Origin: Rhodobacter xanthinilyticus
GTDB lineage: Bacteria > Pseudomonadota > Alphaproteobacteria > Rhodobacterales > Rhodobacteraceae
Length of the DNA stretch: 64,000 nt
Direction of reading: 5' to 3'
Assembly: GCF_001856665.1 (NCBI RefSeq)
Contig: NZ_CP017781.1
Location: forward strand, 496,001 to 560,000
The notes under the pieces are model-generated. The model was not told where the DNA came from. It searched no databases and saw nothing but the letters and a program-made list of their open reading frames with translations. Made by a program: the position numbers and the translations under genes. Shown in pieces: positions 1 to 64,000 of this stretch. Within the stretch, counting starts at the first letter, position 1, and every line of letters begins with the position of its first letter.

Positions 1-9
1 CACGGTCAT
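1..9 (-). CDS. start of a gene downstream of pqiA (partial, three codons visible)
   Basis: Reading the minus strand, an ATG at position 9 overlaps the stop codon of the pqiA-like gene at 6-8 in an ATGA arrangement, and its reading frame (Met-Thr-Val) runs out of the window. The overlap is the usual sign of translational coupling in this genome. In related bacteria a second PqiA unit or the MCE protein PqiB follows, but only nine bases are visible so the product is unknown. Confidence 0.4.
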
Positions 10-626
10 TTCCTGCCGATCGCGTCCCATATCGTCCATTGGCTGAGGAAGGCGTTTTTCAGCGCCGTCACGATGATGAGCGCGCAAAACGCCCAGAACG
101 CCGGCCCGAGCGAGACCGAGGCGAGCCCGCCGATCTTCACCAGCGCGACCGCGGTGCCGATGATGAAGATCTCGGCCATCGACCAGGGCTCGAGCTCCTC
201 GGCGAGACGAAAGGCCTGCGCCGCGTGCGGCCAGGCGGGGCGGGCATTGGCCAGCGGCCAGAGCACATAGATCAGCGCCCCGAACCGCAGGATCGGCAGC
301 CCGACGATCAGCATCAAGACCGCGAAGGCCAAGGGCGCAAGGAAGCCCTCGGAAAACGCCATCGCCACCTCGAAGACCGAGCTTGCGTGCGAAAACCCCT
401 GCGCCGAGATCTTCAGGAACGGAAAGAAGATCGCCGCGATCATCAGGATCATCGCCGTGAAGGCGAGCGCGATCACATGCAGAAACGACCGCGCCCGCGG
501 CGTGATCAGGAGCGTGCCGCAGCGCGCGCAGGCGGCGCGCTCGCTCTCGCCCAGCCGGGCGGAGCGGTGCAGCGCATCGCAAGAGGGGCAGGCGATCAGC
601 TGATCGAGGGGGGCGGGGCTGGACAT
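6..626 (-). CDS. pqiA: PqiA-family membrane protein (paraquat-inducible protein A)
   Basis: The 206-residue product has two N-terminal CxxC pairs (Cys13/Cys16 and Cys33/Cys36), which make a rubredoxin-like zinc ribbon, followed by about four hydrophobic segments with the PqiA-typical stretch near residue 70 (FPFLKISAQG). PqiA proteins are inner-membrane partners of MCE proteins that move lipids between the inner and outer membrane. This is a single PqiA unit, whereas Escherichia coli PqiA carries two in tandem. The next gene starts inside its stop codon, so an operon continuing out of the window is likely. It is divergent from motB and shares the intergenic region 627-751 with it. The family call is firm; the lipid-transport role is inferred from family knowledge. 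Confidence 0.85.
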   Translation of the reverse strand: MSSPAPLDQLIACPSCDALHRSARLGESERAACARCGTLLITPRARSFLHVIALAFTAMILMIAAIFFPFLKISAQGFSHASSVFEVAMAFSEGFLAPLAFAVLMLIVGLPILRFGALIYVLWPLANARPAWPHAAQAFRLAEELEPWSMAEIFIIGTAVALVKIGGLASVSLGPAFWAFCALIIVTALKNAFLSQWTIWDAIGRK

Positions 627-692
627 GGCTCGAAAATAGACGCCGCGCGCGGCGAGGCAAGCCTCCAGCGGAAAAACCCGGCATTTTACCCT

Positions 693-708
693 TTAAGCGC
701 ACATTAAC
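693..708 (+). promoter_or_regulatory. CtrA box (TTAA-N7-TTAAC) upstream of motB
   Basis: The sequence reads TTAA, seven bases, TTAAC, an exact match to the full CtrA recognition site of alphaproteobacteria. It ends 43 bp before the motB ATG, within a plausible promoter range. CtrA is known to be needed for flagellar gene expression in Rhodobacter capsulatus, so control of motB is a natural inference. Confidence 0.6.
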
Positions 709-751
709 AGGACCGTGCTACACCTGATCCCGGGTGAAAAGAGGTGGTGGG

Positions 752-1621
752 ATGAGCGCGCGTGAAAATGCGGCGCCAGTCATCATCAAACGCAAGAAGG
801 TCGTCGGCGGCGACGGGCACCACGGTGGGGCGTGGAAAGTGGCCTATGCCGACTTCGTGACCGCCATGATGGCCTTCTTTCTGCTGATGTGGCTGTTGAA
901 CGCAACGACGGAAAAACAACGCAAGGGGCTTGCGGATTATTTCAATCCGACGATCCCGATCAACCGGATCTCCGGCGGGGGCGAGGGCGCCTTCGGGGGC
1001 GATTCCGTCTTCTCCGAGGATCAGGTGGCGCAAACCGGCACCGGCGCGAGCGCGCAAAAGCCCGCGCAGGAGCGTCAGGCCAAGGGCCAGCAGGGCGAGG
1101 CGGCGGCCGACAAGAAGGAGGAGGCCGCGAAAGCCGAGGAGACCGCGCAGCTCGAGAAGGCCGCGCGCGATCTGCAACAGGCGCTGGCCGGGGTCGGCGG
1201 TGAGTCGATGGTGACGGAAAACCTCGCGCGCCACATCGTCACTCGGGTGACCGATGAGGGGCTGATCGTCGAGTTTTTCGACCTCGAGGAGGAGCCGCTG
1301 TTCGTCGGCGAGACCGATGAGCCGCAGCCGGTTCTGCGCGAGATCTCGAAGATGTTGGTGCGGGTGTTCGGGCTGGTGAAGAACCCGGTCGCGCTGAACG
1401 GTTATAGCAAGTCCTACCCCGAGATGTTGCGGCAAAACCCGGTCTGGGATCTATCCCTTGCGAGGGCTCAGGCGATGCGCCAGCTTCTTGAGGCCGATGG
1501 GCTCGACAAGATGCGGGTCGATCGGGTGACGGGGTTCGCCGATCGCCGGCCCGCCTCGCAACATCCGATGGCGGTGCGCAACAACCGGCTCGAGCTGATC
1601 TTGCTGCGCAACGGGAAGTGA
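752..1621 (+). CDS. motB: flagellar stator protein MotB
   Basis: MotB is the peptidoglycan-anchored half of the MotA/MotB proton channel that drives the flagellum. The sequence has the single N-terminal membrane segment with the proton-binding Asp at about residue 34 (AYADFVTAMMAFF), a charged and Ala-rich linker at about 90-150, and a C-terminal OmpA-like peptidoglycan-binding domain (RAQAMRQLL and the closing NNRLELIL). I chose the ATG at 752 because a purine-rich ribosome site (AAGAGGTGG) precedes it; a GTG at 734 is in frame but lacks one. No motA is adjacent, so it must lie elsewhere. flgE follows after 99 bp with its own candidate CtrA site. Confidence 0.95.
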   Translation: MSARENAAPVIIKRKKVVGGDGHHGGAWKVAYADFVTAMMAFFLLMWLLNATTEKQRKGLADYFNPTIPINRISGGGEGAFGGDSVFSEDQVAQTGTGASAQKPAQERQAKGQQGEAAADKKEEAAKAEETAQLEKAARDLQQALAGVGGESMVTENLARHIVTRVTDEGLIVEFFDLEEEPLFVGETDEPQPVLREISKMLVRVFGLVKNPVALNGYSKSYPEMLRQNPVWDLSLARAQAMRQLLEADGLDKMRVDRVTGFADRRPASQHPMAVRNNRLELILLRNGK

Positions 1622-1647
1622 CGCCAAGGCGAGATAAATTTGACCTG

Positions 1648-1663
1648 TTAGGGGGATATTAAG
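1648..1663 (+). promoter_or_regulatory. near-consensus CtrA box upstream of flgE
   Basis: The sequence reads TTAG, seven bases, TTAAG, which is one mismatch from TTAA-N7-TTAA. It ends 57 bp before the flgE ATG. Its value comes from the exact CtrA site ahead of motB a kilobase away; taken alone it would be weak. Confidence 0.4.
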
Positions 1664-1720
1664 AGTGCGTGCGGCAAGCTGCAGTCTGATCGAGGGACGC
1701 AGCAGCAGAAAGGCGCTTTC

Positions 1721-3061
1721 ATGTCCATTTCCTCTTCGCTCAACGCGGGCGTTGCCGGTCTTGCCGCCAACGCCACTCGTCTTGCGACGATCTCGGATAA
1801 CATCGCGAACTCCGGGACCTATGGCTATAAACGAGCGACCGCCGATTTCGAGAGCATGGTGCTCAATCAGGCGCGCAACTCGGGGACCTATTCGGCGGGG
1901 GGCGTGCGCGCCTCGACCGCGCGGCTGATCGATGAGCGCGGCTCGCTCGTCTCGACCTCGAACGCGATGGACCTCGCGGTGTCGGGGCGCGGGTTCCTGC
2001 CGGTCGCCACGACCACCCAGATCGAAAATACCTTCGGCGATCAGCCGCTTTTGATGACGACGACCGGGTCTTTCCACACCGACAGCGAGGGCGTGCTGCG
2101 CACCGATTCCGGGCTGGTGCTGATGGGCTGGCCCGCGAACGCCGATGGCTCGATCCCGACCCTGCCGCGGGATACGACCTCGGGCCTGCAGCCGGTGGTG
2201 ATCAACGCCAACCAGACCGCGGGCGACCCGACCACGACGATGAACCTCGGCGTCAACCTGCCCTCCTGGCAGACGGAATCCGATTCGACCGGCGAGACGC
2301 TGCCGCTCTCGGTGGAGTATTTCGGCAACCTCGGTAACTCCGAGACCCTCGATGTCACCTTCACGCCGGTCGTGCCGGCCTCGGGCTCGTCGAACCAATG
2401 GACGATGGTGATCCGCGATTCCGCGACGCTTGATGACGCCTCGACCGCCGGGGTCGATGAGAGCATCCTGGGCGAATATACCCTGACCTTCGACAATACG
2501 AGCGTGAATGGCGGCACGCTGTCCTCGGTGACGACCGTTTCCGGCGCGGTCTATGACGGTGCGAACGGAACCTTGACGCTGCCCGTCGCGGAGGGGCTGC
2601 AAACGCTCACCCTGACGATCGGCAAGATCGGGGACACCAATGGCCTGACCCAGCTCGCCACCGATTTCGCGCCGACCTCGATCGTGAAGGACGGCTCGCC
2701 CGTGGGTAACCTGACTGCGGTGGAGATCGATGAAAACGGGTTCATCAAGGCGACCTATGACACCGGGTTCATCCGGACCGTCTACCAGATCCCGCTTGTC
2801 GATGTGCCCAACCCCAACGGCCTGACGGCGCTCGATAACCAGACCTATCAGGTCTCGCCGACCTCGGGCTCCTTCTTCCTGTGGGATGCCGGCGACGGCC
2901 CCACCGGCACGGTCGAGGGCTATGCCCGTGAGGGTTCCGCCGTCGATGTGGCACAGGAGTTGACCAACCTGATCCAGACGCAGCGCGCCTATTCCTCGAA
3001 CGCCAAGGTCATTCAGACCGTGGACGAGATGCTGCAGGAGACGACCAACATCAAGCGCTGA
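1721..3061 (+). CDS. flgE: flagellar hook protein FlgE
   Basis: FlgE polymerises into the hook, the universal joint outside the outer membrane. The 446-residue product begins with the conserved rod/hook N-terminus (SLNAGVAGLAANATRL and SDNIANSGTYGYK) and ends with the matching C-terminal coiled-coil (ELTNLIQTQRAYSSNAKVIQ followed by VDEMLQETTNIKR), the two helices that pack together in hook monomers. The middle is Thr/Gly-rich and typical of the surface-exposed D1/D2 domains. It heads the run flgE-flgK-flgL-flgI, all on the plus strand. Export is by the flagellar type III apparatus, consistent with the absence of a signal peptide. Length fits the alphaproteobacterial family. Confidence 0.95.
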   Translation: MSISSSLNAGVAGLAANATRLATISDNIANSGTYGYKRATADFESMVLNQARNSGTYSAGGVRASTARLIDERGSLVSTSNAMDLAVSGRGFLPVATTTQIENTFGDQPLLMTTTGSFHTDSEGVLRTDSGLVLMGWPANADGSIPTLPRDTTSGLQPVVINANQTAGDPTTTMNLGVNLPSWQTESDSTGETLPLSVEYFGNLGNSETLDVTFTPVVPASGSSNQWTMVIRDSATLDDASTAGVDESILGEYTLTFDNTSVNGGTLSSVTTVSGAVYDGANGTLTLPVAEGLQTLTLTIGKIGDTNGLTQLATDFAPTSIVKDGSPVGNLTAVEIDENGFIKATYDTGFIRTVYQIPLVDVPNPNGLTALDNQTYQVSPTSGSFFLWDAGDGPTGTVEGYAREGSAVDVAQELTNLIQTQRAYSSNAKVIQTVDEMLQETTNIKR

Positions 3062-3088
3062 GGTGACGCTCGGCGCGGAGGCTGACAG

Positions 3089-4543
3089 ATGAGCATTTCG
3101 GGATCCCTTTCGAACGCACTCTCCGGGCTGACCGCAGCAGCCCGAATGGCCGATGTCGTCTCCTCGAACACTGCGAATGCGCTGACCGAAGGCTATGCGC
3201 GGCGGGAGATTTCTCTCGTCGCGCAGTCGGTCGGCGGCAATGGCGCCGGCGTCAAGGTCGTTGGCGTCAATCGGTCGGTGAATGAGCCGGTCTTGCAAGA
3301 TCGCCGCATCGCCACGGCGGCCGCCAGCAATGCGACGGCCCGCACGGATTTCTACGCCCAGATCGAAGAGATGATCGGCACGCCCGAGGATGCCAGCTCG
3401 CTCTCGTCGCGCCTCGCAACCCTCGATTCGAGCCTGATCACCGCCGCCTCGATGCCGGAGAGTGAATCGCGGCTGTCGGCCGTGCTTTCGAGCGCGCGAA
3501 ACGTCTCCGATCAGCTCAACGAGATGTCCGACGGGCTGATGCAAATTCGCATGAATGCGGACAAATCGATCTCGGCGCAGGTCGATACGCTCAACCAGTC
3601 ACTCACTCAGATCGATGAGCTCAACGCGAAGATCCTCGCGGTCCGCAGCTCTGGCAGCGATGCGACCGCGCTCCTCGATCAGCGCCAGGCCCTCGTCGAC
3701 AAGGTGTCCGAGATCGTTCCGGTGCGCCAGTTGCAGCGCGATAATGACCAGATCGTCCTTTACACCACCGGCGGCGCGATCTTGCTCGAGGGGAACCCGG
3801 CGGAGATCGGCTTCACCCCGACCCCGGTGATCACCGCCGGCATGACCCGCGAAAATGGCGCGTTGAGCGGGTTGACGATCAACGGGATGGCGGTTTCTCC
3901 CGCCGACGATGGCGTCCTGGGGGGCGGAACCCTCGGGGCCATGTTCGCGGTGCGCGACGAGCTTGCCCCCGAGGTTCAAAGCCAGATCGACGCGGTCGCG
4001 CGGGATCTGATCGAACGGTTTTCCGACAGCGCGGTGGACCCGACCCTCACCGCCACGACGCCCGGGCCTTTCACGGATGGCGGGGCGGTCTTCGATGCAA
4101 GCCTCGAGGTCGGGCTTGCCGGGCGGATCGAAATCAACGCCGCCGCAGATCCGGAACAGGGCGGTGCGCTTTGGCGCCTTCGCGACGGTATGGGCGCGAC
4201 AACCCCGGGCGATGTCGGAAACTCGACCCTGCTCGTCGCGCTCAGCGACGCGCTCAACACCGAGCGCGTGCCCGCTTCCGGCGATTTCGGCCTCTCGATG
4301 CGCAGCGCCTCCGGGCTCGTGTCCGATCTGCTTTCCTCTGTCTCGAGCGATCGCCAGGCTTCGGAAACCGTGCAGTCCTACACCACCGCGCGGCAGGAAA
4401 CCCTGAACGAGATGGCCCTCGCCGATGGGGTCGACACCGATTACGAGCTGCAAACTCTGCTCAAGGTCGAACAGGCCTATGCCGCAAATGCGCGCGTTAT
4501 CAAGACCTTGGATGAACTCATGCAGCAACTGTTGAGCTGGTAA
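3089..4543 (+). CDS. flgK: hook-filament junction protein FlgK
   Basis: FlgK (HAP1) forms the first adaptor ring between hook and filament. The 484-residue protein has the N-terminal motif SLSNALSGLTAAARMADVVSS followed by TANALTEGYARR, and a C-terminal segment (LLKVEQAYAANARVIKTLDELM) that matches the flagellar rod/hook C-terminal domain. A long helical region from about 90 to 230, with the DLL-type motif DATALLDQRQALVDK, is characteristic of FlgK. The start ATG lies 28 bp after flgE with a GGAGG-like site, and flgL begins one base after its stop, so the genes are co-transcribed. Confidence 0.94.
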   Translation: MSISGSLSNALSGLTAAARMADVVSSNTANALTEGYARREISLVAQSVGGNGAGVKVVGVNRSVNEPVLQDRRIATAAASNATARTDFYAQIEEMIGTPEDASSLSSRLATLDSSLITAASMPESESRLSAVLSSARNVSDQLNEMSDGLMQIRMNADKSISAQVDTLNQSLTQIDELNAKILAVRSSGSDATALLDQRQALVDKVSEIVPVRQLQRDNDQIVLYTTGGAILLEGNPAEIGFTPTPVITAGMTRENGALSGLTINGMAVSPADDGVLGGGTLGAMFAVRDELAPEVQSQIDAVARDLIERFSDSAVDPTLTATTPGPFTDGGAVFDASLEVGLAGRIEINAAADPEQGGALWRLRDGMGATTPGDVGNSTLLVALSDALNTERVPASGDFGLSMRSASGLVSDLLSSVSSDRQASETVQSYTTARQETLNEMALADGVDTDYELQTLLKVEQAYAANARVIKTLDELMQQLLSW

Positions 4544-4544
4544 G

Positions 4545-5558
4545 ATGAATTACATTTCCGTCGGCGACATGGCTCAGACCTATCAGATGCGGCTCCATAA
4601 TACGCAGCTGAAAACCACGCTCAACCGCCTCTCGGAGGAGGTCGTGACCGGCATTCAGAAAGACGTCGGAAAAGCCGTCGGGGGCGATTTCACGATGCTC
4701 TCCTCGATCAACCGCTCGATCTCCGCGATCGCCTCTTACGATCAGGCGACGGCCGAGGCGGGGATCTTCGCCGATGCCATGCAAAACAGTCTCGATCTGA
4801 TGCGCACCTCGGCGAGCGAAATCGGGGTGAGCCTGATGTCGGCTGCGACGAGCTCGACGCCGACCCTCGTCAACACCACGGTCGCCACCGCCAGCGACAT
4901 GTTCTCCTCGATCGTGGATGCGCTGAACACCAATGTCTCCGGGCGCTATGTCTTCTCCGGCACGGCGACCGATACGAAGCCCCTCGACGCGGCCGAAGAT
5001 ATTCTGAGTGCGCTGGGCGCGCATGTTGCCGGCCTGACAACCTCTGCTGATATCGAGGCGGCGGTCGAGGCCTGGTTCATGGCCGATCCGGGTGATGGTG
5101 GGTTCATCGACCAATCCTACCACGGCAGCCAGTCCGAGCTCGGTCCGATCCGCGTGGCCGATGGCCAGACCGTCAAGCTGCAGATGCGTGCCGTCGATCC
5201 GGAGATTCGGGAGGCTCTCGCCGGCTTTGCCCTCGCCGCATTGGTGAGCAACAACTACGTCGGTTCCGATTTCACCATCCACTCCGAGCTCGCGCAAGCC
5301 TCCGGGGAGCGGATTGTCGCGGCGGGCAGCACGCTTGCCTCCCTGCAGGCCGGCGTGGGCAGTGTTCAGGGCCGCATCTCCGATGCCCAGACCCAGAATG
5401 CCGCCGAGAAATCGTCGCTCGAAATCGCCCGCACCAATTTGATCGGCGCCGACCCCTACGACAGCGCGACGGCGCTCGAGGCGGCGCAATCGCAGCTTGA
5501 AACCCTCTATACCTTGACCGCGCGACTCTCGTCGCTCTCCTTGGCGGATTATCTGTGA
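4545..5558 (+). CDS. flgL: hook-filament junction protein FlgL
   Basis: FlgL (HAP3) is the second junction adaptor, related to flagellin. The 337-residue sequence shows flagellin-like N-terminal helices (YQMRLHNTQLKTTLNRLSEEVVTG) and a C-terminal helix (ALEAAQSQLETLYTLTARLSSLSLADYL) that pairs with it. The stretch GRYVFSGTATDTKP near residue 130 is the usual FlgL signature. Its stop codon overlaps the flgI start (TGATG at 5556-5560), which couples translation of the two genes. Confidence 0.93.
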   Translation: MNYISVGDMAQTYQMRLHNTQLKTTLNRLSEEVVTGIQKDVGKAVGGDFTMLSSINRSISAIASYDQATAEAGIFADAMQNSLDLMRTSASEIGVSLMSAATSSTPTLVNTTVATASDMFSSIVDALNTNVSGRYVFSGTATDTKPLDAAEDILSALGAHVAGLTTSADIEAAVEAWFMADPGDGGFIDQSYHGSQSELGPIRVADGQTVKLQMRAVDPEIREALAGFALAALVSNNYVGSDFTIHSELAQASGERIVAAGSTLASLQAGVGSVQGRISDAQTQNAAEKSSLEIARTNLIGADPYDSATALEAAQSQLETLYTLTARLSSLSLADYL

Positions 5559-6655
5559 TGAAACTCCTCCTCGCTCTCGTCCTCGCGCTGCTGCCGGCCC
5601 TCGCCTCTGCCGCGCCCATCCGCATCAAGGATCTCGTCGAGTTCGACGGGGTTCGCGGCAACGATCTCGTCGGTTACGGCTTGGTGGTCGGCCTCAATGG
5701 CACGGGCGATGGCATCCGCAACTCGCCCTTCACCGAGGATATCATGTCCAATATCCTCGAGCGGCTTGGCGTTAACGTTACCGGCGAGCAATTCCGACCA
5801 AAGAACGTCGCGGCGGTCATGGTGACCGCGACGCTGCCCCCCTTCGCGCGGGCGGGGAGCAAGGTCGATGTCACGGTCTCTGCCATCGGTGATGCCAAAA
5901 GTCTGCTGGGCGGGACGCTGATCATGACGCCGCTGAACGCGGCAGATGGTGAGATCTACGCCGTCGCGCAGGGCACGATCATCGCTGGCGGCGTGTCTGC
6001 GGAGGGGCAGGGCGCGTCCGTCGTTCAAGGCGTGCCGACCTCCGGCTCGATCCCCGGGGGCGGTCGCATCGAGCGAGAAATCGCCTTTGAGCTCAACAGC
6101 TTGCAAACGGTTCGCCTGGCCCTGCGCACGCCCGATTTCACCACCGCCGGGCGTATCGAACAGGCGATCAACAAGGAATTCGGCAGCCGGGTCGCGACCA
6201 TGCAGGACGCTGGCACCGTTGCGGTCGATATCCCGCGGGCCAACATGCGCTCGGCGGCGCATGTGTTGGGGCGGCTCGAGAACATCCCGGTCGAGCCCGA
6301 GCGGCGCGCGCGCGTCGTCGTCGATCAACGCTCGGGGACGATCGTCATGGGGGATGACGTGCGCATCTCCCGCGTCGCGGTCAGCCAGGGGAACCTGACG
6401 CTGCGGGTCGAGGAGGCGCCGCTCGTGGTGCAGCCGAACCCCTTTGCCGAGGGGCAAACCGTTGTCGTCCCGCGCACCCAAGCCTCGATCCAGGAAAACC
6501 CCGGCATCCATATGGCGGAGGTGGCCGAGGGCAGTTCGCTTTCCGAGGTCGTCGCGGGGCTCAACGCCCTTGGCGTGAGCCCGCGCGACATGATCGATAT
6601 CCTCAAGAGTATCAACTCGGCCGGTGCGCTCCACGCCGAATTCGTGGTGAACTGA
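5558..6655 (+). CDS. flgI: flagellar P-ring protein FlgI
   Basis: FlgI builds the periplasmic P ring around the flagellar rod. A Sec signal peptide (MKLLLALVLALLPALASA) is followed by the family's conserved start RIKDLVEFDGVRGNDLVGYG, the GTGDG motif, and the C-terminal region with SLSEVVAGLNALGVSPRD. Length (365 residues) is standard. The chosen ATG shares one base with the flgL stop; a GTG three bases earlier is in frame but would only add one Met. No flgJ or flgH follows; the next gene is convergent, so the flagellar run ends here. Confidence 0.95.
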   Translation: MKLLLALVLALLPALASAAPIRIKDLVEFDGVRGNDLVGYGLVVGLNGTGDGIRNSPFTEDIMSNILERLGVNVTGEQFRPKNVAAVMVTATLPPFARAGSKVDVTVSAIGDAKSLLGGTLIMTPLNAADGEIYAVAQGTIIAGGVSAEGQGASVVQGVPTSGSIPGGGRIEREIAFELNSLQTVRLALRTPDFTTAGRIEQAINKEFGSRVATMQDAGTVAVDIPRANMRSAAHVLGRLENIPVEPERRARVVVDQRSGTIVMGDDVRISRVAVSQGNLTLRVEEAPLVVQPNPFAEGQTVVVPRTQASIQENPGIHMAEVAEGSSLSEVVAGLNALGVSPRDMIDILKSINSAGALHAEFVVN

Positions 6656-6685
6656 GCGGCGCGAAGCCGGAGCGCCGGGCGGCTC

Positions 6686-7918
6686 TCAACCTGCAAGCCC
6701 GGCGCAGGCGGCGGTGATCCGGTCCAGCGCGCTGCGCAACTCCGCCTCCGAGGTCGCGTAGGAGATCCGGAAATAGGGCGAGAGGCCAAAGGCGGCGCCG
6801 GGCACCATCGCGACATCGGCCTCCTCCAGAAGCCAGGCGCAAAATGCCCGATCCGAGTCGATCACCCGCCCCGACGGGGTCGTTTTCCCGATCACGCCTG
6901 CGCAGGAGGCGAAGGTATAAAACGCCCCCTCGGGCACGCGACAGCTGATCCCCGGGATCGCGTTCAACGCCCCCACCACCATGTCGCGCCGCTTCTGGAA
7001 ACTCGCGGCGCGCTCGGCCAGATAGTCCTGCGGCCCGGTCAAGGCGGCGAGCGCGCCCGCCTGGCTGATCGAGCTTGGGCAGGAGGTCGACTGGCTCTGC
7101 ACCACCGCCATCGCCTTGATCAGCGCCTCGGGCCCGCCGGCATAACCGATCCGCCAACCGGTCATCGCATAGGCCTTCGAGACCCCGTTCACCGTCAGGA
7201 TCCGATCCTTCAGCCGCGGTTCCAACGCCGCAGGCGTCACGAACCGGAAACCGTCGTAAACGATATGCTCATACATGTCGTCGACCATCAGCCAGATCTG
7301 CGGACGCCCGAGCAGCACCTCGAGCAGCGGCCGGTAATCCGCCTCCGCATAGGCCGCGCCCGTCGGGTTCGAGGGCGAGTTGAGCAAGACCCATCGCGTG
7401 CGCGGCGTGATCGCGGCGGCGAGATCCTCGGCCGAGAGTCGGAACCCCTGCGCGCCGTCGCAAGGCACCGCGACCGGCACGCCGCCCGCGATCTGCACGA
7501 TGTCGAAATACGAGGTCCAGCACGGCGTCGGGATGATCACCTCATCGCCCGGGTTGAGGCTCGCCATGAAGGCGTTGAACAGGATCTGCTTGGCCCCCGC
7601 CGCGACAGTGATCTCTGCGGGCCCATAAACGACCCCGTTCTCGCGCCGGAACTTCTCGGCGATCGCGGCTTTCAGCTCGGGCGTACCGTCAAGCGCGGTG
7701 TATTTCGTCTGGCCGAGCGCCATCGCGGCACTCGCGGCCTCTTTCACATGCTCGGGAGTGTCGAAATCGGGCTCGCCCGCGCCGAGGATGATCATCGGTC
7801 GCCCCGCGCGTTTGAGCGCGCCGGCGCGCGCGCCGATCTGCAAGATCTCGGAAACGCCGAGCGTGGCGATCCGATCGGCCGGGACGAACCCGGCCGTTTC
7901 ATTGAATTTTTCGGTCAT
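6686..7918 (-). CDS. class I/II PLP aminotransferase, probable 2-aminoadipate aminotransferase
   Basis: The 410-residue protein is a fold-type I aminotransferase of the aspartate aminotransferase family. It shows the NPTG motif near 185, the cofactor Asp in VDDMYEHIVYDG, the Schiff-base Lys248 in NGVSKAYAMTGWRIGY and the C-terminal substrate Arg in FRISYA. By family alone it could act on aspartate, aromatic or branched substrates. It starts 7 bp after the stop of the amaB-type dehydrogenase, whose product is 2-aminoadipate, so conversion of 2-aminoadipate to 2-oxoadipate is the best contextual guess. The ATG at 7918 is chosen because the in-frame extension upstream lies inside amaB. It is convergent with flgI. 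Confidence 0.8.
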   Translation of the reverse strand: MTEKFNETAGFVPADRIATLGVSEILQIGARAGALKRAGRPMIILGAGEPDFDTPEHVKEAASAAMALGQTKYTALDGTPELKAAIAEKFRRENGVVYGPAEITVAAGAKQILFNAFMASLNPGDEVIIPTPCWTSYFDIVQIAGGVPVAVPCDGAQGFRLSAEDLAAAITPRTRWVLLNSPSNPTGAAYAEADYRPLLEVLLGRPQIWLMVDDMYEHIVYDGFRFVTPAALEPRLKDRILTVNGVSKAYAMTGWRIGYAGGPEALIKAMAVVQSQSTSCPSSISQAGALAALTGPQDYLAERAASFQKRRDMVVGALNAIPGISCRVPEGAFYTFASCAGVIGKTTPSGRVIDSDRAFCAWLLEEADVAMVPGAAFGLSPYFRISYATSEAELRSALDRITAACAGLAG

Positions 7919-7925
7919 GCCCGCC

Positions 7926-9437
7926 TCAGTCGATATCGAAAACGACGCCCTGCGCCAGCGGCAGCTCGCGCGAGAAGTTGATCGTATTGGTCGCGCGGCG
8001 CATGTAGCCCTTCCACGCATCCGAGCCGCTCTCGCGCCCGCCGCCGGTCTCTTTCTCGCCGCCGAACGCGCCGCCGATCTCGGCGCCCGAGGTGCCGATA
8101 TTGACATTGGCGATCCCGCAATCCGAGCCGCGCGCCGACAGGAAGGTCTCCATCTCGCGCATGTCGAGCGTGAAGATCGACGAGCTCAGCCCCGCGCCGA
8201 CCGCGTTGTGGCTCTCGAGCACGGCATCGAAGTCATTGTATTTCATGACATAAAGGATCGGCGCGAAGGTCTCTTCGAGAACCGGCCCGGTTTGCTCGGG
8301 CATTTCGACCAAGGCCGGGTGCACATAATAGGCCGCGTTCGAGGCGACCGAGGCGCGCGCCCCGCCATGGACCTTGCCGCCCGCCGCCCGCGCGGCCTCG
8401 AGCGCGCTCTGCATCGCGTCGAAGGCGAGCTTGTCGATCAGCGGCCCGACGAGCGCCTGCGTCTCGAGCGGGTTGCCCACCGAAACGCTCGCATAGGCCT
8501 TGATCAGCCGCGGCACCAGCGCGTCATAGACGCTCTCATGCACGAAGAGCCGGCGCATCGTGGTGCAGCGTTGGCCCGCCGTGCCCATCGCGCCGAAGGC
8601 GACCGCGCGCAGCGCCATGTCGAGATCGGCCGAGGGGCAGACGATGCCCGCGTTGTTGCCGCCGAGCTCGAGGATCGAGCGCCCGAACCGCGCCGCGACC
8701 TTCGGCCCGACGATCCGGCCCATGCGGGTCGAGCCAGTGGCCGAGATCAGCGCGACATCATGGCTCTCGACGAGCGTGTTGCCGACATCGCCCGCGCCGA
8801 TCAGCACCTGCGAGAGATCTGCCGGCGCCGCGCCGAACCGCGCCAGCGCGCGTTCGAGGATCGCCTGGCTCGCAAGCGCGGTGAGCGGCGTCTTTTCCGA
8901 GGGTTTCCAGATCACGCTGTTGCCGCACACGAGCGCGAGCGCGGTGTTCCACGACCAGACCGCGACCGGGAAGTTGAAGGCCGAGATCACGCCGACGACG
9001 CCGAGCGGGTGCCAGGTTTCCATCATCCGGTGGCCCGGGCGCTCGGTCGCGATGGTCAGGCCGTAAAGCTGGCGCGAGAGGCCGACCGCGAAATCGCAGA
9101 TGTCGATCATCTCCTGCACCTCGCCGAGGCCCTCGGACGGGCTCTTGCCGGCCTCGATCGAGACGAGACGGCCGAGCGCGTCCTTCGCGGCGCGCAGCTC
9201 CTCGCCCAGAAGCCGCACGAGCTCGCCGCGCTTGGGCGCGGGCACCTCGCGCCAGGCCTTGAACGCCACCTTGGCGCGCGCGATCGCGGCCTCGGCGGTG
9301 GCGGGGGTGTCGGTCACCAGGGCGCCGATCTGCTCGCCGGTCACCGGGCTGAAGCTGGCCATCGGCCCGCCGGTATAGAGAGCGGCATCGACGCCGAGCT
9401 GATCGAGGAGCGTTTTGGCTTCGGTTGCAAGCGACAT
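7926..9437 (-). CDS. amaB: ALDH7-family dehydrogenase, L-piperidine-6-carboxylate / aminoadipate semialdehyde dehydrogenase
   Basis: The 503-residue protein is an NAD-dependent aldehyde dehydrogenase with the catalytic Cys near residue 290 in the motif GTAGQRCTTMRRL and the general-base Glu near 255 in ELGGNNAG. The GQRCTT-x-RR form is characteristic of the ALDH7 (antiquitin) branch, which oxidises 2-aminoadipate 6-semialdehyde in lysine and pipecolate breakdown; AmaB of Pseudomonas putida is the bacterial model. It is third in the minus-strand unit amaA-permease-amaB-aminotransferase. The intact active site and the presence of an AmaA-like gene two positions upstream make the specific role likely, although other ALDH substrates cannot be excluded. 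Confidence 0.85.
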   Translation of the reverse strand: MSLATEAKTLLDQLGVDAALYTGGPMASFSPVTGEQIGALVTDTPATAEAAIARAKVAFKAWREVPAPKRGELVRLLGEELRAAKDALGRLVSIEAGKSPSEGLGEVQEMIDICDFAVGLSRQLYGLTIATERPGHRMMETWHPLGVVGVISAFNFPVAVWSWNTALALVCGNSVIWKPSEKTPLTALASQAILERALARFGAAPADLSQVLIGAGDVGNTLVESHDVALISATGSTRMGRIVGPKVAARFGRSILELGGNNAGIVCPSADLDMALRAVAFGAMGTAGQRCTTMRRLFVHESVYDALVPRLIKAYASVSVGNPLETQALVGPLIDKLAFDAMQSALEAARAAGGKVHGGARASVASNAAYYVHPALVEMPEQTGPVLEETFAPILYVMKYNDFDAVLESHNAVGAGLSSSIFTLDMREMETFLSARGSDCGIANVNIGTSGAEIGGAFGGEKETGGGRESGSDAWKGYMRRATNTINFSRELPLAQGVVFDID

Positions 9438-9457
9438 GGGGGTCCTTCCTGTGGGTC

Positions 9458-10870
9458 TTATTCGACGAAATGGATGAGGGTGACGAGCGCCGCCGCGAGG
9501 GCGAGGCCGTAGAGGGTAAAGCCGCGGTTGATCGTGAAGGTCACCCGCGCGGGGGAGAGCCCGAGCGCGCGGCCGGTGATGATCGACATCGCCGAGATCG
9601 GCGAGGCGGAGATCGCGAGCGCCCAGGCAAAGCAGAGCGCGAGCGCGAGCGAGAGCGGGTGGGCGGCGCCGACCGGCCCCGCGCCGAAGAGCTGCGCGGC
9701 CATCACCATCACGATCGAATGGGGGATGAGCGCGGCGCCGGCGAGCGGGATCAGCACGAGGCAGCCGAGGATGATCGCGAGCGCGGGCAGCGCGCCGCTT
9801 TCGATCAGCGCGCCGATGCCGAGCGCGTTGAGCGCGAGCGAGACGCCCGCCCCGATCACCGCCGCGGCGAGGAAGATCGTCGCCTCGTTCGCCATCGTGC
9901 TCGAGGCCTCGGCGAGCGTGTCGAGCGGGTTTTGCCGGCGGGCCGGGCGGGCGGCGGGCTCGAGGATCGGCCAGAGCAGGGCGAGGAGCGGCAGCACGAG
10001 GCAGGCCGCGACGAGGAAGCTCACATCGAGCGCGCGGTGGAGCGCGAGCGTCACCGCGATCAGCCCCGCCACCCCGGCGAGGATCGCGCCGAGCGCCCGG
10101 GCCCCGCCCGCGGGCGCTGTGCTTTCCGGGTCGGGCGCGGTGGCGCCGCGGTCAAAGGCCAGCGCGCCGAGCGAGACGAGCATCGCGGCGCCGAAGCTCA
10201 CCCCGAGAAACACCACCGGATCGAGCGCCGGGATCGCCGAGGTCACGATCGCAAAGCCCACCCCGATCGGGTTCCAGACCGTCATCAGGAGCGTGCCGCG
10301 CAGCGCCGCGAGCGTGACCGGGCCCGGGTCGAGGCCGGGCTTGCCCTCCGCGCGCGCCCGCGCGGCATGGTCGGCGGCGATATCGGACATCATCCCGATC
10401 GTGCCGATGTTGAACAGAACCGAGAGGAATTGCGCGCCGAAGGTCATCGCCGCCGCGCGCATCCGGGCGGGGAAGGCGAAGAGCTGCGCCGCCGCCGCGC
10501 CGATCACCTTCGAGGCGCGCACCGGCGCGCGGATCAGCCCGAGCGTGGTCAGAAAGGCCGAAAACGCCGTGCCCTGCATCAGCGCGCGTTCCATCGCGGG
10601 CAAGGCTTCGGGCGCGGTGAGCGCCACCGTCGCCGCCACGACCAGCGCGCCGATCGCGAAGACCCGGGCGATCTTGTTCACCGCGCCGAGCCGCAAGAGC
10701 GCAAGCGCGACCGCCGCCGCCGCCGCGAGCCCGTTCAGCGCCGCGAGCTCGGGCCAGAGACGCGCGCCGATCTGCCCGGCCAGAAGCCCCGCGATCATCA
10801 CGACCGCAAGCCCGCCCGAGACCCGGCGCAGCCCCGCACCGCGCGCCGCCATCGTGACCCCGCTCTGCAT
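9458..10870 (-). CDS. polytopic membrane protein, probable transporter of unidentified family
   Basis: The 470-residue protein has roughly eleven to thirteen hydrophobic segments and almost no soluble domain. It has two broadly similar halves separated by a charged linker near 310-330 (PAARPARRQNPLDTL), which suggests an inverted-repeat carrier of the ion-transporter type. I do not recognise a named family from motifs. It begins 3 bp after the amaA stop and is followed by amaB after 20 bp, so it is made with the pipecolate enzymes. Uptake of pipecolate, lysine or a related acid, or export of an intermediate, is an inference from position only. Confidence 0.7.
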   Translation of the reverse strand: MQSGVTMAARGAGLRRVSGGLAVVMIAGLLAGQIGARLWPELAALNGLAAAAAVALALLRLGAVNKIARVFAIGALVVAATVALTAPEALPAMERALMQGTAFSAFLTTLGLIRAPVRASKVIGAAAAQLFAFPARMRAAAMTFGAQFLSVLFNIGTIGMMSDIAADHAARARAEGKPGLDPGPVTLAALRGTLLMTVWNPIGVGFAIVTSAIPALDPVVFLGVSFGAAMLVSLGALAFDRGATAPDPESTAPAGGARALGAILAGVAGLIAVTLALHRALDVSFLVAACLVLPLLALLWPILEPAARPARRQNPLDTLAEASSTMANEATIFLAAAVIGAGVSLALNALGIGALIESGALPALAIILGCLVLIPLAGAALIPHSIVMVMAAQLFGAGPVGAAHPLSLALALCFAWALAISASPISAMSIITGRALGLSPARVTFTINRGFTLYGLALAAALVTLIHFVE

Positions 10871-10873
10871 CGC

Positions 10874-12157
10874 TCAGACCCGGTCCGAGACGAAATGCTT
10901 CAGCCCCGCGCCCGCCGCGTAATAGGCGAATTTCGCCTCGCGCAGCGCCGCGGTTTCGACCTTGGTGACCGGCAAAGGCATCGCCTCGAGCGGCAGATCG
11001 CACAGGATATGCCGCGCGAGCGCCTTGCCAAAGACCGTGCCCGGCGCGATCCCGCGGCCGTTGTAGCCGCAAAACGTCAGCGCGCGCTCGCCAAAGACAT
11101 GCAGCCGCGGCAGGTTGTTCGCGGTCATCCCGATCCGGCCCCACCATTCGGTCTCGAAGCCCACGCCCGCGAGCTGCGGGAAGATCTTGTGCATCGCGCG
11201 CAGCGCCCAGGCGCGATGCGTGGCGCGATCGAGCCCGCCGAGCCGGCCGACCGAGCCGAAGACGAGCCGCCCCATCTTGTCCATCCGGAACGACGAGAGC
11301 ACATCGGGCGTATCCCAGCAGCCCTCGCCGCCCGGCAGGATCGCGGCGCGCAGCGCCTCGGGCAGGACCGGCGTCGACATGTTGAAATAGGGCAGGATCA
11401 CCTGTTCCTGAACGATCTCGGGGAAGACCTTTTCGGTATAGGCGTCCGAGGCCGGGATCAGCCATTTCGCCTTCATCGTGCCGCCCGGGGTGCGCAAGAC
11501 CCAATCGGCCCCCGCCCGCGCGATGCCGCTCACCGGCGAGCTCGCATGGATCACCGCCCCCGCCTTGATCGCCGCATGGGCGAGCCCGCGGGCATAGGCG
11601 AGCGGCTGGATCGTGCCCGCGCGATGATCGAGCAGCGCGCCCCTGTAGCGCCCGCCGCCGACGCGCCGCCGGGTCTCGGCCGCGTCGAGCAGCTCGACCG
11701 GCGCGCCGCGCGCCTGCCATTGCCGCATCCGGTCGGAGACCTCCGCCAGCCCCTTGCGCCCGACCGCCAGATGCAGCGTGCCGTTATGCACCGCCTCGCA
11801 GTCGAGACCATGGCGCTTGACGATCGAGAACACCTCGCCCGGCGCATTGCCGAGAAATTCCAGAAGCCGCGCGCCATACTCCGCGCCGAGCGCATTGGGC
11901 AGCTCCTCGGGCATCACCCACATCCCGGCATTGACCAGCCCGACATTGCGCCCCGCGCCGCCAAAGCCCGGCTCGACCGCCTCGAGGATCGTCACCGAAA
12001 CCCCCGCTTGAGCCAGATGCAGCGCCGCCGACAGCCCGGTATAGCCCGCGCCGATGATCGCGACCTCGGTCTCGGCCGCGCCGGAGAGGGCGGTGAGTGC
12101 CGGGGCAGGGGGGGCGGAGAGCTCCCAAAGGCCGTGGCTGAGAGGATCGTTAAGCAT
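10874..12157 (-). CDS. amaA: FAD-dependent L-pipecolate oxidase-like protein
   Basis: The 427-residue flavoprotein belongs to the DAO family. A dinucleotide-binding motif (EVAIIGAGYTGLSAALHLAQ) lies at about residue 30, followed by GFGGAGRNVGLVN, and near the C-terminus FCGYNGRGIAPGTVFGK, the second FAD contact. Length and layout match AmaA, the Pseudomonas putida enzyme that oxidises L-pipecolate to piperideine-6-carboxylate. Gamma-glutamylputrescine oxidases (PuuB) are close relatives and are the main alternative. The neighbouring ALDH7 gene favours the pipecolate assignment. It heads a four-gene minus-strand unit, and its upstream region contains a LysR-type palindrome shared in form with the divergent ABC operon. 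Confidence 0.8.
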   Translation of the reverse strand: MLNDPLSHGLWELSAPPAPALTALSGAAETEVAIIGAGYTGLSAALHLAQAGVSVTILEAVEPGFGGAGRNVGLVNAGMWVMPEELPNALGAEYGARLLEFLGNAPGEVFSIVKRHGLDCEAVHNGTLHLAVGRKGLAEVSDRMRQWQARGAPVELLDAAETRRRVGGGRYRGALLDHRAGTIQPLAYARGLAHAAIKAGAVIHASSPVSGIARAGADWVLRTPGGTMKAKWLIPASDAYTEKVFPEIVQEQVILPYFNMSTPVLPEALRAAILPGGEGCWDTPDVLSSFRMDKMGRLVFGSVGRLGGLDRATHRAWALRAMHKIFPQLAGVGFETEWWGRIGMTANNLPRLHVFGERALTFCGYNGRGIAPGTVFGKALARHILCDLPLEAMPLPVTKVETAALREAKFAYYAAGAGLKHFVSDRV

Positions 12158-12252
12158 CGTGAGGCTCCGGGATCAGACGTGCGGCCCATCTGCCGCCGCC
12201 CAAGGGGTGCCCGAAATCGGCGCCGAATTCCAGTTCTGTGTGCGTCACACGT

Positions 12253-12269
12253 CATTCCGATGTGGAATG
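12253..12269. promoter_or_regulatory. LysR-type operator palindrome, amaA side
   Basis: CATTCCGATGTGGAATG is a perfect inverted repeat with 6-bp arms and contains the T-N11-A core of LysR-type operators. It lies 95 bp upstream of the amaA start. A second copy with the same outer arms is at 12515-12531 on the other side of the region. The LysR gene at 15732, encoded in the divergent operon, is the obvious candidate to bind both. Confidence 0.6.
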
Positions 12270-12514
12270 TCTCGCGCGGGGCGCGGTCATTCCGAATACG
12301 ATCGGCGGGAAACGGCGTGCGACCGGGCGAAACATCGGGGGAGGCCCGGCATTTCGTTGATTTTAGAGCGTTTTTGTGGCGTTCAAGAATCAATCACCGC
12401 CAGATTGAAAGCGCTGAAACTTTAATCACTCGCAAAATCGGCAAAATATCTGCTCAAAACGTCATGCCGCAGCGCGGCGCTAACCGCCCGTTTTGCAAGG
12501 TTATCCCACAAAGT

Positions 12515-12531
12515 CATTCTCAAATGGAATG
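12515..12531. promoter_or_regulatory. LysR-type operator palindrome, ABC transporter side
   Basis: CATTCTCAAATGGAATG has the same length and the same CATTC...GAATG arms as the site at 12253-12269, and the same T-N11-A core. It ends 104 bp before the binding-protein start codon. Near-equal distance from the two divergent start codons (95 and 104 bp) argues that one regulator controls both units. Confidence 0.6.
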
Positions 12532-12635
12532 ATTTTTTGCGCATCGCTTGATTGTTCCGCCCGCGCGACCGGGGCCTTTGAAGACCAAGCCCACGGCAAG
12601 AGACCGGGGCCTGTCCAATCTTCAGGGAGATATCC

Positions 12636-13481
12636 GTGACCCATCCGCTTCCCTTCGCGCTGCGCCGTCTCGCCCTTGGCGGCCTCGTCGCCGCCGCCCT
12701 TGCCGCCCCGCTCGCCACCCCCGCCGCCGCGCAATCGCCCGAAGAGGGCTGGGCGGGCGTGCAGGCCGCGGGCAAGCTGCGCTGCGGCGCGGCCGTCTTC
12801 CCGCCCTATGTGATGCGCGACCCGGTCACCGGCGACTACAGCGGCTTCTTCGCCGATCTGTGCCGCGAATTCGGCGAAGAGGTGCTCAACGTGCCGGTCG
12901 AATTCGTCGACACCACCTGGGACAACATCGTCGCGGGCGTGCAGACCGGCAAATGGGATCTCTCGCTCGCGCTCAACCGCACGCCGACCCGCGCCCTCGC
13001 CATCGCCTTCTCGGACCCGGCGGTGCCCTATGAAATCACGCTCCTCTACAACAAGGACAACCCGAAGATCCCGGCCGACGCGAAGGGCCTTGCCGATCTC
13101 GACAAGGAAGACATCACCATCGCCGTCGTCTCCGGCACCGCGATGGACAAATCGGTCAGCCCCTTGGTGAAAAACGCCAAGGTCGTGCGCCTGCCGTCCT
13201 CGGATGAGGCGCGCCTTGCGGTGATGTCGCGCCGCGCCGATGTGCTGGCCGACCCCTCGGACACCAACCGCCTGTTCATCGCCGCCAACAAGGATTGGGC
13301 GGTCGATCTCGCGCCGCAGCCGGCAATCTCGAAACAGGGCATCGGCTTTGGCCTGAACGCCGCCTTCCCGGCCAAGGATATCGCCGCCCTCAACATCTTC
13401 ATTGAGGAGAAGGTCGCGACCGGCCATGTCGAGGCCCTCGTCGACAAGGCCGTCCAGGAGGTTCTGGCCGAGGGCCAGTAA
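12636..13481 (+). CDS. periplasmic amino-acid-binding protein of an ABC transporter
   Basis: This is a family 3 solute-binding protein of 281 residues. A Sec signal peptide runs to about residue 32 (ATPAAAQ), followed by the family opening GKLRCGAAVFPPYVMRDPVTGDYSGFFADLC. It delivers a polar amino acid to the membrane permeases encoded downstream. The GTG start at 12636 is supported by AGGGAG seven bases upstream and by the fit of the signal peptide. It heads a five-gene unit (binding protein, ATPase, two permeases, LysR) divergent from the pipecolate catabolic genes, so D-lysine, L-lysine or pipecolate are plausible ligands. Family membership is clear; the ligand is inferred. Confidence 0.9.
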   Translation: MTHPLPFALRRLALGGLVAAALAAPLATPAAAQSPEEGWAGVQAAGKLRCGAAVFPPYVMRDPVTGDYSGFFADLCREFGEEVLNVPVEFVDTTWDNIVAGVQTGKWDLSLALNRTPTRALAIAFSDPAVPYEITLLYNKDNPKIPADAKGLADLDKEDITIAVVSGTAMDKSVSPLVKNAKVVRLPSSDEARLAVMSRRADVLADPSDTNRLFIAANKDWAVDLAPQPAISKQGIGFGLNAAFPAKDIAALNIFIEEKVATGHVEALVDKAVQEVLAEGQ

Positions 13482-13538
13482 CCGCGAAACCGGCGGGCGG
13501 GGCAACCCGCCTGCCCCCCCAGCGCAAGAGCAAAGACG

Positions 13539-14300
13539 ATGGTTCAGGACAAGCTCCTCAAAATCCACAACCTGCACAAATCCTACGGCGATCTGGAGAT
13601 CTTCAAGGGGCTCAGCCTCTCGATGGATCGCGGCGACCGGCTGGTGATCATCGGCCCCTCCGGCGGGGGCAAGTCGACGCTTCTGCGCATCGTGATGGGG
13701 CTCGAGGAGATCGTCGGCGGCGATGTCTATCTCGACGGCAAGCCCTATATCTTCCGCGATGGCGGAAAGACCCGGATCGAGCGCAAGTTGCAGGCGCGCG
13801 TGGGCATGGTGTTCCAGCATTACACCCTCTTCCCGCATCTCGACATCCTGCGCAACCTGACGCTCGCGCCGATCAAGACCCGCGGCACCTCGCGCGCCGA
13901 GGCCGAGGAAAAGGCGATGGCCCTGCTGACCCGCTTCGGCCTCGCCGCCAAGGCCCGCGCCTATCCCTCGCAGCTCTCCGGCGGCCAAAAGCAGCGCGTC
14001 GCGATCGCCCGCGCGCTGATGCTCGACCCGGATCTCTTGCTCTTCGACGAGGTGACCTCGGCGCTCGACCCCGAGCTCGTGGCCGAGGTCGAGGCGGTGA
14101 TGATGGAGCTCGCCGCGGCGGGCATGCCGATGATGATCGTCACCCATGACATGCATTTCGCCCGCAATATCGCGAGCCGCGTGGTCTTTGCCGCGGGCGG
14201 CGTGGTGGTCGAGGATGGCCCGCCCGAACAGGTGCTCGACGCGCCGCAGGTCGCGCGCACGCGCGAATTCGTCGAGCGGGTCTTTGCGCGGAAGAAATGA
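13539..14300 (+). CDS. polar amino acid ABC transporter ATP-binding protein
   Basis: This is the 253-residue nucleotide-binding subunit of a GlnQ/HisP-type importer. It has the Walker A motif GPSGGGKST near residue 42, the signature LSGGQKQRVAIARAL near 148, Walker B LLLFDEVTSALDPE and the switch His in VTHDM. The conserved GMVFQHYTLFPHLDILRNL Q-loop segment is typical of the amino acid uptake subgroup. It sits between the binding protein and the first permease, whose start follows the stop by three bases. Confidence 0.95.
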   Translation: MVQDKLLKIHNLHKSYGDLEIFKGLSLSMDRGDRLVIIGPSGGGKSTLLRIVMGLEEIVGGDVYLDGKPYIFRDGGKTRIERKLQARVGMVFQHYTLFPHLDILRNLTLAPIKTRGTSRAEAEEKAMALLTRFGLAAKARAYPSQLSGGQKQRVAIARALMLDPDLLLFDEVTSALDPELVAEVEAVMMELAAAGMPMMIVTHDMHFARNIASRVVFAAGGVVVEDGPPEQVLDAPQVARTREFVERVFARKK

Positions 14301-14303
14301 GCC

Positions 14304-14972
14304 ATGAATTATGACCTGCAATTCTTCTACGTCTGGCAAAACCTCGACAAGCTCGGCCAGGGGCTCCTGATCTCGCTCGAGCTCACGGTGCTGGCCAATC
14401 TGATCGGGCTGAGCCTCGGCTTTGTCATCGCGCTGATGCTGCGGGCGCGCACGGTGGCGCTGCGGGCGCCGGCCTCGGCGCTCGTCGAGGTGTTTCGCTG
14501 CACCCCGGTGCTGATCCAGGTGGTGTGGTTTTTCTACTGCGTGCCGATCCTCTTCAACCTCTTCGTCGATCCGATGGTGATGGGGGTGCTGGCGCTCGGG
14601 CTGAACCTCGCCGCCTTCAACGCCGAGGGCTACCGCGCCGCGATCCAGTCGGTGCCGCGCGAGCAATATGACGCCTGCTCCGCGCTCGGGCTCTCGGGCT
14701 GGACGCGGGTGCGCCATGTGATCTTGCCCCATGCGCTGCGCGCCGCGCTGCCGGTGCTGATGACCAACGGCATCACCATCTTCCAGCAAAGCGCGCTGGT
14801 CGCGCTCGTGGCGATCCCGGACCTGATGTATGAGGGCAAGATGCTCGCCACCGAGACCTATCGCCCGATCGAGACCTATACCGTCGTCGCGCTGATCTAT
14901 TTCGCGATCTCCGCGCCGATCTCGCTGATCGTGCAGCGCATCGAGGCGCGGTTCGACCGCGTCCAGGCCTGA
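14304..14972 (+). CDS. polar amino acid ABC transporter permease (first)
   Basis: The 222-residue protein is a HisM/HisQ-type inner-membrane permease with about five membrane segments. The EAA loop that docks the ATPase is visible near residue 130 (DACSALGLSGWTRVRHVILPHALR). The short N-terminal segment TVLANLIGLSLGFVIALMLRA and the motif VEVFRCTPVLIQVVWFFY are characteristic of the family. It works as a heterodimer with the next gene product. Confidence 0.94.
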   Translation: MNYDLQFFYVWQNLDKLGQGLLISLELTVLANLIGLSLGFVIALMLRARTVALRAPASALVEVFRCTPVLIQVVWFFYCVPILFNLFVDPMVMGVLALGLNLAAFNAEGYRAAIQSVPREQYDACSALGLSGWTRVRHVILPHALRAALPVLMTNGITIFQQSALVALVAIPDLMYEGKMLATETYRPIETYTVVALIYFAISAPISLIVQRIEARFDRVQA

Positions 14973-14984
14973 GGGAGCCCCGCC

Positions 14985-15653
14985 ATGATGCATTTCGACC
15001 CGACCCTGCCGCTGAAATATTGGGATGCGCTCCTGATCGGGCTGTGGATGAGCCTGCGGCTGACGCTGATCTGTCTGGTGCTGGGCGTCGCGCTGGGCTT
15101 CCTGACCTCGCAGGCGCGCCGCGCGCGGTTCGCGCCGCTGCGTGCCCTCGCGGTGCTCTATGTCGAGCTCTTCCGCGGCACGCCGGTGCTGATCCAGCTC
15201 TTCTGGATCTTCTATTGCCTGCCGCTTCTCTTGGGGTTTGAGCCCGGCAACTTCGCCTCCGCCGTCATCGCGCTCTCGCTCTACGCCGGGGCGATCACCT
15301 CCGAGACCTTCCGCGCCAGCCTGAAATCGATCCCGCGCGAGCAATATGACACCTGCCGCGCGCTCGGCATCACCGGGCTGAGCCTGGCGCTCTGGGTGGT
15401 GATGCCGCAGGCGCTCCTGCGCGCGATCCCGACGCTTTTGTCGAACGCGGTCGCGCTCTTCAAGGAAAGCGCGCTGATCTCGGCGGTGGGCATGGCCGAT
15501 CTGATGTTCATCGGCTCCTCGATCTCGAACCGCACCGGCCGGCCCGTCGAGATGCTGACCGCGGTGGCGATCATCTATTTCGTGGTGGCCTTCCCGCTGA
15601 CCCGGGTGGTGGGGCGCGTCGAGGCGCGGATCCTGCGCCGGCTGGCGGTCTGA
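14985..15653 (+). CDS. polar amino acid ABC transporter permease (second)
   Basis: This is the second 222-residue permease of the same importer and a clear paralogue of the preceding one, with VELFRGTPVLIQLFWIFY and the EAA loop DTCRALGITGLSLALWVVMPQALLR. The pairing of two unequal permeases with one ATPase is the histidine/lysine-arginine-ornithine transporter layout. It starts 12 bp after the first permease, behind the ribosome site GAGGGAG. Confidence 0.94.
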   Translation: MMHFDPTLPLKYWDALLIGLWMSLRLTLICLVLGVALGFLTSQARRARFAPLRALAVLYVELFRGTPVLIQLFWIFYCLPLLLGFEPGNFASAVIALSLYAGAITSETFRASLKSIPREQYDTCRALGITGLSLALWVVMPQALLRAIPTLLSNAVALFKESALISAVGMADLMFIGSSISNRTGRPVEMLTAVAIIYFVVAFPLTRVVGRVEARILRRLAV

Positions 15654-15731
15654 GCGGGCGGGGGGCAGAAAATGCTTGTCTCGCCGCGGGGGCCGCGCGA
15701 CATCAGGCAGGTCTCTCTCGGAGCCCTGCTG

Positions 15732-16640
15732 ATGAAAACCCCGCGCCGTTTCCTGCCCTCGCTCTCGCTTTTGCAAGCCTTCGAGGCGGCGGCGCGGCTG
15801 CAATCGATCACCGGCGCCGCGGCCGAGCTCTCGCTCACCCAAAGCGCCGTCTCGCGCCAGATCCGCGCGCTCGAGGAACAGCTCGGCACCGTGCTCTTTC
15901 ACCGCGAGAAACAGACGATCCGGCTGACCCATGGCGGGGCGACCTATGCCCGCGAGGTGCGCGAGGCGCTGCAAAAGATCTCGCAGGCCTCGATGAACCT
16001 GCGCGCCAACCCACATGGCGGCACGCTCTCGCTCGCGATCTTGCCGACCTTCGGCACGCGTTGGCTCGCGCCGCGGCTGCCGGCGTTTCTGGCCGCCAAT
16101 CCGGGGATCACGATCAACCTCGTCACCCGGCTGACGCAGTTCGATTTCTCCGCCGAGACGGTCGATGCCGCGATCCATTTCGGGCGCACCGATTGGCCCG
16201 GCGCGGCCTTCACCTATCTGATGGGCGAAGATGTCGTGCCCGCCTGTTCGCCGGCGATGGCGGCGCGGTTCGGCTTTGGCGCGCCCGCCGATCTGCGCGC
16301 CGCGCCGCTCCTGCATCTGACCTCGCGCCCCGATGCCTGGGAGAAATATTTCGCCCGCAACGGGGTCGATGCCGAGAATGTCCACGGCATGCTCTTTGAC
16401 CAATTCGCCACCGCCGCGCAGGCCGCCGCGGCCGGGCTCGGCGTCGCGCTCCTGCCGACCTTTCTGATCGAGGATGAGATCGCCGCGGGGCGGCTCGTGC
16501 GCGCGTTTGATGCGCCGATGCGCTCGGATGAGGCCTATTACCTCTGCTGGCCGCGCGATCAGGGCGATTACGAGCCGCTGCGCCAGTTCGCCGATTGGCT
16601 GGTGGGGGAGGCCCGCGCCTTCGAGGCGGCGCGGGCCTGA
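15732..16640 (+). CDS. LysR-type regulator, GcvA subgroup
   Basis: The 302-residue protein has an N-terminal winged helix-turn-helix (LLQAFEAAARLQSITGAAAE then LSLTQSAVSRQIRALEEQLG) and a LysR co-inducer domain. Wording such as PSLSLLQAFEAAAR and LFHREKQTIRLT places it in the GcvA-like branch. I prefer the ATG at 15732, which has GGAG nine bases upstream and gives the usual family N-terminus, over the ATG at 15672. Located at the end of the ABC operon and facing the OCD gene, it is the likely regulator acting at the two palindromes in 12253-12531. It ends three bases before the convergent OCD stop. Confidence 0.9.
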   Translation: MKTPRRFLPSLSLLQAFEAAARLQSITGAAAELSLTQSAVSRQIRALEEQLGTVLFHREKQTIRLTHGGATYAREVREALQKISQASMNLRANPHGGTLSLAILPTFGTRWLAPRLPAFLAANPGITINLVTRLTQFDFSAETVDAAIHFGRTDWPGAAFTYLMGEDVVPACSPAMAARFGFGAPADLRAAPLLHLTSRPDAWEKYFARNGVDAENVHGMLFDQFATAAQAAAAGLGVALLPTFLIEDEIAAGRLVRAFDAPMRSDEAYYLCWPRDQGDYEPLRQFADWLVGEARAFEAARA

Positions 16641-16643
16641 GGC

Positions 16644-17582
16644 TCAGGCCGTGAGGCTCTCATAGGCCAGAACGGCCGCCGCCAGATCCTCGATCGCAGA
16701 GCCCACGCCCTTGAAGAGCGTGATCTCCTCGGCCGAGGCGCGCGGGCGCAGATCGTCCCGGCAAAGCCCCGCGAGCGTGCCCTCGATATCGGCCTTCGAG
16801 ATCGCCCCCGAGGCCAGCGGGATCGCGATATCGCCGCTCTCGACCATCGCGTGATCGGTGTCGAGGAAGATCCGCGCCCGCGCCAGAACCTCGTCATCGG
16901 CCTCGCGCATCTCGGGCGTGAAGGAGCCGATCAGGTCGATATGCTGGCCCGGTTGCAGCCATTCCCCCTCGATCAGCGGCGCGCGCGAGAGCGTCGCGCA
17001 GGAGATGATCTCGGCGCGCTTCACCGCGGCCTCGAGATCGGGCACCGCCCGCGCATTGAGCCCGCCGCGGCGCAGCTCGACCGCGAGCGCCTCGGCCGAA
17101 GCCGCGGTGCGCGACCAGATCTCGATCTCCTCGATGGCGAAGGCCGCGCGGTAGGCCCAGGCGAGGTTCGCCCCCACGCGCCCCGCGCCCACGATCAGCA
17201 TCTTGCGGCTCTCGGGCCGCGCGAGGCGCTTGGCGGCGAGCGCCGAGGCGGCCGCCGTGCGCCGCGCGGTCAGCTCGCCCCCGTCAAGGAGCAGCTTGTG
17301 CACCCCCGTCAGCCGGTCGAAGAGGATATAGCTCGAGGCGATCGCCGGCAGCCCGCGCCCGGCGTTGCCCGGATGCACGTTGACGATCTTGACGCCGCCC
17401 CAACCCGCCTGCTGCCAGGCCGGCATCAGGAGCAGCACATCATCCGCCGCGCCCGGGGTCTTCATGAAATGATGGTGGCGCAGCGGCACCTCGGCGCCCG
17501 CGCGGAACCCCGCATCGAGCGCCGCGATCAACGCGCCAAAGGGCAGCGCGGCCCGGGTGTCTTCAAGGCTCAGAACTCGCAT
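16644..17582 (-). CDS. ornithine cyclodeaminase/mu-crystallin family protein, probable cyclic ketimine (piperideine-2-carboxylate) reductase
   Basis: The 312-residue protein has the family motif DGGELTARRTAAASALAAK near residue 100, a Rossmann loop LIVGAGRVGANLAWAY and the segment HIDLIGSFTPEMREAD. Members include ornithine and lysine cyclodeaminases, mu-crystallin and LhpI, a bacterial reductase that converts pyrroline-2-carboxylate to proline and piperideine-2-carboxylate to L-pipecolate. Next to a DadA-type dehydrogenase and opposite a pipecolate oxidase, the reductase role making L-pipecolate fits best. A lysine cyclodeaminase that makes L-pipecolate directly from L-lysine is the alternative. 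The ATG follows GGAGAGAGAG, a ribosome site seen again at the next gene. Confidence 0.82.
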   Translation of the reverse strand: MRVLSLEDTRAALPFGALIAALDAGFRAGAEVPLRHHHFMKTPGAADDVLLLMPAWQQAGWGGVKIVNVHPGNAGRGLPAIASSYILFDRLTGVHKLLLDGGELTARRTAAASALAAKRLARPESRKMLIVGAGRVGANLAWAYRAAFAIEEIEIWSRTAASAEALAVELRRGGLNARAVPDLEAAVKRAEIISCATLSRAPLIEGEWLQPGQHIDLIGSFTPEMREADDEVLARARIFLDTDHAMVESGDIAIPLASGAISKADIEGTLAGLCRDDLRPRASAEEITLFKGVGSAIEDLAAAVLAYESLTA

Positions 17583-17593
17583 CTCTCTCTCCT

Positions 17594-18850
17594 TCAGATC
17601 GCGTCAAGCCAGCGCGCGCGCGAGGAAATATCGCGCAGCGCGGGCGGTTCACCGGCCATCGCCTGCGCCAGAATCTCGCCCGCGCCGAGGCTCATCGTCC
17701 AGCCGAGCTGGCCGTGCCCGGCGTTGATCCAGAGGTTCGAATGGGTGCGCACGCGGCCAAGATAGGGCGGGCCCGCCGGCGTCGTGGGGCGCAGGCCGGT
17801 CCAGAATTCCGGGGTCTCGAGATCGACCGCGGCGCCAAAGCGGCGGCGGACATAGGCGTCAAGGAGCGCGGTGCGCGCGGGCGGCAGGCTGCGGTCGCGA
17901 CCGGCGAATTCGGCGATCGCGGTGACGCGCAGCCGGTCGCCGTAATTGGCAACGGCGAGAAGCTCGGTCTCGTCGACGAAGGGCAGCCGCGGCACGCCGG
18001 CGGGGTCGGTGATCCGCCAGGTGCCGGAATAGCCCTTCACCGGGTAGATCTGCGGCACGAAGCCCAAGGGGCGGGTGAGGTCGGCCGTCTCGACCCCGGT
18101 GGCGAGCACCACCGCCGAGCAGGCGATCGGCCCGCGATCGGTCTCGACCGCGGTGATCCGTCCGAGGCTTTGGGCAAAGCCCGTCACCCGCGTCTCGAAG
18201 CGCATGGCCACGCCCGCGCCGCCGAGCCAGGCCGCCGTGCGCCGGGTGAAGAGCGCGCAATCGCCCACCGAGTCGATCCGGCTCAAGAGCCCGCCCGCGA
18301 GCCGCTCGCCCATCGCCGCAAGGCTCGGCTCGCGCGCGACCAACTCCTCGCGGCTCAGCGCGGTGATCTCGCCGCCCTCGGGCAGTTTCGCGCGGTAGCG
18401 GGCGAATTGCGCTGCATCCTGGAAGAGATAGAGCGCGCCCTCGTGCCAGGTGTCGACCGGCAGGCCCATCTCGGCCTCGGCGGCGGCGAGCCGGTCGCGG
18501 CTGAACCGGCTCAGCCGCTGCTCGGCCGAGGTGTTGCGCGCGTTTGCGGCGGGGGTGCAATGGCGGAGGAACTCCACCCCCCAGCGCCAGAGCGCCGGGT
18601 CGAAGGGCCGCGTGACCTTGACCGAGGGCTCGCGCCCGACCAGCGCGCGCAGGAGCGCCGGGATCGCCGCGGGCTCGGCCCAGGCCTTCGCATGGCCCAC
18701 CGCCAGCATCCCCGCATTGCCGCGCGAACACATCTCCGCCGCGCCCGGCAGCGCGTCCACCACCACCACCTCGGCGCCTCGCAGGCGCAGCGCGCGGGCG
18801 GTCATCACCCCCACCACGCCCGCGCCAATCACCACCACCGGATCGCTCAT
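17594..18850 (-). CDS. DadA-type FAD-dependent D-amino acid dehydrogenase
   Basis: The 418-residue flavoprotein starts with the dinucleotide-binding motif VVVIGAGVVGVMTARALRLRG and ends with the DadA hallmark NLWINAGHGQLGWTMSLGAGE preceded by GLRPTTPAGPPYLG. Such enzymes oxidise D-amino acids to 2-oxo acids and pass electrons to the respiratory chain at the inner membrane. Given the neighbouring ketimine reductase, D-lysine is the likely substrate, since its oxo acid cyclises to piperideine-2-carboxylate; D-pipecolate is another option. It lies between the XRE regulator and the OCD gene with short gaps, so the three form one unit. Confidence 0.85.
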   Translation of the reverse strand: MSDPVVVIGAGVVGVMTARALRLRGAEVVVVDALPGAAEMCSRGNAGMLAVGHAKAWAEPAAIPALLRALVGREPSVKVTRPFDPALWRWGVEFLRHCTPAANARNTSAEQRLSRFSRDRLAAAEAEMGLPVDTWHEGALYLFQDAAQFARYRAKLPEGGEITALSREELVAREPSLAAMGERLAGGLLSRIDSVGDCALFTRRTAAWLGGAGVAMRFETRVTGFAQSLGRITAVETDRGPIACSAVVLATGVETADLTRPLGFVPQIYPVKGYSGTWRITDPAGVPRLPFVDETELLAVANYGDRLRVTAIAEFAGRDRSLPPARTALLDAYVRRRFGAAVDLETPEFWTGLRPTTPAGPPYLGRVRTHSNLWINAGHGQLGWTMSLGAGEILAQAMAGEPPALRDISSRARWLDAI

Positions 18851-18860
18851 CTCTCTCTCC

Positions 18861-19475
18861 TTACCGGGTCTCGCGCGCGTCGCAGACCCACAAAACCACC
18901 GCCGGCTCGGGGCTCAGCGACACCAGCGCATGGCCCATCGCGCTGTCGAAGGCGAAGCTGTCGCCCGGGCCGAGCTCGACGGGCGCGTAATGTTCGGTCC
19001 AGACCTGCACGCGCCCCGATTGCACGATCACCTGTTCCTGCCCCGGATGGGCCTGCAGCGCCTCGAAGTCCTCGCGCGCGCGGGCGAGGATCTCGGCGCG
19101 GAAGACGAGATAGGGCTTCGCCGCCACCTCTTCGCCCAAGAGCTCGAGCCGGTAATGCGGCGTCTCGACGACCCGCCCCTCACCCGCCCGCGTCAGCGCC
19201 CGCCAGCCCGCGAACCCCTGCCGCGCCTTGAAGGACAAGAGCTCGCGCAGCCCGACGCCAAAGCCCTCGGTGATCTTCGAGACGACATCGAAAGTGGGCG
19301 AAAGCTGGCCGTTCTCGATGCGCGACAGCGTCGCGGCCGAAACCCCGCATTGCGCCGCCGCCGCCGCCAGCGTGCGCCCGCGCGCCAGCCGCAGCGCCTT
19401 GAGATTGGCGCCGATATCGACCGGCCCGGTCTCGGCGGGGGTCTCGTTCAGCGCACGGATTTCGGTTTTCCACAT
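18861..19475 (-). CDS. XRE-family regulator with C-terminal cupin domain
   Basis: The 204-residue protein has an N-terminal helix-turn-helix of the Cro/CI type (TLAAAAAQCGVSAATLSRIENG) and a small cupin sensor domain (residues about 130-200, with HPGQEQVIVQSGRVQVW and GPGDSFAFDSAMGHAL). PuuR and related amine/amino acid repressors share this plan. It is first in the unit XRE-dadA-OCD and just downstream of the glutamine synthetase-like gene, with a palindromic operator in its own upstream region. Autoregulation and control of the amine or lysine genes follow by analogy. The ATG at 19475 places the helix-turn-helix at the normal distance from the N-terminus. Confidence 0.88.
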   Translation of the reverse strand: MWKTEIRALNETPAETGPVDIGANLKALRLARGRTLAAAAAQCGVSAATLSRIENGQLSPTFDVVSKITEGFGVGLRELLSFKARQGFAGWRALTRAGEGRVVETPHYRLELLGEEVAAKPYLVFRAEILARAREDFEALQAHPGQEQVIVQSGRVQVWTEHYAPVELGPGDSFAFDSAMGHALVSLSPEPAVVLWVCDARETR

Positions 19476-19501
19476 GGCGGGCTCCGGGGCGGTTTGCGCT
19501 A

Positions 19502-19545
19502 GATACGCAACAAATTTGCGTATCCGCAACAAATATCCGCAAACG
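19502..19545. promoter_or_regulatory. probable operator for the XRE-cupin regulator
   Basis: GATACGCAA, five bases, TTGCGTATC is a perfect 9-bp inverted repeat at 19502-19524. The unit CGCAACAAAT at 19506-19515 recurs directly at 19525-19534, and CCGCAAACGAAA follows. The cluster lies about 27 to 70 bp upstream of the XRE start, where a repressor would cover its own promoter. Confidence 0.55.
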
Positions 19546-19602
19546 AAAACATCCGCGAGGGGGCGCCCCCCGCGGATGCCTGAAATTTGTGCAGATCGGC
19601 CG

Positions 19603-20985
19603 TCAGACGGTGTGCAGGTAGAGCTCGTAATCCACATCCGCGATCCAGCGCGCGACGCGCTGATATTCGGCGGCCTTGATCGCGGTGAAGGTGCGGTGCA
19701 TGTCCTCGCCGAGCGCATCCTTGAGGAACGCGGACGCCGTCGCCGCCGCGATCGCCTCGCGCCAATCGCCCGGGATCGGCAGGTCGTCGCCGCCCTCATA
19801 GCCGTTGCCGGTGGTCTCCGGGCCCGGGTCGATGCGGTTCTTCAGCCCGTGGCGGATGCCGGCAAGGATCGTCGCGGCGACCAGATAGGGGTTCGCATCG
19901 ACCCCCGAGGGACGATGCTCGACGCGCCGCGCCTTGATGTCGCCCGCCGGGATCCGCAGCGCCACCGAGCGGTTGTTCACCCCCCAGCTCGGGCTGACCG
20001 GGGCGTAGCTCTGATTGGCGAACCGGCGCCAGGAATTCGCATGCGGCGCGAAGACGAGCATCGATTCGCCCATCGTCTCGCGCAGCCCGCCGATCGCGTG
20101 GCGGATCGTGTCGGTCCATTCGCCCTCGATGGCCTCGGCGAAGATATTGCGCCCCTCGGCATCGCAAAGCGAGACATGGAAATGCATCCCGGAGCCTGCG
20201 TATTTCTCGATCGGCTTGGCCATGAAACAGGCCACCACGCCATGCCGGCGCGCCTGCATCCGCACGATCCGCTTGAGCCGCACGAGATCGTCGGCGGCCT
20301 CCATCACATCGGTGCGGTAATGCAGCGTCAGCTCATATTGGCCGGGCGCATATTCCGAAATCACCGTCTCGGCCTTGATCCCCATCGCCTCCGCCGCGCG
20401 GTAGATATCGGAGAAGAGCGGCTGCATCCCGTGCAGATGGTCGACCGAATAGACCTCGGTCCAGTCCGAGCGCCGCCCGTCGAGCACCGCCGCCGCCGGG
20501 CGCACGCCCTGCGCGCGATCGGGGTCGAGGAGGAAGAATTCGAGCTCGAAAGCGCCCGCCGGGTAAAGCCCCTCGGCCGCCATCGCCTTGACCTGCCGCG
20601 CCAAAGCATGACGCGGGTCCGAGGTCATCTCGGCGCCGTCGAGGTGATACATCGACATCAGAAGCTCGCCGCGCGGCGGGGTGGTGCCATGCAGCGGCTT
20701 GAGCGAGCCCGGGATCGGCCAGGCGCGCAGATCGCCATCGCCCTGATCCCAGATCAGCCCGGTTTCATGGACATCCTCGCCGACGATATCGAGCCCGAGG
20801 ATCGAGATCGGCAGGTGGCGGCCGGATTTGTAGAGGCCCAGAAGCTCGTGGCGGCGGATGATCTTGCCGCGGCCGATGCCGTTGGCATCATGCAGCACGA
20901 TGTCGAAGGCCTCGATCTCGGGATGGGCTTCGAGGAAGAGTTCGGCCTCGCGGACGGAGGAGCCGGAGGGGGAAAGGTCGGTCAT
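19603..20985 (-). CDS. glutamine synthetase family protein, PuuA-like gamma-glutamyl ligase
   Basis: The 460-residue protein has the glutamine synthetase catalytic core: ELEFF for metal binding, SEYAPGQYELTLHY, the substrate loop GSGMHFHVSL and the Arg-rich segment NNRSVALRIPAGDIKARRVEHRPSG. The RRVEHRPSGVDANPYL form is that of PuuA-type ligases, which join glutamate to an amine rather than ammonia. Together with an XRE-cupin regulator and a class III aminotransferase, it resembles an amine-degradation module. The amine is not identifiable from sequence. Its start lies one base from the preceding gene's stop, so the two are coupled. Confidence 0.82.
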   Translation of the reverse strand: MTDLSPSGSSVREAELFLEAHPEIEAFDIVLHDANGIGRGKIIRRHELLGLYKSGRHLPISILGLDIVGEDVHETGLIWDQGDGDLRAWPIPGSLKPLHGTTPPRGELLMSMYHLDGAEMTSDPRHALARQVKAMAAEGLYPAGAFELEFFLLDPDRAQGVRPAAAVLDGRRSDWTEVYSVDHLHGMQPLFSDIYRAAEAMGIKAETVISEYAPGQYELTLHYRTDVMEAADDLVRLKRIVRMQARRHGVVACFMAKPIEKYAGSGMHFHVSLCDAEGRNIFAEAIEGEWTDTIRHAIGGLRETMGESMLVFAPHANSWRRFANQSYAPVSPSWGVNNRSVALRIPAGDIKARRVEHRPSGVDANPYLVAATILAGIRHGLKNRIDPGPETTGNGYEGGDDLPIPGDWREAIAAATASAFLKDALGEDMHRTFTAIKAAEYQRVARWIADVDYELYLHTV

Positions 20986-20986
20986 G

Positions 20987-22357
20987 TCAGGTCTCGAATA
21001 GCTGCCCCAGAACCTCGGCGAAGGCCGCGACGAGGCGGTCGATCTGTGCGCGCGAGGTGGCGGGGCTGATCAGCATCATATTGTGGAACGGCGCGATCAG
21101 AGAACCGCGGTTCAGAAGCCCCTGATGGATCGCGGCCTCGAGGGCGGGTTTATGCGCCGCCTCGGCCTCGATGCCGTTTTTCAGGGGGCCGGGGGCGCAG
21201 ATGAATTCCACCCGCGCGCCGACGCGCACCACGTGCCAAGGCGCGCCCACCCGCGTCACCGCCTTTGTGAGCCCCGCGCTCAATCGCGCGGCGCCCGCCT
21301 CCATCCGGGCGTAGTTCTCCGGCGTCATCACCTCGGCGAGGGTGGCGCGGAGCGCTGCGAATTGCAGCGGGTTGGCGGACAGGGTGGTGCCCATGCCCGA
21401 ATGGCCGGGCGCGCGGGCGGCATCATAAACGCCAAAGCGCCGCGCGGTTTCGCGCGAGAGGCCCCAGATCGCGGTCGCGACCCCGCCCGCCACGCATTTG
21501 CCGGTGACGAAGATATCGGGCTCGAGCCCATGGGTGCGGGTATAGCCCCCCAGCCCCGAGGAGATCGTGTGGGTCTCGTCGATGATCAAAAGCGCGCCAA
21601 AGCGCGAGGCGAGGTCGCGCAGCCCGGCATGGAACCCGGGTTCGGGCAGCACCATGCAGGAATTGGTCATCACCGGCTCGGTCAGGATCGCGGCGATATC
21701 GCCCCCGGCGAGCGCCGCCTCGACCGAGGCGAGGTCGTTGAACTCGGCGGCGACCGCGAGGCGGGTGAGGTCGGCGACCTGGCCCACGAGGCCGGGGCGC
21801 GCCTCGGTCCGGCCCTCACGGCGGCGCACCATCACATCCTCGACCGTGCCATGATAGCAGCCGTTGAAGACGAGCACTTTCGCGCGCCCCGTCACCGCCC
21901 GCGCCACGCGGATCGCGTTGCGGTTGGCGTCGGTCGCGGTGGTGGCGATCTGCCAGAGCATCGGCCCGAACCGCTCGGTCAGGAGCCGCCCGGCCGCCAG
22001 CGCGTCCTCGGTGGGCAGCATATAGGTCAGCCCGCGGCCCGCCTGCGCGCGGATCGCGCGGGCCACCGGGGCGGGCGAATGGCCGAACATCGAGCCGGTA
22101 TCGCCCAGACAGAAATCGTCGATCTTGTGGCCGTCGAGGTCTTCGATCCGGGCGCCGCGCGCGCGGGCCACCAGCATCGGGAAGGGCTGCGGCCAGTCGC
22201 GCATCCAATGCATCGGAACGCCGTCGAGAAAGGCGCCCGCGCCCTCGGCCAGCGCCGCGCGGGTGCGCGGGCGCGCCGCCGCGTAGGCCGCCGCCTCGCG
22301 TGCCGCGAACGCCTCAATCCGCTTGATGGATACGCCGCCGATCAGCGCCTCGCCCAT
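20987..22357 (-). CDS. class III PLP-dependent aminotransferase
   Basis: The 456-residue protein resembles glutamate-1-semialdehyde aminomutase and other class III aminotransferases. It has a cofactor Asp260 in IIDETHT, the Schiff-base Lys287 in VTGKCVAGG and the phosphate-site segment DANRNAIRVARAVTGR. It is not expected to be the tetrapyrrole enzyme because its motifs and context differ. It precedes and is coupled to the PuuA-like ligase, suggesting that both work on one amine or omega-amino acid. I chose the ATG at 22357, preceded by GGAGGGG at a normal distance, over an in-frame start ten codons earlier. Confidence 0.82.
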   Translation of the reverse strand: MGEALIGGVSIKRIEAFAAREAAAYAAARPRTRAALAEGAGAFLDGVPMHWMRDWPQPFPMLVARARGARIEDLDGHKIDDFCLGDTGSMFGHSPAPVARAIRAQAGRGLTYMLPTEDALAAGRLLTERFGPMLWQIATTATDANRNAIRVARAVTGRAKVLVFNGCYHGTVEDVMVRRREGRTEARPGLVGQVADLTRLAVAAEFNDLASVEAALAGGDIAAILTEPVMTNSCMVLPEPGFHAGLRDLASRFGALLIIDETHTISSGLGGYTRTHGLEPDIFVTGKCVAGGVATAIWGLSRETARRFGVYDAARAPGHSGMGTTLSANPLQFAALRATLAEVMTPENYARMEAGAARLSAGLTKAVTRVGAPWHVVRVGARVEFICAPGPLKNGIEAEAAHKPALEAAIHQGLLNRGSLIAPFHNMMLISPATSRAQIDRLVAAFAEVLGQLFET

Positions 22358-22406
22358 GATCCCCTCCGCTTGGCTGGCGCGAGCCAATCACGGCGCGCGC
22401 GTGGCG

Positions 22407-22823
22407 TCAACGGCGGTCCTCATCGGTGAGCTCGGGCGTCTCGACGAGCTCCTCGGCGGAGGTGTCCGACATCGGCGTGTAGACCGCCCAATCGCCCTCG
22501 CCCTCGGGGCGCGGCAGATCCTCGGGGCGGTGGTCGCGCAGCATGTTCGCCTTGGCGATGAAATGCGCGGTGACCGGCGCGGTCAGGAACAAAAACAGCG
22601 TCACCATCAGCTCATGGGCCGTGACCTGCCCCTTGAAGGCCGCGAAATAGACCATCGAGGCGATCAGCACCGAGCCGACGCCGAGCGTGGCGGCCTTGGT
22701 CGGCGCATGCAGCCGCGTCATCGGATCGGGGAGTTTGACGAGCCCGTAGCTGCCCACGAGGCCGAAGAAGCCGCCGACCACCAGGAGGCCCGAGACGAGG
22801 AGTTCCCAGAAGAGTTCCATCAT
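22407..22823 (-). CDS. phaG: cation/proton antiporter subunit PhaG (MnhG/MrpG)
   Basis: The 138-residue protein has three membrane segments and the MnhG signature GLVKLPDPMTRLHAPTKAATLGVG near residue 30, then a longer than usual acidic cytoplasmic tail (residues about 95-138). It is the last gene of the pha operon on the minus strand. Two adjacent ATG codons (22823 and 22820) follow a GAGG element overlapping the phaF stop region; the second is better spaced, which would shorten the protein by one residue. Confidence 0.92.
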   Translation of the reverse strand: MMELFWELLVSGLLVVGGFFGLVGSYGLVKLPDPMTRLHAPTKAATLGVGSVLIASMVYFAAFKGQVTAHELMVTLFLFLTAPVTAHFIAKANMLRDHRPEDLPRPEGEGDWAVYTPMSDTSAEELVETPELTDEDRR

Positions 22824-22827
22824 GCCC

Positions 22828-23097
22828 TCACTCGATGATATCGCCGCGCAGCAGGAATTTCGCGTAAGCCACGGTCGCCACGAAGCCGGTCATCGCGTAG
22901 AGGATCGAGGCCTCGAAGAAGATCGCGGTGCCCTCCTGGATCCCGAAGAGCACGATCAGCGCGATCGCGTTGACCGCCATCGTATCGAGCGCGAGGATCC
23001 GGTCGGTGACGCCCGGCGCGCGCACCACGCGGTAAAGGTTGAACAAGAGCGCGAGCGCAAAACAGCCGATCGCGAAAGCCAGCGCATAGCCGATCAT
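22828..23097 (-). CDS. phaF: cation/proton antiporter subunit PhaF (MnhF/MrpF)
   Basis: The 89-residue protein has three membrane helices and the family motif RVVRAPGVTDRILALDTMAVN. MrpF-type subunits are required for complex assembly and transport. Its ATG at 23097 overlaps the phaE stop (ATGA), and phaG follows within a few bases. Length is standard. Confidence 0.93.
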   Translation of the reverse strand: MIGYALAFAIGCFALALLFNLYRVVRAPGVTDRILALDTMAVNAIALIVLFGIQEGTAIFFEASILYAMTGFVATVAYAKFLLRGDIIE

Positions 23098-23585
23098 TCG
23101 AAAATCTCCTTCAGCCGGCGCTCGTAGCGCTCCTTGATTTCCTCGCGCACGCCGGCGGGGTCTGGGGCGTGCAGACAATGGACGAGCAGGCTGTGGCCAT
23201 CGGCCGAAAGCTCGGCCGTCAGCGTGCCCGGCGTCATCGTGATCGTGCCCGCGAGCACCGTGACCGCCTCGGGCTCCTGCACATCGAGCGGCACCGTGAC
23301 CCAGGCGGGTTGCAGCTTCGACTTCGGCAGGAAGAGCACGATCTTCGCGACGATGAAGTTCGATTTCAGGATGTCCCAAAGCACGATCAGCACATATTCG
23401 GCGATCTTGGGCACGTTGCGGATGATCGGCCGGTCGGGCCAATAGGGCGCGGTGATCAGCGGGATCACCACCCCCATGATCAGCCCGAAGACCAGCGAAT
23501 TGATCGTATAGGCATTGGCCAAAAGCAGCCAGACCACCGTCAGGAGCACGGTCAGATGCGGGTGCGGCAGGATTTTCTTGATCAT
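23094..23585 (-). CDS. phaE: cation/proton antiporter subunit PhaE (MnhE/MrpE)
   Basis: The 163-residue protein begins with an MrpE-type helix hairpin (HLTVLLTVVWLLLANAYT) and has the conserved segment ILKSNFIVAKIVLF followed by the beta-rich soluble domain containing TITMTPGTLTAELSADG. I chose the ATG at 23585, with GAGGGGGG upstream, over a TTG five codons earlier. Its stop overlaps the phaF start. Confidence 0.92.
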   Translation of the reverse strand: MIKKILPHPHLTVLLTVVWLLLANAYTINSLVFGLIMGVVIPLITAPYWPDRPIIRNVPKIAEYVLIVLWDILKSNFIVAKIVLFLPKSKLQPAWVTVPLDVQEPEAVTVLAGTITMTPGTLTAELSADGHSLLVHCLHAPDPAGVREEIKERYERRLKEIFE

Positions 23586-23596
23586 CGCATCCCCCC

Positions 23597-25201
23597 TCAA
23601 TGACCGGCGTCAGGCGCCGCGGCGCCCGGTTCTGCGGCATGGCTCTCGGCGGCTTCATGCCCCGAGGTCGCCGACCAGGCGCGCTCATAGGCGCCGTCCA
23701 TCACCGCCGAGATATAGGCCTGCGGCGTGTAAAGCTGCGCGGCGGTGGCGTTGAGCCAGGCGCTGGCCGGGCCGGCAAAGAGCGTCAGCGCGACGAGCCC
23801 GGCGAGGAGGCCACCCGCTGCGGTGAAGGCAAGCCCCGGCGCCGAGGCGTCGCGCGGCGCGTCGGGCGCCTCACCCTCGACCGCATAGGCCTTCCAGAAC
23901 ACCGTCGAGCCCGCCCGCGCAAACCCCACGATCGCGATCAGCGAGGTCACCAGCACCACAGCCCAGAGCCACCAGACCCCGCGCGTGGCCTCGAGGATCA
24001 TCAGCTTGCCGAGGAAGCCCGAGAGCGGCGGCATCCCCGCCATCGCGATCGCGCCAGCAAAGAAGAACGCCGCGATCAGCCCGTTGGCCCGGATCGGCGC
24101 CGAGGGCGAGATCGAGAGGCCAAGCGCGCCGCGCCGCTCGCGCACGAGATCGGTGATCAGGAAGAGCGCGGCCGCGGCGAGCGTCGAATGGACCATGTAG
24201 TAAAGCCCCGCGCCGGTCGCGAGCTCGGTGAATTGCGCAAACGCCAGCATCATCGTGCCGACCGAGCCGATCACCGCATAGGCCACCGTCCGCCCCAGAT
24301 CGCGCGCGCCCAGCACGCCCACCATGCCGATCACGAGGCTCACCGCCGCCGCGGGCAACAGCACCTCCTGCGCCAGCGCGCCGATCGTGCCGCCCATCGG
24401 GAAGACGAGCGTGTAGAAGCGGATGATCGCGTAGACGCCGACCTTGGTCATGATCGCGAAGAGTGCCGCGACGGGGCCCGGCGCGTTGGTATAGGTCGCG
24501 GGCAGCCAGAACTGGAACGGCACCAGCGCCGCCTTGACCGCGAAGACGATCATCAAAAGCGCCGCGCCGACGCGCAAGAGCCCAGTCTCCGAGGCGGGCA
24601 TCACCGCGACCTTCTGCGCCAGATCGGCCATCGAGAGCGAGCCGGTCACCGAATAGATCGTGCCGAGCGCGATCAGGAAGAGCGTCGAGCCGGCGAGGTT
24701 GTAGACGACATATTGCACCCCCGCCTTGAGCCGCCGCTCGCCGCCCGCATGGATCATGAGGCCATAGGAGGCGATCAGCAAAACCTCAAAGAAAACAAAG
24801 AGGTTGAAGGCGTCGCCGGTGAGGAAGGCGCCGTTGATCCCCATCATCTGGAACTGCATCAGCGAGTGGAAATGCCAGCCGCGCTTGTCCCAGCCCGAGC
24901 CGATCGCATAGAGCACGACCGCCAGCCCGAGCGCCGCCGTCAGCACCAGCATCAGCGCCGAGAGCCGGTCGAGCACCAGCACGATCCCGAAGGGCGCCTC
25001 CCAGTTGCCCAGCCGATAGACCTGCGGCGGGTTGAGGCTCGCCGAGGCCGCCAGCCCGAGCGCGAGCGCGAGCAAAACCACCATCCCGGCCACCGAGAAC
25101 ACCCGCTGCGTGCGCAGATCGAAGCGCATCCACAGCACGATCAGGGGCGCCAGAAAGGCCGGCAGAACCACCGGCGCGACGATCAGATCGGCCATCGTCA
25201 T
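23597..25201 (-). CDS. phaD: cation/proton antiporter subunit PhaD (MnhD/MrpD)
   Basis: The 534-residue protein has about fourteen membrane helices and is homologous to the proton-pumping subunits of respiratory complex I. The conserved loop VPFQFWLPATYTNAPGPVAAL and the following KVGVYAIIRF mark the proton-translocating core. A His/Ala/Pro-rich C-terminal tail follows the last helix. Start and stop overlap or nearly touch phaC and phaE, consistent with one operon. It is distinguished from complex I subunits by its neighbours. Confidence 0.94.
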   Translation of the reverse strand: MTMADLIVAPVVLPAFLAPLIVLWMRFDLRTQRVFSVAGMVVLLALALGLAASASLNPPQVYRLGNWEAPFGIVLVLDRLSALMLVLTAALGLAVVLYAIGSGWDKRGWHFHSLMQFQMMGINGAFLTGDAFNLFVFFEVLLIASYGLMIHAGGERRLKAGVQYVVYNLAGSTLFLIALGTIYSVTGSLSMADLAQKVAVMPASETGLLRVGAALLMIVFAVKAALVPFQFWLPATYTNAPGPVAALFAIMTKVGVYAIIRFYTLVFPMGGTIGALAQEVLLPAAAVSLVIGMVGVLGARDLGRTVAYAVIGSVGTMMLAFAQFTELATGAGLYYMVHSTLAAAALFLITDLVRERRGALGLSISPSAPIRANGLIAAFFFAGAIAMAGMPPLSGFLGKLMILEATRGVWWLWAVVLVTSLIAIVGFARAGSTVFWKAYAVEGEAPDAPRDASAPGLAFTAAGGLLAGLVALTLFAGPASAWLNATAAQLYTPQAYISAVMDGAYERAWSATSGHEAAESHAAEPGAAAPDAGH

Positions 25202-25545
25202 TTCGTTTTCTCCTCCGGCCCGAGGTCGATACTGTCATCGCCCGCCTCGATGAAGGCGCCGAGCGAGAGCATCACGACGACCGCCGTCATCCCGAAGGAA
25301 ATCACGATCGCGGTGAGCACGAGCGCCTGCGGCACCGGGTCGGTATAGCCCGGGGTCGCCGCGCCCGCATGTTCGAGGATCGGCGGCATGTTGACCGCGA
25401 GCCGGCCGGTCGCGAACAGGAAGACGTTGACCGCATAGGACAGAAGCGACATCCCCAGAACCACCGGGAAGGTGCGCAGCCGCAAGATCAGGTAGATCCC
25501 CGCTGCCGTCATCAGGCCGATCGCGCTTGCGACAAGAGCTTCCAT
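25198..25545 (-). CDS. phaC: cation/proton antiporter subunit PhaC (MnhC/MrpC)
   Basis: The 115-residue protein has three membrane helices and is homologous to NuoK. It carries the conserved GIYLILRLRTFPVVLGMSLLSYAVN and PQALVLTAIVISFGMTAVVV. The start shares a base with the phaAB stop (TGATG) and the stop overlaps the phaD start. Confidence 0.94.
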   Translation of the reverse strand: MEALVASAIGLMTAAGIYLILRLRTFPVVLGMSLLSYAVNVFLFATGRLAVNMPPILEHAGAATPGYTDPVPQALVLTAIVISFGMTAVVVMLSLGAFIEAGDDSIDLGPEEKTK

Positions 25546-28472
25546 CAGCGTTTCTCCTCTCGCGCGGCAAGCCAGCGCCGGGGCAGGGGGGTGCCGTCGG
25601 GGTAGGCCACCGAGGCCGCCGCCGCGACCTCGCGCGCCTCGGGCTTTTCGGCCACGATATGGGCGCCGCGTTCTTCATCCATGGCCGCCGCGCGCCGCGC
25701 CAGCCGGCTCAGCCCGCCAAGCGCCAGCATCACCGAGCCGACCACACCGAGGAACACGCCAAGGTCGAACCCCGCCGCGGTGGCCAGCTCGAATTTCTCG
25801 AGCCCGGGCAGTTTGACATAGCCGAAATCGGAGGTCAGGAACGGCATCCCGTTGAACCACGCCCCCGCGCCGGTCACCCCGGCGGCGAGCACCCCCATCG
25901 CGATCAGCGCGTGGTAATAGACCTTCTGGCGCGCCTGGGTCCAGGCAAAGCCCGAGGCCATGTATTGCATCACCAGCGCGATCGAGACGACGAGCCCGGC
26001 GATGAAGCCCCCGCCCGGCAGGTTGTGCCCGCGCAGGAAGATGAACACCCCCACAAGCAGCGCGATCGGCATCATCACCCGCGTCGCCACCAAGAGGATC
26101 AGCGGGTGCTTGTCGCCGCCGCGCACCATGTCGGGGCGCCAGGCGATCAGCTTGCGCGAGGCGGTGCCGTTCAGGAGCGCCTCGGTCAGCGCGAAGATCG
26201 AGAGCGCCGCAATGCCGAGCACTGTGACCTCGCCATATGTATCATAGCCGCGGAAATCGACCAGAATCACGTTGACGACGTTATCGCCGCCGCCGAGCTC
26301 ATAGGATTTCGCGAGGTGATAGGCGGCCATCGTCGGGAAGGCGAAATCGCGCATCAGGAGCGCATAGATCAGCCCGCCGACCGCGAGCCCGGCGGCGATC
26401 GCCACCGTCGCGTCGAAGCCGATCTTGAGTTTCGAGGATTCGACCTTGGTGGTCTTCGGCAGGAAGTTGAGCGCGAGCAGCATCAGCACGGCGGTGACCA
26501 CCTCGACCGAGATCTGCGTCAGCGCAAGATCGGGCGCGGAGAGATAGAGGAAGCTGATCGAGACGATCAGCCCGACGATCGAGATCAGCACGAGCGCGAG
26601 GAAGCGGTTGTGGTGGAAGGCGATCACGCAGCCCGTGGCCACCACCGCCATCAGCCAGCCCACCACCGCGACCGGCGTCACCGGCAGCATCTCGCGCAGC
26701 ACGGGGCCCTGCGTGCCGCCCATCCAGGCCCAGACCCCGGCGCCGAGCGCGCCGAGCGTGAAGAGCATCAGATAGCGCGCCATCGCGCCGTTATGGAGCC
26801 CCGCGGTGAGCGCGGTGGCCGCCCGCGCGGCCACGCCCACGATCGCGTCGAAGATCGCCTTCGCCTCGGGGCGCGGGGTCGCTTCCCACAGCCGCTTGAG
26901 CGGCGCAAAGCCCGCAAGGATCGCGAGGCCGCCGATCACCGCCACCAGCGACATCGCCAGCGCCGGGGTGAAGCCGTGCCAATGTTTGATCGGGTGCATG
27001 TGCAGATCGCCGCCGACGACCGCATTGGCCGCCATCTCGACGATCCAGCCCGCGAAGGTCATCGGCATCAGCCCGATCAGCACCACCAGCACGACGAGAA
27101 ACGCCGGGCTTGCCCACATGCCGAAGCTCGGATCATGGGGTTTGAGGGGGTAATCGTCGCGCACCGGGCCGAAGAAGCCGTGCTGGATGAAGCGGAAGGA
27201 ATAGGCCGCCGAGAACACCGCCGCGAGCGCCGCCACCGCCGGCACGAGCCACGGCACCCCCGCCCAGACGGTATGCGCGGCCTCCTCGAGCATCATCTCC
27301 TTCGAGAGGAACCCGTTGAAGAGCGGGATCCCCGCCATCGAGAGCGCGGCGAGCGTCGCGATCGTCGCGGTGATCGGCATCAGATGGCGCAGACCGCCCA
27401 GCCGCGAGAGATCGCGGGTATGGGTCTCGTGATCGACGATCCCGGCCGACATGAACAGCGCGGCCTTGAAGGTCGCGTGGTTGACGATGTGGAACACCGC
27501 CGCCACCGCCGCGGCCTTGGTGCCAAGGCCCAGAAGGAAGGTGATCAGGCCGAGATGCGAGACGGTCGAGAAAGCGAGCAGCGCCTTCAGGTCATCCTTG
27601 AAGATCGCGATCTTCGCGCCGATCAGCATGGTGACGAGGCCCACCGTCGCCACGATATAGAACCATTCGGGCGTCCCCGCGAGCACCGGCCAGAGCCGCG
27701 CCATCAGGAACAGCCCCGCCTTCACCATCGTGGCCGAATGCAGATAGGCCGACACCGGCGTCGGCGCGGCCATCGCGTGCGGCAGCCAGAAATGGAACGG
27801 GAACTGCGCCGATTTGGTGAAGGCGCCGCCGAGGATCAGAAGCAGCGCGGGCAGGTAGAGCTCCGAGGACTGGATCGCCTCGCGGTGCTGCAAGATCTCG
27901 GAGATGTTGTAGCTGCCCGCGATATGGCCGAGGATCAGCATCCCCGCGATCATCGACAGCCCGCCGAGCCCGGTCACGGTGAGCGCCATCCGCGCGCCCT
28001 GACGGCCCTCGGGCAGGTGCTTCCAAAAGCCGATCAGCAGGAAGGAGCTGAGCGAGGTGAGCTCCCAGAAAATCAGCAAAAGCAAGATGTTATCGGACAG
28101 GACGATGCCCACCATCGCGCCCTGGAAGAGCAGCAGATAGGTGTAGAACTGCCCCGCCGGATCGGTCTTCACCAGATAGTAACGCGCATAGAGGATGATC
28201 AGCAGGCCAATCCCGAGGATCAGCGTGGCAAACAGCATGCCCAGACCGTCGATCATGAAATGCGCGTTGAGCCCGATCGCGGGGAGCCAGTCGATCTGGC
28301 TTTTCACGACCCCGCCCGCGAGCACCTCGGGCAGGTGCAACAGCAGCCCGAGAAGCGCAAGCCCGGTGGTCAGCCCGGCGGCGAAGGCGGTGTTGGTGCG
28401 GCCGGTGCGGATCAGCAGGCCGGGGAGCAGCGCCCCGAGGAAGGGCAAGGCGGCAATCAGGGCAGGCGACAT
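25545..28472 (-). CDS. phaAB: fused cation/proton antiporter subunit PhaAB (MrpA-MrpB)
   Basis: The 975-residue protein joins MrpA and MrpB, the form found in the Pha systems of rhizobia and relatives. The N-terminal two thirds is homologous to NuoL, with FPFHFWLPHAMAAPTPVSAY and LHSATMVKAG near residue 230. The C-terminal part, from about residue 790, is the MrpB domain (PIALLVGVFIFLRGHNLPGG). With PhaC to PhaG it forms a multisubunit antiporter that extrudes Na+ or K+ in exchange for protons, giving pH and salt tolerance. It heads the six-gene operon phaAB-C-D-E-F-G. A start at 28472 is supported by homology rather than by a strong ribosome site. Confidence 0.94.
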   Translation of the reverse strand: MSPALIAALPFLGALLPGLLIRTGRTNTAFAAGLTTGLALLGLLLHLPEVLAGGVVKSQIDWLPAIGLNAHFMIDGLGMLFATLILGIGLLIILYARYYLVKTDPAGQFYTYLLLFQGAMVGIVLSDNILLLLIFWELTSLSSFLLIGFWKHLPEGRQGARMALTVTGLGGLSMIAGMLILGHIAGSYNISEILQHREAIQSSELYLPALLLILGGAFTKSAQFPFHFWLPHAMAAPTPVSAYLHSATMVKAGLFLMARLWPVLAGTPEWFYIVATVGLVTMLIGAKIAIFKDDLKALLAFSTVSHLGLITFLLGLGTKAAAVAAVFHIVNHATFKAALFMSAGIVDHETHTRDLSRLGGLRHLMPITATIATLAALSMAGIPLFNGFLSKEMMLEEAAHTVWAGVPWLVPAVAALAAVFSAAYSFRFIQHGFFGPVRDDYPLKPHDPSFGMWASPAFLVVLVVLIGLMPMTFAGWIVEMAANAVVGGDLHMHPIKHWHGFTPALAMSLVAVIGGLAILAGFAPLKRLWEATPRPEAKAIFDAIVGVAARAATALTAGLHNGAMARYLMLFTLGALGAGVWAWMGGTQGPVLREMLPVTPVAVVGWLMAVVATGCVIAFHHNRFLALVLISIVGLIVSISFLYLSAPDLALTQISVEVVTAVLMLLALNFLPKTTKVESSKLKIGFDATVAIAAGLAVGGLIYALLMRDFAFPTMAAYHLAKSYELGGGDNVVNVILVDFRGYDTYGEVTVLGIAALSIFALTEALLNGTASRKLIAWRPDMVRGGDKHPLILLVATRVMMPIALLVGVFIFLRGHNLPGGGFIAGLVVSIALVMQYMASGFAWTQARQKVYYHALIAMGVLAAGVTGAGAWFNGMPFLTSDFGYVKLPGLEKFELATAAGFDLGVFLGVVGSVMLALGGLSRLARRAAAMDEERGAHIVAEKPEAREVAAAASVAYPDGTPLPRRWLAAREEKR

Positions 28473-28942
28473 ATTCGCGTCCGTTCTTTCGGGTCCGTTC
28501 TGTGGCGGGCCTTGAAGCGCGCCCCGGGGGCTACGCCGATATGGCGGTGAGTTTACTTTAAGTGAGGATCACAGCCGCGCCTGTCAAGGCAAACTGGCCG
28601 CGAAAACGGCCCGGCGGGCGAATCTCGCGGCCCGAGGCCCCCCGAACCGCCGCCCGCGCCGCGACTCACCCCCGCGCGGGGGGGCGGAACGGCCGATTTT
28701 CCCCTCACGCGACGCAAGGCGGTGCGACATAAAATACCTTTGCGGCCGCAGAATGAGCAAGAACCCGCCGGGGGGCCGTATCCCGGCGGCAACATTACGC
28801 GGAATGCCGCGCTATAACGTTCAGTTGACGGGTCTGTAACACAATGCTCTCTTGCAAGTTTTTCGGCGCTATGCCTAAGGAATTGGCAAGAAGGCTGCCT
28901 TTTGGCGGCCTTAAGAACTATCTGAGATCGCTTGGAAAATAA
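28473..28942 (+). other. 470-bp divergent intergenic region between pha and opg operons
   Basis: I see no credible gene. It holds both divergent promoters. Visible structure includes a direct repeat GTCCGTTCT at 28479-28487 and 28493-28501 close to phaAB, a GC palindrome around 28669-28682, an 8-bp stem CCGCCGGG/CCCGGCGG at 28765-28772 and 28782-28789, a small stem GCGG/CCGC at 28799-28810, and a 9-bp stem with a TTTT loop at 28891-28912. The last three lie on the opgG side. Confidence 0.55.
28891..28912 (+). promoter_or_regulatory. hairpin in the opgG leader
   Basis: AAGGCTGCC, a TTTT loop and GGCGGCCTT form a nine-pair stem with one G-T pair, ending 30 bp before the opgG start codon. No T-run follows, so it is not a standard terminator; a role in mRNA stability or translation is possible. 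Confidence 0.4.
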
Positions 28943-30586
28943 ATGTCTGCCGCCCGATCCACCACCGACCTTCCGCTGACCCGTCGCCGCCTGCTCGCAG
29001 GGCTTGGTGCGGGGGCTTTCCTGGCCTCGACGACCGCCCTGCCGCGCATCGCGCGCGCTCAGGAAACGGCCGCCCCCGCGCCGGCCGAAACGCCCGCCGA
29101 ACCCGCCGCCGCGCCGCAGCAGCCGTTCAGCTTCGATGGCCTCTCCGAGGAGATGCGCCAGCTCGCCACCCAGCCGGCCTTGCCCGTCGAGGTGCCGCAG
29201 AGCTTCGTGGCGAACCTGACCTATGATGATTACCGCCTGATCCGCTTCAACCCGGAGCGCGCGCGGTTCAACGACATCGAGGGCTCGGAGTTCCAGCTCC
29301 ACGCCTTCCACATGGGCTGGCTCTTCCGCGAGCCGGTGCTGCTTTACGAGGTCGCCGGCGGCCAGGCGCGGCTGATGGGCTTCGACACCGACGATTTCAT
29401 CTATGAGCGCGAGGCGCGCCAGCATGTCCCCGAACATGCGGTCCTGCCGGGCGTGGCGGGGTTCCGGCTCCATACGCCGCTCAACCGCCCCGATGTCTTC
29501 GACGAGCTGGTCGCCTTCCAGGGCGCCTCCTATTTCCGCGCGCTCGGCCGCAACTCGGCCTACGGGCTCTCGGCGCGGGGGCTTGCGCTCAACACCGGCA
29601 TGTCGGTCGCCGAGGAATTCCCGCGCTTCACCCGTTTCTATGTGGAGCGCCCCGAGCCCGGCGCCGATACGATCATCGTCCATGCCGCGATGGAGAGCGC
29701 CTCGCTCACCGGCGCCTATCGCTTCGTGATCCACCCGGGCGAGGAAACCGCGATGGACGTCACCGCGCGGCTCTATTTCCGCGCCGATGTCGAGCAGCTC
29801 GGCGTTGCGCCGCTGACCTCGATGTTCCTCTTCGCCGAGCGCAACCGCCACGCCTTCGACGATTTCCGCCCGAATGTGCATGACAGCGACGGGCTCGGCA
29901 TCACCCGGGCGGACGGCGATCTGCTCTGGCGCCCGCTCGCGAACCCGCCGCGCCTCGCCTCGAGCTATTTCTCCGAGACCGCGCCGAAGAGCTTCGGCCT
30001 CTATCAGCGCGACCGCGAGTTCGATCACTATCAGGACGCCGCCGCCTTCTACGAGCGCCGCCCGTCCTGCATCGTCGAGCCGCAGGGCGATTGGGGCCGC
30101 GGCGCGATCCGGCTGGTCGAGATCCCCTCCGATCTCGAGGTCAACGACAATATCGTCGCCTTCTGGGTGCCCGAGGCCCCCGCCAAGGCCGGCGATACGC
30201 GCGAATTCGCCTATCGGCTGCGCTGGGGCGATCTGCCCTATGACGAGAGCGACGACCGCGCCTATGTGCTCGAGACCCGCGCCGGCATCGGCGGCGTCTC
30301 CGGCGTCGAGAACACCGAGGGCACGCGCAAATTCGTCATTGATTTCAAGGGCGGACTGCTTGGCAACCTGCCGGGCGACGTGGGCGACGATCTCAAGATC
30401 GTCACCAATGTCGTCAATGGCGAGATCAAGACCCAGACGCTCTCGCATATCTGGGGCACGGATATCTGGCGGCTGGTACTCGATGTCGCAGCCCCCAAGG
30501 ATGCAACCGTGGAACTGAATGCCCATATTGCGGGTTACGGACGCAAGCTGACTGAAACCTGGCTCTATCAATGGATCAAGGCATGA
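28943..30586 (+). CDS. opgG: periplasmic glucan biosynthesis protein OpgG
   Basis: OpgG acts in the periplasm on the newly made osmoregulated glucan backbone. The 547-residue precursor has a twin-arginine signal (Arg14-Arg16 in LTRRRLLAGLGAG, cleavage near ARAQ at 41) and an Ala/Pro-rich linker to residue 62. The OpgG/OpgD domain follows, with the family stretch YDDYRLIRFNPERA and FQLHAFHMGWLFREPV. The last segment (IAGYGRKLTETWLYQWIKA) also matches the family. A Tat signal is more typical of OpgD, so OpgG/OpgD naming is partly convention; operon position supports opgG. It is the first gene of opgG-opgI-opgH-opgC, and its stop overlaps opgI. Confidence 0.92.
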   Translation: MSAARSTTDLPLTRRRLLAGLGAGAFLASTTALPRIARAQETAAPAPAETPAEPAAAPQQPFSFDGLSEEMRQLATQPALPVEVPQSFVANLTYDDYRLIRFNPERARFNDIEGSEFQLHAFHMGWLFREPVLLYEVAGGQARLMGFDTDDFIYEREARQHVPEHAVLPGVAGFRLHTPLNRPDVFDELVAFQGASYFRALGRNSAYGLSARGLALNTGMSVAEEFPRFTRFYVERPEPGADTIIVHAAMESASLTGAYRFVIHPGEETAMDVTARLYFRADVEQLGVAPLTSMFLFAERNRHAFDDFRPNVHDSDGLGITRADGDLLWRPLANPPRLASSYFSETAPKSFGLYQRDREFDHYQDAAAFYERRPSCIVEPQGDWGRGAIRLVEIPSDLEVNDNIVAFWVPEAPAKAGDTREFAYRLRWGDLPYDESDDRAYVLETRAGIGGVSGVENTEGTRKFVIDFKGGLLGNLPGDVGDDLKIVTNVVNGEIKTQTLSHIWGTDIWRLVLDVAAPKDATVELNAHIAGYGRKLTETWLYQWIKA

Positions 30587-30789
30587 CCGCATCTCAAACT
30601 CTTCGCGCGGCCGCTGTCGCCGAGCCGCGGTCGCTGACCCCGGCGGAGCTCGTCGCGGGGCCCTGCGCCTTGCCGCAGGCGCCGCTCGCCATGCCGCCGC
30701 AGGTGATCGAAGCCGGGACGGGCCTGTGGCGCCGCCTCGTCTCGGCCCTGCTGCCGCACCGCCCGGCTGCCCCGACCGCCGGCCTCTGA
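30583..30789 (+). CDS. opgI: small OpgI-position protein in the glucan operon
   Basis: A 68-codon frame starts at the ATG overlapping the opgG stop (ATGA at 30583-30586) and ends 4 bp before opgH. In Rhodobacter sphaeroides a gene called opgI lies between opgG and opgH and is required for glucan backbone synthesis, so position supports this name. The product is soluble-looking, with an Ala/Pro-rich body and a basic patch LWRRLVSALLPHRP near the end. OpgH here is much shorter at its N-terminus than Escherichia coli OpgH, so OpgI may represent the detached cytoplasmic N-terminal part. An in-frame ATG at 30571 is also possible. Assignment is by position, not by recognised homology. Confidence 0.65.
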   Translation: MTASQTLRAAAVAEPRSLTPAELVAGPCALPQAPLAMPPQVIEAGTGLWRRLVSALLPHRPAAPTAGL

Positions 30790-30793
30790 CACG

Positions 30794-32584
30794 ATGTCCG
30801 CGGGCCCCAAGGCGCGCGCCGGGCTGATCGCCCTGCGCGGCATCGCGATCGCGCTCAGCCTCGTCGCAGGTCTGGGCGCGTTTTGGCTTTTCCTGCAGTT
30901 TGGCGATGCCGACGGGCTCGATGCGCTCGATATCCTGCGCGCGCTCCTGATCCTGATCTCGACGCTCTGGCTCGCCTGGGGGGCGATCCAGGCGCTGATC
31001 GGGCTGACCTCGTTTGCCCGCCCGCCCGCCTATGACCCCGCCGCCCCGATCCGCGGCCGCACCGCGGTCTTGATGCCGGTCTATAACGAGGACCCGCTCG
31101 CCACCTTCTCGCGCGTGGCCGCGATGGACGCCTCGCTCGCCGCGATCGGCGACCCGGCCGAGATCCATTTCGCGATCCTCTCCGATACCCGCAACGACAC
31201 CATCGCGCGCCGCGAGCTCCAGCTCTTCGCGCACCTCGTCGAGGACCGCAACGGCATGGGGCGGTTCTTCTACCGCCGCCGCGAGATGAACACCGGCAAG
31301 AAGGCCGGCAATATCGAGGATTTCATCACCCGCTCGGGCGGCGCCTATGATTACGCCGTGATCCTCGATGCCGACAGCCTGATGGAGGGGGAGACGATCC
31401 TCCAGATGATCCGCCGGATGGAGGCCGAGCCGCGGCTCGGGCTGTTGCAGACCCTGCCCAAGGTGATCCGCGCCCGCTCGCGCTTTGGTCGCGCGATGCA
31501 ATTCTCCGCCTCGTTCTTCTCGCCGATCTTCGCGCGCGGCCTCGCCATGATGCAGGGCGAGACCGGCCCGTTCTGGGGCCATAACGCCATCGTGCGGGTG
31601 CGCGCCTTCGCCGAGAGCTGTGGCCTGCCGCCCTTGCGCGGGCGCCCGCCCTTTGGTGGCCATGTGATGAGCCACGATTACGTCGAGGCGGCGCTTCTGG
31701 CGCGCGCGCGCTGGATCGTGCGGCTCGATGATGATCTGGGCGGCTCCTTCGAGGAAGGCCCCGAGAATATCGTCGACCATGCCAAGCGCGACCGGCGCTG
31801 GTGCCAGGGCAACTTGCAACATTCGCGCATCATCGGCGCGCCGGGGCTGCGGGCCTGGTCGCGGTTCGTCTTCGCGCAGGGGATCATGGCCTATATCGCG
31901 CCGCTGTTCTGGCTCGGCTTCATCCTCGCCTCGATCGCCGCGCCGCTGCTGGCGCCGCCGCCCGATTACTTCCCCGAGCCCTACTGGCCCTTCCCCTATT
32001 TCCCGCCCTCGGCCGCCTCCAAGGCGATCGGCCTCGCGATCGGCATCTTCGGTCTGCTGCTCCTGCCCAAGATCCTGATCGCGGCGCGGGCGTCCTGGAC
32101 GGGGCGCGCGAAGGGCTTCGGCGGGGCGGGGCTTGCCTTCCTCTCGACGCTGGGGGAGCTCGCCTTTTCCTCGCTCACCGCGCCGGTGCTCCTGATGTAT
32201 GCGACCCGCTCGGTGTTTCAGGTGCTGCTCGGCCGGGATGGCGGCTGGCCCACCAACAACCGCGGCGACGGCACGCTGAGCCTCTCGGAATCCTTCGCCG
32301 CCGCGCATTGGATCGTGACCATCGGCCTGCTCGGGCTGATCGCGACCTATCTCTTCGCGCCGGGGCTGTTGCTGTGGCTCCTGCCTGTCGGCCTGCCGAT
32401 GATCTTCGCGCCGGTGCTGCTGTCGTGGTCCTCGCGCCCCTCGACGGGCCGGCTGATGGGAGTGCCGACGGAATATTCCCCTGCGCCCGTCATGCTGCTC
32501 CATGACAAGATCTTCGCTGATTGGACCGCCGCGCTCGAGCATGGTGCCCCCGACGCCGCCGCCCCCGAGAAAGCCCATGCCTGA
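30794..32584 (+). CDS. opgH: glucan glucosyltransferase OpgH
   Basis: OpgH is the inner-membrane glycosyltransferase family 2 enzyme that polymerises UDP-glucose into the periplasmic glucan backbone. The 596-residue protein has two N-terminal membrane helices, then a GT2 domain with the opening VLMPVYNEDP, the metal-binding DADS, FWGHNAIVRV, and the acceptor-site motif RRWCQGNL. Several C-terminal membrane segments follow. E. coli OpgH is about 850 residues; the missing N-terminal region may correspond to OpgI. The opgC start lies inside its last codons (32577), indicating coupling. Confidence 0.93.
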   Translation: MSAGPKARAGLIALRGIAIALSLVAGLGAFWLFLQFGDADGLDALDILRALLILISTLWLAWGAIQALIGLTSFARPPAYDPAAPIRGRTAVLMPVYNEDPLATFSRVAAMDASLAAIGDPAEIHFAILSDTRNDTIARRELQLFAHLVEDRNGMGRFFYRRREMNTGKKAGNIEDFITRSGGAYDYAVILDADSLMEGETILQMIRRMEAEPRLGLLQTLPKVIRARSRFGRAMQFSASFFSPIFARGLAMMQGETGPFWGHNAIVRVRAFAESCGLPPLRGRPPFGGHVMSHDYVEAALLARARWIVRLDDDLGGSFEEGPENIVDHAKRDRRWCQGNLQHSRIIGAPGLRAWSRFVFAQGIMAYIAPLFWLGFILASIAAPLLAPPPDYFPEPYWPFPYFPPSAASKAIGLAIGIFGLLLLPKILIAARASWTGRAKGFGGAGLAFLSTLGELAFSSLTAPVLLMYATRSVFQVLLGRDGGWPTNNRGDGTLSLSESFAAAHWIVTIGLLGLIATYLFAPGLLLWLLPVGLPMIFAPVLLSWSSRPSTGRLMGVPTEYSPAPVMLLHDKIFADWTAALEHGAPDAAAPEKAHA

Positions 32585-33830
32585 CAAGACCCCCCTGCCG
32601 AGCGGCGCGCGCGATCCGCGCCTCGATTTCTTCCGGGGCCTGAGCCTCGTGATGATCTATCTCAACCACGTGCCCGGCACGCTCTACGAGCTGATCACCT
32701 CGCGCAATTTCGGCCATTCCGACGCCGCCGAGGGCTTCGTCTTCATGTCGGGCTGCGCCGCCGCGCTCGCCTATGGGCCGAAGCTCGCCGGCGGGCTCAA
32801 TGTGCCCTCGGTGCGCAAGATCTGGGGGCGGTCCTGGCTGCTCTATCTCGTCCACCTGATGACCGCCGCCTGGGCGATCGCGATCATCTCGGCCGCGGTG
32901 AAATGGTTTGACGGGGCGGCGCTTCTCGACCGCAACGCGCTGATGCCGCTCCGCGATGACCCCTTCGCCTTCCTGATCGGGATCGCGACGCTCGGCCATC
33001 AGATCGGCTATGTGAACATCTTGCCGATGTATGCGGTGTTGCTGCTTGGCGCGCCCTTCCTGATCCGCCTCGGCCAGCGCAGCCCGATGGGGCTTCTCGC
33101 CTTCACCATCGCGATGTGGTGCGTGACCGGGCTCTTCCGGCTCGATCTGCCGAATTATCCGTTCGAGGGCGGCTGGTTCTTCAACCCGCTCGCCTGGCAG
33201 CTGATCTTCTCGATCGGCATCCTGACGGGCCTCGCGCTGCGCGGCGGCACCCGCTTCGTGCCGGTGAAACCCTGGCTCGTCTGGCCGGCGGCGGCCTGGC
33301 TCCTGCTCTGCGCGATCTGGGTGAAATCCGAGTATCTGATGGGCGCGCTCGGCCATGTCGTCTGGCATCTGCGCAACTGGGGCGTGCCGTTCTTCCTCGT
33401 CGATTTCGACAAGACCTATGTCTCGGGGCCGCGGCTGCTGCATATCCTGTCGCTGGCCTATATCCTGAGCCTGCCCGGCATCGTGCCGCGGATCGCCGCC
33501 TCGCGGGCGATGGCGCCGGTGCGCAAGCTCGGCCGCCACAGCCTGCCGGTCTTCGCCACCGGCACGATCCTCGCGATCTTCTCGCAGGCGGTGAAAGAGG
33601 TGCATCCGGGCGGTTTTGCGCAAGATAGCGTGCTGATCCTCGGCGGGCTCGCGATCCAATATGCGCTGGCCTCGGTGCGCGACTGGCTGCGCGAGGTCGA
33701 CAAGCGCGCGGCTGCGCCCGGTTCGGGCCCCGGCGCCGCGATCGGCGCGCCGCCCCCGGCGCCCAACCCGCGCGCGCTGAGCGACATGCCGATCCCGGAA
33801 TCGCGCTGGGCGGCGCGCAACGCGCCCTGA
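32577..33830 (+). CDS. opgC: glucan succinyltransferase OpgC
   Basis: The 417-residue inner-membrane protein has about ten helices and begins with RDPRLDFFRGLSLVMIYLNHVPGT, the OpgC-type opening in which the His is conserved. In R. sphaeroides OpgC adds succinyl groups to the glucans and is the last gene of the same operon. The ATG at 32577 overlaps the opgH stop; an in-frame upstream extension lies wholly within opgH and is not credible. A Pro/Ala-rich cytoplasmic tail closes the protein. Its stop abuts the stop of the convergent LysR gene. Confidence 0.9.
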   Translation: MPDKTPLPSGARDPRLDFFRGLSLVMIYLNHVPGTLYELITSRNFGHSDAAEGFVFMSGCAAALAYGPKLAGGLNVPSVRKIWGRSWLLYLVHLMTAAWAIAIISAAVKWFDGAALLDRNALMPLRDDPFAFLIGIATLGHQIGYVNILPMYAVLLLGAPFLIRLGQRSPMGLLAFTIAMWCVTGLFRLDLPNYPFEGGWFFNPLAWQLIFSIGILTGLALRGGTRFVPVKPWLVWPAAAWLLLCAIWVKSEYLMGALGHVVWHLRNWGVPFFLVDFDKTYVSGPRLLHILSLAYILSLPGIVPRIAASRAMAPVRKLGRHSLPVFATGTILAIFSQAVKEVHPGGFAQDSVLILGGLAIQYALASVRDWLREVDKRAAAPGSGPGAAIGAPPPAPNPRALSDMPIPESRWAARNAP

Positions 33831-34715
33831 TCAGAGCATCTCGCAGCGCGCGGCCCGTGCCTTGAGCGCCTTCAGCGCGGCCTGAACCTTGGGCGTGCGG
33901 TGCAAATCGACATGGCTCACCAGCCACAGCGGCGATTCCCACTCCGGCCGCGGCCCCATCACCTCGATGAGCCGCGGATCGGCCCGCCCCTCGAGCGCGG
34001 GCACAAAGCCCAGCCCGATGCCGTTGCGCACCGCCGCCTGCTGGCCCTCGGGGTCATTGGCGCGGAACACCACCTGCGCGGGCGGCACATTGTCGGCCAT
34101 CCAGCGGAAGAACGGCGCGCGGCTGTCGCGCTGCTCTGGGCCGATGAAGCGATGGCCGGCGAGATTGGCCGGATCGGGCTGGCCGTGGCGCTCGATATAC
34201 TCCGCCGAGGCATAGAGCGCCGCCTGATGCGCGCCGAGCGGCTGCACCACGTTGTCGGGCTCGGTCGGCCGCCCGCCGGCGCGGATCGCGACATGCGCCT
34301 CGCCATATTCGAGCCGGAACACCCGCAGATCGGTCAGATAATGCAGCTTGAGCCCGGGGTGATCTTGCATCAGCTCCGAAAGCGCGGGCAGAACGAAACC
34401 CGAAAGCGTCGGCAGCGAGGTGATGATCAGCTCGCCCGAGACCTCCTCGCCCGCCCCCGCGATCCGCGCCGCGAGCTGGGCGAACTGATCCTCGGTGGCC
34501 TGCCCGACGGCGAGGAGCTGCTGGCCCGCCTCGGTCGGCGTATAGCCGCGCGGGTGGCGCTGAAAGAGCTTGGTGCCGAGCCGCTCCTCGAGCGCATCGA
34601 CATGGCGGATCACCGTGGCATGGTGCACGCCAAGCACCTCCGCCGCGCCCGAAACCGTGCCCACGCGCGCCACCTGATAGGCGGTGCGAATCTCATCCCA
34701 GTTGTCAAAACCCAT
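33831..34715 (-). CDS. LysR-type regulator divergent from azoR
   Basis: The 294-residue protein has a LysR helix-turn-helix (YQVARVGTVSGAAEVLGVHH and IRHVDALEERLGTKLF) and an effector domain with the VFRANDPEGQQAAVRNGIGLGF signature of short-chain sensing LysR proteins. The ATG at 34715, preceded by GGTG, gives a family-typical N-terminus; in-frame extension upstream would run into azoR's promoter. Divergence from azoR with a 105-bp shared region makes azoR its likely target. Confidence 0.88.
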   Translation of the reverse strand: MGFDNWDEIRTAYQVARVGTVSGAAEVLGVHHATVIRHVDALEERLGTKLFQRHPRGYTPTEAGQQLLAVGQATEDQFAQLAARIAGAGEEVSGELIITSLPTLSGFVLPALSELMQDHPGLKLHYLTDLRVFRLEYGEAHVAIRAGGRPTEPDNVVQPLGAHQAALYASAEYIERHGQPDPANLAGHRFIGPEQRDSRAPFFRWMADNVPPAQVVFRANDPEGQQAAVRNGIGLGFVPALEGRADPRLIEVMGPRPEWESPLWLVSHVDLHRTPKVQAALKALKARAARCEML

Positions 34716-34750
34716 TTGTGCACCTGCGAACATCCCGTGCGCGATCATGC

Positions 34751-34793
34751 CAATTGCGTTCATGACCGCAAGAGTGAATCCTTGCCGCAATTG
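34751..34793. promoter_or_regulatory. inverted CAATTGCG repeats in the lysR-azoR intergenic region
   Basis: CAATTGCG at 34751-34758 recurs as its exact reverse complement CGCAATTG at 34786-34793. The two arms lie in the 105 bp between divergent start codons, a position expected for the LysR protein's binding sites. Spacing is wider than one dimer, so each may be a separate half-site or site. Confidence 0.4.
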
Positions 34794-34820
34794 CAAACAT
34801 CCTCCCCCTGGAGCCCTCCC

Positions 34821-35393
34821 ATGACGAAGATTCTCAAGATCGACAGTTCGATCAAAGGCCCGGCCTCGGTCACCCGCAAACTCACCGACGAGATCGTCGC
34901 GAAACTCGGCGGCACCGTCACCGAGCGCGACACCACCTCGATCCCGCTGATCGACGGCACCTGGATCGGCGCGGCCTATACCCCCAAGGACGCCCGCACC
35001 GCCGAGCAAAACGCCACGCTCGCGCTCTCGGATGAACTGATCGCCGAGATCAAGGCCGCCGAGGTGATCGTCATCGGCGCGCCGATCTACAACTTCGGCG
35101 TGACCGGCCCGCTCAAGGCCTGGATCGACCAGATCTGCCGCGTGGGCGAGACCTTCCAATATACCGAAGCCGGCCCGCAAGGCCTCGTCGGCGCCAAACG
35201 CGTGATCGTGGCCTATGCCTCGGGCGGCGTGCCGCTCGGCTCGGCCTATGACCTCGCCACCGCCTATATCAAGCAGGTTCTCGGCTTCATCGGCATCACC
35301 GATGTGAGCTTCGTGGCCGCCGAGGGCGTCGCCGTGGACGAGGCGGCCGCCGTGGCCCGCGCCGAGGCGCAGATCGCCGCGCTGGCCGCCTGA
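34821..35393 (+). CDS. azoR: FMN-dependent NADH azoreductase / quinone reductase
   Basis: The 190-residue protein is a flavodoxin-fold enzyme of the AzoR family, with the N-terminal FMN phosphate-binding pattern KIDSSIKGPASVTRKLTDE and the core motif IGAPIYNFGVTGPLKAWIDQ near residue 90. AzoR reduces quinones and azo compounds using NADH and helps against electrophile stress. GGAG lies eight bases before the ATG. It is followed by a strong terminator at 35457. Confidence 0.92.
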   Translation: MTKILKIDSSIKGPASVTRKLTDEIVAKLGGTVTERDTTSIPLIDGTWIGAAYTPKDARTAEQNATLALSDELIAEIKAAEVIVIGAPIYNFGVTGPLKAWIDQICRVGETFQYTEAGPQGLVGAKRVIVAYASGGVPLGSAYDLATAYIKQVLGFIGITDVSFVAAEGVAVDEAAAVARAEAQIAALAA

Positions 35394-35456
35394 GCCCTCC
35401 CCCGCGGGGCCCCGGTCATTCTCCCGTGTTCAGCCGATCGGGGGCCCGCAAATGAG

Positions 35457-35484
35457 AAGGCCGGAGCGCGAGCTCCGGCCTTTT
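35457..35484 (+). terminator. rho-independent terminator after azoR
   Basis: AAGGCCGGAGC, loop GCGA and GCTCCGGCCTT form a perfect 11-bp stem followed by TT, giving a TTTT run at the stem's 3' side. It lies between the convergent azoR and dapA genes. The T-run is on the plus-strand side, so it mainly serves azoR; the stem is strong enough to affect dapA transcripts as well. Confidence 0.85.
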
Positions 35485-35521
35485 ACTTTGCAGACCTTTG
35501 ATTTTGTGGAGGCTGCGGGGC

Positions 35522-36394
35522 TCAGATCAGCCCGGCAAATTCCATCGCCGCGTCGATCTTCGCCTTGGTCGCGTCGGAAAGCTCGGTCAGCGGCAGCCGC
35601 ACCTCGGCCGCGCACATGCCGAGCTTCGAGAGCGCATATTTCGCCCCGGCCACCCCCGGCTCGAGGAAGATCGCGATATGGAGCGGCATCAGCTTGTCCT
35701 GATACTCCAGCGCCTTGGCGTAATCGCCCGCGAGCGTCGCTTCCTGCATCTGCGCGCAGAGCTTCGGCGCGACGTTCGCAGTGACCGAGATGCAGCCCAC
35801 CCCGCCCATCGCGTTGAAGCCGACCGCGGTCGCATCCTCGCCCGAGAGTTGGATGAAGTCCGTGCCGCAGGTCATGCGCTGTTTCGCCACGCGCGCGAGA
35901 TCGCCGGTCGCGTCCTTCACGCCGATGATGCGCGGCAGTTTCGCGAGTTCGCCCATCGTCTCGGGGCTCATGTCGACGACCGAGCGGCCCGGGATGTTGT
36001 AGATGATGATCGGCAGGTCGCAGGCATCATGCATCGCGGTGAAATGCGCGATCATGCCGCCCTGGGTCGGCTTGTTGTAATAGGGCGTCACGACGAGCGC
36101 GGCATCGGCGCCGGCGTCCTGGGCGTGGCGGATCAGCTCGATCCCCTCGGCGGTGGCGTTCGAGCCCGCGCCCGCGATCACCTTGAGCCGCCCCGCGGCG
36201 GCTTTCACCACCTCTTCGATCACGCGATTGTGCTCGTCATGGCTCAGCGTCGGGCTCTCGCCGGTGGTGCCGACCGGCACGAGCCCATGGCTGCCCTCGG
36301 CGATATGCCATTCGACAAGTTTCTTGAGCGTGTCGAGATCCAGCTCGCCGTTCTTGAACGGCGTGATGAGTGCGGGGAAGGACCCTTTGAACAT
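35522..36394 (-). CDS. dapA: 4-hydroxy-tetrahydrodipicolinate synthase
   Basis: DapA condenses pyruvate and aspartate semialdehyde, the first committed step of lysine and diaminopimelate synthesis. The 290-residue protein has the opening [16 protein letters not shown], the pyruvate-binding GTTGESPTL, the Tyr in YYNKPTQGG, the IIYNIPGRS segment and the Schiff-base Lys in [10 protein letters not shown]. All expected catalytic residues are visible. The ATG at 36394 follows AGGAGC. It is divergent from the lytic transglycosylase gene, consistent with a link to cell-wall synthesis. Confidence 0.96.
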
Positions 36395-36533
36395 GACACG
36401 CTCCTGAGTGTGCGGGCGGATTCGCCCGGTTGAAATCGCGCGGACCATAGGCGAGGCGCGCGCGCTTGCCAACTTGTGAATTGCGCCCGCGCGCGGGTCG
36501 GGGCAGGCTTTGGCAAAACAAAGAGCAGAGCCC

Positions 36534-38471
36534 ATGATCCGACCCCTGACCCTTGCGGCCGCGCTGGCCGCGACCCTTGCTTTCGCGCCGCCCTCGGGCG
36601 CAGAAGAGGCGCGCGGCCTTGCCGATGCGATGGTGGCGGTGAGCGCGCGCGATTGGGCCAAGGCCGAGGCGGGCGCGCGGATGACCGGGCCCTTGAGCTT
36701 CGATATCGTCACCTGGCACCGGCTGCGCGCGGGCGAGGGGGCCTTCGCCGATTACGCCGATTTCGTCGCGCGCCGGGGCGATTGGCCGGGGATGGAGCTC
36801 TTGCGCAAGAAGGGCGAGGCGCAGCTTGCCGGCGCGCGCCCCGATGAGGTGATCGCCTATTTCGCCGGCGCCGCGCCGCAGACCGGGGCGGGGGCGCTCG
36901 CGCTGATCGGGGCCTATCAGGCCGCGGGCCGGGGGGCCGATGCCGCGCGCGCCGCCGAGGCCGCCTGGCGGGGCCTCGCGCTCGAGGAGGCCGAGCAGGC
37001 CGAGTTTCTCGCCCGCCACGGCGATCTCGTCGCGCCCCATCATGGCGGGCGGATGCAGGCGATGCTCGACCGCGGCGAGCTGACCCAGGCGCGGCGGATG
37101 TTGCCTCTGGTGACCGCGGGCACCCGCGCGGTGGCGGCGGCGCGGATCGCGCTTCAGGCGCGCGCGAGCGGGGTCGATACGCTGATCAAGGCGGTGCCCG
37201 AGCATATGGCGGGCTCGGCGGGGCTCGCGTTTGATCGCGCGCTCTGGCGCTGGCGCAATGATCTCGAGGCCGATGCCGCGGCGCTGATCCTCGAGCGTTC
37301 GACCGATGCCGAGACCTTGGGCGACCCCGCGCTTTGGGTCGATCTGCGCGCCAATCTCGCGCGCTGGTTCCTGCGCGCGGGCGATGCGCATCTCGCCTAC
37401 AAGATCGCCGCGCGCCACCGGCTCACCGATCGCGGCTCGGATTATGCCGAGCTCGAATGGCTGGCGGGCTATGCCGCGCTCAAGCTCGGCGATGCGCCGG
37501 TCGCGCTCAAACATTTCGAGGCGTTTTCGGGCGCCGTCGCGAGCCCGATCAGCGTGTCGCGCGGGGCCTATTGGCGCGGCCGCGCGCTCGAGGTTCTGGG
37601 CCGTCCGGGCGAGGCGCAGGCCGCCTTCCGCGAGGGCGCGCGCCACCAGACGGCGTTTTATGGCCTGCTCGCGGCCGAGCGCGCGGGCGTGGCCCTCGAC
37701 CCGGCCTTCGCGGCGCCCCCCGCTCTGCCCGAGTGGCGCGGCGCGCCCTTCACGCAAAGCTCGGTCTTCGAGGCGGCGGCGCTTTTGCATGACGCGGGGC
37801 AGGAGGAGCTCGCGCGGCGTTTCCTTCTGCATCTCGAGGAGAGCCAGCCCGCCGATCAGATCGGCCCGATGGCGGCGCTGGCGCTGGGCTGGCGCGATGC
37901 GCATCTGGCGCTGGGGCTCGCCAAGCGCGGCGCCAGCGCGGGGCAGGTGCTCGTGCCCGCCTATTACCCGATCCCGGATCTGACCACCCATGATCTCGGC
38001 GTGCCCGAGGAGCTCGCGCTCTCGATCGCGCGGCGCGAGAGCGAGTTCGACCCGGCGGTGATCAGCCATGTCGGCGCGCGCGGTCTGATGCAGCTGATGC
38101 CGGGCACCGCGAAGATGATGGCCGAGAAGCTCGGCCAGCCCTATGACCTTGCCCGCCTGACCACCGACCCGACCTATAACGCGCGGCTCGGCGGGGCGTA
38201 TCTGGCGCAGTTGCGCGAGGAATTCGGCGCCTCGCCGATCTTGGTCGCGGCGGGGTATAACGCCGGGCCCGGGCGCCCGCGCCGCTGGATCGAGGAGCGG
38301 GGCGACCCGCGCAGCCCGACGGTCGATCTCGTCGATTGGGTCGAGATGATCCCCTTCACCGAGACGCGCAATTACGTCATGCGGGTGGCCGAGAGCCTGC
38401 CGGTCTATCGCGCGCGGCTGGGCAAACCGGCGGTGCGCTTCACCGAGGAGCTGCGCGGGATCGCGCCTTAA
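36534..38471 (+). CDS. slt: soluble lytic murein transglycosylase
   Basis: The 645-residue precursor has a signal peptide ([19 protein letters not shown], cleavage near residue 23), a long alpha-helical superhelix domain, and a C-terminal lysozyme-like domain. In that domain are the catalytic Glu in [19 protein letters not shown], then [10 protein letters not shown] and [10 protein letters not shown]. It cleaves peptidoglycan glycan chains to anhydromuropeptides in the periplasm. I chose the ATG at 36534, which gives a proper signal peptide, over an in-frame TTG eight codons earlier. Its TAA overlaps the TAA of the convergent EamA gene in TTAA. Confidence 0.93.
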
Positions 38472-39337
38472 GCGCCCGCGCGGCGCGCCCGCCAGAGCGT
38501 GAAGAGCCCCGCGCCGACCACGATCGCGGCGCCGAGCGCCACATTCGGGCGCAGCACATCGCCAAAGACGCTCATCCCGATACCCGCGCCCCAGACGAGT
38601 TGCAGATAGGCGAAGGGTTGCAGCGCCGAGGCCTCGGCCACCTCATAGGCGCGGATCAAAAGCCCATGCGCCACCACCGCGGTGACGCAGAGAAGCGCCA
38701 TCCAGCCCCAATCGCCCGCGCTCATCGGCTGCCAGAACCAGAGGCCGACCGCGGTGGCAAAGGCCGCGCCGAGCACGCCCGTCCAGAAGAACGACACCTC
38801 GCCCGAATCGCGGCGCGAGACGTAGCGCGTGGCGAGGCTGTAGACGGCGAACATGCTGGCCGCCGCCAGCGGGATCAGCGCCGCGGGGGTGAACATGCCG
38901 CCGCCCGGTTCGAGCACGACGAGGATGCCCAGAAACCCCGCCCCGATCGCCGCCCAGCGCCGCCAGCCGACCTTCTCGCCCAGGATCGGCCCGGAGAGCG
39001 CCGCGATCAGGAGCGGATAGGAGATGAAGACCGCATGGGTGTCGATCAGCCCGAGCCGGATGAAGGCCGCGATCATCACATAGATCTCGACGACGAGCAG
39101 CACCGCGCGCAGCGCCTGCCAGCCCGGATGCGCCACCCGCGCCATCGCCCGCAGGCCCCCCGGCCGCCGCGCCGCCACCGCGATCACGAAGGCCGCGAAG
39201 AACCAGTAGCGCACCATCACCACCATATAGGTGTTGTAGGCGCCGGCGAGATGGCGCGAGATCCCGTCCTGCATCGCGAAGATGAAGGTTGCGGCGATCA
39301 TCATGACGATCCCCGCGCGGGTGTTTTGCGCGGTCAT
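38468..39337 (-). CDS. EamA/DMT-family transporter
   Basis: The 289-residue protein has ten membrane helices in two EamA repeats (about residues 6-135 and 150-285), the layout of drug/metabolite exporters such as RhaT or YddG. Substrate is not predictable. The start overlaps the mnmD stop (ATGA), so it is translated with mnmD although no functional link is evident. Confidence 0.88.
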   Translation of the reverse strand: MTAQNTRAGIVMMIAATFIFAMQDGISRHLAGAYNTYMVVMVRYWFFAAFVIAVAARRPGGLRAMARVAHPGWQALRAVLLVVEIYVMIAAFIRLGLIDTHAVFISYPLLIAALSGPILGEKVGWRRWAAIGAGFLGILVVLEPGGGMFTPAALIPLAAASMFAVYSLATRYVSRRDSGEVSFFWTGVLGAAFATAVGLWFWQPMSAGDWGWMALLCVTAVVAHGLLIRAYEVAEASALQPFAYLQLVWGAGIGMSVFGDVLRPNVALGAAIVVGAGLFTLWRARRAGA

Positions 39338-40002
39338 GCGCGCGCCCCCCGGCTCATGTGGCGCTTGCCCGCGTAACCCGGCGCGCGGCTGACCGCGAAC
39401 CCCGCCGCCGCGAGGCCGCGCCGCACGAAGCCTGCCGCGGTATAGGTCGCGAAACTGCCGCCCGGCGCGGTATGGCGGCCGACCTCGGCCATCAGATCCT
39501 CGCCCCAGAGCTCGGGGTTTTTCGCGGGCGAGAAGCCGTCGAGAAACCACGCATCCGCCGCGCCGGACCAGGCGGGCAGGGTCTCGCGCGCGTCGCCGAG
39601 GATCACCTCCGCCTCGACCGCGCCGAGCGTGAAGCGCGTCTCGCCCCGCGCCCAGGCCGCGAGGAACGGCCCCGCGGCGGCCTCGGCCTCCGGGAAGGCG
39701 GTGAGCGCGCGGGCGATCTCGGCGGCCGACATCGGGAAGGCCTCGAAGGAGGTGAAGCGCACCGGCACCGGCCCGGCGGCGAGCGAGAGCGCGATCAGGT
39801 TGAGCCCGGTGCCAAAGCCGAGCTCGGCCACCTGAAACCCGGGGCAAAGCCGCGCGGGCAGGTCATTGCCGGCCAGAAACACATGGCGGGTCTCGGCGAG
39901 CCCTCCCGCGAGCGAGAAATAGGGGTCGTCGAAGCGGGTCGAAACCGGGAGGCTGCCATCGCGCCAATCAAGCGCGGCTTGGCTCTGGTCAGGGAGGGAC
40001 AT
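39334..40002 (-). CDS. mnmD: tRNA 5-methylaminomethyl-2-thiouridine methyltransferase MnmD
   Basis: The 222-residue protein corresponds to the methyltransferase half of MnmC, which completes the mnm5s2U wobble modification in tRNAs. It has the SAM-binding motif AELGFGTGLNLIAL and the family motif AWFLDGFSPAKNPELW near residue 155. It lacks the oxidase half; a stand-alone FAD oxidase is encoded divergently 53 bp away. The ATG at 40002 is chosen over a TTG 20 codons earlier, whose extension would reach the divergent gene; its ribosome site is poor. Confidence 0.9.
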   Translation of the reverse strand: MSLPDQSQAALDWRDGSLPVSTRFDDPYFSLAGGLAETRHVFLAGNDLPARLCPGFQVAELGFGTGLNLIALSLAAGPVPVRFTSFEAFPMSAAEIARALTAFPEAEAAAGPFLAAWARGETRFTLGAVEAEVILGDARETLPAWSGAADAWFLDGFSPAKNPELWGEDLMAEVGRHTAPGGSFATYTAAGFVRRGLAAAGFAVSRAPGYAGKRHMSRGARA

Positions 40003-40055
40003 CGGGGGTAGGCCTGAGGAGGAAAACGCGCGGAGAGTGACGAAAGGGCGGGGGA

Positions 40056-41099
40056 ATGGCAAGGGGCGAATGGGTGAGCCTGCGCGGCGCCGGGGTCTTC
40101 GGGCTGGCCTGCGCGTTCGAGCTGGCGCGGCGGGGGCTGCGGGTGCGGGTGATCGAGGCGGCGCGGGTCGGCGCGGGGGCCTCGGGGGGCACGGTGGGCG
40201 CGCTCGCGCCGCATGTGCCCGAGCATTGGAACCCGAAGAAACAGTTCCAGCTCGAGAGCCTGCTGATGGCCGAGGCGTTCTGGGCGGAGGTGGCGCAGGT
40301 GGGCGGGCGCGACCCGGGCTATGCGCGGCTCGGCCGGATCCAGCCGCTCGCCGATGCGGCGGCGGTGGCGCGCGCGCGCGAACGCGCGGCGGGCGCCGAG
40401 GCGCATTGGGCGGGGGCGGCGCGCTGGCGCGTGGCGCGGGCGGAGGAATTCGCCTTCGCGCCGCTCTCGCCCACCGGGCTTGTGGTGCATGATACGCTCA
40501 CCGCCCGCGCCAGCCCCCGCGCGGCCGGCGCCGCGCTGGCCGCCGCGATCACCGCGCTCGGCGGCGAGATCGTGATCGGCGCGGGCGAGGAGATCGGCCC
40601 GGTCATCCATGCGACCGGCTGGCAGGGGCTCGCCGAGCTTTCCGCGGCGTTTGGCAAACCGCTCGGCACCGGGGTGAAGGGGCAATCGGCGCTCCTGCGC
40701 CATGATGCGGGCGCGGTGCCGCAGATCTATGCCGAGAGCGTCCATATCGTGCCCCATGCCGATGGCACGGTGGCGATCGGCTCAACCTCGGAGCGCGACT
40801 TCGACGCGCCGGGCACCCCGGACGAGCAGCTCGACACGCTCATCGAGAAAGCCCGCGCGCTCTGCCCGGCGCTGGCGGGGGCCGAGGTGGTCGACCGCTG
40901 GGCCGGCGTGCGCCCGCGTGCGCGCAGCCGCGCGCCGATGCTCGGCCCCTGGCCGGGCCGCCCGGGCCATTTCATCGCCAATGGCGGCTTCAAGATCGGC
41001 TTTGGCATGGCGCCGAAGGTCGCGCAGGTGATGGCTGATCTCGTCCTCGAGGGGCGCGACACGATCCCCGAGGGCTTCCGCGTCGAAGATAATCTCTGA
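40056..41099 (+). CDS. DAO-family FAD oxidoreductase, candidate detached MnmC oxidase half
   Basis: The 347-residue flavoprotein has an N-terminal dinucleotide-binding motif (GAGVFGLACAFELARRG at about residue 11), ASGGTVGALAPHVPEHW, and the C-terminal substrate/FAD region VDRWAGVRPRARSRAPMLG. This is the glycine-oxidase/MnmC oxidoreductase type of DAO protein. Because mnmD lies divergently next to it, I infer that it may supply the missing cmnm5-to-nm5 oxidase activity in tRNA modification. A glycine or other amine oxidase role is the alternative. Confidence 0.78.
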   Translation: MARGEWVSLRGAGVFGLACAFELARRGLRVRVIEAARVGAGASGGTVGALAPHVPEHWNPKKQFQLESLLMAEAFWAEVAQVGGRDPGYARLGRIQPLADAAAVARARERAAGAEAHWAGAARWRVARAEEFAFAPLSPTGLVVHDTLTARASPRAAGAALAAAITALGGEIVIGAGEEIGPVIHATGWQGLAELSAAFGKPLGTGVKGQSALLRHDAGAVPQIYAESVHIVPHADGTVAIGSTSERDFDAPGTPDEQLDTLIEKARALCPALAGAEVVDRWAGVRPRARSRAPMLGPWPGRPGHFIANGGFKIGFGMAPKVAQVMADLVLEGRDTIPEGFRVEDNL

Positions 41100-41154
41100 G
41101 CTTGCATCGCGGCGCGCGCGGCCCCACCTTTGCAGCATAACCCCGGAGGGACAG

Positions 41155-41601
41155 ATGGATTTTCAAACCGCCGTTCGCACTTGCCTGAAGAAATACGTCA
41201 CCTTCTCTGGCCGCGCCACGCGGTCGGAATATTGGTGGTTCGTGCTCTTCGGGCTGCTTGGCCAGATCGTGTTTGGCGTGATCGACAACATGCTCTTCCA
41301 CACCGGCCGCGCGATGCAGGGCCCGGGCTTTTTCAGCTACAGCCAGGATGGCGGGCCGCTCGGGGCGCTCTTTTCGCTCGCGATCTTCCTGCCGATGCTG
41401 TCGGTCGGGGTGCGCCGGCTGCATGATCTCGACAAATCGGGCTGGTGGCTCTTGATCAGCTTTCTGCCGCTGGTGGGCTTTCTCGTGCTGCTGTACTTCT
41501 TCGTGCAGCCCTCGCAGCCGGGCGCAAACCGCTTTGGCGGGCGCGCCACCCCCACCAACCCCTGGGGCCCGAGCGAGACCCCGCCGCCGGGCCTGTCCTG
41601 A
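41155..41601 (+). CDS. DUF805 small membrane protein
   Basis: The 148-residue protein carries the DUF805 opening (CLKKYVTFSGRATRSEYWWF) and the family signature VGVRRLHDLDKSGWWLLI, with about four membrane helices and a Pro/Gly-rich tail. The molecular function of the family is not known. An AGGGAC-type ribosome site precedes the ATG. A large palindrome follows directly after the gene. Confidence 0.88.
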   Translation: MDFQTAVRTCLKKYVTFSGRATRSEYWWFVLFGLLGQIVFGVIDNMLFHTGRAMQGPGFFSYSQDGGPLGALFSLAIFLPMLSVGVRRLHDLDKSGWWLLISFLPLVGFLVLLYFFVQPSQPGANRFGGRATPTNPWGPSETPPPGLS

Positions 41602-41611
41602 GCGCAGGATT

Positions 41612-41677
41612 TGCGTATTTTCGCCAAGAAGAAACGGAAAGGGCGCGCCCCTCCCTTCTTCTTGGTCCAAATACGCA
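41612..41677. repeat. 66-bp nested palindrome between convergent genes
   Basis: Three inverted pairs share one centre: TGCGTATTT/AAATACGCA (41612-41620 and 41669-41677), CCAAGAAGAA/TTCTTCTTGG (41624-41633 and 41656-41665) and the self-complementary GGGCGCGCCC (41641-41650). The element fills the gap between the convergent DUF805 and gshA genes, so it may serve as a bidirectional terminator. It has the look of an interspersed extragenic palindrome; no second copy is in this window. Confidence 0.75.
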
Positions 41678-41704
41678 TGACCCGGCCGGGGCCGGGCGCG
41701 CGGC

Positions 41705-43075
41705 TCAGTAGCTGTACTCCGCGTAGATCCGGCTCAGATCGCCGCCCCAATCGCCGTGATAGCGCGCCAGAAGCTCATCGGCCGGCACCTGCCCCGTCGC
41801 GATCGATTCCTCGAGCGCATTGAGGAAATGGCTCTCGTCGGGGATCAGCCCATCCGCCCCGGGGCGCGCGCGCGCCTTCAGCCCGGCCTGCGAGATCGCC
41901 ACCACCTCGCGCGCGAGATCATGCATCTTGATCCCGGCGAATTCGCCCTGCAGCGCGTCTTTCGAGGCCGCGCGGCGCAGGCCCTCGCGGGTCTCGTCAT
42001 CCCAGCCCTTGACCAGATCCCAGGCCGCATCGAGCGCGCCCTGATCATACATGAGCCCGACCCAGAACGCCGGCAGCGCACAGAGCCGCCGCCACGGCCC
42101 GCCATCGGCGCCGCGCATCTCGATATATTTCTTCGAGCGCGCCTCGGGGAAGACGGTGGTCAGATGGTCGGCCCAATCCGAGAGCGTCGGCTTCTCGCCG
42201 GGTAGCGCGGGCAGCTCGCCCTTCAGGAAATCGCGGAAGCTCTGGCCGAGCGCGTTGATATATTTGCCGTCACGATAGACGAAATACATCGGCACATCGA
42301 GGACGTAATCGACATAGGCCTCATAGCCCGCGCCGTCGTCGAACATGAAGGGCAGCATCCCGGTGCGCGCGGCATCGAGGTTTTGCCAGACATGCGCGCG
42401 CCAGGATTTGTAGCCATTGGGCTTGCCATCGAGGAAGGGCGAATTGGCGAAGAGCGCGGTGGCGACGGGTTGCAGCGCGAGCGCCACGCGCATCTTCTGC
42501 ACCATATCCGCCTCGGAGGCGAAATCGAGGTTCACCTGCACGGTGCAGGTCCGATACATCATCGTCTTGCCCATCGTGCCGACGCGGTCCATGTAATCGG
42601 TCATCAGCCGGTAGCGGCCCTTCGGCATCATCGGCATCTCGCCCGCGCCCCAGATCGGCGCCGCGCCGAGCCCGATGAACCGCGCGCCGATCCGGTCGGC
42701 GATCTGATGGACCTCGCGCAGGTGCTCGCCCACCTCGCGGCAGGTGTCATGGATCGTCTCCAGAGGCGCGCCGGAGAGCTCGAGCTGGCCGCCCGGTTCG
42801 AGGCTGACATTGGCGCCGTCCTTGGTCAGGCCGATGATCTTGCCGCCCTCGAGCACCTCCTCCCAGCCAAAGGCATCGCGCAGCCCCTCGAGCATGGCGC
42901 GCACCGAGCGCTCCCCCTCATAGGGCAGCGGCGCCTTGGTATCGGCGAGATAGCCGAATTTCTCGTGCTCGGTCCCGATCCGCCAGGCCTCGCGCGGCTT
43001 CTCGCCCGAGGCGAGGAATTCGGCGAGCTGCTCGAAGCGCTCGATCGGGCCACCGCCCTGCTGAGGAATGGACAT
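41705..43075 (-). CDS. gshA: glutamate-cysteine ligase
   Basis: This enzyme makes gamma-glutamylcysteine, the first step of glutathione synthesis. The 456-residue protein belongs to the plant/alphaproteobacterial type, shown by WRIGTEHEKFGY, the metal/glutamate site VSLEPGGQLELSGAP, TVQVNLDFASE and KKYIEMRGADGGPW. The ATG at 43075 has AAGG upstream; an in-frame upstream GTG or ATG-like start would add 20 residues without homology. No gshB is nearby. Confidence 0.95.
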   Translation of the reverse strand: MSIPQQGGGPIERFEQLAEFLASGEKPREAWRIGTEHEKFGYLADTKAPLPYEGERSVRAMLEGLRDAFGWEEVLEGGKIIGLTKDGANVSLEPGGQLELSGAPLETIHDTCREVGEHLREVHQIADRIGARFIGLGAAPIWGAGEMPMMPKGRYRLMTDYMDRVGTMGKTMMYRTCTVQVNLDFASEADMVQKMRVALALQPVATALFANSPFLDGKPNGYKSWRAHVWQNLDAARTGMLPFMFDDGAGYEAYVDYVLDVPMYFVYRDGKYINALGQSFRDFLKGELPALPGEKPTLSDWADHLTTVFPEARSKKYIEMRGADGGPWRRLCALPAFWVGLMYDQGALDAAWDLVKGWDDETREGLRRAASKDALQGEFAGIKMHDLAREVVAISQAGLKARARPGADGLIPDESHFLNALEESIATGQVPADELLARYHGDWGGDLSRIYAEYSY

Positions 43076-43144
43076 GGGCTCGCCTTTCTTGTGGAACCGG
43101 GAGGAAGAGGTGGCGCTAACGCGGGGCCGAGTCAAGGCGTTGCA

Positions 43145-43639
43145 TCACGGCCGCCGCCACAGGCTCTGTGCGGCCACGCGCCGATCGAGCGCGGCGGTGA
43201 GCGCGCCCATGTCGATGCCGGGCAGGCTGGCGAAAGCATCATAGAGCTTTTCCGAGCCGGTCGCGGCCACCGGGATCAACACCGCCTCGCCGGTTGCGCT
43301 CTTCAGCCGCCAGTAATGCGCGCCGCGCAGATGCAAAAGCCGGATCTCGGAGAGGTCTTCGAGCGCGATATAGCCGCCAAGCCCCTGACCCGCGCCATAA
43401 TAGCCCACCCGCCCCTCATCGAGGTCGACAAGCCCCGGCGTTGCCACCGGCCGCGAAAACCGCGCCCGCCGCCAGGCCATCAGCCCCCAGGCCGCGCCGA
43501 GCGCCGCGAGACCGAGCCCGAGCGGGGGGAGCAGATAGCCGCCCTGCGCCGCCACCCAGAGCCCGAACACCCCGAGCCCCGCCGCCGCCAGCGTCTCGCG
43601 GTGGCGCGTGAGCCGGGCGGCGAGCTCGGGGCGGATCAC
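43145..43639 (-). CDS. conserved small membrane protein of unknown function
   Basis: The 164-residue product, starting at a GTG that overlaps the rsmE stop (GTGA), has two hydrophobic helices near residues 20-60 followed by a soluble domain of about 100 residues. I do not recognise the family; PH-domain-like (bacterial PH/DUF) proteins have a similar layout. It is co-translated with rsmE and lies 69 bp before gshA on the same strand. Confidence 0.7.
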   Translation of the reverse strand: MIRPELAARLTRHRETLAAAGLGVFGLWVAAQGGYLLPPLGLGLAALGAAWGLMAWRRARFSRPVATPGLVDLDEGRVGYYGAGQGLGGYIALEDLSEIRLLHLRGAHYWRLKSATGEAVLIPVAATGSEKLYDAFASLPGIDMGALTAALDRRVAAQSLWRRP

Positions 43640-44370
43640 CGCCAATCCCCGAGCGCGGCCTGCCACAGCGTGATCGCCGCGCAGGCCGCGGTATCGGCGC
43701 GCAGGATCCGTGGCCCGAGCGAGACCGGCGTCACAAAGGGCAGCGCCCGCAGCGCGGCGCGCTCGGCCTCGGAGAACCCGCCCTCCGGCCCGATCAAGAT
43801 CGCCCAGGGCCCGGGCGCGAGCCCCGCCAGCGTCTCGGCCGGCCCCACGAGGCTCTCATCGGCCCACAGGATCCGCCGCGCCGGATCCCAGCCCGCGAGC
43901 ACCTTGCGCAGCGGCTCGAGATCGGCCACCTCGGGCACATAGGTGCCCAGACATTGCTCGGCCGCCTCGAGCGCATGGGCCTGCAACCGATCCTGCCGGA
44001 TCCGGCCGGCGTTGGTGAACTCGGTCGCCACCGGCAGAACCCGCGCACAGCCGAGCTCGGTCGCCTTCTCGACGATGAAATCGGTGCGCTCCTTCTTGAT
44101 CGGCGCGAAGAGGAGCCACAGATCGGGCGGCGAGAGCTGCGGCGCGGCGAGGCCCAGACACAGGAGCGTGCCGCGTTTCTTGGCGGCCTCGGTGACCTCG
44201 GCGGTCCATTCGCCATCCGCCCCGTTGAACAGCGCGACCCGCGCGCCGGGCCCGAGCCGCATCACCGCGAAGAGGTAATGCGCCTGCGCCTCGTCGAGCG
44301 GCACGGTCTTTCCCTCCCCCAAAGGGTGGTCTACACAAAGTCTGATCTTGGCGCGTTCAATGAGTTCCAT
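43636..44370 (-). CDS. rsmE: 16S rRNA (uracil1498-N3)-methyltransferase RsmE
   Basis: The 244-residue SPOUT methyltransferase has the N-terminal PUA-like part (EAQAHYLFAVMRLGPGARV), LLFAPIKKERTDFIVEKATELG, and the knot motif IGPEGGFSEAERAAL with LGPRILRADTA near the end. It methylates U1498 in the 30S decoding region. The ATG at 44370 fits the family N-terminus but has no clear ribosome site. It is divergent from ubiA with only 12 bp between the start codons. Confidence 0.93.
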   Translation of the reverse strand: MELIERAKIRLCVDHPLGEGKTVPLDEAQAHYLFAVMRLGPGARVALFNGADGEWTAEVTEAAKKRGTLLCLGLAAPQLSPPDLWLLFAPIKKERTDFIVEKATELGCARVLPVATEFTNAGRIRQDRLQAHALEAAEQCLGTYVPEVADLEPLRKVLAGWDPARRILWADESLVGPAETLAGLAPGPWAILIGPEGGFSEAERAALRALPFVTPVSLGPRILRADTAACAAITLWQAALGDWR

Positions 44371-44382
44371 GAGGCGAAATCT

Positions 44383-45348
44383 ATGACCCCGACGCAAGAA
44401 ACGCCAGAGGCGCATGGCCGCGTGGCCGATGCGGTCCGCGGCAATTGGGTGGACCATTGGGCGCCGGCGTCCTGGCGGCCCTATCTGCGGCTCTCGCGCG
44501 CCGATCGGCCGATCGGGACGTGGCTCTTGCTGTTGCCCTGCTGGTGGGGGATCGCGCTTGCCGCCGCCGCCGATGCGCCGCGGCTCTCAGATCTGTGGCT
44601 CGCGCTCGCCTGCGCGGCGGGGGCGTTCTTGATGCGCGGCGCGGGCTGCACCTGGAACGACATCACCGACCGCAAGTTCGACGCCGCGGTGGCGCGCACC
44701 CGCTCGCGGCCGATCCCCTCGGGGCAGGTCACGGTGCGTCAGGCGCTCCTCTGGCTCGTCGTGCAGGTGGGGGTCTCGGCGGCGATCCTGCTCAGCTTCA
44801 ACACCGCCTCGATCGTGCTTGGCGTGGTCGCGCTCTTGCCGGTCGCGGTCTATCCCTTCGCCAAACGCTTCACCTGGTGGCCGCAGGCCTTCCTCGGCAT
44901 CGCCTTCAACTGGGGCGCGCTGGTCGGCTGGACGGCGCATGCCGGCTCGCTCTCGGCGGGGGCTGTGCTGCTCTACCTCTCGGGCCTCGTCTGGACGCTC
45001 TTCTACGACACGATCTACGCCCATCAGGACAAGGAAGACGACGCGCTGATCGGGGTGAAATCCACCGCGCGGCTCTTTGGCGAGGATTCGGCCCATTGGC
45101 TGACCGGGTTTCTGGTGGTCTCGGTGGGGCTGATGGCGGCGGGGGTGCTGGTGGCGCTTTTGCCCGATGCGCCGCCGCTGACGCTCGCGCTGGCCATTGC
45201 GGCGCCCTGGGCGTTTGGCTGGCATATGCTGTGGCAATTGCGCCGGCTCGACATCGACGACACCGAAACCTGCCTGCGGCTTTTCCGCGCCAACCGCGAT
45301 ACCGGGCTGATCGTTGCGCTGTTTCTTGCCGCCGCCGCAATCGTCTGA
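44383..45348 (+). CDS. ubiA: 4-hydroxybenzoate polyprenyltransferase UbiA
   Basis: The 321-residue integral membrane enzyme prenylates 4-hydroxybenzoate in ubiquinone synthesis. Both Asp-rich motifs are visible: NDITDRKFD near residue 90 and YDTIYAHQDKEDD near 210. About eight membrane helices are expected. GAGG eight bases before the ATG at 44383 supports the start. Confidence 0.95.
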   Translation: MTPTQETPEAHGRVADAVRGNWVDHWAPASWRPYLRLSRADRPIGTWLLLLPCWWGIALAAAADAPRLSDLWLALACAAGAFLMRGAGCTWNDITDRKFDAAVARTRSRPIPSGQVTVRQALLWLVVQVGVSAAILLSFNTASIVLGVVALLPVAVYPFAKRFTWWPQAFLGIAFNWGALVGWTAHAGSLSAGAVLLYLSGLVWTLFYDTIYAHQDKEDDALIGVKSTARLFGEDSAHWLTGFLVVSVGLMAAGVLVALLPDAPPLTLALAIAAPWAFGWHMLWQLRRLDIDDTETCLRLFRANRDTGLIVALFLAAAAIV

Positions 45349-45409
45349 TTGATCCACGCGGGCGCGCCGCTTAAGAGAGGGCGACCCAAACGACGGAGCC
45401 TCCGAGCTG

Positions 45410-47617
45410 ATGCCCAAGCGCGCCACGATCCTCACCGCCGCCGCGTTCCTTGCCGCCTTCGTGCTTTCGGGGTTCATCGCGGGGGGCTCGGCGACCGTGA
45501 TCGAGATGCGCACCCGCAAGGATATCCGCCTCGCGATGGAGGAAAACGGCCACGGCTGGGTCTCGGTCTATACCGACGGCTTGCAGGTGGTGTTGCAGGG
45601 CACCGCGCCCTCCGAGGCCGCGCGGTTCCGGGCGGTGACGGTGGCGAGCCGGATCGTCGATGCCGCGCGGATCCTCGACAACACCGATGTCGAGAACACC
45701 GATGCGATCGCGCCGCCGGCCTTCTCGCTCGAGGTGCTGCGCAATGATGACGGGATCTCGCTCATTGGCCTCGTGCCGAGCACGCTCGACCGCGCCGCGC
45801 TGGTCGAGGGGCTGAAAACGGTGGCGGCCGATGGCAAGGTCACCGATATGCTCGAGGCCGCCGATTACCCGGTGCCGCAGGGCTGGGAGCTCGCGATGGA
45901 TTTCGCGCTCGAGACGCTGAAGACCCTGCCGCGCGCGAAGATCTCGGTCGACCCCGGCGCGGTCGCGGTTGAGGCGATCACCGACAGCCCCGCCGAGAAA
46001 GCCCGCGTCGAGACCTCTCTGGCGCGCCGCCGCCCGGCCGATCTGAAGGTGAAATTCGACATCGCCGCGCCGCGCCCGGTGATCACGCCCTTCACGCTGC
46101 GTTTCGTGATGGATGCCGAGGGCCCGCGCTTTGACGCCTGTTCGGCCGATACCGCGCGCGCCCGCGACCGGATCCTCGCCGCCGCGCGCGAGGCGGGCGC
46201 GAAGGGCACGCTCGGCTGCACGATCGGCATGGGCACGCCCTCGCCCGATTGGGGCGCCGCGAGCGCGATGGCGATCGGCGCGCTCAAGGAGCTCGGCGCG
46301 GGCACGGTGACCTTCTCGGACGCCGATATCGTGCTCTCGGCCGCCGATACGGTGGCGCCCGCGGCCTTCGACAAGGTGGTGGGCGAGCTCGAATCGAACC
46401 TGCCCGAGGTGTTCTCGCTGAAGGCCGAGCTGCAGAAGACAGAGGCCGCCGCCGGCGCCGTGCCCGAGTTCACCGCGACGCTGAGCCCCGAGGGCAAGGT
46501 CGATCTGCGCGGCCGCGTGCTCGATGCGCGCCAGCGCGATGCGGTGGAGAATTTCGCCCGCGCGCGGTTCGGCTCGGATGCGGTCTATGGCGGCACGCGG
46601 GTCGATGGCGATCTGCCGGCGGGCTGGCCCGCGCGCACGCTCGCCGGGCTCGAGGCGCTCGCGCAGCTCGAGGAGGGCAAGGTCGTGGTGCGCCCCGATC
46701 TCGTCTCGGTCGAGGGGATCAGCGGCAACAAGCAGGCCTCCGACATCATCGCGCGGATCCTCGCGCGCGGCCTTGGCGAGGCGGCGCCGATCGACCTTGC
46801 GCTGCGCTATGATGCGCGGCTCGACCCGGCGCTTTCGCTGCCCGACGGGGCGAGCTGCGTGGCGCGGCTGAACGCGGTTCTCGCCGATCACAAGATCACC
46901 TTCGAGCCCGGCTCGGCCAAGATCGCGGCCGAGGGCGAGAAGCCGGTCGAGGCGCTGGTCACGGCGATGAAGGGCTGCGAGAATTACCGCATGGAGCTCG
47001 CCGGCCATACCGACAGCCAGGGCAGCGAGGCGATGAACCAGGAGCTCTCGCAGGCGCGGGCGGCGGCAGTGCTGAGCGCGCTGCGCACGCGCCGGGTGCT
47101 GACCGGCAATATCACCGCGAAGGGCTATGGCGAGAGCCAGCCGATCGCTGATAACGGCACCGAGGAGGGTCGCGAGGCCAATCGGCGGATCGAATTCGTG
47201 CTGCTCGATGAAAAGCCGGTGGGCGAGGCCAAGCTCGAGGTTCTGCCCGCGCCGAAGCTTGCCCCCGAGGGGGTGAGCGCCTTGCAAGGCGATGATGCCG
47301 CGCTCGAGTTCGACACCGAGGATGCGGGCCCGATGGAGCAGGGCGGCACGATGGACGATGCGCCGCCGATCCCCGAGGGCGCGGCCGCCGCCGCCGAGGC
47401 GCCCGCCGAAGCGCCGGCAGAGCCCGCCGCGGAGGCCGTTGCAGAGCCCGCCACCGCGCCCACCCCGGAGCCCGCCCCGGAGACCGCGCCCGCCGATACG
47501 CCCGCGGCCGATCTGCCGCCCGAGGTTGCCGCCGCGCAGGACCCCGCGATCGAGATCCCGGTCGCACCCGCCGACACATCGCCCGCCCGCCCCAAGCCGC
47601 GCCCGGCGCGTAACTGA
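45410..47617 (+). CDS. large OmpA-domain protein with BON-like N-terminal region
   Basis: The 735-residue protein has an N-terminal membrane helix or signal anchor (residues about 5-28), a long region with BON-like beta-alpha repeats from about 35 to 470, and an OmpA/Pal peptidoglycan-binding domain at about 495-600 (ITFEPGSAKIAAEG, LAGHTDSQGSEAMNQELSQ, GREANRRIEFVL). A tail rich in Ala, Pro and Glu runs from about 640 to the end. It probably anchors the inner or outer membrane to peptidoglycan. Exact partner is unknown; the following small coiled-coil membrane gene is likely co-expressed. Confidence 0.82.
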   Translation: MPKRATILTAAAFLAAFVLSGFIAGGSATVIEMRTRKDIRLAMEENGHGWVSVYTDGLQVVLQGTAPSEAARFRAVTVASRIVDAARILDNTDVENTDAIAPPAFSLEVLRNDDGISLIGLVPSTLDRAALVEGLKTVAADGKVTDMLEAADYPVPQGWELAMDFALETLKTLPRAKISVDPGAVAVEAITDSPAEKARVETSLARRRPADLKVKFDIAAPRPVITPFTLRFVMDAEGPRFDACSADTARARDRILAAAREAGAKGTLGCTIGMGTPSPDWGAASAMAIGALKELGAGTVTFSDADIVLSAADTVAPAAFDKVVGELESNLPEVFSLKAELQKTEAAAGAVPEFTATLSPEGKVDLRGRVLDARQRDAVENFARARFGSDAVYGGTRVDGDLPAGWPARTLAGLEALAQLEEGKVVVRPDLVSVEGISGNKQASDIIARILARGLGEAAPIDLALRYDARLDPALSLPDGASCVARLNAVLADHKITFEPGSAKIAAEGEKPVEALVTAMKGCENYRMELAGHTDSQGSEAMNQELSQARAAAVLSALRTRRVLTGNITAKGYGESQPIADNGTEEGREANRRIEFVLLDEKPVGEAKLEVLPAPKLAPEGVSALQGDDAALEFDTEDAGPMEQGGTMDDAPPIPEGAAAAAEAPAEAPAEPAAEAVAEPATAPTPEPAPETAPADTPAADLPPEVAAAQDPAIEIPVAPADTSPARPKPRPARN

Positions 47618-47635
47618 GCCCGACAGGAGCCGCAT

Positions 47636-47965
47636 ATGAACCGCACCGAATTCGTCATCGCCACCGCGATCATCCTGTTCGTCTTCTTCGCGCTCGGCTG
47701 GCTGGCGTCCTGGCTGATCAACCGGATGAGCCGCGTCACCCAGGCCGATATGGGCGAGCTCGAACAGATGGCGCAGGCGCTCCACGAGGCCGAGGAGACC
47801 CGCGATCAGGCGTTGATCTATTTCGAAAATCGCGAGGCCGAGCTGGTCAACCAGATCAACCAGACCGAGGCCGAGCTGCGCGCAGCGATGGACGGGCTGC
47901 GCGATGCGCGCCACGAGGCCGAAGAGCTGCGCGCCTATATCGAGCGGTTGCAGGAGAAGGGCTGA
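47636..47965 (+). CDS. small membrane-anchored coiled-coil protein
   Basis: The 109-residue protein has one N-terminal membrane helix (VIATAIILFVFFALGWLASW) and a strongly heptad-like charged helix from about residue 38 to the end (ELEQMAQALHEAEETRDQAL and beyond). No catalytic motif is seen. The gene lies 18 bp after the OmpA-domain gene with AGGAG before its ATG, so a shared envelope-organising role is plausible but unproven. It is convergent with fdsD. Confidence 0.75.
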   Translation: MNRTEFVIATAIILFVFFALGWLASWLINRMSRVTQADMGELEQMAQALHEAEETRDQALIYFENREAELVNQINQTEAELRAAMDGLRDARHEAEELRAYIERLQEKG

Positions 47966-47972
47966 GCCCCCC

Positions 47973-48194
47973 TCAGCGCCGCGCGCGCAGGATCAGCGGC
48001 GCCGCCTCGCGCACCAGCGCCTTGAGCTCCGGCGCCGCGAGCGCGTCCAGAAGTTCGGCGCGCATCGGCGCGGACCAGTTGTCGTTGATATGGGCGGCCA
48101 CCGCCTCGGCCCGGTCGCCGGGCTGCACCTCGAAGAAGGTCGCGATCTGATTGGCCATGCGGATCAGTTTGTCGGCTTGGGTGTCGGCGGTCAT
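47973..48194 (-). CDS. fdsD: NAD-dependent formate dehydrogenase delta subunit FdsD
   Basis: The 73-residue protein shows the family start DKLIRMANQIATFFEVQPGD and HINDNWSAPMRAEL. FdsD is a small subunit of the soluble molybdenum formate dehydrogenase, involved in cofactor insertion or stability. Its start overlaps the fdsC stop (ATGA). It is the last gene of the fdsGBACD operon. Confidence 0.93.
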   Translation of the reverse strand: MTADTQADKLIRMANQIATFFEVQPGDRAEAVAAHINDNWSAPMRAELLDALAAPELKALVREAAPLILRARR

Positions 48195-48949
48195 GGGGGC
48201 TCCGTGTAATCGATGAGCGCGCCCTGCGCGGGGGCGCGGGCGATGAGCCGCAGCCCGGCCGCGCGGGCCTGGGCGACGGCAAGGGCGGTGGGCGCCGATG
48301 GCGCGATCAGCGCCGCCGCGCCAAGGGTCGCCGCCTTCTGCACCAGATCGACCGACACGCGCGAGGTCATCACCAGCGCGCCCTCGGCCGCCCCGCGCCC
48401 CGCGCCCGCGAGCGCGCCGGCGAGTTTATCAAGCGCGTTGTGGCGCCCGACATCCTCGCGGATCGCGATCAGCCCCTCGGCCTCGGTCCAGAACCCCGCC
48501 GCATGCACGCCCCGCGTCGCATCTTGCAGCCGTTGCGCGGCGCGCAAGCCAGTCAGCGCCGCGGCCGCCCCGCCGGCCGAAACCCGGCCCCCCGGCGCGC
48601 GCACCGGCAAGGGCCGCAGCGCCTCGGTCAGGCTCTCGAGCCCGCACAGCCCGCAGCCCACCGGCCCCGCCATCGCCCGCCTGCGCGCCGCGAACCGCGC
48701 GCCGGGCCCCGCCGCGAGCCAGCCGCGCGCCTCGATCCCCGCCTCGCGCGCCACGATCTCGCGGCGGGTGAGCTCGGCCGGGGTCTCGATCAACCCCTCG
48801 GAGAGCGCGAACCCGAGAAGGAAATCCTCGAGATCGGCGGGCGTCGCCATCATCACCGCCTGCGTCACCCCGTCATAGACGAGCGCAACCGGGGTCTCCT
48901 CGGCCAGAACCTCGGAGCCCTCGCGCGCCGCGCCTGCGGGCAGGCTCAT
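48191..48949 (-). CDS. fdsC: FdhD-family sulfurtransferase-like protein FdsC
   Basis: The 252-residue protein belongs to the FdhD family, which brings sulfurated molybdopterin cofactor to formate dehydrogenases. The conserved Cys pair is in GPVGCGLCGLES near residue 100, and the C-terminal region has REDVGRHNALDKLAGAL. In Rhodobacter capsulatus the FdhD homologue of the fds operon is named FdsC. The start overlaps the fdsA stop. Confidence 0.93.
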   Translation of the reverse strand: MSLPAGAAREGSEVLAEETPVALVYDGVTQAVMMATPADLEDFLLGFALSEGLIETPAELTRREIVAREAGIEARGWLAAGPGARFAARRRAMAGPVGCGLCGLESLTEALRPLPVRAPGGRVSAGGAAAALTGLRAAQRLQDATRGVHAAGFWTEAEGLIAIREDVGRHNALDKLAGALAGAGRGAAEGALVMTSRVSVDLVQKAATLGAAALIAPSAPTALAVAQARAAGLRLIARAPAQGALIDYTEPP

Positions 48950-51810
48950 TCCGCCGCCTCGATCCGCCGCGCGGCCGTGGCCTGGGCGGTGTAGCGCGCC
49001 TGCCAGTCGGAGGGGCCGTTCGAGAGCCCCACCTGCACCGCGGTGACCTTGTATTCGGGGCAGTTGGTGGCCCAGTCGGAATTGTCGGTGGTCACCACAT
49101 TGGCCTGCGTATCGGGGTGGTGGAAGGTCGTGTAGACAACCCCCGGCGCCACCCGGTCGGTGACGGTGGCGCGCAGGCTCGTCTCGCCCGCCCGGCTCGC
49201 CAGCCGCACCCAATCGCCCTCCTTGATCCCCCGCGTTTCCGCGTCATGGGGGTGGATCTCGAGCCGGTCCTCGCCATGCCAGAGCACGTTCTCGGTGCGC
49301 CGGGTCTGCGCGCCGACGTTATACTGGCTCAGGATCCGCCCGGTGGTCAGCAGCAGCGGGAAGCGCGGGCCGGTGCGTTCCTCGGTCGCGACATAGGCGG
49401 TGCGGATGAACCGCCCGCGGCCGCGCACGAAGCCGTCGATATGCATGATCGGCGAGCCCTCGGGCGCCGCCGCGTTGCAGGGCCATTGCACCGAGCCGCG
49501 TTCGTCGAGCATCGCATAGCTGACCCCGGCAAAGCCCGGCGTCGTCGCCGCGATCTCGGCCATGATCTCCTCGGGGTGGGTATAGGCCCAGCCCGCGCCG
49601 AGCGCATTGGCGAGCATCTGCGTCACCTCCCAATCGGCGTAGCCCGCCCGCGGGCGCATCACGCGCCGCACGCGGTTGATCCGCCGCTCGGCGTTGGTGA
49701 AGGTGCCGTCCTTCTCGAGGAAGGTCGAGCCCGGCAGGAAGACATGGGCGTAATTGGCGGTCTCGTTGAGGAAGAGATCGTGGACGATCACGCAATCCAT
49801 CGCCGCGAGCCCCGCCGCGACATGGCGGGTGTCGGGGTCCGATTGCAGGATATCCTCGCCCTGGACGTAGAGCGCCTTGAAGCGCCCGCCGACCGCGGCG
49901 TCGAGCATGTTGGGGATCCGCAGCCCCGGTTCGGGGTCGAGCGTGACGCCCCAGGCCGCCTCGAAGACCGCCCGCGCGGCGGGGTCCGAGACATGGCGAT
50001 AGCCCGGCAGCTCATGCGGGAAGGAGCCCATGTCGCACGAGCCCTGCACGTTATTCTGCCCGCGCAGCGGGTTCACGCCGACACCGGGGCGGCCGATATT
50101 GCCGGTCATCATCGCGAGGTTCGCGATCGCGATCACCGTGGTCGAGCCCTGGCTGTGCTCGGTCACGCCGAGGCCGTAATAGATCGAGGCATTGGGCGCC
50201 GCAGCATAGGCGCGCGCGGCCTCGCGCAGGGCCTGCGCGCTCACGCCGGTCAGCTCGGCCACCGCCTCGGGGGCATAATCGGGCGCAGAGACAAACTCGG
50301 CGTAATCCTCCCAGGCGTCTTGCTCGCACCGCTCGGCGATGAAGGCGGCATCATAGAGCTTCTCGGTCACGATCACATGCGCCATCGCGGTCAGAACGGC
50401 CACGTTGGTGCCCGGGCGCAGCGCCAGATGCCGCGCCTCGCCGCGATGTGCGGTCTCGAGCAGATCAATCCGCCGCGGGTCGATGACGATCAGCCCCGCG
50501 CCCTGCCGCAGCCGCTTGCGCAGCCGGCTCGCAAACACCGGGTGGCCGTCGGTCGGGTTCGCGCCGATCACCAGGGCGAGATCGGTTTCTTCAACCGAAT
50601 CAAAATCTTGCGTGCCAGCCGAGGTGCCGAAAGTCTGCTTCAGCCCATAGCCGGTGGGCGAATGGCAGACCCGCGCGCAGGTGTCGGTGTTGTTGGTGCC
50701 GAAGACCGCGCGGGCGAGTTTCTGCACGAGGAAGGTCTCCTCGTTGGTGCAGCGCGAGGAGGTGATGACGCCGAGCGCATCCTTGCCATGCGCGGCGCGG
50801 ATCGCCTCGATCCGCCCGGCGGTGAAGGCCAGCGCCTCCTCCCAGCTCACCTCGCGCCACGGCTCGGTGGTCGCCTCGCGGATCATCGGCTTCAGGATCC
50901 GGTCCTGATGCTTGGCATAGCCATAGGCGAAGCGGCCCTTCACGCAGCTATGGCCGCGGTTGGCCTTGCCGTCCTTCCAGGGCACCATCCGCACCAGCTC
51001 CTCGCCGCGCATCTGCGCCTCGAAGGAGCAGCCCACCCCGCAATAGGCGCAGGTGGTCACCACCGAGCGCTCCGGCGTGCCGATCGCCTCGACCGAGGTC
51101 TCGACCAGCGTCGCCGTCGGGCAGGCCTGCACGCAGGCGCCGCAGCTCACGCAATCGGAGGAGAGGAAATCGGGCGCCGCGGTCGAGATCCGGGCATCGA
51201 ACCCGCGCCCCTCGATGGTCAGCGCGAAGGTGCCCTGCACCTCCTCGCAGGCCCGCACGCAGCGCATGCAGACGATACATTTCGCCGGGTCGTAGCTGAA
51301 ATAGGGGTTCGAGGTGTCCTTGGCGATATAGAGCGGGTTCGCCTCGCCGTTCTGGCGCGGCTGGAAGTGGTTTTCGGTGCCGCTGTAGCGCACCTCGCGC
51401 AGGCCGACCGCGCCGGCCATGTCCTGCAACTCGCAATCGCCGTTGGCCGCGCAGGTCAGGCAATCGAGCGGGTGGTCGGAGATATAGAGCTCCATCACCC
51501 CGCGGCGCAGGCGGGTCAGCCCCTCGGTCTGGGTATGGACCTGCATCCCCTCATGCACGGGCGTGGTGCAAGAGGCCGGCGTGCCGCGCATGCCGTCGAT
51601 CTCGACCATGCAGAGCCGGCACGAGCCGATCGGCTCGAGGCTGTCGGTTGCGCAGAGCTTCGGGATCGAGATCCCGGCCTCGGCGGCGGCGCGCATCACC
51701 GAGGTGCCCGCAGGCACCGTGACCGCCACGCCGTCGATCGTCAGCCTGACCGGCGCGCCCTTCCGCGCGGGCGTGCCCATGTCCTTGGTGGGGATGATGA
51801 AATCCTTCAT
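48946..51810 (-). CDS. fdsA: NAD-dependent formate dehydrogenase alpha subunit FdsA
   Basis: The 954-residue subunit holds the bis-MGD molybdenum centre that oxidises formate to CO2. From the N-terminus it carries a 2Fe-2S ferredoxin domain (Cys53, Cys64, Cys67, Cys81), a His-Cys3 cluster (His113, Cys117, Cys120, Cys126), two 4Fe-4S motifs (Cys178/181/184/188 and Cys220/223/226/230) and a proximal 4Fe-4S cluster (Cys254, Cys257, Cys261, Cys289). The molybdenum ligand is Cys382 with His383 in TCARVCHSP; Cys rather than selenocysteine makes it the oxygen-tolerant type. Electrons pass to FdsB/FdsG and NAD. Confidence 0.96.
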   Translation of the reverse strand: MKDFIIPTKDMGTPARKGAPVRLTIDGVAVTVPAGTSVMRAAAEAGISIPKLCATDSLEPIGSCRLCMVEIDGMRGTPASCTTPVHEGMQVHTQTEGLTRLRRGVMELYISDHPLDCLTCAANGDCELQDMAGAVGLREVRYSGTENHFQPRQNGEANPLYIAKDTSNPYFSYDPAKCIVCMRCVRACEEVQGTFALTIEGRGFDARISTAAPDFLSSDCVSCGACVQACPTATLVETSVEAIGTPERSVVTTCAYCGVGCSFEAQMRGEELVRMVPWKDGKANRGHSCVKGRFAYGYAKHQDRILKPMIREATTEPWREVSWEEALAFTAGRIEAIRAAHGKDALGVITSSRCTNEETFLVQKLARAVFGTNNTDTCARVCHSPTGYGLKQTFGTSAGTQDFDSVEETDLALVIGANPTDGHPVFASRLRKRLRQGAGLIVIDPRRIDLLETAHRGEARHLALRPGTNVAVLTAMAHVIVTEKLYDAAFIAERCEQDAWEDYAEFVSAPDYAPEAVAELTGVSAQALREAARAYAAAPNASIYYGLGVTEHSQGSTTVIAIANLAMMTGNIGRPGVGVNPLRGQNNVQGSCDMGSFPHELPGYRHVSDPAARAVFEAAWGVTLDPEPGLRIPNMLDAAVGGRFKALYVQGEDILQSDPDTRHVAAGLAAMDCVIVHDLFLNETANYAHVFLPGSTFLEKDGTFTNAERRINRVRRVMRPRAGYADWEVTQMLANALGAGWAYTHPEEIMAEIAATTPGFAGVSYAMLDERGSVQWPCNAAAPEGSPIMHIDGFVRGRGRFIRTAYVATEERTGPRFPLLLTTGRILSQYNVGAQTRRTENVLWHGEDRLEIHPHDAETRGIKEGDWVRLASRAGETSLRATVTDRVAPGVVYTTFHHPDTQANVVTTDNSDWATNCPEYKVTAVQVGLSNGPSDWQARYTAQATAARRIEAAE

Positions 51811-53333
51811 TCGGCGGCCTCCCGGACGGGGGTGAATTCTTCAGGAAAATGGGCAAGCGCGGAGAGCACCGGATAGGGCGTGAAGCCGCCGAGCGCACAG
51901 AGCGAGCCGAGTTTCATCGTATGGCAGAGGTCTTCAAGGAGCGGGATCGCCGCCGCATCGCCCGCCCGCACCCGGTCGAGCGTCTCGACGCCGCGCACCG
52001 CGCCGATCCGGCAGGGCGTGCATTTGCCGCAGCTCTCGACCGCGCAGAACTCCATCGCGAAACGCGCGAGCCCGAGCATATCGGCGCCCTCGTCATGCAC
52101 GACGAGCCCCGCATGGCCCACCAGCCCCTTCTGCTCGGCGAAGCTCTCGTAGCAGAACGGCAGATCGTAATCGCCGCGCGGGTGATAGGCGCCCAAGGGC
52201 CCGCCCACCTGCACCGCCTTCACCGGCCGCCCCGAGGCCGTGCCGCCGCCGATCTCCTCGACGATCTCGCCCAGCGTGATCCCGAAGCCGGTCTCGAAAA
52301 GCCCGCCAAAGCGCACATTCCCCGCGATTTGGAGAGGGATCGTCCCGCGCGAGCGGTTGATGCCGATCGCATGATAGGCCTCCGGGCCGTTCGCGAGGAT
52401 CCACGGCACCGCCGCCAGCGAGAGCACGTTGTTGACCACCGTCGGGCGGCCGAGGAACCCCTCGAGCGCGGGCAGCGGCGGCTTGGCGCGCACCACGCCG
52501 CGCTTGCCCTCGAGCGAGTTGAGCAGCGAGGTCTCCTCGCCGCAGACATAGGCCCCCGCGCCCTCGCGGATCTCCATGTCGAAGGCGCGCCCCGAGCCGA
52601 GCAGGCTCTCGCCCAGCATGCCCGCCGCGCGCGCCCGCTCCACCGCCGCGCGCATCACCGCGATCGCGTCGGGGTATTCCGAGCGGATATAGACATAGCC
52701 CTGCACCGCCCCGGTCGCGAGGCCGGCGATCGCCATCCCCTCGATCAGGCAGAACGGGTCGCCCTCCATCAGCATCCGGTCGGCAAAGGAGCCCGAATCG
52801 CCCTCATCGGCGTTGCACACGATATATTTGCGCGCCGCTTTCGCATGGAGCACGGTGCGCCATTTGATCCCCGTCGGGAAACCCGCGCCGCCGCGCCCGC
52901 GCAAGCCCGAGGCCGCGACCACATCGACCACCGCCTCGGGTTGCAGCGCCAGCGCCGCGCGCAGGCCCGCGAGGCCGCCCTCGGCCTCATAGGCCGCGAG
53001 GTCGAGCGGGTCGATCCGCCCGCAGCGCGCGAAGGTCAGCCGGGTCTGGCGCTTGAAGAAGGCGATCTCCTCGACGAGGCCCTGCGCCTTCGGGTGCGCC
53101 TCGGGCGCCTCGAAAAGCGCGGGCACATCGGCAAGCGTCATCGGGCCAAAGCCGATCCGGCCCGCGGGCGTCTCGATCTCGACCAAGGGCTCGAGCCAGA
53201 CCATCCCGCGCGAGCCGTTGCGCGCGATCTCGACCGCGATGCCGCGGCGCGCCGCCTCGGCGACAATCGCCGGCACCAGCGCATCCGCGCCACAGGCGCG
53301 CGCGGCCGCGTCGGAGGGAACCCAGATCTTCAT
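51807..53333 (-). CDS. fdsB: NAD-dependent formate dehydrogenase beta subunit FdsB
   Basis: The 508-residue diaphorase subunit carries FMN and one 4Fe-4S cluster and reduces NAD. It is homologous to NuoF: a thioredoxin-like N-terminal part, then GLRGRGGAGFPTGIKW, the NADH/FMN segment ADEGDSGSFADRMLMEGDP, GAYVCGEETSLLNSLEG, and the cluster motif ESCGKCTPCRIGA. The ATG at 53333 overlaps the fdsG stop; upstream in-frame sequence lies inside fdsG. Confidence 0.95.
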   Translation of the reverse strand: MKIWVPSDAAARACGADALVPAIVAEAARRGIAVEIARNGSRGMVWLEPLVEIETPAGRIGFGPMTLADVPALFEAPEAHPKAQGLVEEIAFFKRQTRLTFARCGRIDPLDLAAYEAEGGLAGLRAALALQPEAVVDVVAASGLRGRGGAGFPTGIKWRTVLHAKAARKYIVCNADEGDSGSFADRMLMEGDPFCLIEGMAIAGLATGAVQGYVYIRSEYPDAIAVMRAAVERARAAGMLGESLLGSGRAFDMEIREGAGAYVCGEETSLLNSLEGKRGVVRAKPPLPALEGFLGRPTVVNNVLSLAAVPWILANGPEAYHAIGINRSRGTIPLQIAGNVRFGGLFETGFGITLGEIVEEIGGGTASGRPVKAVQVGGPLGAYHPRGDYDLPFCYESFAEQKGLVGHAGLVVHDEGADMLGLARFAMEFCAVESCGKCTPCRIGAVRGVETLDRVRAGDAAAIPLLEDLCHTMKLGSLCALGGFTPYPVLSALAHFPEEFTPVREAAE

Positions 53334-53782
53334 GCCCGCACCTCGCCCGCCAGCGCCTGCGCCGCCGCCGCATCCAGCCGCCCGCGCGGCGCCCCATTCA
53401 CCAGCGCCGCCGGCGCGCAGGCACAAAGCCCGAGGCAATAGACCGCCTCCAGCGTCACGCCGTTCTTCGTCTCGCCGAGCTTCTGGCCAAGCGCCGCCTC
53501 AAGCGCGCTTTGCGTCGCGGCGCCGCCCATCGCCTGACAGGCCTCGGCGCGGCACAGCTTGATCACATGCCGCCCCGCAGGCGCCGCGCGGAAATCGTGA
53601 TAGAAGCCCACCACGCCCGCAACCTCGGCCCGGCTGAGCTTCAGCGCGGCGCCGATCGGGGCGTAAACCTCCTCGGGGACATAGCCGAACGCCGCCTGCA
53701 CATCATGCAAGATCGGCAAGAGCGCGCCTTCGCGCCCGGCATGGGCTTGCAAGATCTGCGCGAGCTGCGGCTCTGGCGTCAT
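53330..53782 (-). CDS. fdsG: NAD-dependent formate dehydrogenase gamma subunit FdsG
   Basis: The 150-residue NuoE-like subunit binds a 2Fe-2S cluster through Cys in LCRAEACQ and YCLGLCAC. The thioredoxin-like fold is preceded by the helical region LLPILHDVQAAFGYVPEE. The ATG at 53782 is well supported by GAGGAGG upstream; an in-frame extension of eight codons has no ribosome site. It is the first gene of the fds operon, about 87 bp after its regulator's stop. Confidence 0.94.
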   Translation of the reverse strand: MTPEPQLAQILQAHAGREGALLPILHDVQAAFGYVPEEVYAPIGAALKLSRAEVAGVVGFYHDFRAAPAGRHVIKLCRAEACQAMGGAATQSALEAALGQKLGETKNGVTLEAVYCLGLCACAPAALVNGAPRGRLDAAAAQALAGEVRA

Positions 53783-53857
53783 GGCTGTCCTCCTCGGTTG
53801 GCTCATTCCCCGTTAGCGCGGCTTGATAGGCAAAGCAATTCGCGCATTCCGTCAGGT

Positions 53858-53874
53858 GATAGAGAAAACCTATC
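53858..53874. promoter_or_regulatory. candidate LysR operator upstream of fdsG
   Basis: GATAGAGAAAACCTATC is a 17-bp inverted repeat with 5-bp arms and a T-N11-A core. A further half (GATAG) lies at 53825-53829. The site overlaps the stop codon of the upstream LysR gene and sits 76 bp before the fdsG start. Confidence 0.5.
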
Positions 53875-54742
53875 GCTCTGAAAGCCTGTGCGCCTGTGCG
53901 ATCAGCGCCCGCAGGCTCGGCGTATGGAGCGCGCGCTGCACCACCACGAGGCCGACGGGATGCGCCGCCACCGGCGCCTCGAGCGGATGCGCGACACAGC
54001 CGGGCGGCAGCGCGAAGCCCTCGCACAGCGCCTCCGCCAGGATCGCCGCCCAATCGCCGGTGGCGAGATGGCTCAGGAGCGCGATCGTCGAATTCGACTC
54101 GACCCGCGCCGCGGCTTCGGCGCCCGCCTCGGCCAGATGCGCGTCGATCAGCTGGCGGTTCTGCATCTCGGGGGTGAGCAGGCACAAGGGCCGCGTCGCC
54201 GCCTCGGCCCAGGTCAAAGGCTCGGCGGTCGTGCCCGGCTCGACGAGGCGATAGCGCTCGGTCCAGAGCGCGATTTCCTCGAACCGCCCCGGGTCTGCGC
54301 CGCCCAGATAGGTCACGCCCGCGTCGAGCTCCTGCGCGGCGAGCCCGTGGCGGATCTCGGCCGATGAGCGCGACAGCAGGCTGACCCGCGCCGCCGGGTT
54401 GCGCGCGAGATAGGGCGCGGTCAGCCGCGCGATCCGCGGCAGCGCGGTCGGGATCACGCCGATGCGCAGATGCCCCGCCACGCCGCGGCGCGCGTCGCGC
54501 ATCTCCTCCTGCATCAGCCGCGCCTCGCCGACGATCCGGCGGGCATGGTCGAGCACGCGCTGCCCCTCGGGCGTGAGCCCCTGATAGCGCGCCCCGCGCA
54601 GCACGAGCTGCACGCCGAGGCTCTCCTCGAGCGCCCGGATCGCCGAGCTCAGCGTCGGCTGCGTCACCCCATGCGCGGCGGCCGCGCGGCCAAAATGCCC
54701 CTCGCGCGCCAAAGCCATGAACATTTCGAGCTTGTCGATCAT
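53870..54742 (-). CDS. fdsR: LysR-type regulator of formate dehydrogenase genes
   Basis: The 290-residue protein has the LysR helix-turn-helix (FMALAREGHFGRAAAAHGVT and QPTLSSAIRALEESLGVQLV) and a standard effector domain. It is encoded immediately upstream of and in the same direction as fdsGBACD. A LysR regulator at this position controls the fds genes in Cupriavidus, where it is called FdsR; the name here is by position. A GATAG...CTATC palindrome between it and fdsG is a likely target. Confidence 0.87.
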   Translation of the reverse strand: MIDKLEMFMALAREGHFGRAAAAHGVTQPTLSSAIRALEESLGVQLVLRGARYQGLTPEGQRVLDHARRIVGEARLMQEEMRDARRGVAGHLRIGVIPTALPRIARLTAPYLARNPAARVSLLSRSSAEIRHGLAAQELDAGVTYLGGADPGRFEEIALWTERYRLVEPGTTAEPLTWAEAATRPLCLLTPEMQNRQLIDAHLAEAGAEAAARVESNSTIALLSHLATGDWAAILAEALCEGFALPPGCVAHPLEAPVAAHPVGLVVVQRALHTPSLRALIAQAHRLSER

Positions 54743-54838
54743 GGCGCGAGCCTAACGCGCCCCCCGCGCCCGCGCCAGAGGCGCGATTTTCCCGCCCGGG
54801 TGGTTGTTCCGCCGCGGCGCCCCGCCTACATCGGAGGC

Positions 54839-55672
54839 ATGAAACTTGCAGACCTTCTCCGTTTCGGGCGCAAAGCCCCGCCGCGCGTGGCGATGCTGCG
54901 CCTGACCGGCACGATCGGCGCCACGCGGCCCGGCGCGCAGGGGCTCTCCGACGCGGCGCTCGCGCCGATGATCGAGCGCGCCTTCCGCAAGGGCAAACCG
55001 GCGGCGGTGGCGCTGGTGATCAACTCGCCCGGCGGCTCGCCGGTGCAATCGGCGCTGATCGCGGCGCGGATCCGGCGGCTGGCCGAGGAAACCGGCGTCA
55101 AGGTCCATGCTTTCGTCGAGGATATGGCGGCCTCGGGCGGCTATTGGCTGGCCTGCGCGGCCGATGATATCTGGGCCGATGCGAGCTCGGTCGTGGGCTC
55201 GATCGGGGTGATTTCCTCGGGCTTCGGGCTCGAGGGGCTGATCGCGCGCCACGGGATCGAGCGGCGGGTGCATACCGCGGGCGGCTCGAAGAGCTTCCTC
55301 GACCCGTTCCGCCCGGAAAAGCCCGAAGATGTCGCGCGGCTGACCCGGCTTTTGGAGGATATCCACGAGAGTTTCCGCGACCATGTGCGCGCCCGGCGCG
55401 GCGCGCGGCTGGCCGAGGGGGATCTCTTCACCGGCGAGATCTGGACGGGGCGACAGGCGCTCGCCACCGGGCTGATCGACGGGCTCGGCCATCCGGTGCC
55501 CAAGCTCAAGGAGCTTTACGGCGAGAAGGTGCGGATCGTGCCCTATGGCCTGCGCCGCCCGCTTCTGCGCCGGCTCGGCGCGAGCTTCGGCGCGGGGCTC
55601 GGGCAGGAGATCGCGGGCGCGGCGCTCGAAACTGCGGAGGAGCGCGCGCTTTGGGCGCGCTATGGGCTCTGA
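54839..55672 (+). CDS. S49-family peptidase (SppA/SohB type)
   Basis: The 277-residue protein is a signal peptide peptidase A-like serine protease of half-length type. The catalytic Ser is in DMAASGGYWLACAADDI, the partner Lys in GGSKSFLDPFRPE, and the fold marker INSPGGSPVQSALIAARIR lies near residue 60. There is no obvious N-terminal membrane anchor beyond a short start, unlike E. coli SppA. GGAGG precedes the ATG directly. The tiny zinc-ribbon gene follows without a gap, so they form one unit. Confidence 0.9.
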   Translation: MKLADLLRFGRKAPPRVAMLRLTGTIGATRPGAQGLSDAALAPMIERAFRKGKPAAVALVINSPGGSPVQSALIAARIRRLAEETGVKVHAFVEDMAASGGYWLACAADDIWADASSVVGSIGVISSGFGLEGLIARHGIERRVHTAGGSKSFLDPFRPEKPEDVARLTRLLEDIHESFRDHVRARRGARLAEGDLFTGEIWTGRQALATGLIDGLGHPVPKLKELYGEKVRIVPYGLRRPLLRRLGASFGAGLGQEIAGAALETAEERALWARYGL

Positions 55673-55852
55673 ATGCTGATCAAGGGAATGACGCTTTTTC
55701 TGGTGGTGATGGCGGTGCTGGCGATGTTCGGCAAGCTGCGCCTGCCGGGCGGGCGGGGTGGGCGGCGCGCGATCGGGCGGGTGTGCCCGGCCTGCGGGCG
55801 CCCGAAAATCGGCGCGGGGCCATGCCCTTGCGGGAAATCCAGGGAGAGTTGA
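55673..55852 (+). CDS. 59-residue membrane protein with a CPxCG zinc ribbon
   Basis: A short frame begins at the base after the sppA-type stop and ends at the base before the exchanger's GTG. The product has one hydrophobic N-terminal helix (GMTLFLVVMAVLAMFGKL), a basic Gly/Arg-rich linker and four Cys in CPACG (38-42) and CPCG (51-54), a zinc-ribbon arrangement. Exact fit between two genes with no spacing supports it as real. Function is unknown; a small membrane-bound metal-binding adaptor is one possibility. Confidence 0.7.
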   Translation: MLIKGMTLFLVVMAVLAMFGKLRLPGGRGGRRAIGRVCPACGRPKIGAGPCPCGKSRES

Positions 55853-56806
55853 GTGCTCATTGATCTATTGAAAATCGCCGCCGGTCTGGGGCTTCTGGTC
55901 GTGGCGGGGGATTTCCTCGTGCGCGGCGCGGTGAACCTCGCGCTGCGGCTCGGGATCCCGGGGCTGATCGTCGGGCTGACGGTGGTGGCCTTCGGCACCT
56001 CGGCGCCCGAGATGATGGTCTCGGTCGCGGCGGTCCTGCGCGATCAGCCCGCGATCGCGCTGGGCAATGTGATCGGCTCGAACACCGCCAACATCCTTCT
56101 GGTGCTGGGCATTCCGGCGGTGATCGCGGCGATCCGCACCTCCGAGGCCGATGTGCGCGAGAGCTATCTGATCATGCTGGGCGCGAGTGTGCTGTTCATC
56201 GTGCTGGCCTTCATGGGCCCGATCGGCTGGACGCATGCGCTGCTCTTGCTCGGCGCGCTCGGCCTGATCCTCACCCGGCAGATCCGCCAGGCGCTCGCCC
56301 ATCGTGCGGCGCGCGAGGAGGAGGAGATCGAGGGCGCCGATGCCCATATGGGCTGGGGCAAGATCTTGATGTTCCTCGCGCTCGGGCTCACCGGCCTGCC
56401 GTTTGGCGCGGATTTCCTCGTCGATGGCGCGAGCGCGATCGCGCGCGATTTCGGCATCTCCGAGGCGGTGATCGGCCTGACCCTCGTCGCCGTCGGCACC
56501 TCGCTGCCCGAGCTTGCCACCTCGATCACCGCCGCGATCAAGGGCCGCGCCGATATGGCGCTCGGCAATGTCATCGGCTCCAACATCTTCAACCTGCTGG
56601 GGATTTTGGGCGTCGCGGGGCTCGTCGGCCAGATGCCGGTGCCGCCGGTGATGCTGCGGCTCGACCTGTGGGTGATGCTCGGCGTCGCGGTGCTGATCGC
56701 GCCGTTCATCTTCTACCGCTGGCCGTTCACCCGGATGATCGGTGTGGGCTTGATCGCGATTTATGCGGCCTATGTATGGGTCTTGATGAACGGCAACGCG
56801 GTCTAA
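55853..56806 (+). CDS. calcium/sodium antiporter (CaCA family, YrbG type)
   Basis: The 317-residue protein has ten membrane helices in two inverted halves. Each half carries the alpha-repeat motif: GLTVVAFGTSAPEMMVSVAA with GNVIGSNTANILLVLG in the first, and GLTLVAVGTSLPELATSITA with GNVIGSNIFNLLGILG in the second. These form the ion-binding site of Ca2+/Na+ exchangers. A GTG start adjoining the preceding stop is used. Substrate ions are inferred from the family. Confidence 0.93.
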   Translation: MLIDLLKIAAGLGLLVVAGDFLVRGAVNLALRLGIPGLIVGLTVVAFGTSAPEMMVSVAAVLRDQPAIALGNVIGSNTANILLVLGIPAVIAAIRTSEADVRESYLIMLGASVLFIVLAFMGPIGWTHALLLLGALGLILTRQIRQALAHRAAREEEEIEGADAHMGWGKILMFLALGLTGLPFGADFLVDGASAIARDFGISEAVIGLTLVAVGTSLPELATSITAAIKGRADMALGNVIGSNIFNLLGILGVAGLVGQMPVPPVMLRLDLWVMLGVAVLIAPFIFYRWPFTRMIGVGLIAIYAAYVWVLMNGNAV

Positions 56807-56816
56807 AGGAGGCATC

Positions 56817-57593
56817 ATGGCGCGCGCATTGATCACCGGGGGCGCGAAACGGCTGGGCCGGGCGATGGCGCTCCATCTCGCCGGGCGCGGCCATGATGTC
56901 GCGATCCACTACCACGGCTCGGCCGAAGCCGCCGAGGCCACCGCCGCCGAGGCGCGTGCGTTTGGCGTGCGCGCGGTCACGCTCAGCGCGGATCTGCTCG
57001 ACGAGGCGGCGACGGCGGCGCTCTTGCCCGCCGCCGCCGAGACGCTGGGCGGGCCGCTCGGGGTGCTGATCAACAACGCCTCGATCTTCGAATATGACAG
57101 CCTCGCCAGCGCCACGCGGGAGAGCTGGGACCGCCATTTCGGCTCGAACCTGCGCGCGCCCTTCGTGCTGACCCAGGCCTTCGCCGCGCAGGCGCCGCGC
57201 GCCGACCGCTCCGGCCCCGAGCCGCGCGCGACCTCGCTCGTCGTCAACATGATCGACCAGCGGGTGCTCAAACCCACCCCGGAATTCATGACCTATTCGC
57301 TGGCGAAGGCCGCGCTCTGGTCGCTGACCCGCACCGCCGCGCAGGCGCTCGCCCCGGAGATCCGCGTGAACGCGATCGGCCCGGGCCCGACGCTGCAGGG
57401 CGCGCGGCAAAGCGACAGCCATTTCGCCCGCCAGCGCGCCGCCACGATCCTCGAACGCGGCGCCGATGAGGCCGATATCTGCGCGGCGCTGGGCTATTTT
57501 CTCGACGCGCCGGCGGTCACCGGCCAGCTTCTGTGCATCGACGGCGGCCAGCATCTGGGCTGGAAAACGCCGGACGTTCTGGGCGTCGAGTAG
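56817..57593 (+). CDS. FolM-like short-chain dehydrogenase (pteridine reductase type)
   Basis: The 258-residue Rossmann enzyme begins ALITGGAKRLGRAMALHLAGRG; the TGGAKRLG form with Arg is typical of pteridine reductases and FolM dihydromonapterin reductase rather than general SDRs. The catalytic Tyr-x3-Lys is in TYSLAKAALWSLT, and the NAG-like NNAS segment is near residue 85. It may reduce dihydropterins. The substrate is inferred from motif form only. AGGAGG precedes the ATG. Confidence 0.82.
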   Translation: MARALITGGAKRLGRAMALHLAGRGHDVAIHYHGSAEAAEATAAEARAFGVRAVTLSADLLDEAATAALLPAAAETLGGPLGVLINNASIFEYDSLASATRESWDRHFGSNLRAPFVLTQAFAAQAPRADRSGPEPRATSLVVNMIDQRVLKPTPEFMTYSLAKAALWSLTRTAAQALAPEIRVNAIGPGPTLQGARQSDSHFARQRAATILERGADEADICAALGYFLDAPAVTGQLLCIDGGQHLGWKTPDVLGVE

Positions 57594-57890
57594 CGCACGC
57601 TACGTCAAGGCCGCGGCAACTTGTCCACTTTGCGGGGCGCTGTAACAAACTCGTTACGAATCTCTCAATAGTTTCAGGGGTTTGCCGCGGACCCGAAATA
57701 ATGCGAAGCAATTTCAACGGGTTACAAATTCGCCTAAATTTTAGGCAACCCGTGGAGCCCCCCGCGAAACAAGGCAAATTCCGTGATCGCCGGAACTTCC
57801 CAACAGAGTTATCCACAAAAACCGTGGACAGCTTTTCTCTTGAACTCGACACGCTAAGATTGCAGACCCGACCGAGAATCGACCCCGCCC
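57594..57890 (+). other. 297-bp AT-rich intergenic region upstream of uvrC with DnaA box
   Basis: I see no gene. The segment is clearly richer in A/T than its neighbours. It contains a perfect DnaA box TTATCCACA at 57809-57817, facing an imperfect inverted partner CCGTGGACA at 57822-57830, a 15-bp palindrome GCCTAAATTTTAGGC at 57732-57746, an inverted repeat GTAAC/GTTAC near 57641-57656, and GANTC methylation sites near each end. The uvrC promoter should be here. Confidence 0.55.
57809..57817 (+). promoter_or_regulatory. DnaA box (TTATCCACA)
   Basis: The nine bases match the strict DnaA consensus exactly. They lie 74 bp before the uvrC ATG. A single site cannot be an origin, but DnaA also works as a transcription factor in alphaproteobacteria. 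Confidence 0.5.
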
Positions 57891-59798
57891 ATGAGCCCCT
57901 CCGATCCGCCTGACGCCGACGACATGCCCGAGCCCGCGCAAGCCATGCTGCCGCGGCTGACCGGCCATGCGCTGATCGCAGATTACGTCACCCGGCTCGA
58001 TGGCTCGCCCGGCGTCTACCGGATGCTGAACGCCAATCAGGAGGTGCTCTACGTCGGCAAGGCGCGCAACCTGAAGGCGCGGGTGTCGAACTATGCGCGC
58101 CCCTCCGGCCATTCCGGGCGGATCGCGCGGATGATCTCGGAAACGCGCTACATGATGTTCCTGACGACGCGCACCGAGACCGAGGCGCTATTGCTCGAAC
58201 AGAACCTGATCAAGCAGCTCAAGCCGCGCTACAACGTGCTTTTGCGCGACGACAAGAGCTTCCCCTATATCGTCATCGACAAGGGCCACGCCTTCCCCGA
58301 GATCCGCAAGCACCGCGGCGCGCGCTCGGTCAAGGGCGCCTATTTCGGGCCCTTCGCCTCGGCCGCGGCGGTCAACCGCACGCTCAACCATCTCGAGCGG
58401 GTGTTCCAGCTGCGCAATTGCTCAGATGCGATGTTCGCCTCGCGCACGCGGCCCTGCCTGCAATATCAGATCAAGCGCTGCTCGGGGCCCTGTGTGGGCA
58501 AGATCTCGGAGGCGGATTATGCGCGCACCGTGGCCGATGCGGAGCGGTTTCTCGAGGGCAAGTCGACCGCGATCCAGAAGGAGCTCGCGGCGGAGATGAG
58601 CGCGGCCTCCGAGGCGCTGGAGTTCGAGCGCGCCGCGGCGCTGCGCGACCGGATCGGGGCGCTGACGACGGTGCAGCAGGCGCAGGGCATCAACCCGCGC
58701 ACGGTGGCCGAGGCCGATGTCGTGGCGGTGCATATGGAGGGCGGGCAGGCCTGTGTGCAGGTGTTCTTCATCCGCGCCCATCAAAGCTGGGGCAACCACG
58801 ATTTCTACCCCAAGACCGGCTCGGGCGCCGAGGAGGCCGAGGTGCTCGAGGCGTTTCTGGGCCAGTTCTACGACACCAAGGAGCCGCCGCGGCTGATCTT
58901 GCTCAGCCATCCGATCGAGGATCTCGATCTGATGGAGGCGGCGCTGGCGGGCAAGGCGGGCCACCGGGTCGAGATCGCTCTGCCCAAGCGCGGCGAGAAG
59001 GCCGAGCTGGTCGAGAACGCCCTGCGCAACGCCCGCGAGAGCCTCGGGCGGCGGATGTCGGAGAGCGCGGCGCAGGCGCGGCTTCTGAAGGGCGTGGCCG
59101 AGGCTTTCGGTCTTGCCGGCCCGCCCGCGCGGATCGAGGTCTATGACAACTCGCATATCCAGGGCGCCCATGCGGTCGGCGGGATGATCGTCGCGGGGGC
59201 CGAGGGGTTCCTGAAAAGCCAGTATCGCAAATGGAACATCAAGGGCGAGGATCTGACGCCGGGCGATGACTTCGGGATGATGAAGGAGGTCATGACGCGG
59301 CGGTTCGGGCGGCTTTTGAAGGAGGACCCCGAGCGCAAGAGTGACGCCTGGCCCGATCTCTTGCTGATCGACGGCGGCGCGGGGCAGGTTTCGGCGGTGC
59401 AGGAGATCCTCGTCGAGATGGGGGTGAGCGGTATCCCGATGGTGGGGGTCGCCAAGGGCATCGACCGCGATCTGGGCAAGGAGGAATTCCACCGGATCGG
59501 GCAGCGGCCCTTCGCGCTGCCGCGGCAGGATCCGGTGCTCTATTACATCCAGCGGCTGCGCGACGAGGCCCACCGCTGGGCGATCGGCGCGCATCGGGCC
59601 AAGCGCGCGAAAGCGACGCTCGCCAACCCGCTCGACGAGATCCCGGGCGTGGGCGCGACCCGCAAGCGCGCGCTTCTGGCGCATTTCGGCTCGGCCAAGG
59701 CGGTCAGCCGCGCGGGGCTCACCGATCTGATGGAGGCGCCCGGGATCAGCCAGGCGATGGCCGAGACGATCTGGAACTACTTCAATGAGCGGGGTTGA
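57891..59798 (+). CDS. uvrC: excinuclease ABC subunit C
   Basis: UvrC makes the dual incisions in nucleotide excision repair. The 635-residue protein has the GIY-YIG nuclease at the N-terminus ([20 protein letters not shown]), a Cys-containing segment ([19 protein letters not shown]), a UVR motif near 235, the RNase H-like C-terminal nuclease ([20 protein letters not shown] and [10 protein letters not shown]), and tandem helix-hairpin-helix motifs at the end ([19 protein letters not shown]). It has about 40 more residues at the N-terminus than the minimal form. Confidence 0.96.
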
Positions 59799-59831
59799 CG
59801 TGCGCCCCCGCGCGGCGTAGCGCGGCGCGCC

Positions 59832-60884
59832 ATGAAGGACACCGCCCCCCTCGCGCTTACGCGCCCCGAAGAGCTGATCGCCGCCGGTCTCGCCCCCGAG
59901 ACCGCGGCCGAGGATCTGCGCGCGGTGGCCGAGGGGTTCAAGATCCGCATCACCCCCGCCATGCAGGCCGCGATCACCGCGCCGGGCGATGCGGTGGCGG
60001 CGCAATTCGTGCCGACATCGGCCGAGCTCGTCACCCGCCCCGAGGAGCTGGCCGACCCGATCGGTGACGCGGTGCATGAGCCGGTGCCGGGCCTGACGCA
60101 TCGCTACCCCGACCGGGTGATCTTGCACATCACCAAGACCTGCGACGTCTACTGCCGGTTCTGTTTCCGCCGCGAGACGGTGGGCGAGACCGGCCCGCTC
60201 GCCGAGCCCGCGCTCGACGGGGCGCTGGGCTATATCGCCGCGCATCCCGCGATCCGCGAGGTGATCCTGACCGGGGGGGATCCGCTGACCCTCTCGCCCC
60301 GCCGCCTCGGCGCGGTGATCGACCGGCTCTCGGCGATCGAGAGCGTCGATCTGATCCGCATCCACAGCCGGGTGCCGGTGGTCGCGCCTGAGCGGATCGA
60401 CGCGGATCTGCTTGCCGCGCTCGGGCGGGCGCGGCCCGCGCTCTGGCTGGTGGTGCACACAAATCACGCGCAGGAGCTCACCGCGCCCGCGCGCGCGGCA
60501 CTCGGCCGGCTCGCCGCCGCCGGCGTGCCGATGCTCTCGCAATCGGTGCTGCTCCGCGGGGTGAACGATTCGGTCGAGGCGCTCGCAGGGCTCTTCCGGG
60601 CGCTTTTGAGCCTGCGCGTCAAACCCTATTACCTGCACCATTGCGACCTCGCCCCCGGCACCTCGCAGTTCCGCACCACGATCGACGAGGGCCGCGCCTT
60701 GATGGCGGCCCTGCGCGGCCATCTGAGCGGCACCGCGCTGCCGAGCTATGTCCTCGACATTCCCGGCGGCTTCGGCAAGGCGCCGATCACCGCCGATCAT
60801 TTCACCCCCGGCGCCGCCCCCGGCACCTGGCGCGTGCGCGATTGGCAGGGCCGCGTTCACGATTACATCGACCCGCCACGCTGA
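59832..60884 (+). CDS. radical SAM lysine 2,3-aminomutase-like protein (KamA/EpmB family)
   Basis: The 350-residue protein has the radical SAM motif CDVYCRFCF near residue 108, the GGDPLTL SAM-binding segment, YYLHHCDLAPGTSQF and the PLP Lys in PGGFGKAPIT near residue 315. EpmB, which makes beta-lysine for elongation factor P, is about 340 residues; catabolic KamA is nearer 415. Length therefore favours the EpmB-like class. No efp or epmA gene is in the window to confirm it, so the substrate remains open. Confidence 0.82.
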   Translation: MKDTAPLALTRPEELIAAGLAPETAAEDLRAVAEGFKIRITPAMQAAITAPGDAVAAQFVPTSAELVTRPEELADPIGDAVHEPVPGLTHRYPDRVILHITKTCDVYCRFCFRRETVGETGPLAEPALDGALGYIAAHPAIREVILTGGDPLTLSPRRLGAVIDRLSAIESVDLIRIHSRVPVVAPERIDADLLAALGRARPALWLVVHTNHAQELTAPARAALGRLAAAGVPMLSQSVLLRGVNDSVEALAGLFRALLSLRVKPYYLHHCDLAPGTSQFRTTIDEGRALMAALRGHLSGTALPSYVLDIPGGFGKAPITADHFTPGAAPGTWRVRDWQGRVHDYIDPPR

Positions 60885-60929
60885 CGCACCCCCTTTTCCT
60901 TGCGGCAGGCCGCGGGTAGGGTGCGCCTC

Positions 60930-61559
60930 ATGACCTGGACCGTGCCCAATATCCTCACCCTGCTTCGCCTCCTCGCCGCGCCCGGCGTGGCGGTGATGTT
61001 TCTCTATTTCCACCGGCCCTGGGCGGATTGGTTCGCGCTGATCCTGTTCATTCTCGCCGCCGTCACCGACTGGTTCGATGGCTATCTCGCGCGGCTGTGG
61101 AAACAGGAAAGCAAGTTCGGCGCGATGCTCGACCCGATCGCCGACAAGGCGATGGTGGTGATCGCGCTGGTGGTGCTGACCGGCTATTCGGGCATGAACC
61201 CCTGGCTGATCCTGCCCGCGACCGTGATCCTCTTCCGCGAGGTCTTCGTTTCGGGGCTGCGCGAATATCTGGGCGCCGATGCCGGGCGGCTGAAGGTCAC
61301 CAAGCTCGCGAAATGGAAGACCACGACGCAGATGATCGCGATTGCGGTGCTGTTTCTGGGCACCGGGCTGAATTACCTCGAACAGGGGCGCGCGCCGCGG
61401 GCGGGCGAGGGCGATCTGCCCTCGGGGCTGTCGCCGGCCGATATGGCCAACCATGTCGGGCTCGGGCTGATCTGGGTGGCGGCGCTTTTGACCGCGATCA
61501 CCGGCTGGGATTATTTCTCCAAGGCGCGGCCCTACCTCAAGGACCATCGCCATGGTTGA
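60930..61559 (+). CDS. pgsA: CDP-diacylglycerol-glycerol-3-phosphate 3-phosphatidyltransferase
   Basis: PgsA makes phosphatidylglycerophosphate in the inner membrane. The 209-residue protein starts TVPNILTLLRLLAAPG and carries the CDP-alcohol transferase motif DWFDGYLARLWKQ and FGAMLDPIADK, with all Asp residues of D-G-x2-A-R-x8-G-x3-D-x3-D. Several membrane helices follow. The ATG at 60930 is chosen for its match to the family start. Its end overlaps moaD by eight bases. Confidence 0.95.
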   Translation: MTWTVPNILTLLRLLAAPGVAVMFLYFHRPWADWFALILFILAAVTDWFDGYLARLWKQESKFGAMLDPIADKAMVVIALVVLTGYSGMNPWLILPATVILFREVFVSGLREYLGADAGRLKVTKLAKWKTTTQMIAIAVLFLGTGLNYLEQGRAPRAGEGDLPSGLSPADMANHVGLGLIWVAALLTAITGWDYFSKARPYLKDHRHG

Positions 61560-61800
61560 GGTCGTCTATTTCGCCTGGGTGCGCGAGCGGATCGGCCTGC
61601 CGCGCGAGCGCGTCGAGACCGGCGCCGCGACGGTGGCGGATCTCGTCGCCGAGCTTGCCGCGCGCGAGCCGCGGTACGCGGCGGCCTTCGCCGACCTCGG
61701 CGCGCTGCGCGTGGCGCTCGATCAGGAGCTCGCCGAGTTCGACGCGCCGCTCGCGGGCGTGCGCGAGGTGGCGTTCTTTCCGCCGATGACGGGCGGCTGA
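61552..61800 (+). CDS. moaD: molybdopterin synthase small subunit MoaD
   Basis: The 82-residue ubiquitin-like protein ends with the Gly-Gly needed for thiocarboxylate formation (FFPPMTGG). It donates sulfur to precursor Z in molybdopterin synthesis, which the fds formate dehydrogenase in this window requires. moaE starts one base after its stop. Confidence 0.95.
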   Translation: MVEVVYFAWVRERIGLPRERVETGAATVADLVAELAAREPRYAAAFADLGALRVALDQELAEFDAPLAGVREVAFFPPMTGG

Positions 61801-61801
61801 G

Positions 61802-62245
61802 ATGAAGATCTCGGTGCAGGAGGCCCCCTTCGACGCGGGCGCCGAGATCGCCGCCTTTGGCGCGGGCCGGGCCGATATCGGCGCGGTCGTGACCTTCACC
61901 GGGCTGGTGCGCGACGATACCGGCGCGCTTGAGGCGCTCGAGCTCGAACATTACCCCGGCATGACCGAACGCGCGATCGCCAAGATCGCCGAGGAGGCCG
62001 TGGCGCGCTGGGCGCTCGCGGACTGTCTGGTGATCCACCGCCATGGGCGGCTTGCGGTGGGCGAGGCGATCATGATGGTCGCCACCGCCGCACGCCACCG
62101 CGTCGCGGCCTTCGAGGCGGCGGAATTCCTGATGGATTACCTGAAATCCCGCGCGCCCTTCTGGAAGAAGGAACATGGCCCCGGCGGCGAGACCGGATGG
62201 GTCGCCGCCAAGGACGCCGACGAGGCCGCGCTCAAACGCTGGTGA
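61802..62245 (+). CDS. moaE: molybdopterin synthase catalytic subunit MoaE
   Basis: The 147-residue subunit carries GAVVTFTGLVRDD, LELEHYPGMTERA and HRHGRLAVGEAIMMV, and the active-site Lys segment YLKSRAPFWKKE. With MoaD it converts cyclic pyranopterin monophosphate to molybdopterin. Its stop abuts the stop of the convergent plsY. Confidence 0.95.
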   Translation: MKISVQEAPFDAGAEIAAFGAGRADIGAVVTFTGLVRDDTGALEALELEHYPGMTERAIAKIAEEAVARWALADCLVIHRHGRLAVGEAIMMVATAARHRVAAFEAAEFLMDYLKSRAPFWKKEHGPGGETGWVAAKDADEAALKRW

Positions 62246-62836
62246 TCAGCCCTTCTTGCCGATCTTCGGCTCGGTCCCGGCGAGGATCCGCGCGATATTG
62301 GGCCGGTGGCGCCAGAAGACGACCGCCGTCATCAGGCTCGCCGCGATGGCGAGCCCCGCGGGCCCGGTAAACCAGGCAAAGCCGCTCGCCACCAGCGCCG
62401 CGATCAGCGCCGAGAGCGAGGAGATGCGGAACGCGGCCGCCGCCGCGAGCCAGCTCGCGCAAGCCACGAGCCCCACCGGCCAGGCCAGCGCGATCAGCGT
62501 GCCGAGGAAGGTCGCAACCCCCTTGCCGCCCTGAAAGCGCAGCCAGACCGGGAAGCAATGCCCGAAGAAGGCCGCCACGCCCGCAAGCTCGGCCTCCGCC
62601 TCGCCAAAGAGCGCCCGCGCGAGCAGGACCGCGATCGCGCCCTTGCCGCTGTCGAGCAGGAGCGTGGCGAGGGCCGCGCCCTTGTGGCCGGTGCGCAGGA
62701 CATTGGTCGCGCCGATATTGCCCGAGCCGATCTGGCGCAGATCGCCAAGCCCGAGCGCGCGGGTGATCACGAGGCCGAAGGGCACCGAGCCGAGCAGATA
62801 GCCGCCGATCAGCGCCGCGAGAGAGGTCAGATCCAT
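62246..62836 (-). CDS. plsY: acyl-phosphate glycerol-3-phosphate acyltransferase PlsY
   Basis: The 196-residue membrane enzyme starts phospholipid synthesis from acyl phosphate. Conserved PlsY loops are visible: GYLLGSVPFGLVITR, GSGNIGATNVLRT near residue 38, and FPVWLRFQGGKGVATFLG. It begins 3 bp after the pyrC-like stop, in the same operon. Confidence 0.95.
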   Translation of the reverse strand: MDLTSLAALIGGYLLGSVPFGLVITRALGLGDLRQIGSGNIGATNVLRTGHKGAALATLLLDSGKGAIAVLLARALFGEAEAELAGVAAFFGHCFPVWLRFQGGKGVATFLGTLIALAWPVGLVACASWLAAAAAFRISSLSALIAALVASGFAWFTGPAGLAIAASLMTAVVFWRHRPNIARILAGTEPKIGKKG

Positions 62837-62839
62837 CGC

Positions 62840-64000
62840 TCAGCCCTCCGCCGCGTCAAAGACCTTGCGCCCGGCGACGAAGGTCGCGCGCACGCGGCCC
62901 TCCATCCGGGCGCCGTCGAACGGGGTGTTCTTCGATTTCGACTGCAGCGAGAAACGGTCGAGCACGAAGGGCGCATCGGGGTCGAAGAGCACGAGATCGG
63001 CCGGCGCGCCCTCGGCGATGCGGCCCTGCGCGAGGCCGAGCCGGCGCGCGGGGTTGAGCGCCATCGCCCGGAAGAGCTGCGGCAGGCTGAGCGCGCCCGC
63101 GTGGTAAAGCCGCAGCGCCGCGGGCAGGAAGGTCTCGAGCCCGACCGCGCCCGAAGACGCCGCCTCGAAGGGCAGGCGCTTGCTTTCCTCATCGGCGGGC
63201 GTGTGCATCGAGGAGATGATGTCGATCACCCCATCGGCGAGCGCCGCGACCATCGCGAGGCGGTCTTCCTCCGAGCGCAGCGGCGGGGTGAGCTTGAAGA
63301 AGGTGCGGTAATCGCCCACGTCGAATTCGTTGAGCGTGAGGTGATGGATCGAGATCCCCGCGGTGACATCGAGCCCGGCCTCCTTGGCACGGGCGAGCGC
63401 GGGCAGTGCGCGCGCGGTGGTGATCTGATCGGCGTGATAGCGCACGCCCGTCATCTCGACGAGGGCGAGGTCGCGCTCGAGCCCGATCCGCTCGGCCATC
63501 GGGCTGACGCCGGGCAGGCCGCGCAGGCTGGCGAATTTCCCCGAGGTGCAGGCCGCGCCCGCCGAGAGGCCGGGCTCCTGCGGGTGACCGATCACCAGCG
63601 CGCCGAGGCTGCGCGCATAGGTGAAGGCGCGCGAGAGCACCTTGGCGTCGGTGGTGACCGCATCGGCGTCGGTGAAGGCCACCGCGCCCGCATCGAGCAA
63701 AAAGCCGATCTCGGTCATCTCGCGGCCCTCGCGGGCCTTGGTCAGCGCCGCCATGTGGCGGATCCGCACCGGCGCCTCCGCCGCGCGGCGGGTCACGAAT
63801 TCGAGCGTCTCGGGCGTGTCGATCGCGGGCAGGGTATCGGGCCGGGCGATCACCGTGGTGACGCCGCCGGCGGCGGCCGCGCGCCCGGCGGTGCGGAAGC
63901 TCTCGCGGTGGCGCTCGCCCGGCTCGCCGATCTTGACGCCGATATCGACGATCCCCGGCGCGAGGCAGAGGCCGCCGCAATCGACCACCTCGGCGCCCGC
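62840..64000 (-). CDS. pyrX: dihydroorotase homologue lacking metal-binding histidines (PyrX type), 5' end cut by window
   Basis: The frame is open at the window edge, so the N-terminus is missing; about 385 residues are visible. Overall homology to class I dihydroorotase is clear (PGIVD, EPGERH, RAAAAGGVTTV, HHLTLNE, GAVGLETFLP). The usual D-x-H-x-H metal site is DIGVK, and the catalytic ATDHAPH region reads SSMHTPADEE. Such non-catalytic homologues, often called PyrX, form structural complexes with aspartate carbamoyltransferase PyrB. pyrB would be expected just beyond the window, upstream. plsY follows within 3 bp. Confidence 0.82.
   Translation of the reverse strand, partial: AGAEVVDCGGLCLAPGIVDIGVKIGEPGERHRESFRTAGRAAAAGGVTTVIARPDTLPAIDTPETLEFVTRRAAEAPVRIRHMAALTKAREGREMTEIGFLLDAGAVAFTDADAVTTDAKVLSRAFTYARSLGALVIGHPQEPGLSAGAACTSGKFASLRGLPGVSPMAERIGLERDLALVEMTGVRYHADQITTARALPALARAKEAGLDVTAGISIHHLTLNEFDVGDYRTFFKLTPPLRSEEDRLAMVAALADGVIDIISSMHTPADEESKRLPFEAASSGAVGLETFLPAALRLYHAGALSLPQLFRAMALNPARRLGLAQGRIAEGAPADLVLFDPDAPFVLDRFSLQSKSKNTPFDGARMEGRVRATFVAGRKVFDAAEG

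Follow-up and report, generated by a model that had tools for sequence, protein, structure and literature searches.

A gene run that probably degrades L-pipecolate, and perhaps D-lysine, with an unrelated reductase type at one step

Could one gene run carry D-lysine through L-pipecolate to 2-oxoadipate, with an enzyme of the OCD superfamily at the reductive step of a pathway whose proteins in Pseudomonas putida include DpkA, AmaA and AmaB? The question was raised by a stretch of 64,000 nucleotides (the window) in a Rhodobacteraceae-like genome of 3.78 Mb. The run probably degrades L-pipecolate in the manner of P. putida, except that one step would be catalysed by a reductase of an unrelated type, and perhaps D-lysine is broken down by the same genes. 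What seems new is how known enzymes are combined, and not the kind of system. To the whole explanation, in which a second module feeds L-pipecolate to a first one and LysR controls the pathway, we give a probability of about 60%; substrates, importer cargo, regulator targets and the order of steps are what we infer here.

Layout of the locus

All genes named in the original prediction were present as open frames inside 6686-19475 (Table 1). Pfam and NCBIfam profiles matched the class I/II aminotransferase, the AmaB-type ALDH, the DAO-family AmaA-like oxidase, the SBP_3 binding protein and the LysR regulator, and in the right part the OCD, the DadA-type DAO protein and the Xre-cupin regulator. 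The predicted amino acid ABC importer and two regulators were thus found, with the ATPase and permeases of the importer read from the sequence. The gene list was incomplete, since a membrane protein of 470 aa inside the operon had been missed.

Two modules could be distinguished, an amaA-permease-amaB-aminotransferase operon and an Xre-dadA-OCD group, with the ABC importer and the LysR gene between them. Intergenic distances inside each strand block were 3-72 bp, and amaA and the binding-protein gene were divergent across a gap of 478 bp. The left neighbour is presumably FlgI, judged from its sequence, and a glutamine-synthetase family gene (19603-20985), below every NCBIfam cut-off, comes next after the locus.

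Table 1. Features of the locus, with their positions in the window, strand and basis
Feature	Position	Strand	Basis
Class I/II aminotransferase, predicted L-2-aminoadipate transaminase	6686..7918	-	PF00155
AmaB, piperideine-6-carboxylate (2-aminoadipate semialdehyde) dehydrogenase	7926..9437	-	NF050084
470-aa membrane protein, predicted pathway transporter	9458..10870	-	hydrophobic stretches; neighbourhoods
AmaA-type L-pipecolate oxidase, predicted	10874..12157	-	NF050086 best model; AmaA clade
Palindrome CATTCCGATGTGGAATG, predicted LysR box	12253..12269	.	95 bp before amaA start
Palindrome CATTCTCAAATGGAATG, predicted LysR box	12515..12531	.	104 bp before binding-protein start
Periplasmic binding protein (SBP_3), amino-acid ABC importer	12636..13481	+	PF00497
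ABC importer ATPase	13539..14300	+	open frame, read from sequence; 93% in G046
ABC importer permease 1	14304..14972	+	open frame, read from sequence; 90% in G046
ABC importer permease 2	14985..15653	+	open frame, read from sequence; 92% in G046
LysR regulator (GcvA-like), putative activator of the importer and the amaA operon	15726..16640	+	PF00126/PF03466
OCD-superfamily ketimine reductase (Pyr2C/Pip2C reductase), predicted	16644..17582	-	NF004793; PF02423
DadA-type D-amino acid dehydrogenase, predicted	17594..18850	-	PF01266
Xre-cupin regulator, predicted control of dadA-OCD operon	18861..19475	-	PF01381 + PF07883 (scanned as 18861-19472)
Palindrome TTGCGTATCCGCAA, predicted autoregulatory operator	19516..19529	.	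upstream of Xre gene

From L-pipecolate to 2-oxoadipate and beyond

The lower pathway, from L-pipecolate to 2-oxoadipate, is well supported. L-pipecolate would be oxidized to piperideine-6-carboxylate by AmaA, then converted into L-2-aminoadipate by AmaB, and the aminotransferase would transform this into 2-oxoadipate. The AmaB claim stood, with 810.9 bits on NF050084 against a curated cut-off of 730. The best model of AmaA was NF050086, an exception model, at 421.9 bits and below its curated cut-off of 600, which was passed by proteins of Pseudomonas (736.5 bits) and Chromohalobacter (700.5 bits); the Phaeobacter porticola homologue also remained below it (420.7 bits). In a tree with E. coli PuuB entered twice and L001-L003 and identical proteins omitted, the window protein fell inside an AmaA clade of 39 of the 47 rows (SH-aLRT 100), which also holds the Pseudomonas and Chromohalobacter proteins over the cut-off and leaves E. 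coli PuuB outside. The AmaA claim thus holds by clade and by a score like that of the P. porticola homologue, and not by the cut-off. Within the stretches read, AmaB was nearby only for the window protein in the 7-row clade nearest to it. Among 149 genomes of the family, 39 had AmaA (at least 300 bits), 38 had AmaB (over cut-off) and 16 had both, the association being weak (odds ratio 2.8, p 0.017).

The aminotransferase had PRK06107 (NF004769, aspartate transaminase) as its best NCBIfam model, at 537 bits and below the cut-off of 617, and its predicted role is supported by neighbourhoods: in G046, Salipiger, Gemmobacter and G076 its relatives are linked to AmaB, HglS, LysR or AmaA. It directly follows AmaB here and in the sister species G046 (87% identity), as it does on Salipiger pTPRO1 (68%), where HglS is beside it, and it adjoins LysR-AmaA in Gemmobacter (72%).

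The island had been put forward as possibly complete, which holds at most as far as 2-oxoadipate and not beyond. The HglS profile PF07063 matched nothing in this genome, and the same profile matched the Chromohalobacter genome and G039. Because the HglS gene was not found, 2-oxoadipate is most likely degraded via glutaryl-CoA, which would pass to a glutaryl-CoA-dehydrogenase-like enzyme encoded elsewhere. Such a protein exists in this genome, with all NCBIfam models below cut-off; it shares 82% identity with a G039 protein encoded close to hglS-amaB, and it is named glutaryl-CoA dehydrogenase tentatively, in part from the place of this match. A dehydrogenase E1-like gene, which adjoins AmaB in G076, was unmatched in this genome and G046 at E 1e-40, in a search without positive control.

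The dadA-OCD pair and its substrate

In module 2, DadA would turn a D-amino acid into a cyclic ketimine, which OCD could reduce with NAD(P)H to an L-imino acid. OCD reached 397.9 bits on NF004793 (PRK06141 type, bifunctional Pyr2C/Pip2C reductase), above the cut-off of 322, and 128.8 bits on the NCBIfam LhpI model NF045512, far from the cut-off of 400. Asp228 (1u7h numbering) is catalytic in ornithine cyclodeaminase, and Phe221 of OCD aligns with this residue of the Pseudomonas enzyme, D228 being placed via the 1u7h alignment. Since OCD passes the Pyr2C/Pip2C model without the cyclodeaminase Asp, it would replace DpkA; the prediction of a reductase was supported, as against a cyclodeaminase, and "LhpI-type" did not hold in the strict sense. 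The best model of DadA was PRK00711 (NF001933), with 346.7 bits below the cut-off of 383, and the protein would work like PRK00711 DadA without being assigned to that family.

Because of the placement beside module 1, the likeliest use of the pair here would be conversion of D-lysine into piperideine-2-carboxylate and then L-pipecolate, which would enter module 1. This entry of D-lysine is plausible; D-proline is a live alternative substrate, and D-proline to L-proline might be a second or alternative use. The families predicted for action on D-lysine were matched, and D-lysine use is not established in view of Celeribacter HF31, G046 and the OCD of a cis-3-hydroxyproline operon.

The same three cases bear on a reading that we hold to be rather unlikely, in which the modules are independent neighbours, module 1 degrading L-pipecolate (or lysine) and dadA-OCD serving solely D-proline to pyrroline-2-carboxylate to L-proline. 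Celeribacter HF31 has Xre-DadA-OCD (58/68/73%), with AmaB not found at E 1e-150 and all AmaA matches at 37% or less, and in G046 both modules are present and unlinked, with all AmaA matches at 38% or less at E 1e-60. Related OCDs occur in other gene contexts, one being a cis-3-hydroxy-L-proline operon whose OCD is 57% identical and passes NF004793 too, and the sister group of the window OCD's clade in the OCD tree includes a cis-3-hydroxyproline-operon OCD. The family model is bifunctional, and the pair comes with a separate Xre regulator and palindrome. However, dadA-OCD adjoins the pipecolate operon here, and OCD lies within 8 kb of amaA/amaB in at least three Chromohalobacter loci and at least one Pseudomonas locus. 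The dadA-OCD pairing was seen in at least four other loci, and of the four further genomes that carry it, three encode an AmaB above the cut-off. These neighbourhoods come from the 80 of 186 OCD-encoding stretches found that were kept, and the counts exclude a DadA match of 22% (L063; raw tally 5) and AmaB matches of 28-32% (L070, L106, L122; raw tally 7). In Microvirga (L146), an OCD-superfamily gene of 37%, below the 40% limit of the neighbourhood count, lies about 4.5 kb from AmaA.

It is highly improbable that OCD acts as a lysine cyclodeaminase, which would convert L-lysine directly into L-pipecolate in a single step. The PF02423 superfamily, the adjoining pipecolate genes and a Chromohalobacter locus with OCD and amaA/amaB, where DadA was unmatched in the 20.9 kb read, would fit it, but it was rejected because the catalytic Asp is missing; Phe also stands at this position in the amaA-linked OCDs L094 and L108, and these two, both tested, pass the reductase model NF004793 as the window OCD does. 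A PuuB/PuuC-type role of AmaA/AmaB in putrescine degradation, with superfamilies in common and the glutamine-synthetase family gene next to the locus, has a still slighter chance and was ruled out by tree and model scores, AmaA and AmaB not being closest to PuuB/PuuC: E. coli PuuB is outside the AmaA clade and has 212.7 bits on NF050086, AmaB is over the NF050084 cut-off, and the best model of E. coli PuuC is the PuuC model.

Transport, regulation and known systems

The 470-aa membrane protein had zero matches among Pfam and NCBIfam models, 9 hydrophobic stretches and a mean pLDDT of 47.7 in a single-sequence fold. A relative (82%) precedes AmaB-aminotransferase in G046, and another (50%) is beside LysR-HglS-AmaB-aminotransferase in Salipiger. 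The solved relatives of the ABC binding protein were mixed, giving no single substrate.

The LysR protein would activate amaA and the ABC importer via the two palindromes in their gap, and its relatives are divergent beside AmaA in G039 (73%), Gemmobacter (68%) and Microvirga (65%). The pattern YATTCN7GAATR has 6 sites in the genome, two of them in this gap, and the reversed control gave 0. The chance of at least two sites in the gap is 2.4e-7 under uniform placement, an optimistic figure because the pattern was drawn by eye from the window sites and related sites. The sole site outside the pattern-drawing set precedes hglS-amaB in G039, where the pattern is matched exactly. The palindrome was absent upstream of Xre-dadA-OCD (best candidate with 4 mismatches) and of the permease-amaB-aminotransferase genes in G046 (2 mismatches). 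The single match of TTGCGNNNNCGCAA in the window is the palindrome upstream of Xre, and a site of the same form precedes Xre in G046.

The predicted chain has the same chemical steps as the D-lysine / L-pipecolate (2-aminoadipate) pathway of P. putida (PP3596, PP3591, PP5257, PP5258; PMC6034422), with AmaA/AmaB assigned by family model and tree. The P. putida Pip2C reductase is of the malate/L-lactate dehydrogenase type (PMC6034422), whereas one of the OCD superfamily would be used here; all genes here are in a single locus, and HglS is unmatched. Both OCD and MLD2 proteins have already been described as Pyr2C reductases (PMC4113996). Atu4676, one of these, shares superfamily and ketimine reduction with the window OCD, but its context is 3-hydroxyproline (PMC4113996) instead of pipecolate genes. 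In the Chromohalobacter hglS-AT / lysR-amaB-transporter-amaA-OCD loci (L094, L095, L097) OCD adjoins amaA and amaB as here, that of L094 also passing NF004793, but dadA is unmatched in the stretch, hglS is present, the transporter is another one and OCD is on another branch. Among the matches listed in open-licence literature, no OCD-type reductase inside an amaA/amaB locus was evident.

In Phaeobacter inhibens, a related organism, the L-pipecolate branch of lysine breakdown was shown by isotope work, and L-pipecolate accumulates on L-lysine after loss of the 262-kb plasmid with the putative oxidase gene, so that pipecolate oxidase is implicated through the plasmid-cured mutant; the pipecolate-making enzyme is not named in the available text (PMC5653290). 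For this route the locus supplies a set of genes, and a regulator and an operator are predicted along with them. The D-lysine reading, if true, means that unrelated reductases fill one step of D-lysine use. The permease is a pointer to a transporter family outside Pfam/NCBIfam and is directly testable. Tentatively, and with the odds slightly against it, the Rhodobacteraceae may have a LysR-controlled lysine/pipecolate regulon, with an OCD-type ketimine reductase for DpkA, a new-family transporter for lysine, 2-aminoadipate or pipecolate, and OCD recruited to amaA/amaB on two or three separate occasions, in the lineages of this genome and Chromohalobacter and perhaps also in Pseudomonas.

Locus layout and the lower half of the chain

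In the window genome (3.78 Mb, 4 contigs), the locus was composed of 12 genes in three strand blocks, with 3 bp between the end of lysR and the end of the OCD gene. The original prediction named 11 of them and missed a 470-aa permease, which had no match to any Pfam or NCBIfam model and is the least expected item of the locus. Its homologues were found in seven plasmid records (one partial), all labelled hypothetical. The permease was kept with amaB-aminotransferase in the sister species (G046) and in Salipiger, while Thioclava plasmid homologues lay in different surroundings. In addition, the window contains a glutamine-synthetase family gene and, 1 bp after it, a gene for a class III transaminase (689 bits on PRK07046, against a cut-off of 425); neither adjoined the Xre-dadA-OCD block of G046.

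Coordinates of features in the window and in other stretches read
Feature	Position	Strand	Gaps (bp)
Whole locus	6686-19475
amaA-permease-amaB-aminotransferase		minus	3, 20, 7
470-aa membrane protein	9458-10870
Binding protein-ATPase-permease-permease-lysR		plus	57, 3, 12, 72
Xre-cupin-dadA-OCD		minus	10, 11
Palindrome upstream of Xre-cupin gene	19516-19529
Glutamine-synthetase family gene, class III transaminase	19603-22387		1
AmaA-like paralogue stretch, window genome (L131)	C1:1445000-1464999
Molybdopterin oxidoreductase-OCD, Phaeobacter inhibens plasmid	L149:5555-9942
OCD-superfamily gene, Salipiger pTPRO1	L180:13866-14876

AmaB passed the equivalog model of piperideine-6-carboxylate dehydrogenase (810.9 bits, cut-off 730). 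AmaA gave 421.9 bits on the AmaA model, below the cut-off of 600; the scores of the Phaeobacter porticola homologue, Pseudomonas sp. 2FG, Chromohalobacter and E. coli PuuB were 420.7, 736.5, 700.5 and 212.7. The window protein fell within the AmaA clade (39 of 47 tree rows, SH-aLRT 100), outside which were E. coli PuuB (entered twice), L131, L152 and L168-L171. In the seven-row clade closest to window AmaA, AmaB was a neighbour of the window protein only and of none in the stretches read of the other six (Cereibacter, Microvirga, Gemmobacter, G039, G067 and G037), which was counted against the tie between AmaA and AmaB. According to PMC5653290, L-pipecolate builds up on L-lysine in a plasmid-cured P. 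inhibens mutant lacking a putative pipecolate oxidase, whose gene may or may not be that of the scored P. porticola homologue. Near the L131 paralogue (39%) lay an Xre-cupin-like gene and an ALDH gene, a set reminiscent of a puu cluster.

The aminotransferase was below the cut-off of its best-scoring model. An 87% homologue came directly after amaB in G046, one of 72% stood alongside lysR and amaA in Gemmobacter fulvus, and one of 49% was contained in the amaA-amaB cluster of G076. On Salipiger profundus pTPRO1 the order was permease / lysR / hglS-amaB-aminotransferase-OCD-superfamily gene, with HglS at 722.8 bits (cut-off 550) and AmaB at 797.6 (cut-off 730). Since HglS acts on 2-oxoadipate (PMC7286885), the aminotransferase was placed at 2-aminoadipate. 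An HglS (PF07063) match was absent from the window genome, which encodes a protein 82% identical to the glutaryl-CoA-dehydrogenase-like neighbour of hglS-amaB in G039.

Palindromes and regulation

Two copies of YATTCN7GAATR lay between the divergent amaA and binding protein genes, 95 and 104 bp before the respective start codons; they are the only two matches in the window, where 0.07 would be expected. Six sites were found in the window genome and nine in G046, two of them upstream of its importer, with no site in the reversed control of either. G039 had nine sites and six in the control, so its single palindromes, one between lysR and amaA and another on a different contig, 83 bp from the start of the hglS gene that precedes amaB, are weaker. 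The exact palindrome was present in 6 of 17 regions checked (window amaA/importer, G046 importer, two in G039, and two in Gemmobacter, between aminotransferase and lysR and between lysR and amaA). One mismatch was seen in the Salipiger region, and at least two in the other ten: Microvirga, Cereibacter, Pseudomonas, Chromohalobacter, G076, G012, G094, both Xre promoters and G046 permease-amaB-aminotransferase. Because the motif was first spotted by eye in the regions inspected, the site before hglS-amaB in G039 is the single one that played no part in defining it. Both its spacing and its T-N11-A form agree with LysR boxes. The Xre-cupin gene is preceded by a different, perfect palindrome, TTGCGTATCCGCAA, which G046 shares in form and Celeribacter approximates.

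The OCD protein and the possible D-lysine entry

OCD passed NF004793, the model of bifunctional pyrroline-2-carboxylate (Pyr2C)/piperideine-2-carboxylate (Pip2C) reductases (397.9 bits, cut-off 322), and failed the LhpI model (128.8 bits, cut-off 400), so the proposed LhpI type was not retained. Its Phe221 occupies the position of Asp228 in Pseudomonas ornithine cyclodeaminase. From these two features of its sequence, OCD should reduce a cyclic ketimine and not deaminate lysine. All six relatives tested passed NF004793 in differing contexts (DadA, amaA/amaB, hydroxyproline, molybdopterin oxidoreductase), thus the model cannot separate Pip2C from Pyr2C. The Salipiger OCD-superfamily protein, of a different subfamily, seems by eye to retain the Asp lost in the window OCD.

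In a 94-row superfamily tree, the window OCD was in a five-row clade (SH-aLRT 98) with DadA beside all five. Two of its three sister rows (joint support 86) were encoded on Phaeobacter plasmids: the gene of one belongs to an aconitase X/cis-3-hydroxyproline operon, and that of the other adjoins a molybdopterin oxidoreductase gene; the OCD of the P. inhibens plasmid stretch is about 56% identical to the window's. Among 92 other loci with OCD of at least 40% (80 of 186 found by one scan, 12 picked by hand), DadA of at least 50% was adjacent in four and AmaA within 8 kb in four, both in none. Three Chromohalobacter OCDs, at most about 250 bp after amaA, formed a single clade, and a Pseudomonas OCD, 6 kb from amaA behind transporter genes, was on a branch without firm placement. 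From these placements and the window's, OCD seems to have been recruited to amaA/amaB at least twice. In 13 of the 80 scanned loci, mostly rhizobial (L035, L036, L040, L042, L044, L047, L048, L055, L057, L065, L076, L089 and L091), the OCD gene was <900 bp from where its contig stops, a position suggestive of adjacent repeats.

With both modules joined in the window genome, a chain from D-lysine to 2-oxoadipate could be drawn without a gap. Of this chain, as originally predicted, the lower half, and only that half, is well supported; the D-lysine entry is less secure, since DadA and OCD are also paired at loci that lack pipecolate genes. In Celeribacter HF31, which carries Xre-DadA-OCD (58/68/73% identity), AmaB gave no match at E 1e-150 and AmaA none above 37%, so there at least the pair must have another role. 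D-proline is the obvious candidate substrate, as the title of a P. putida reductase paper, cited in PMC6034422, mentions D-proline alongside D-lysine. The genomes of Ruegeria halocynthiae and Leisingera SS27 encode AmaA and AmaB, but outside the stretches around their DadA-OCD pair. G046 carries importer-lysR-OCD-DadA-Xre on one contig and permease-amaB-aminotransferase on another; its AmaA matches do not exceed 38%.

The window arrangement, or OCD adjoining amaA/amaB, was not met in the literature searched. OCD and MLD2 (DpkA-type) proteins are both already in print as Pyr2C reductases (PMC4113996), and the locus represents a known pathway in variant form.
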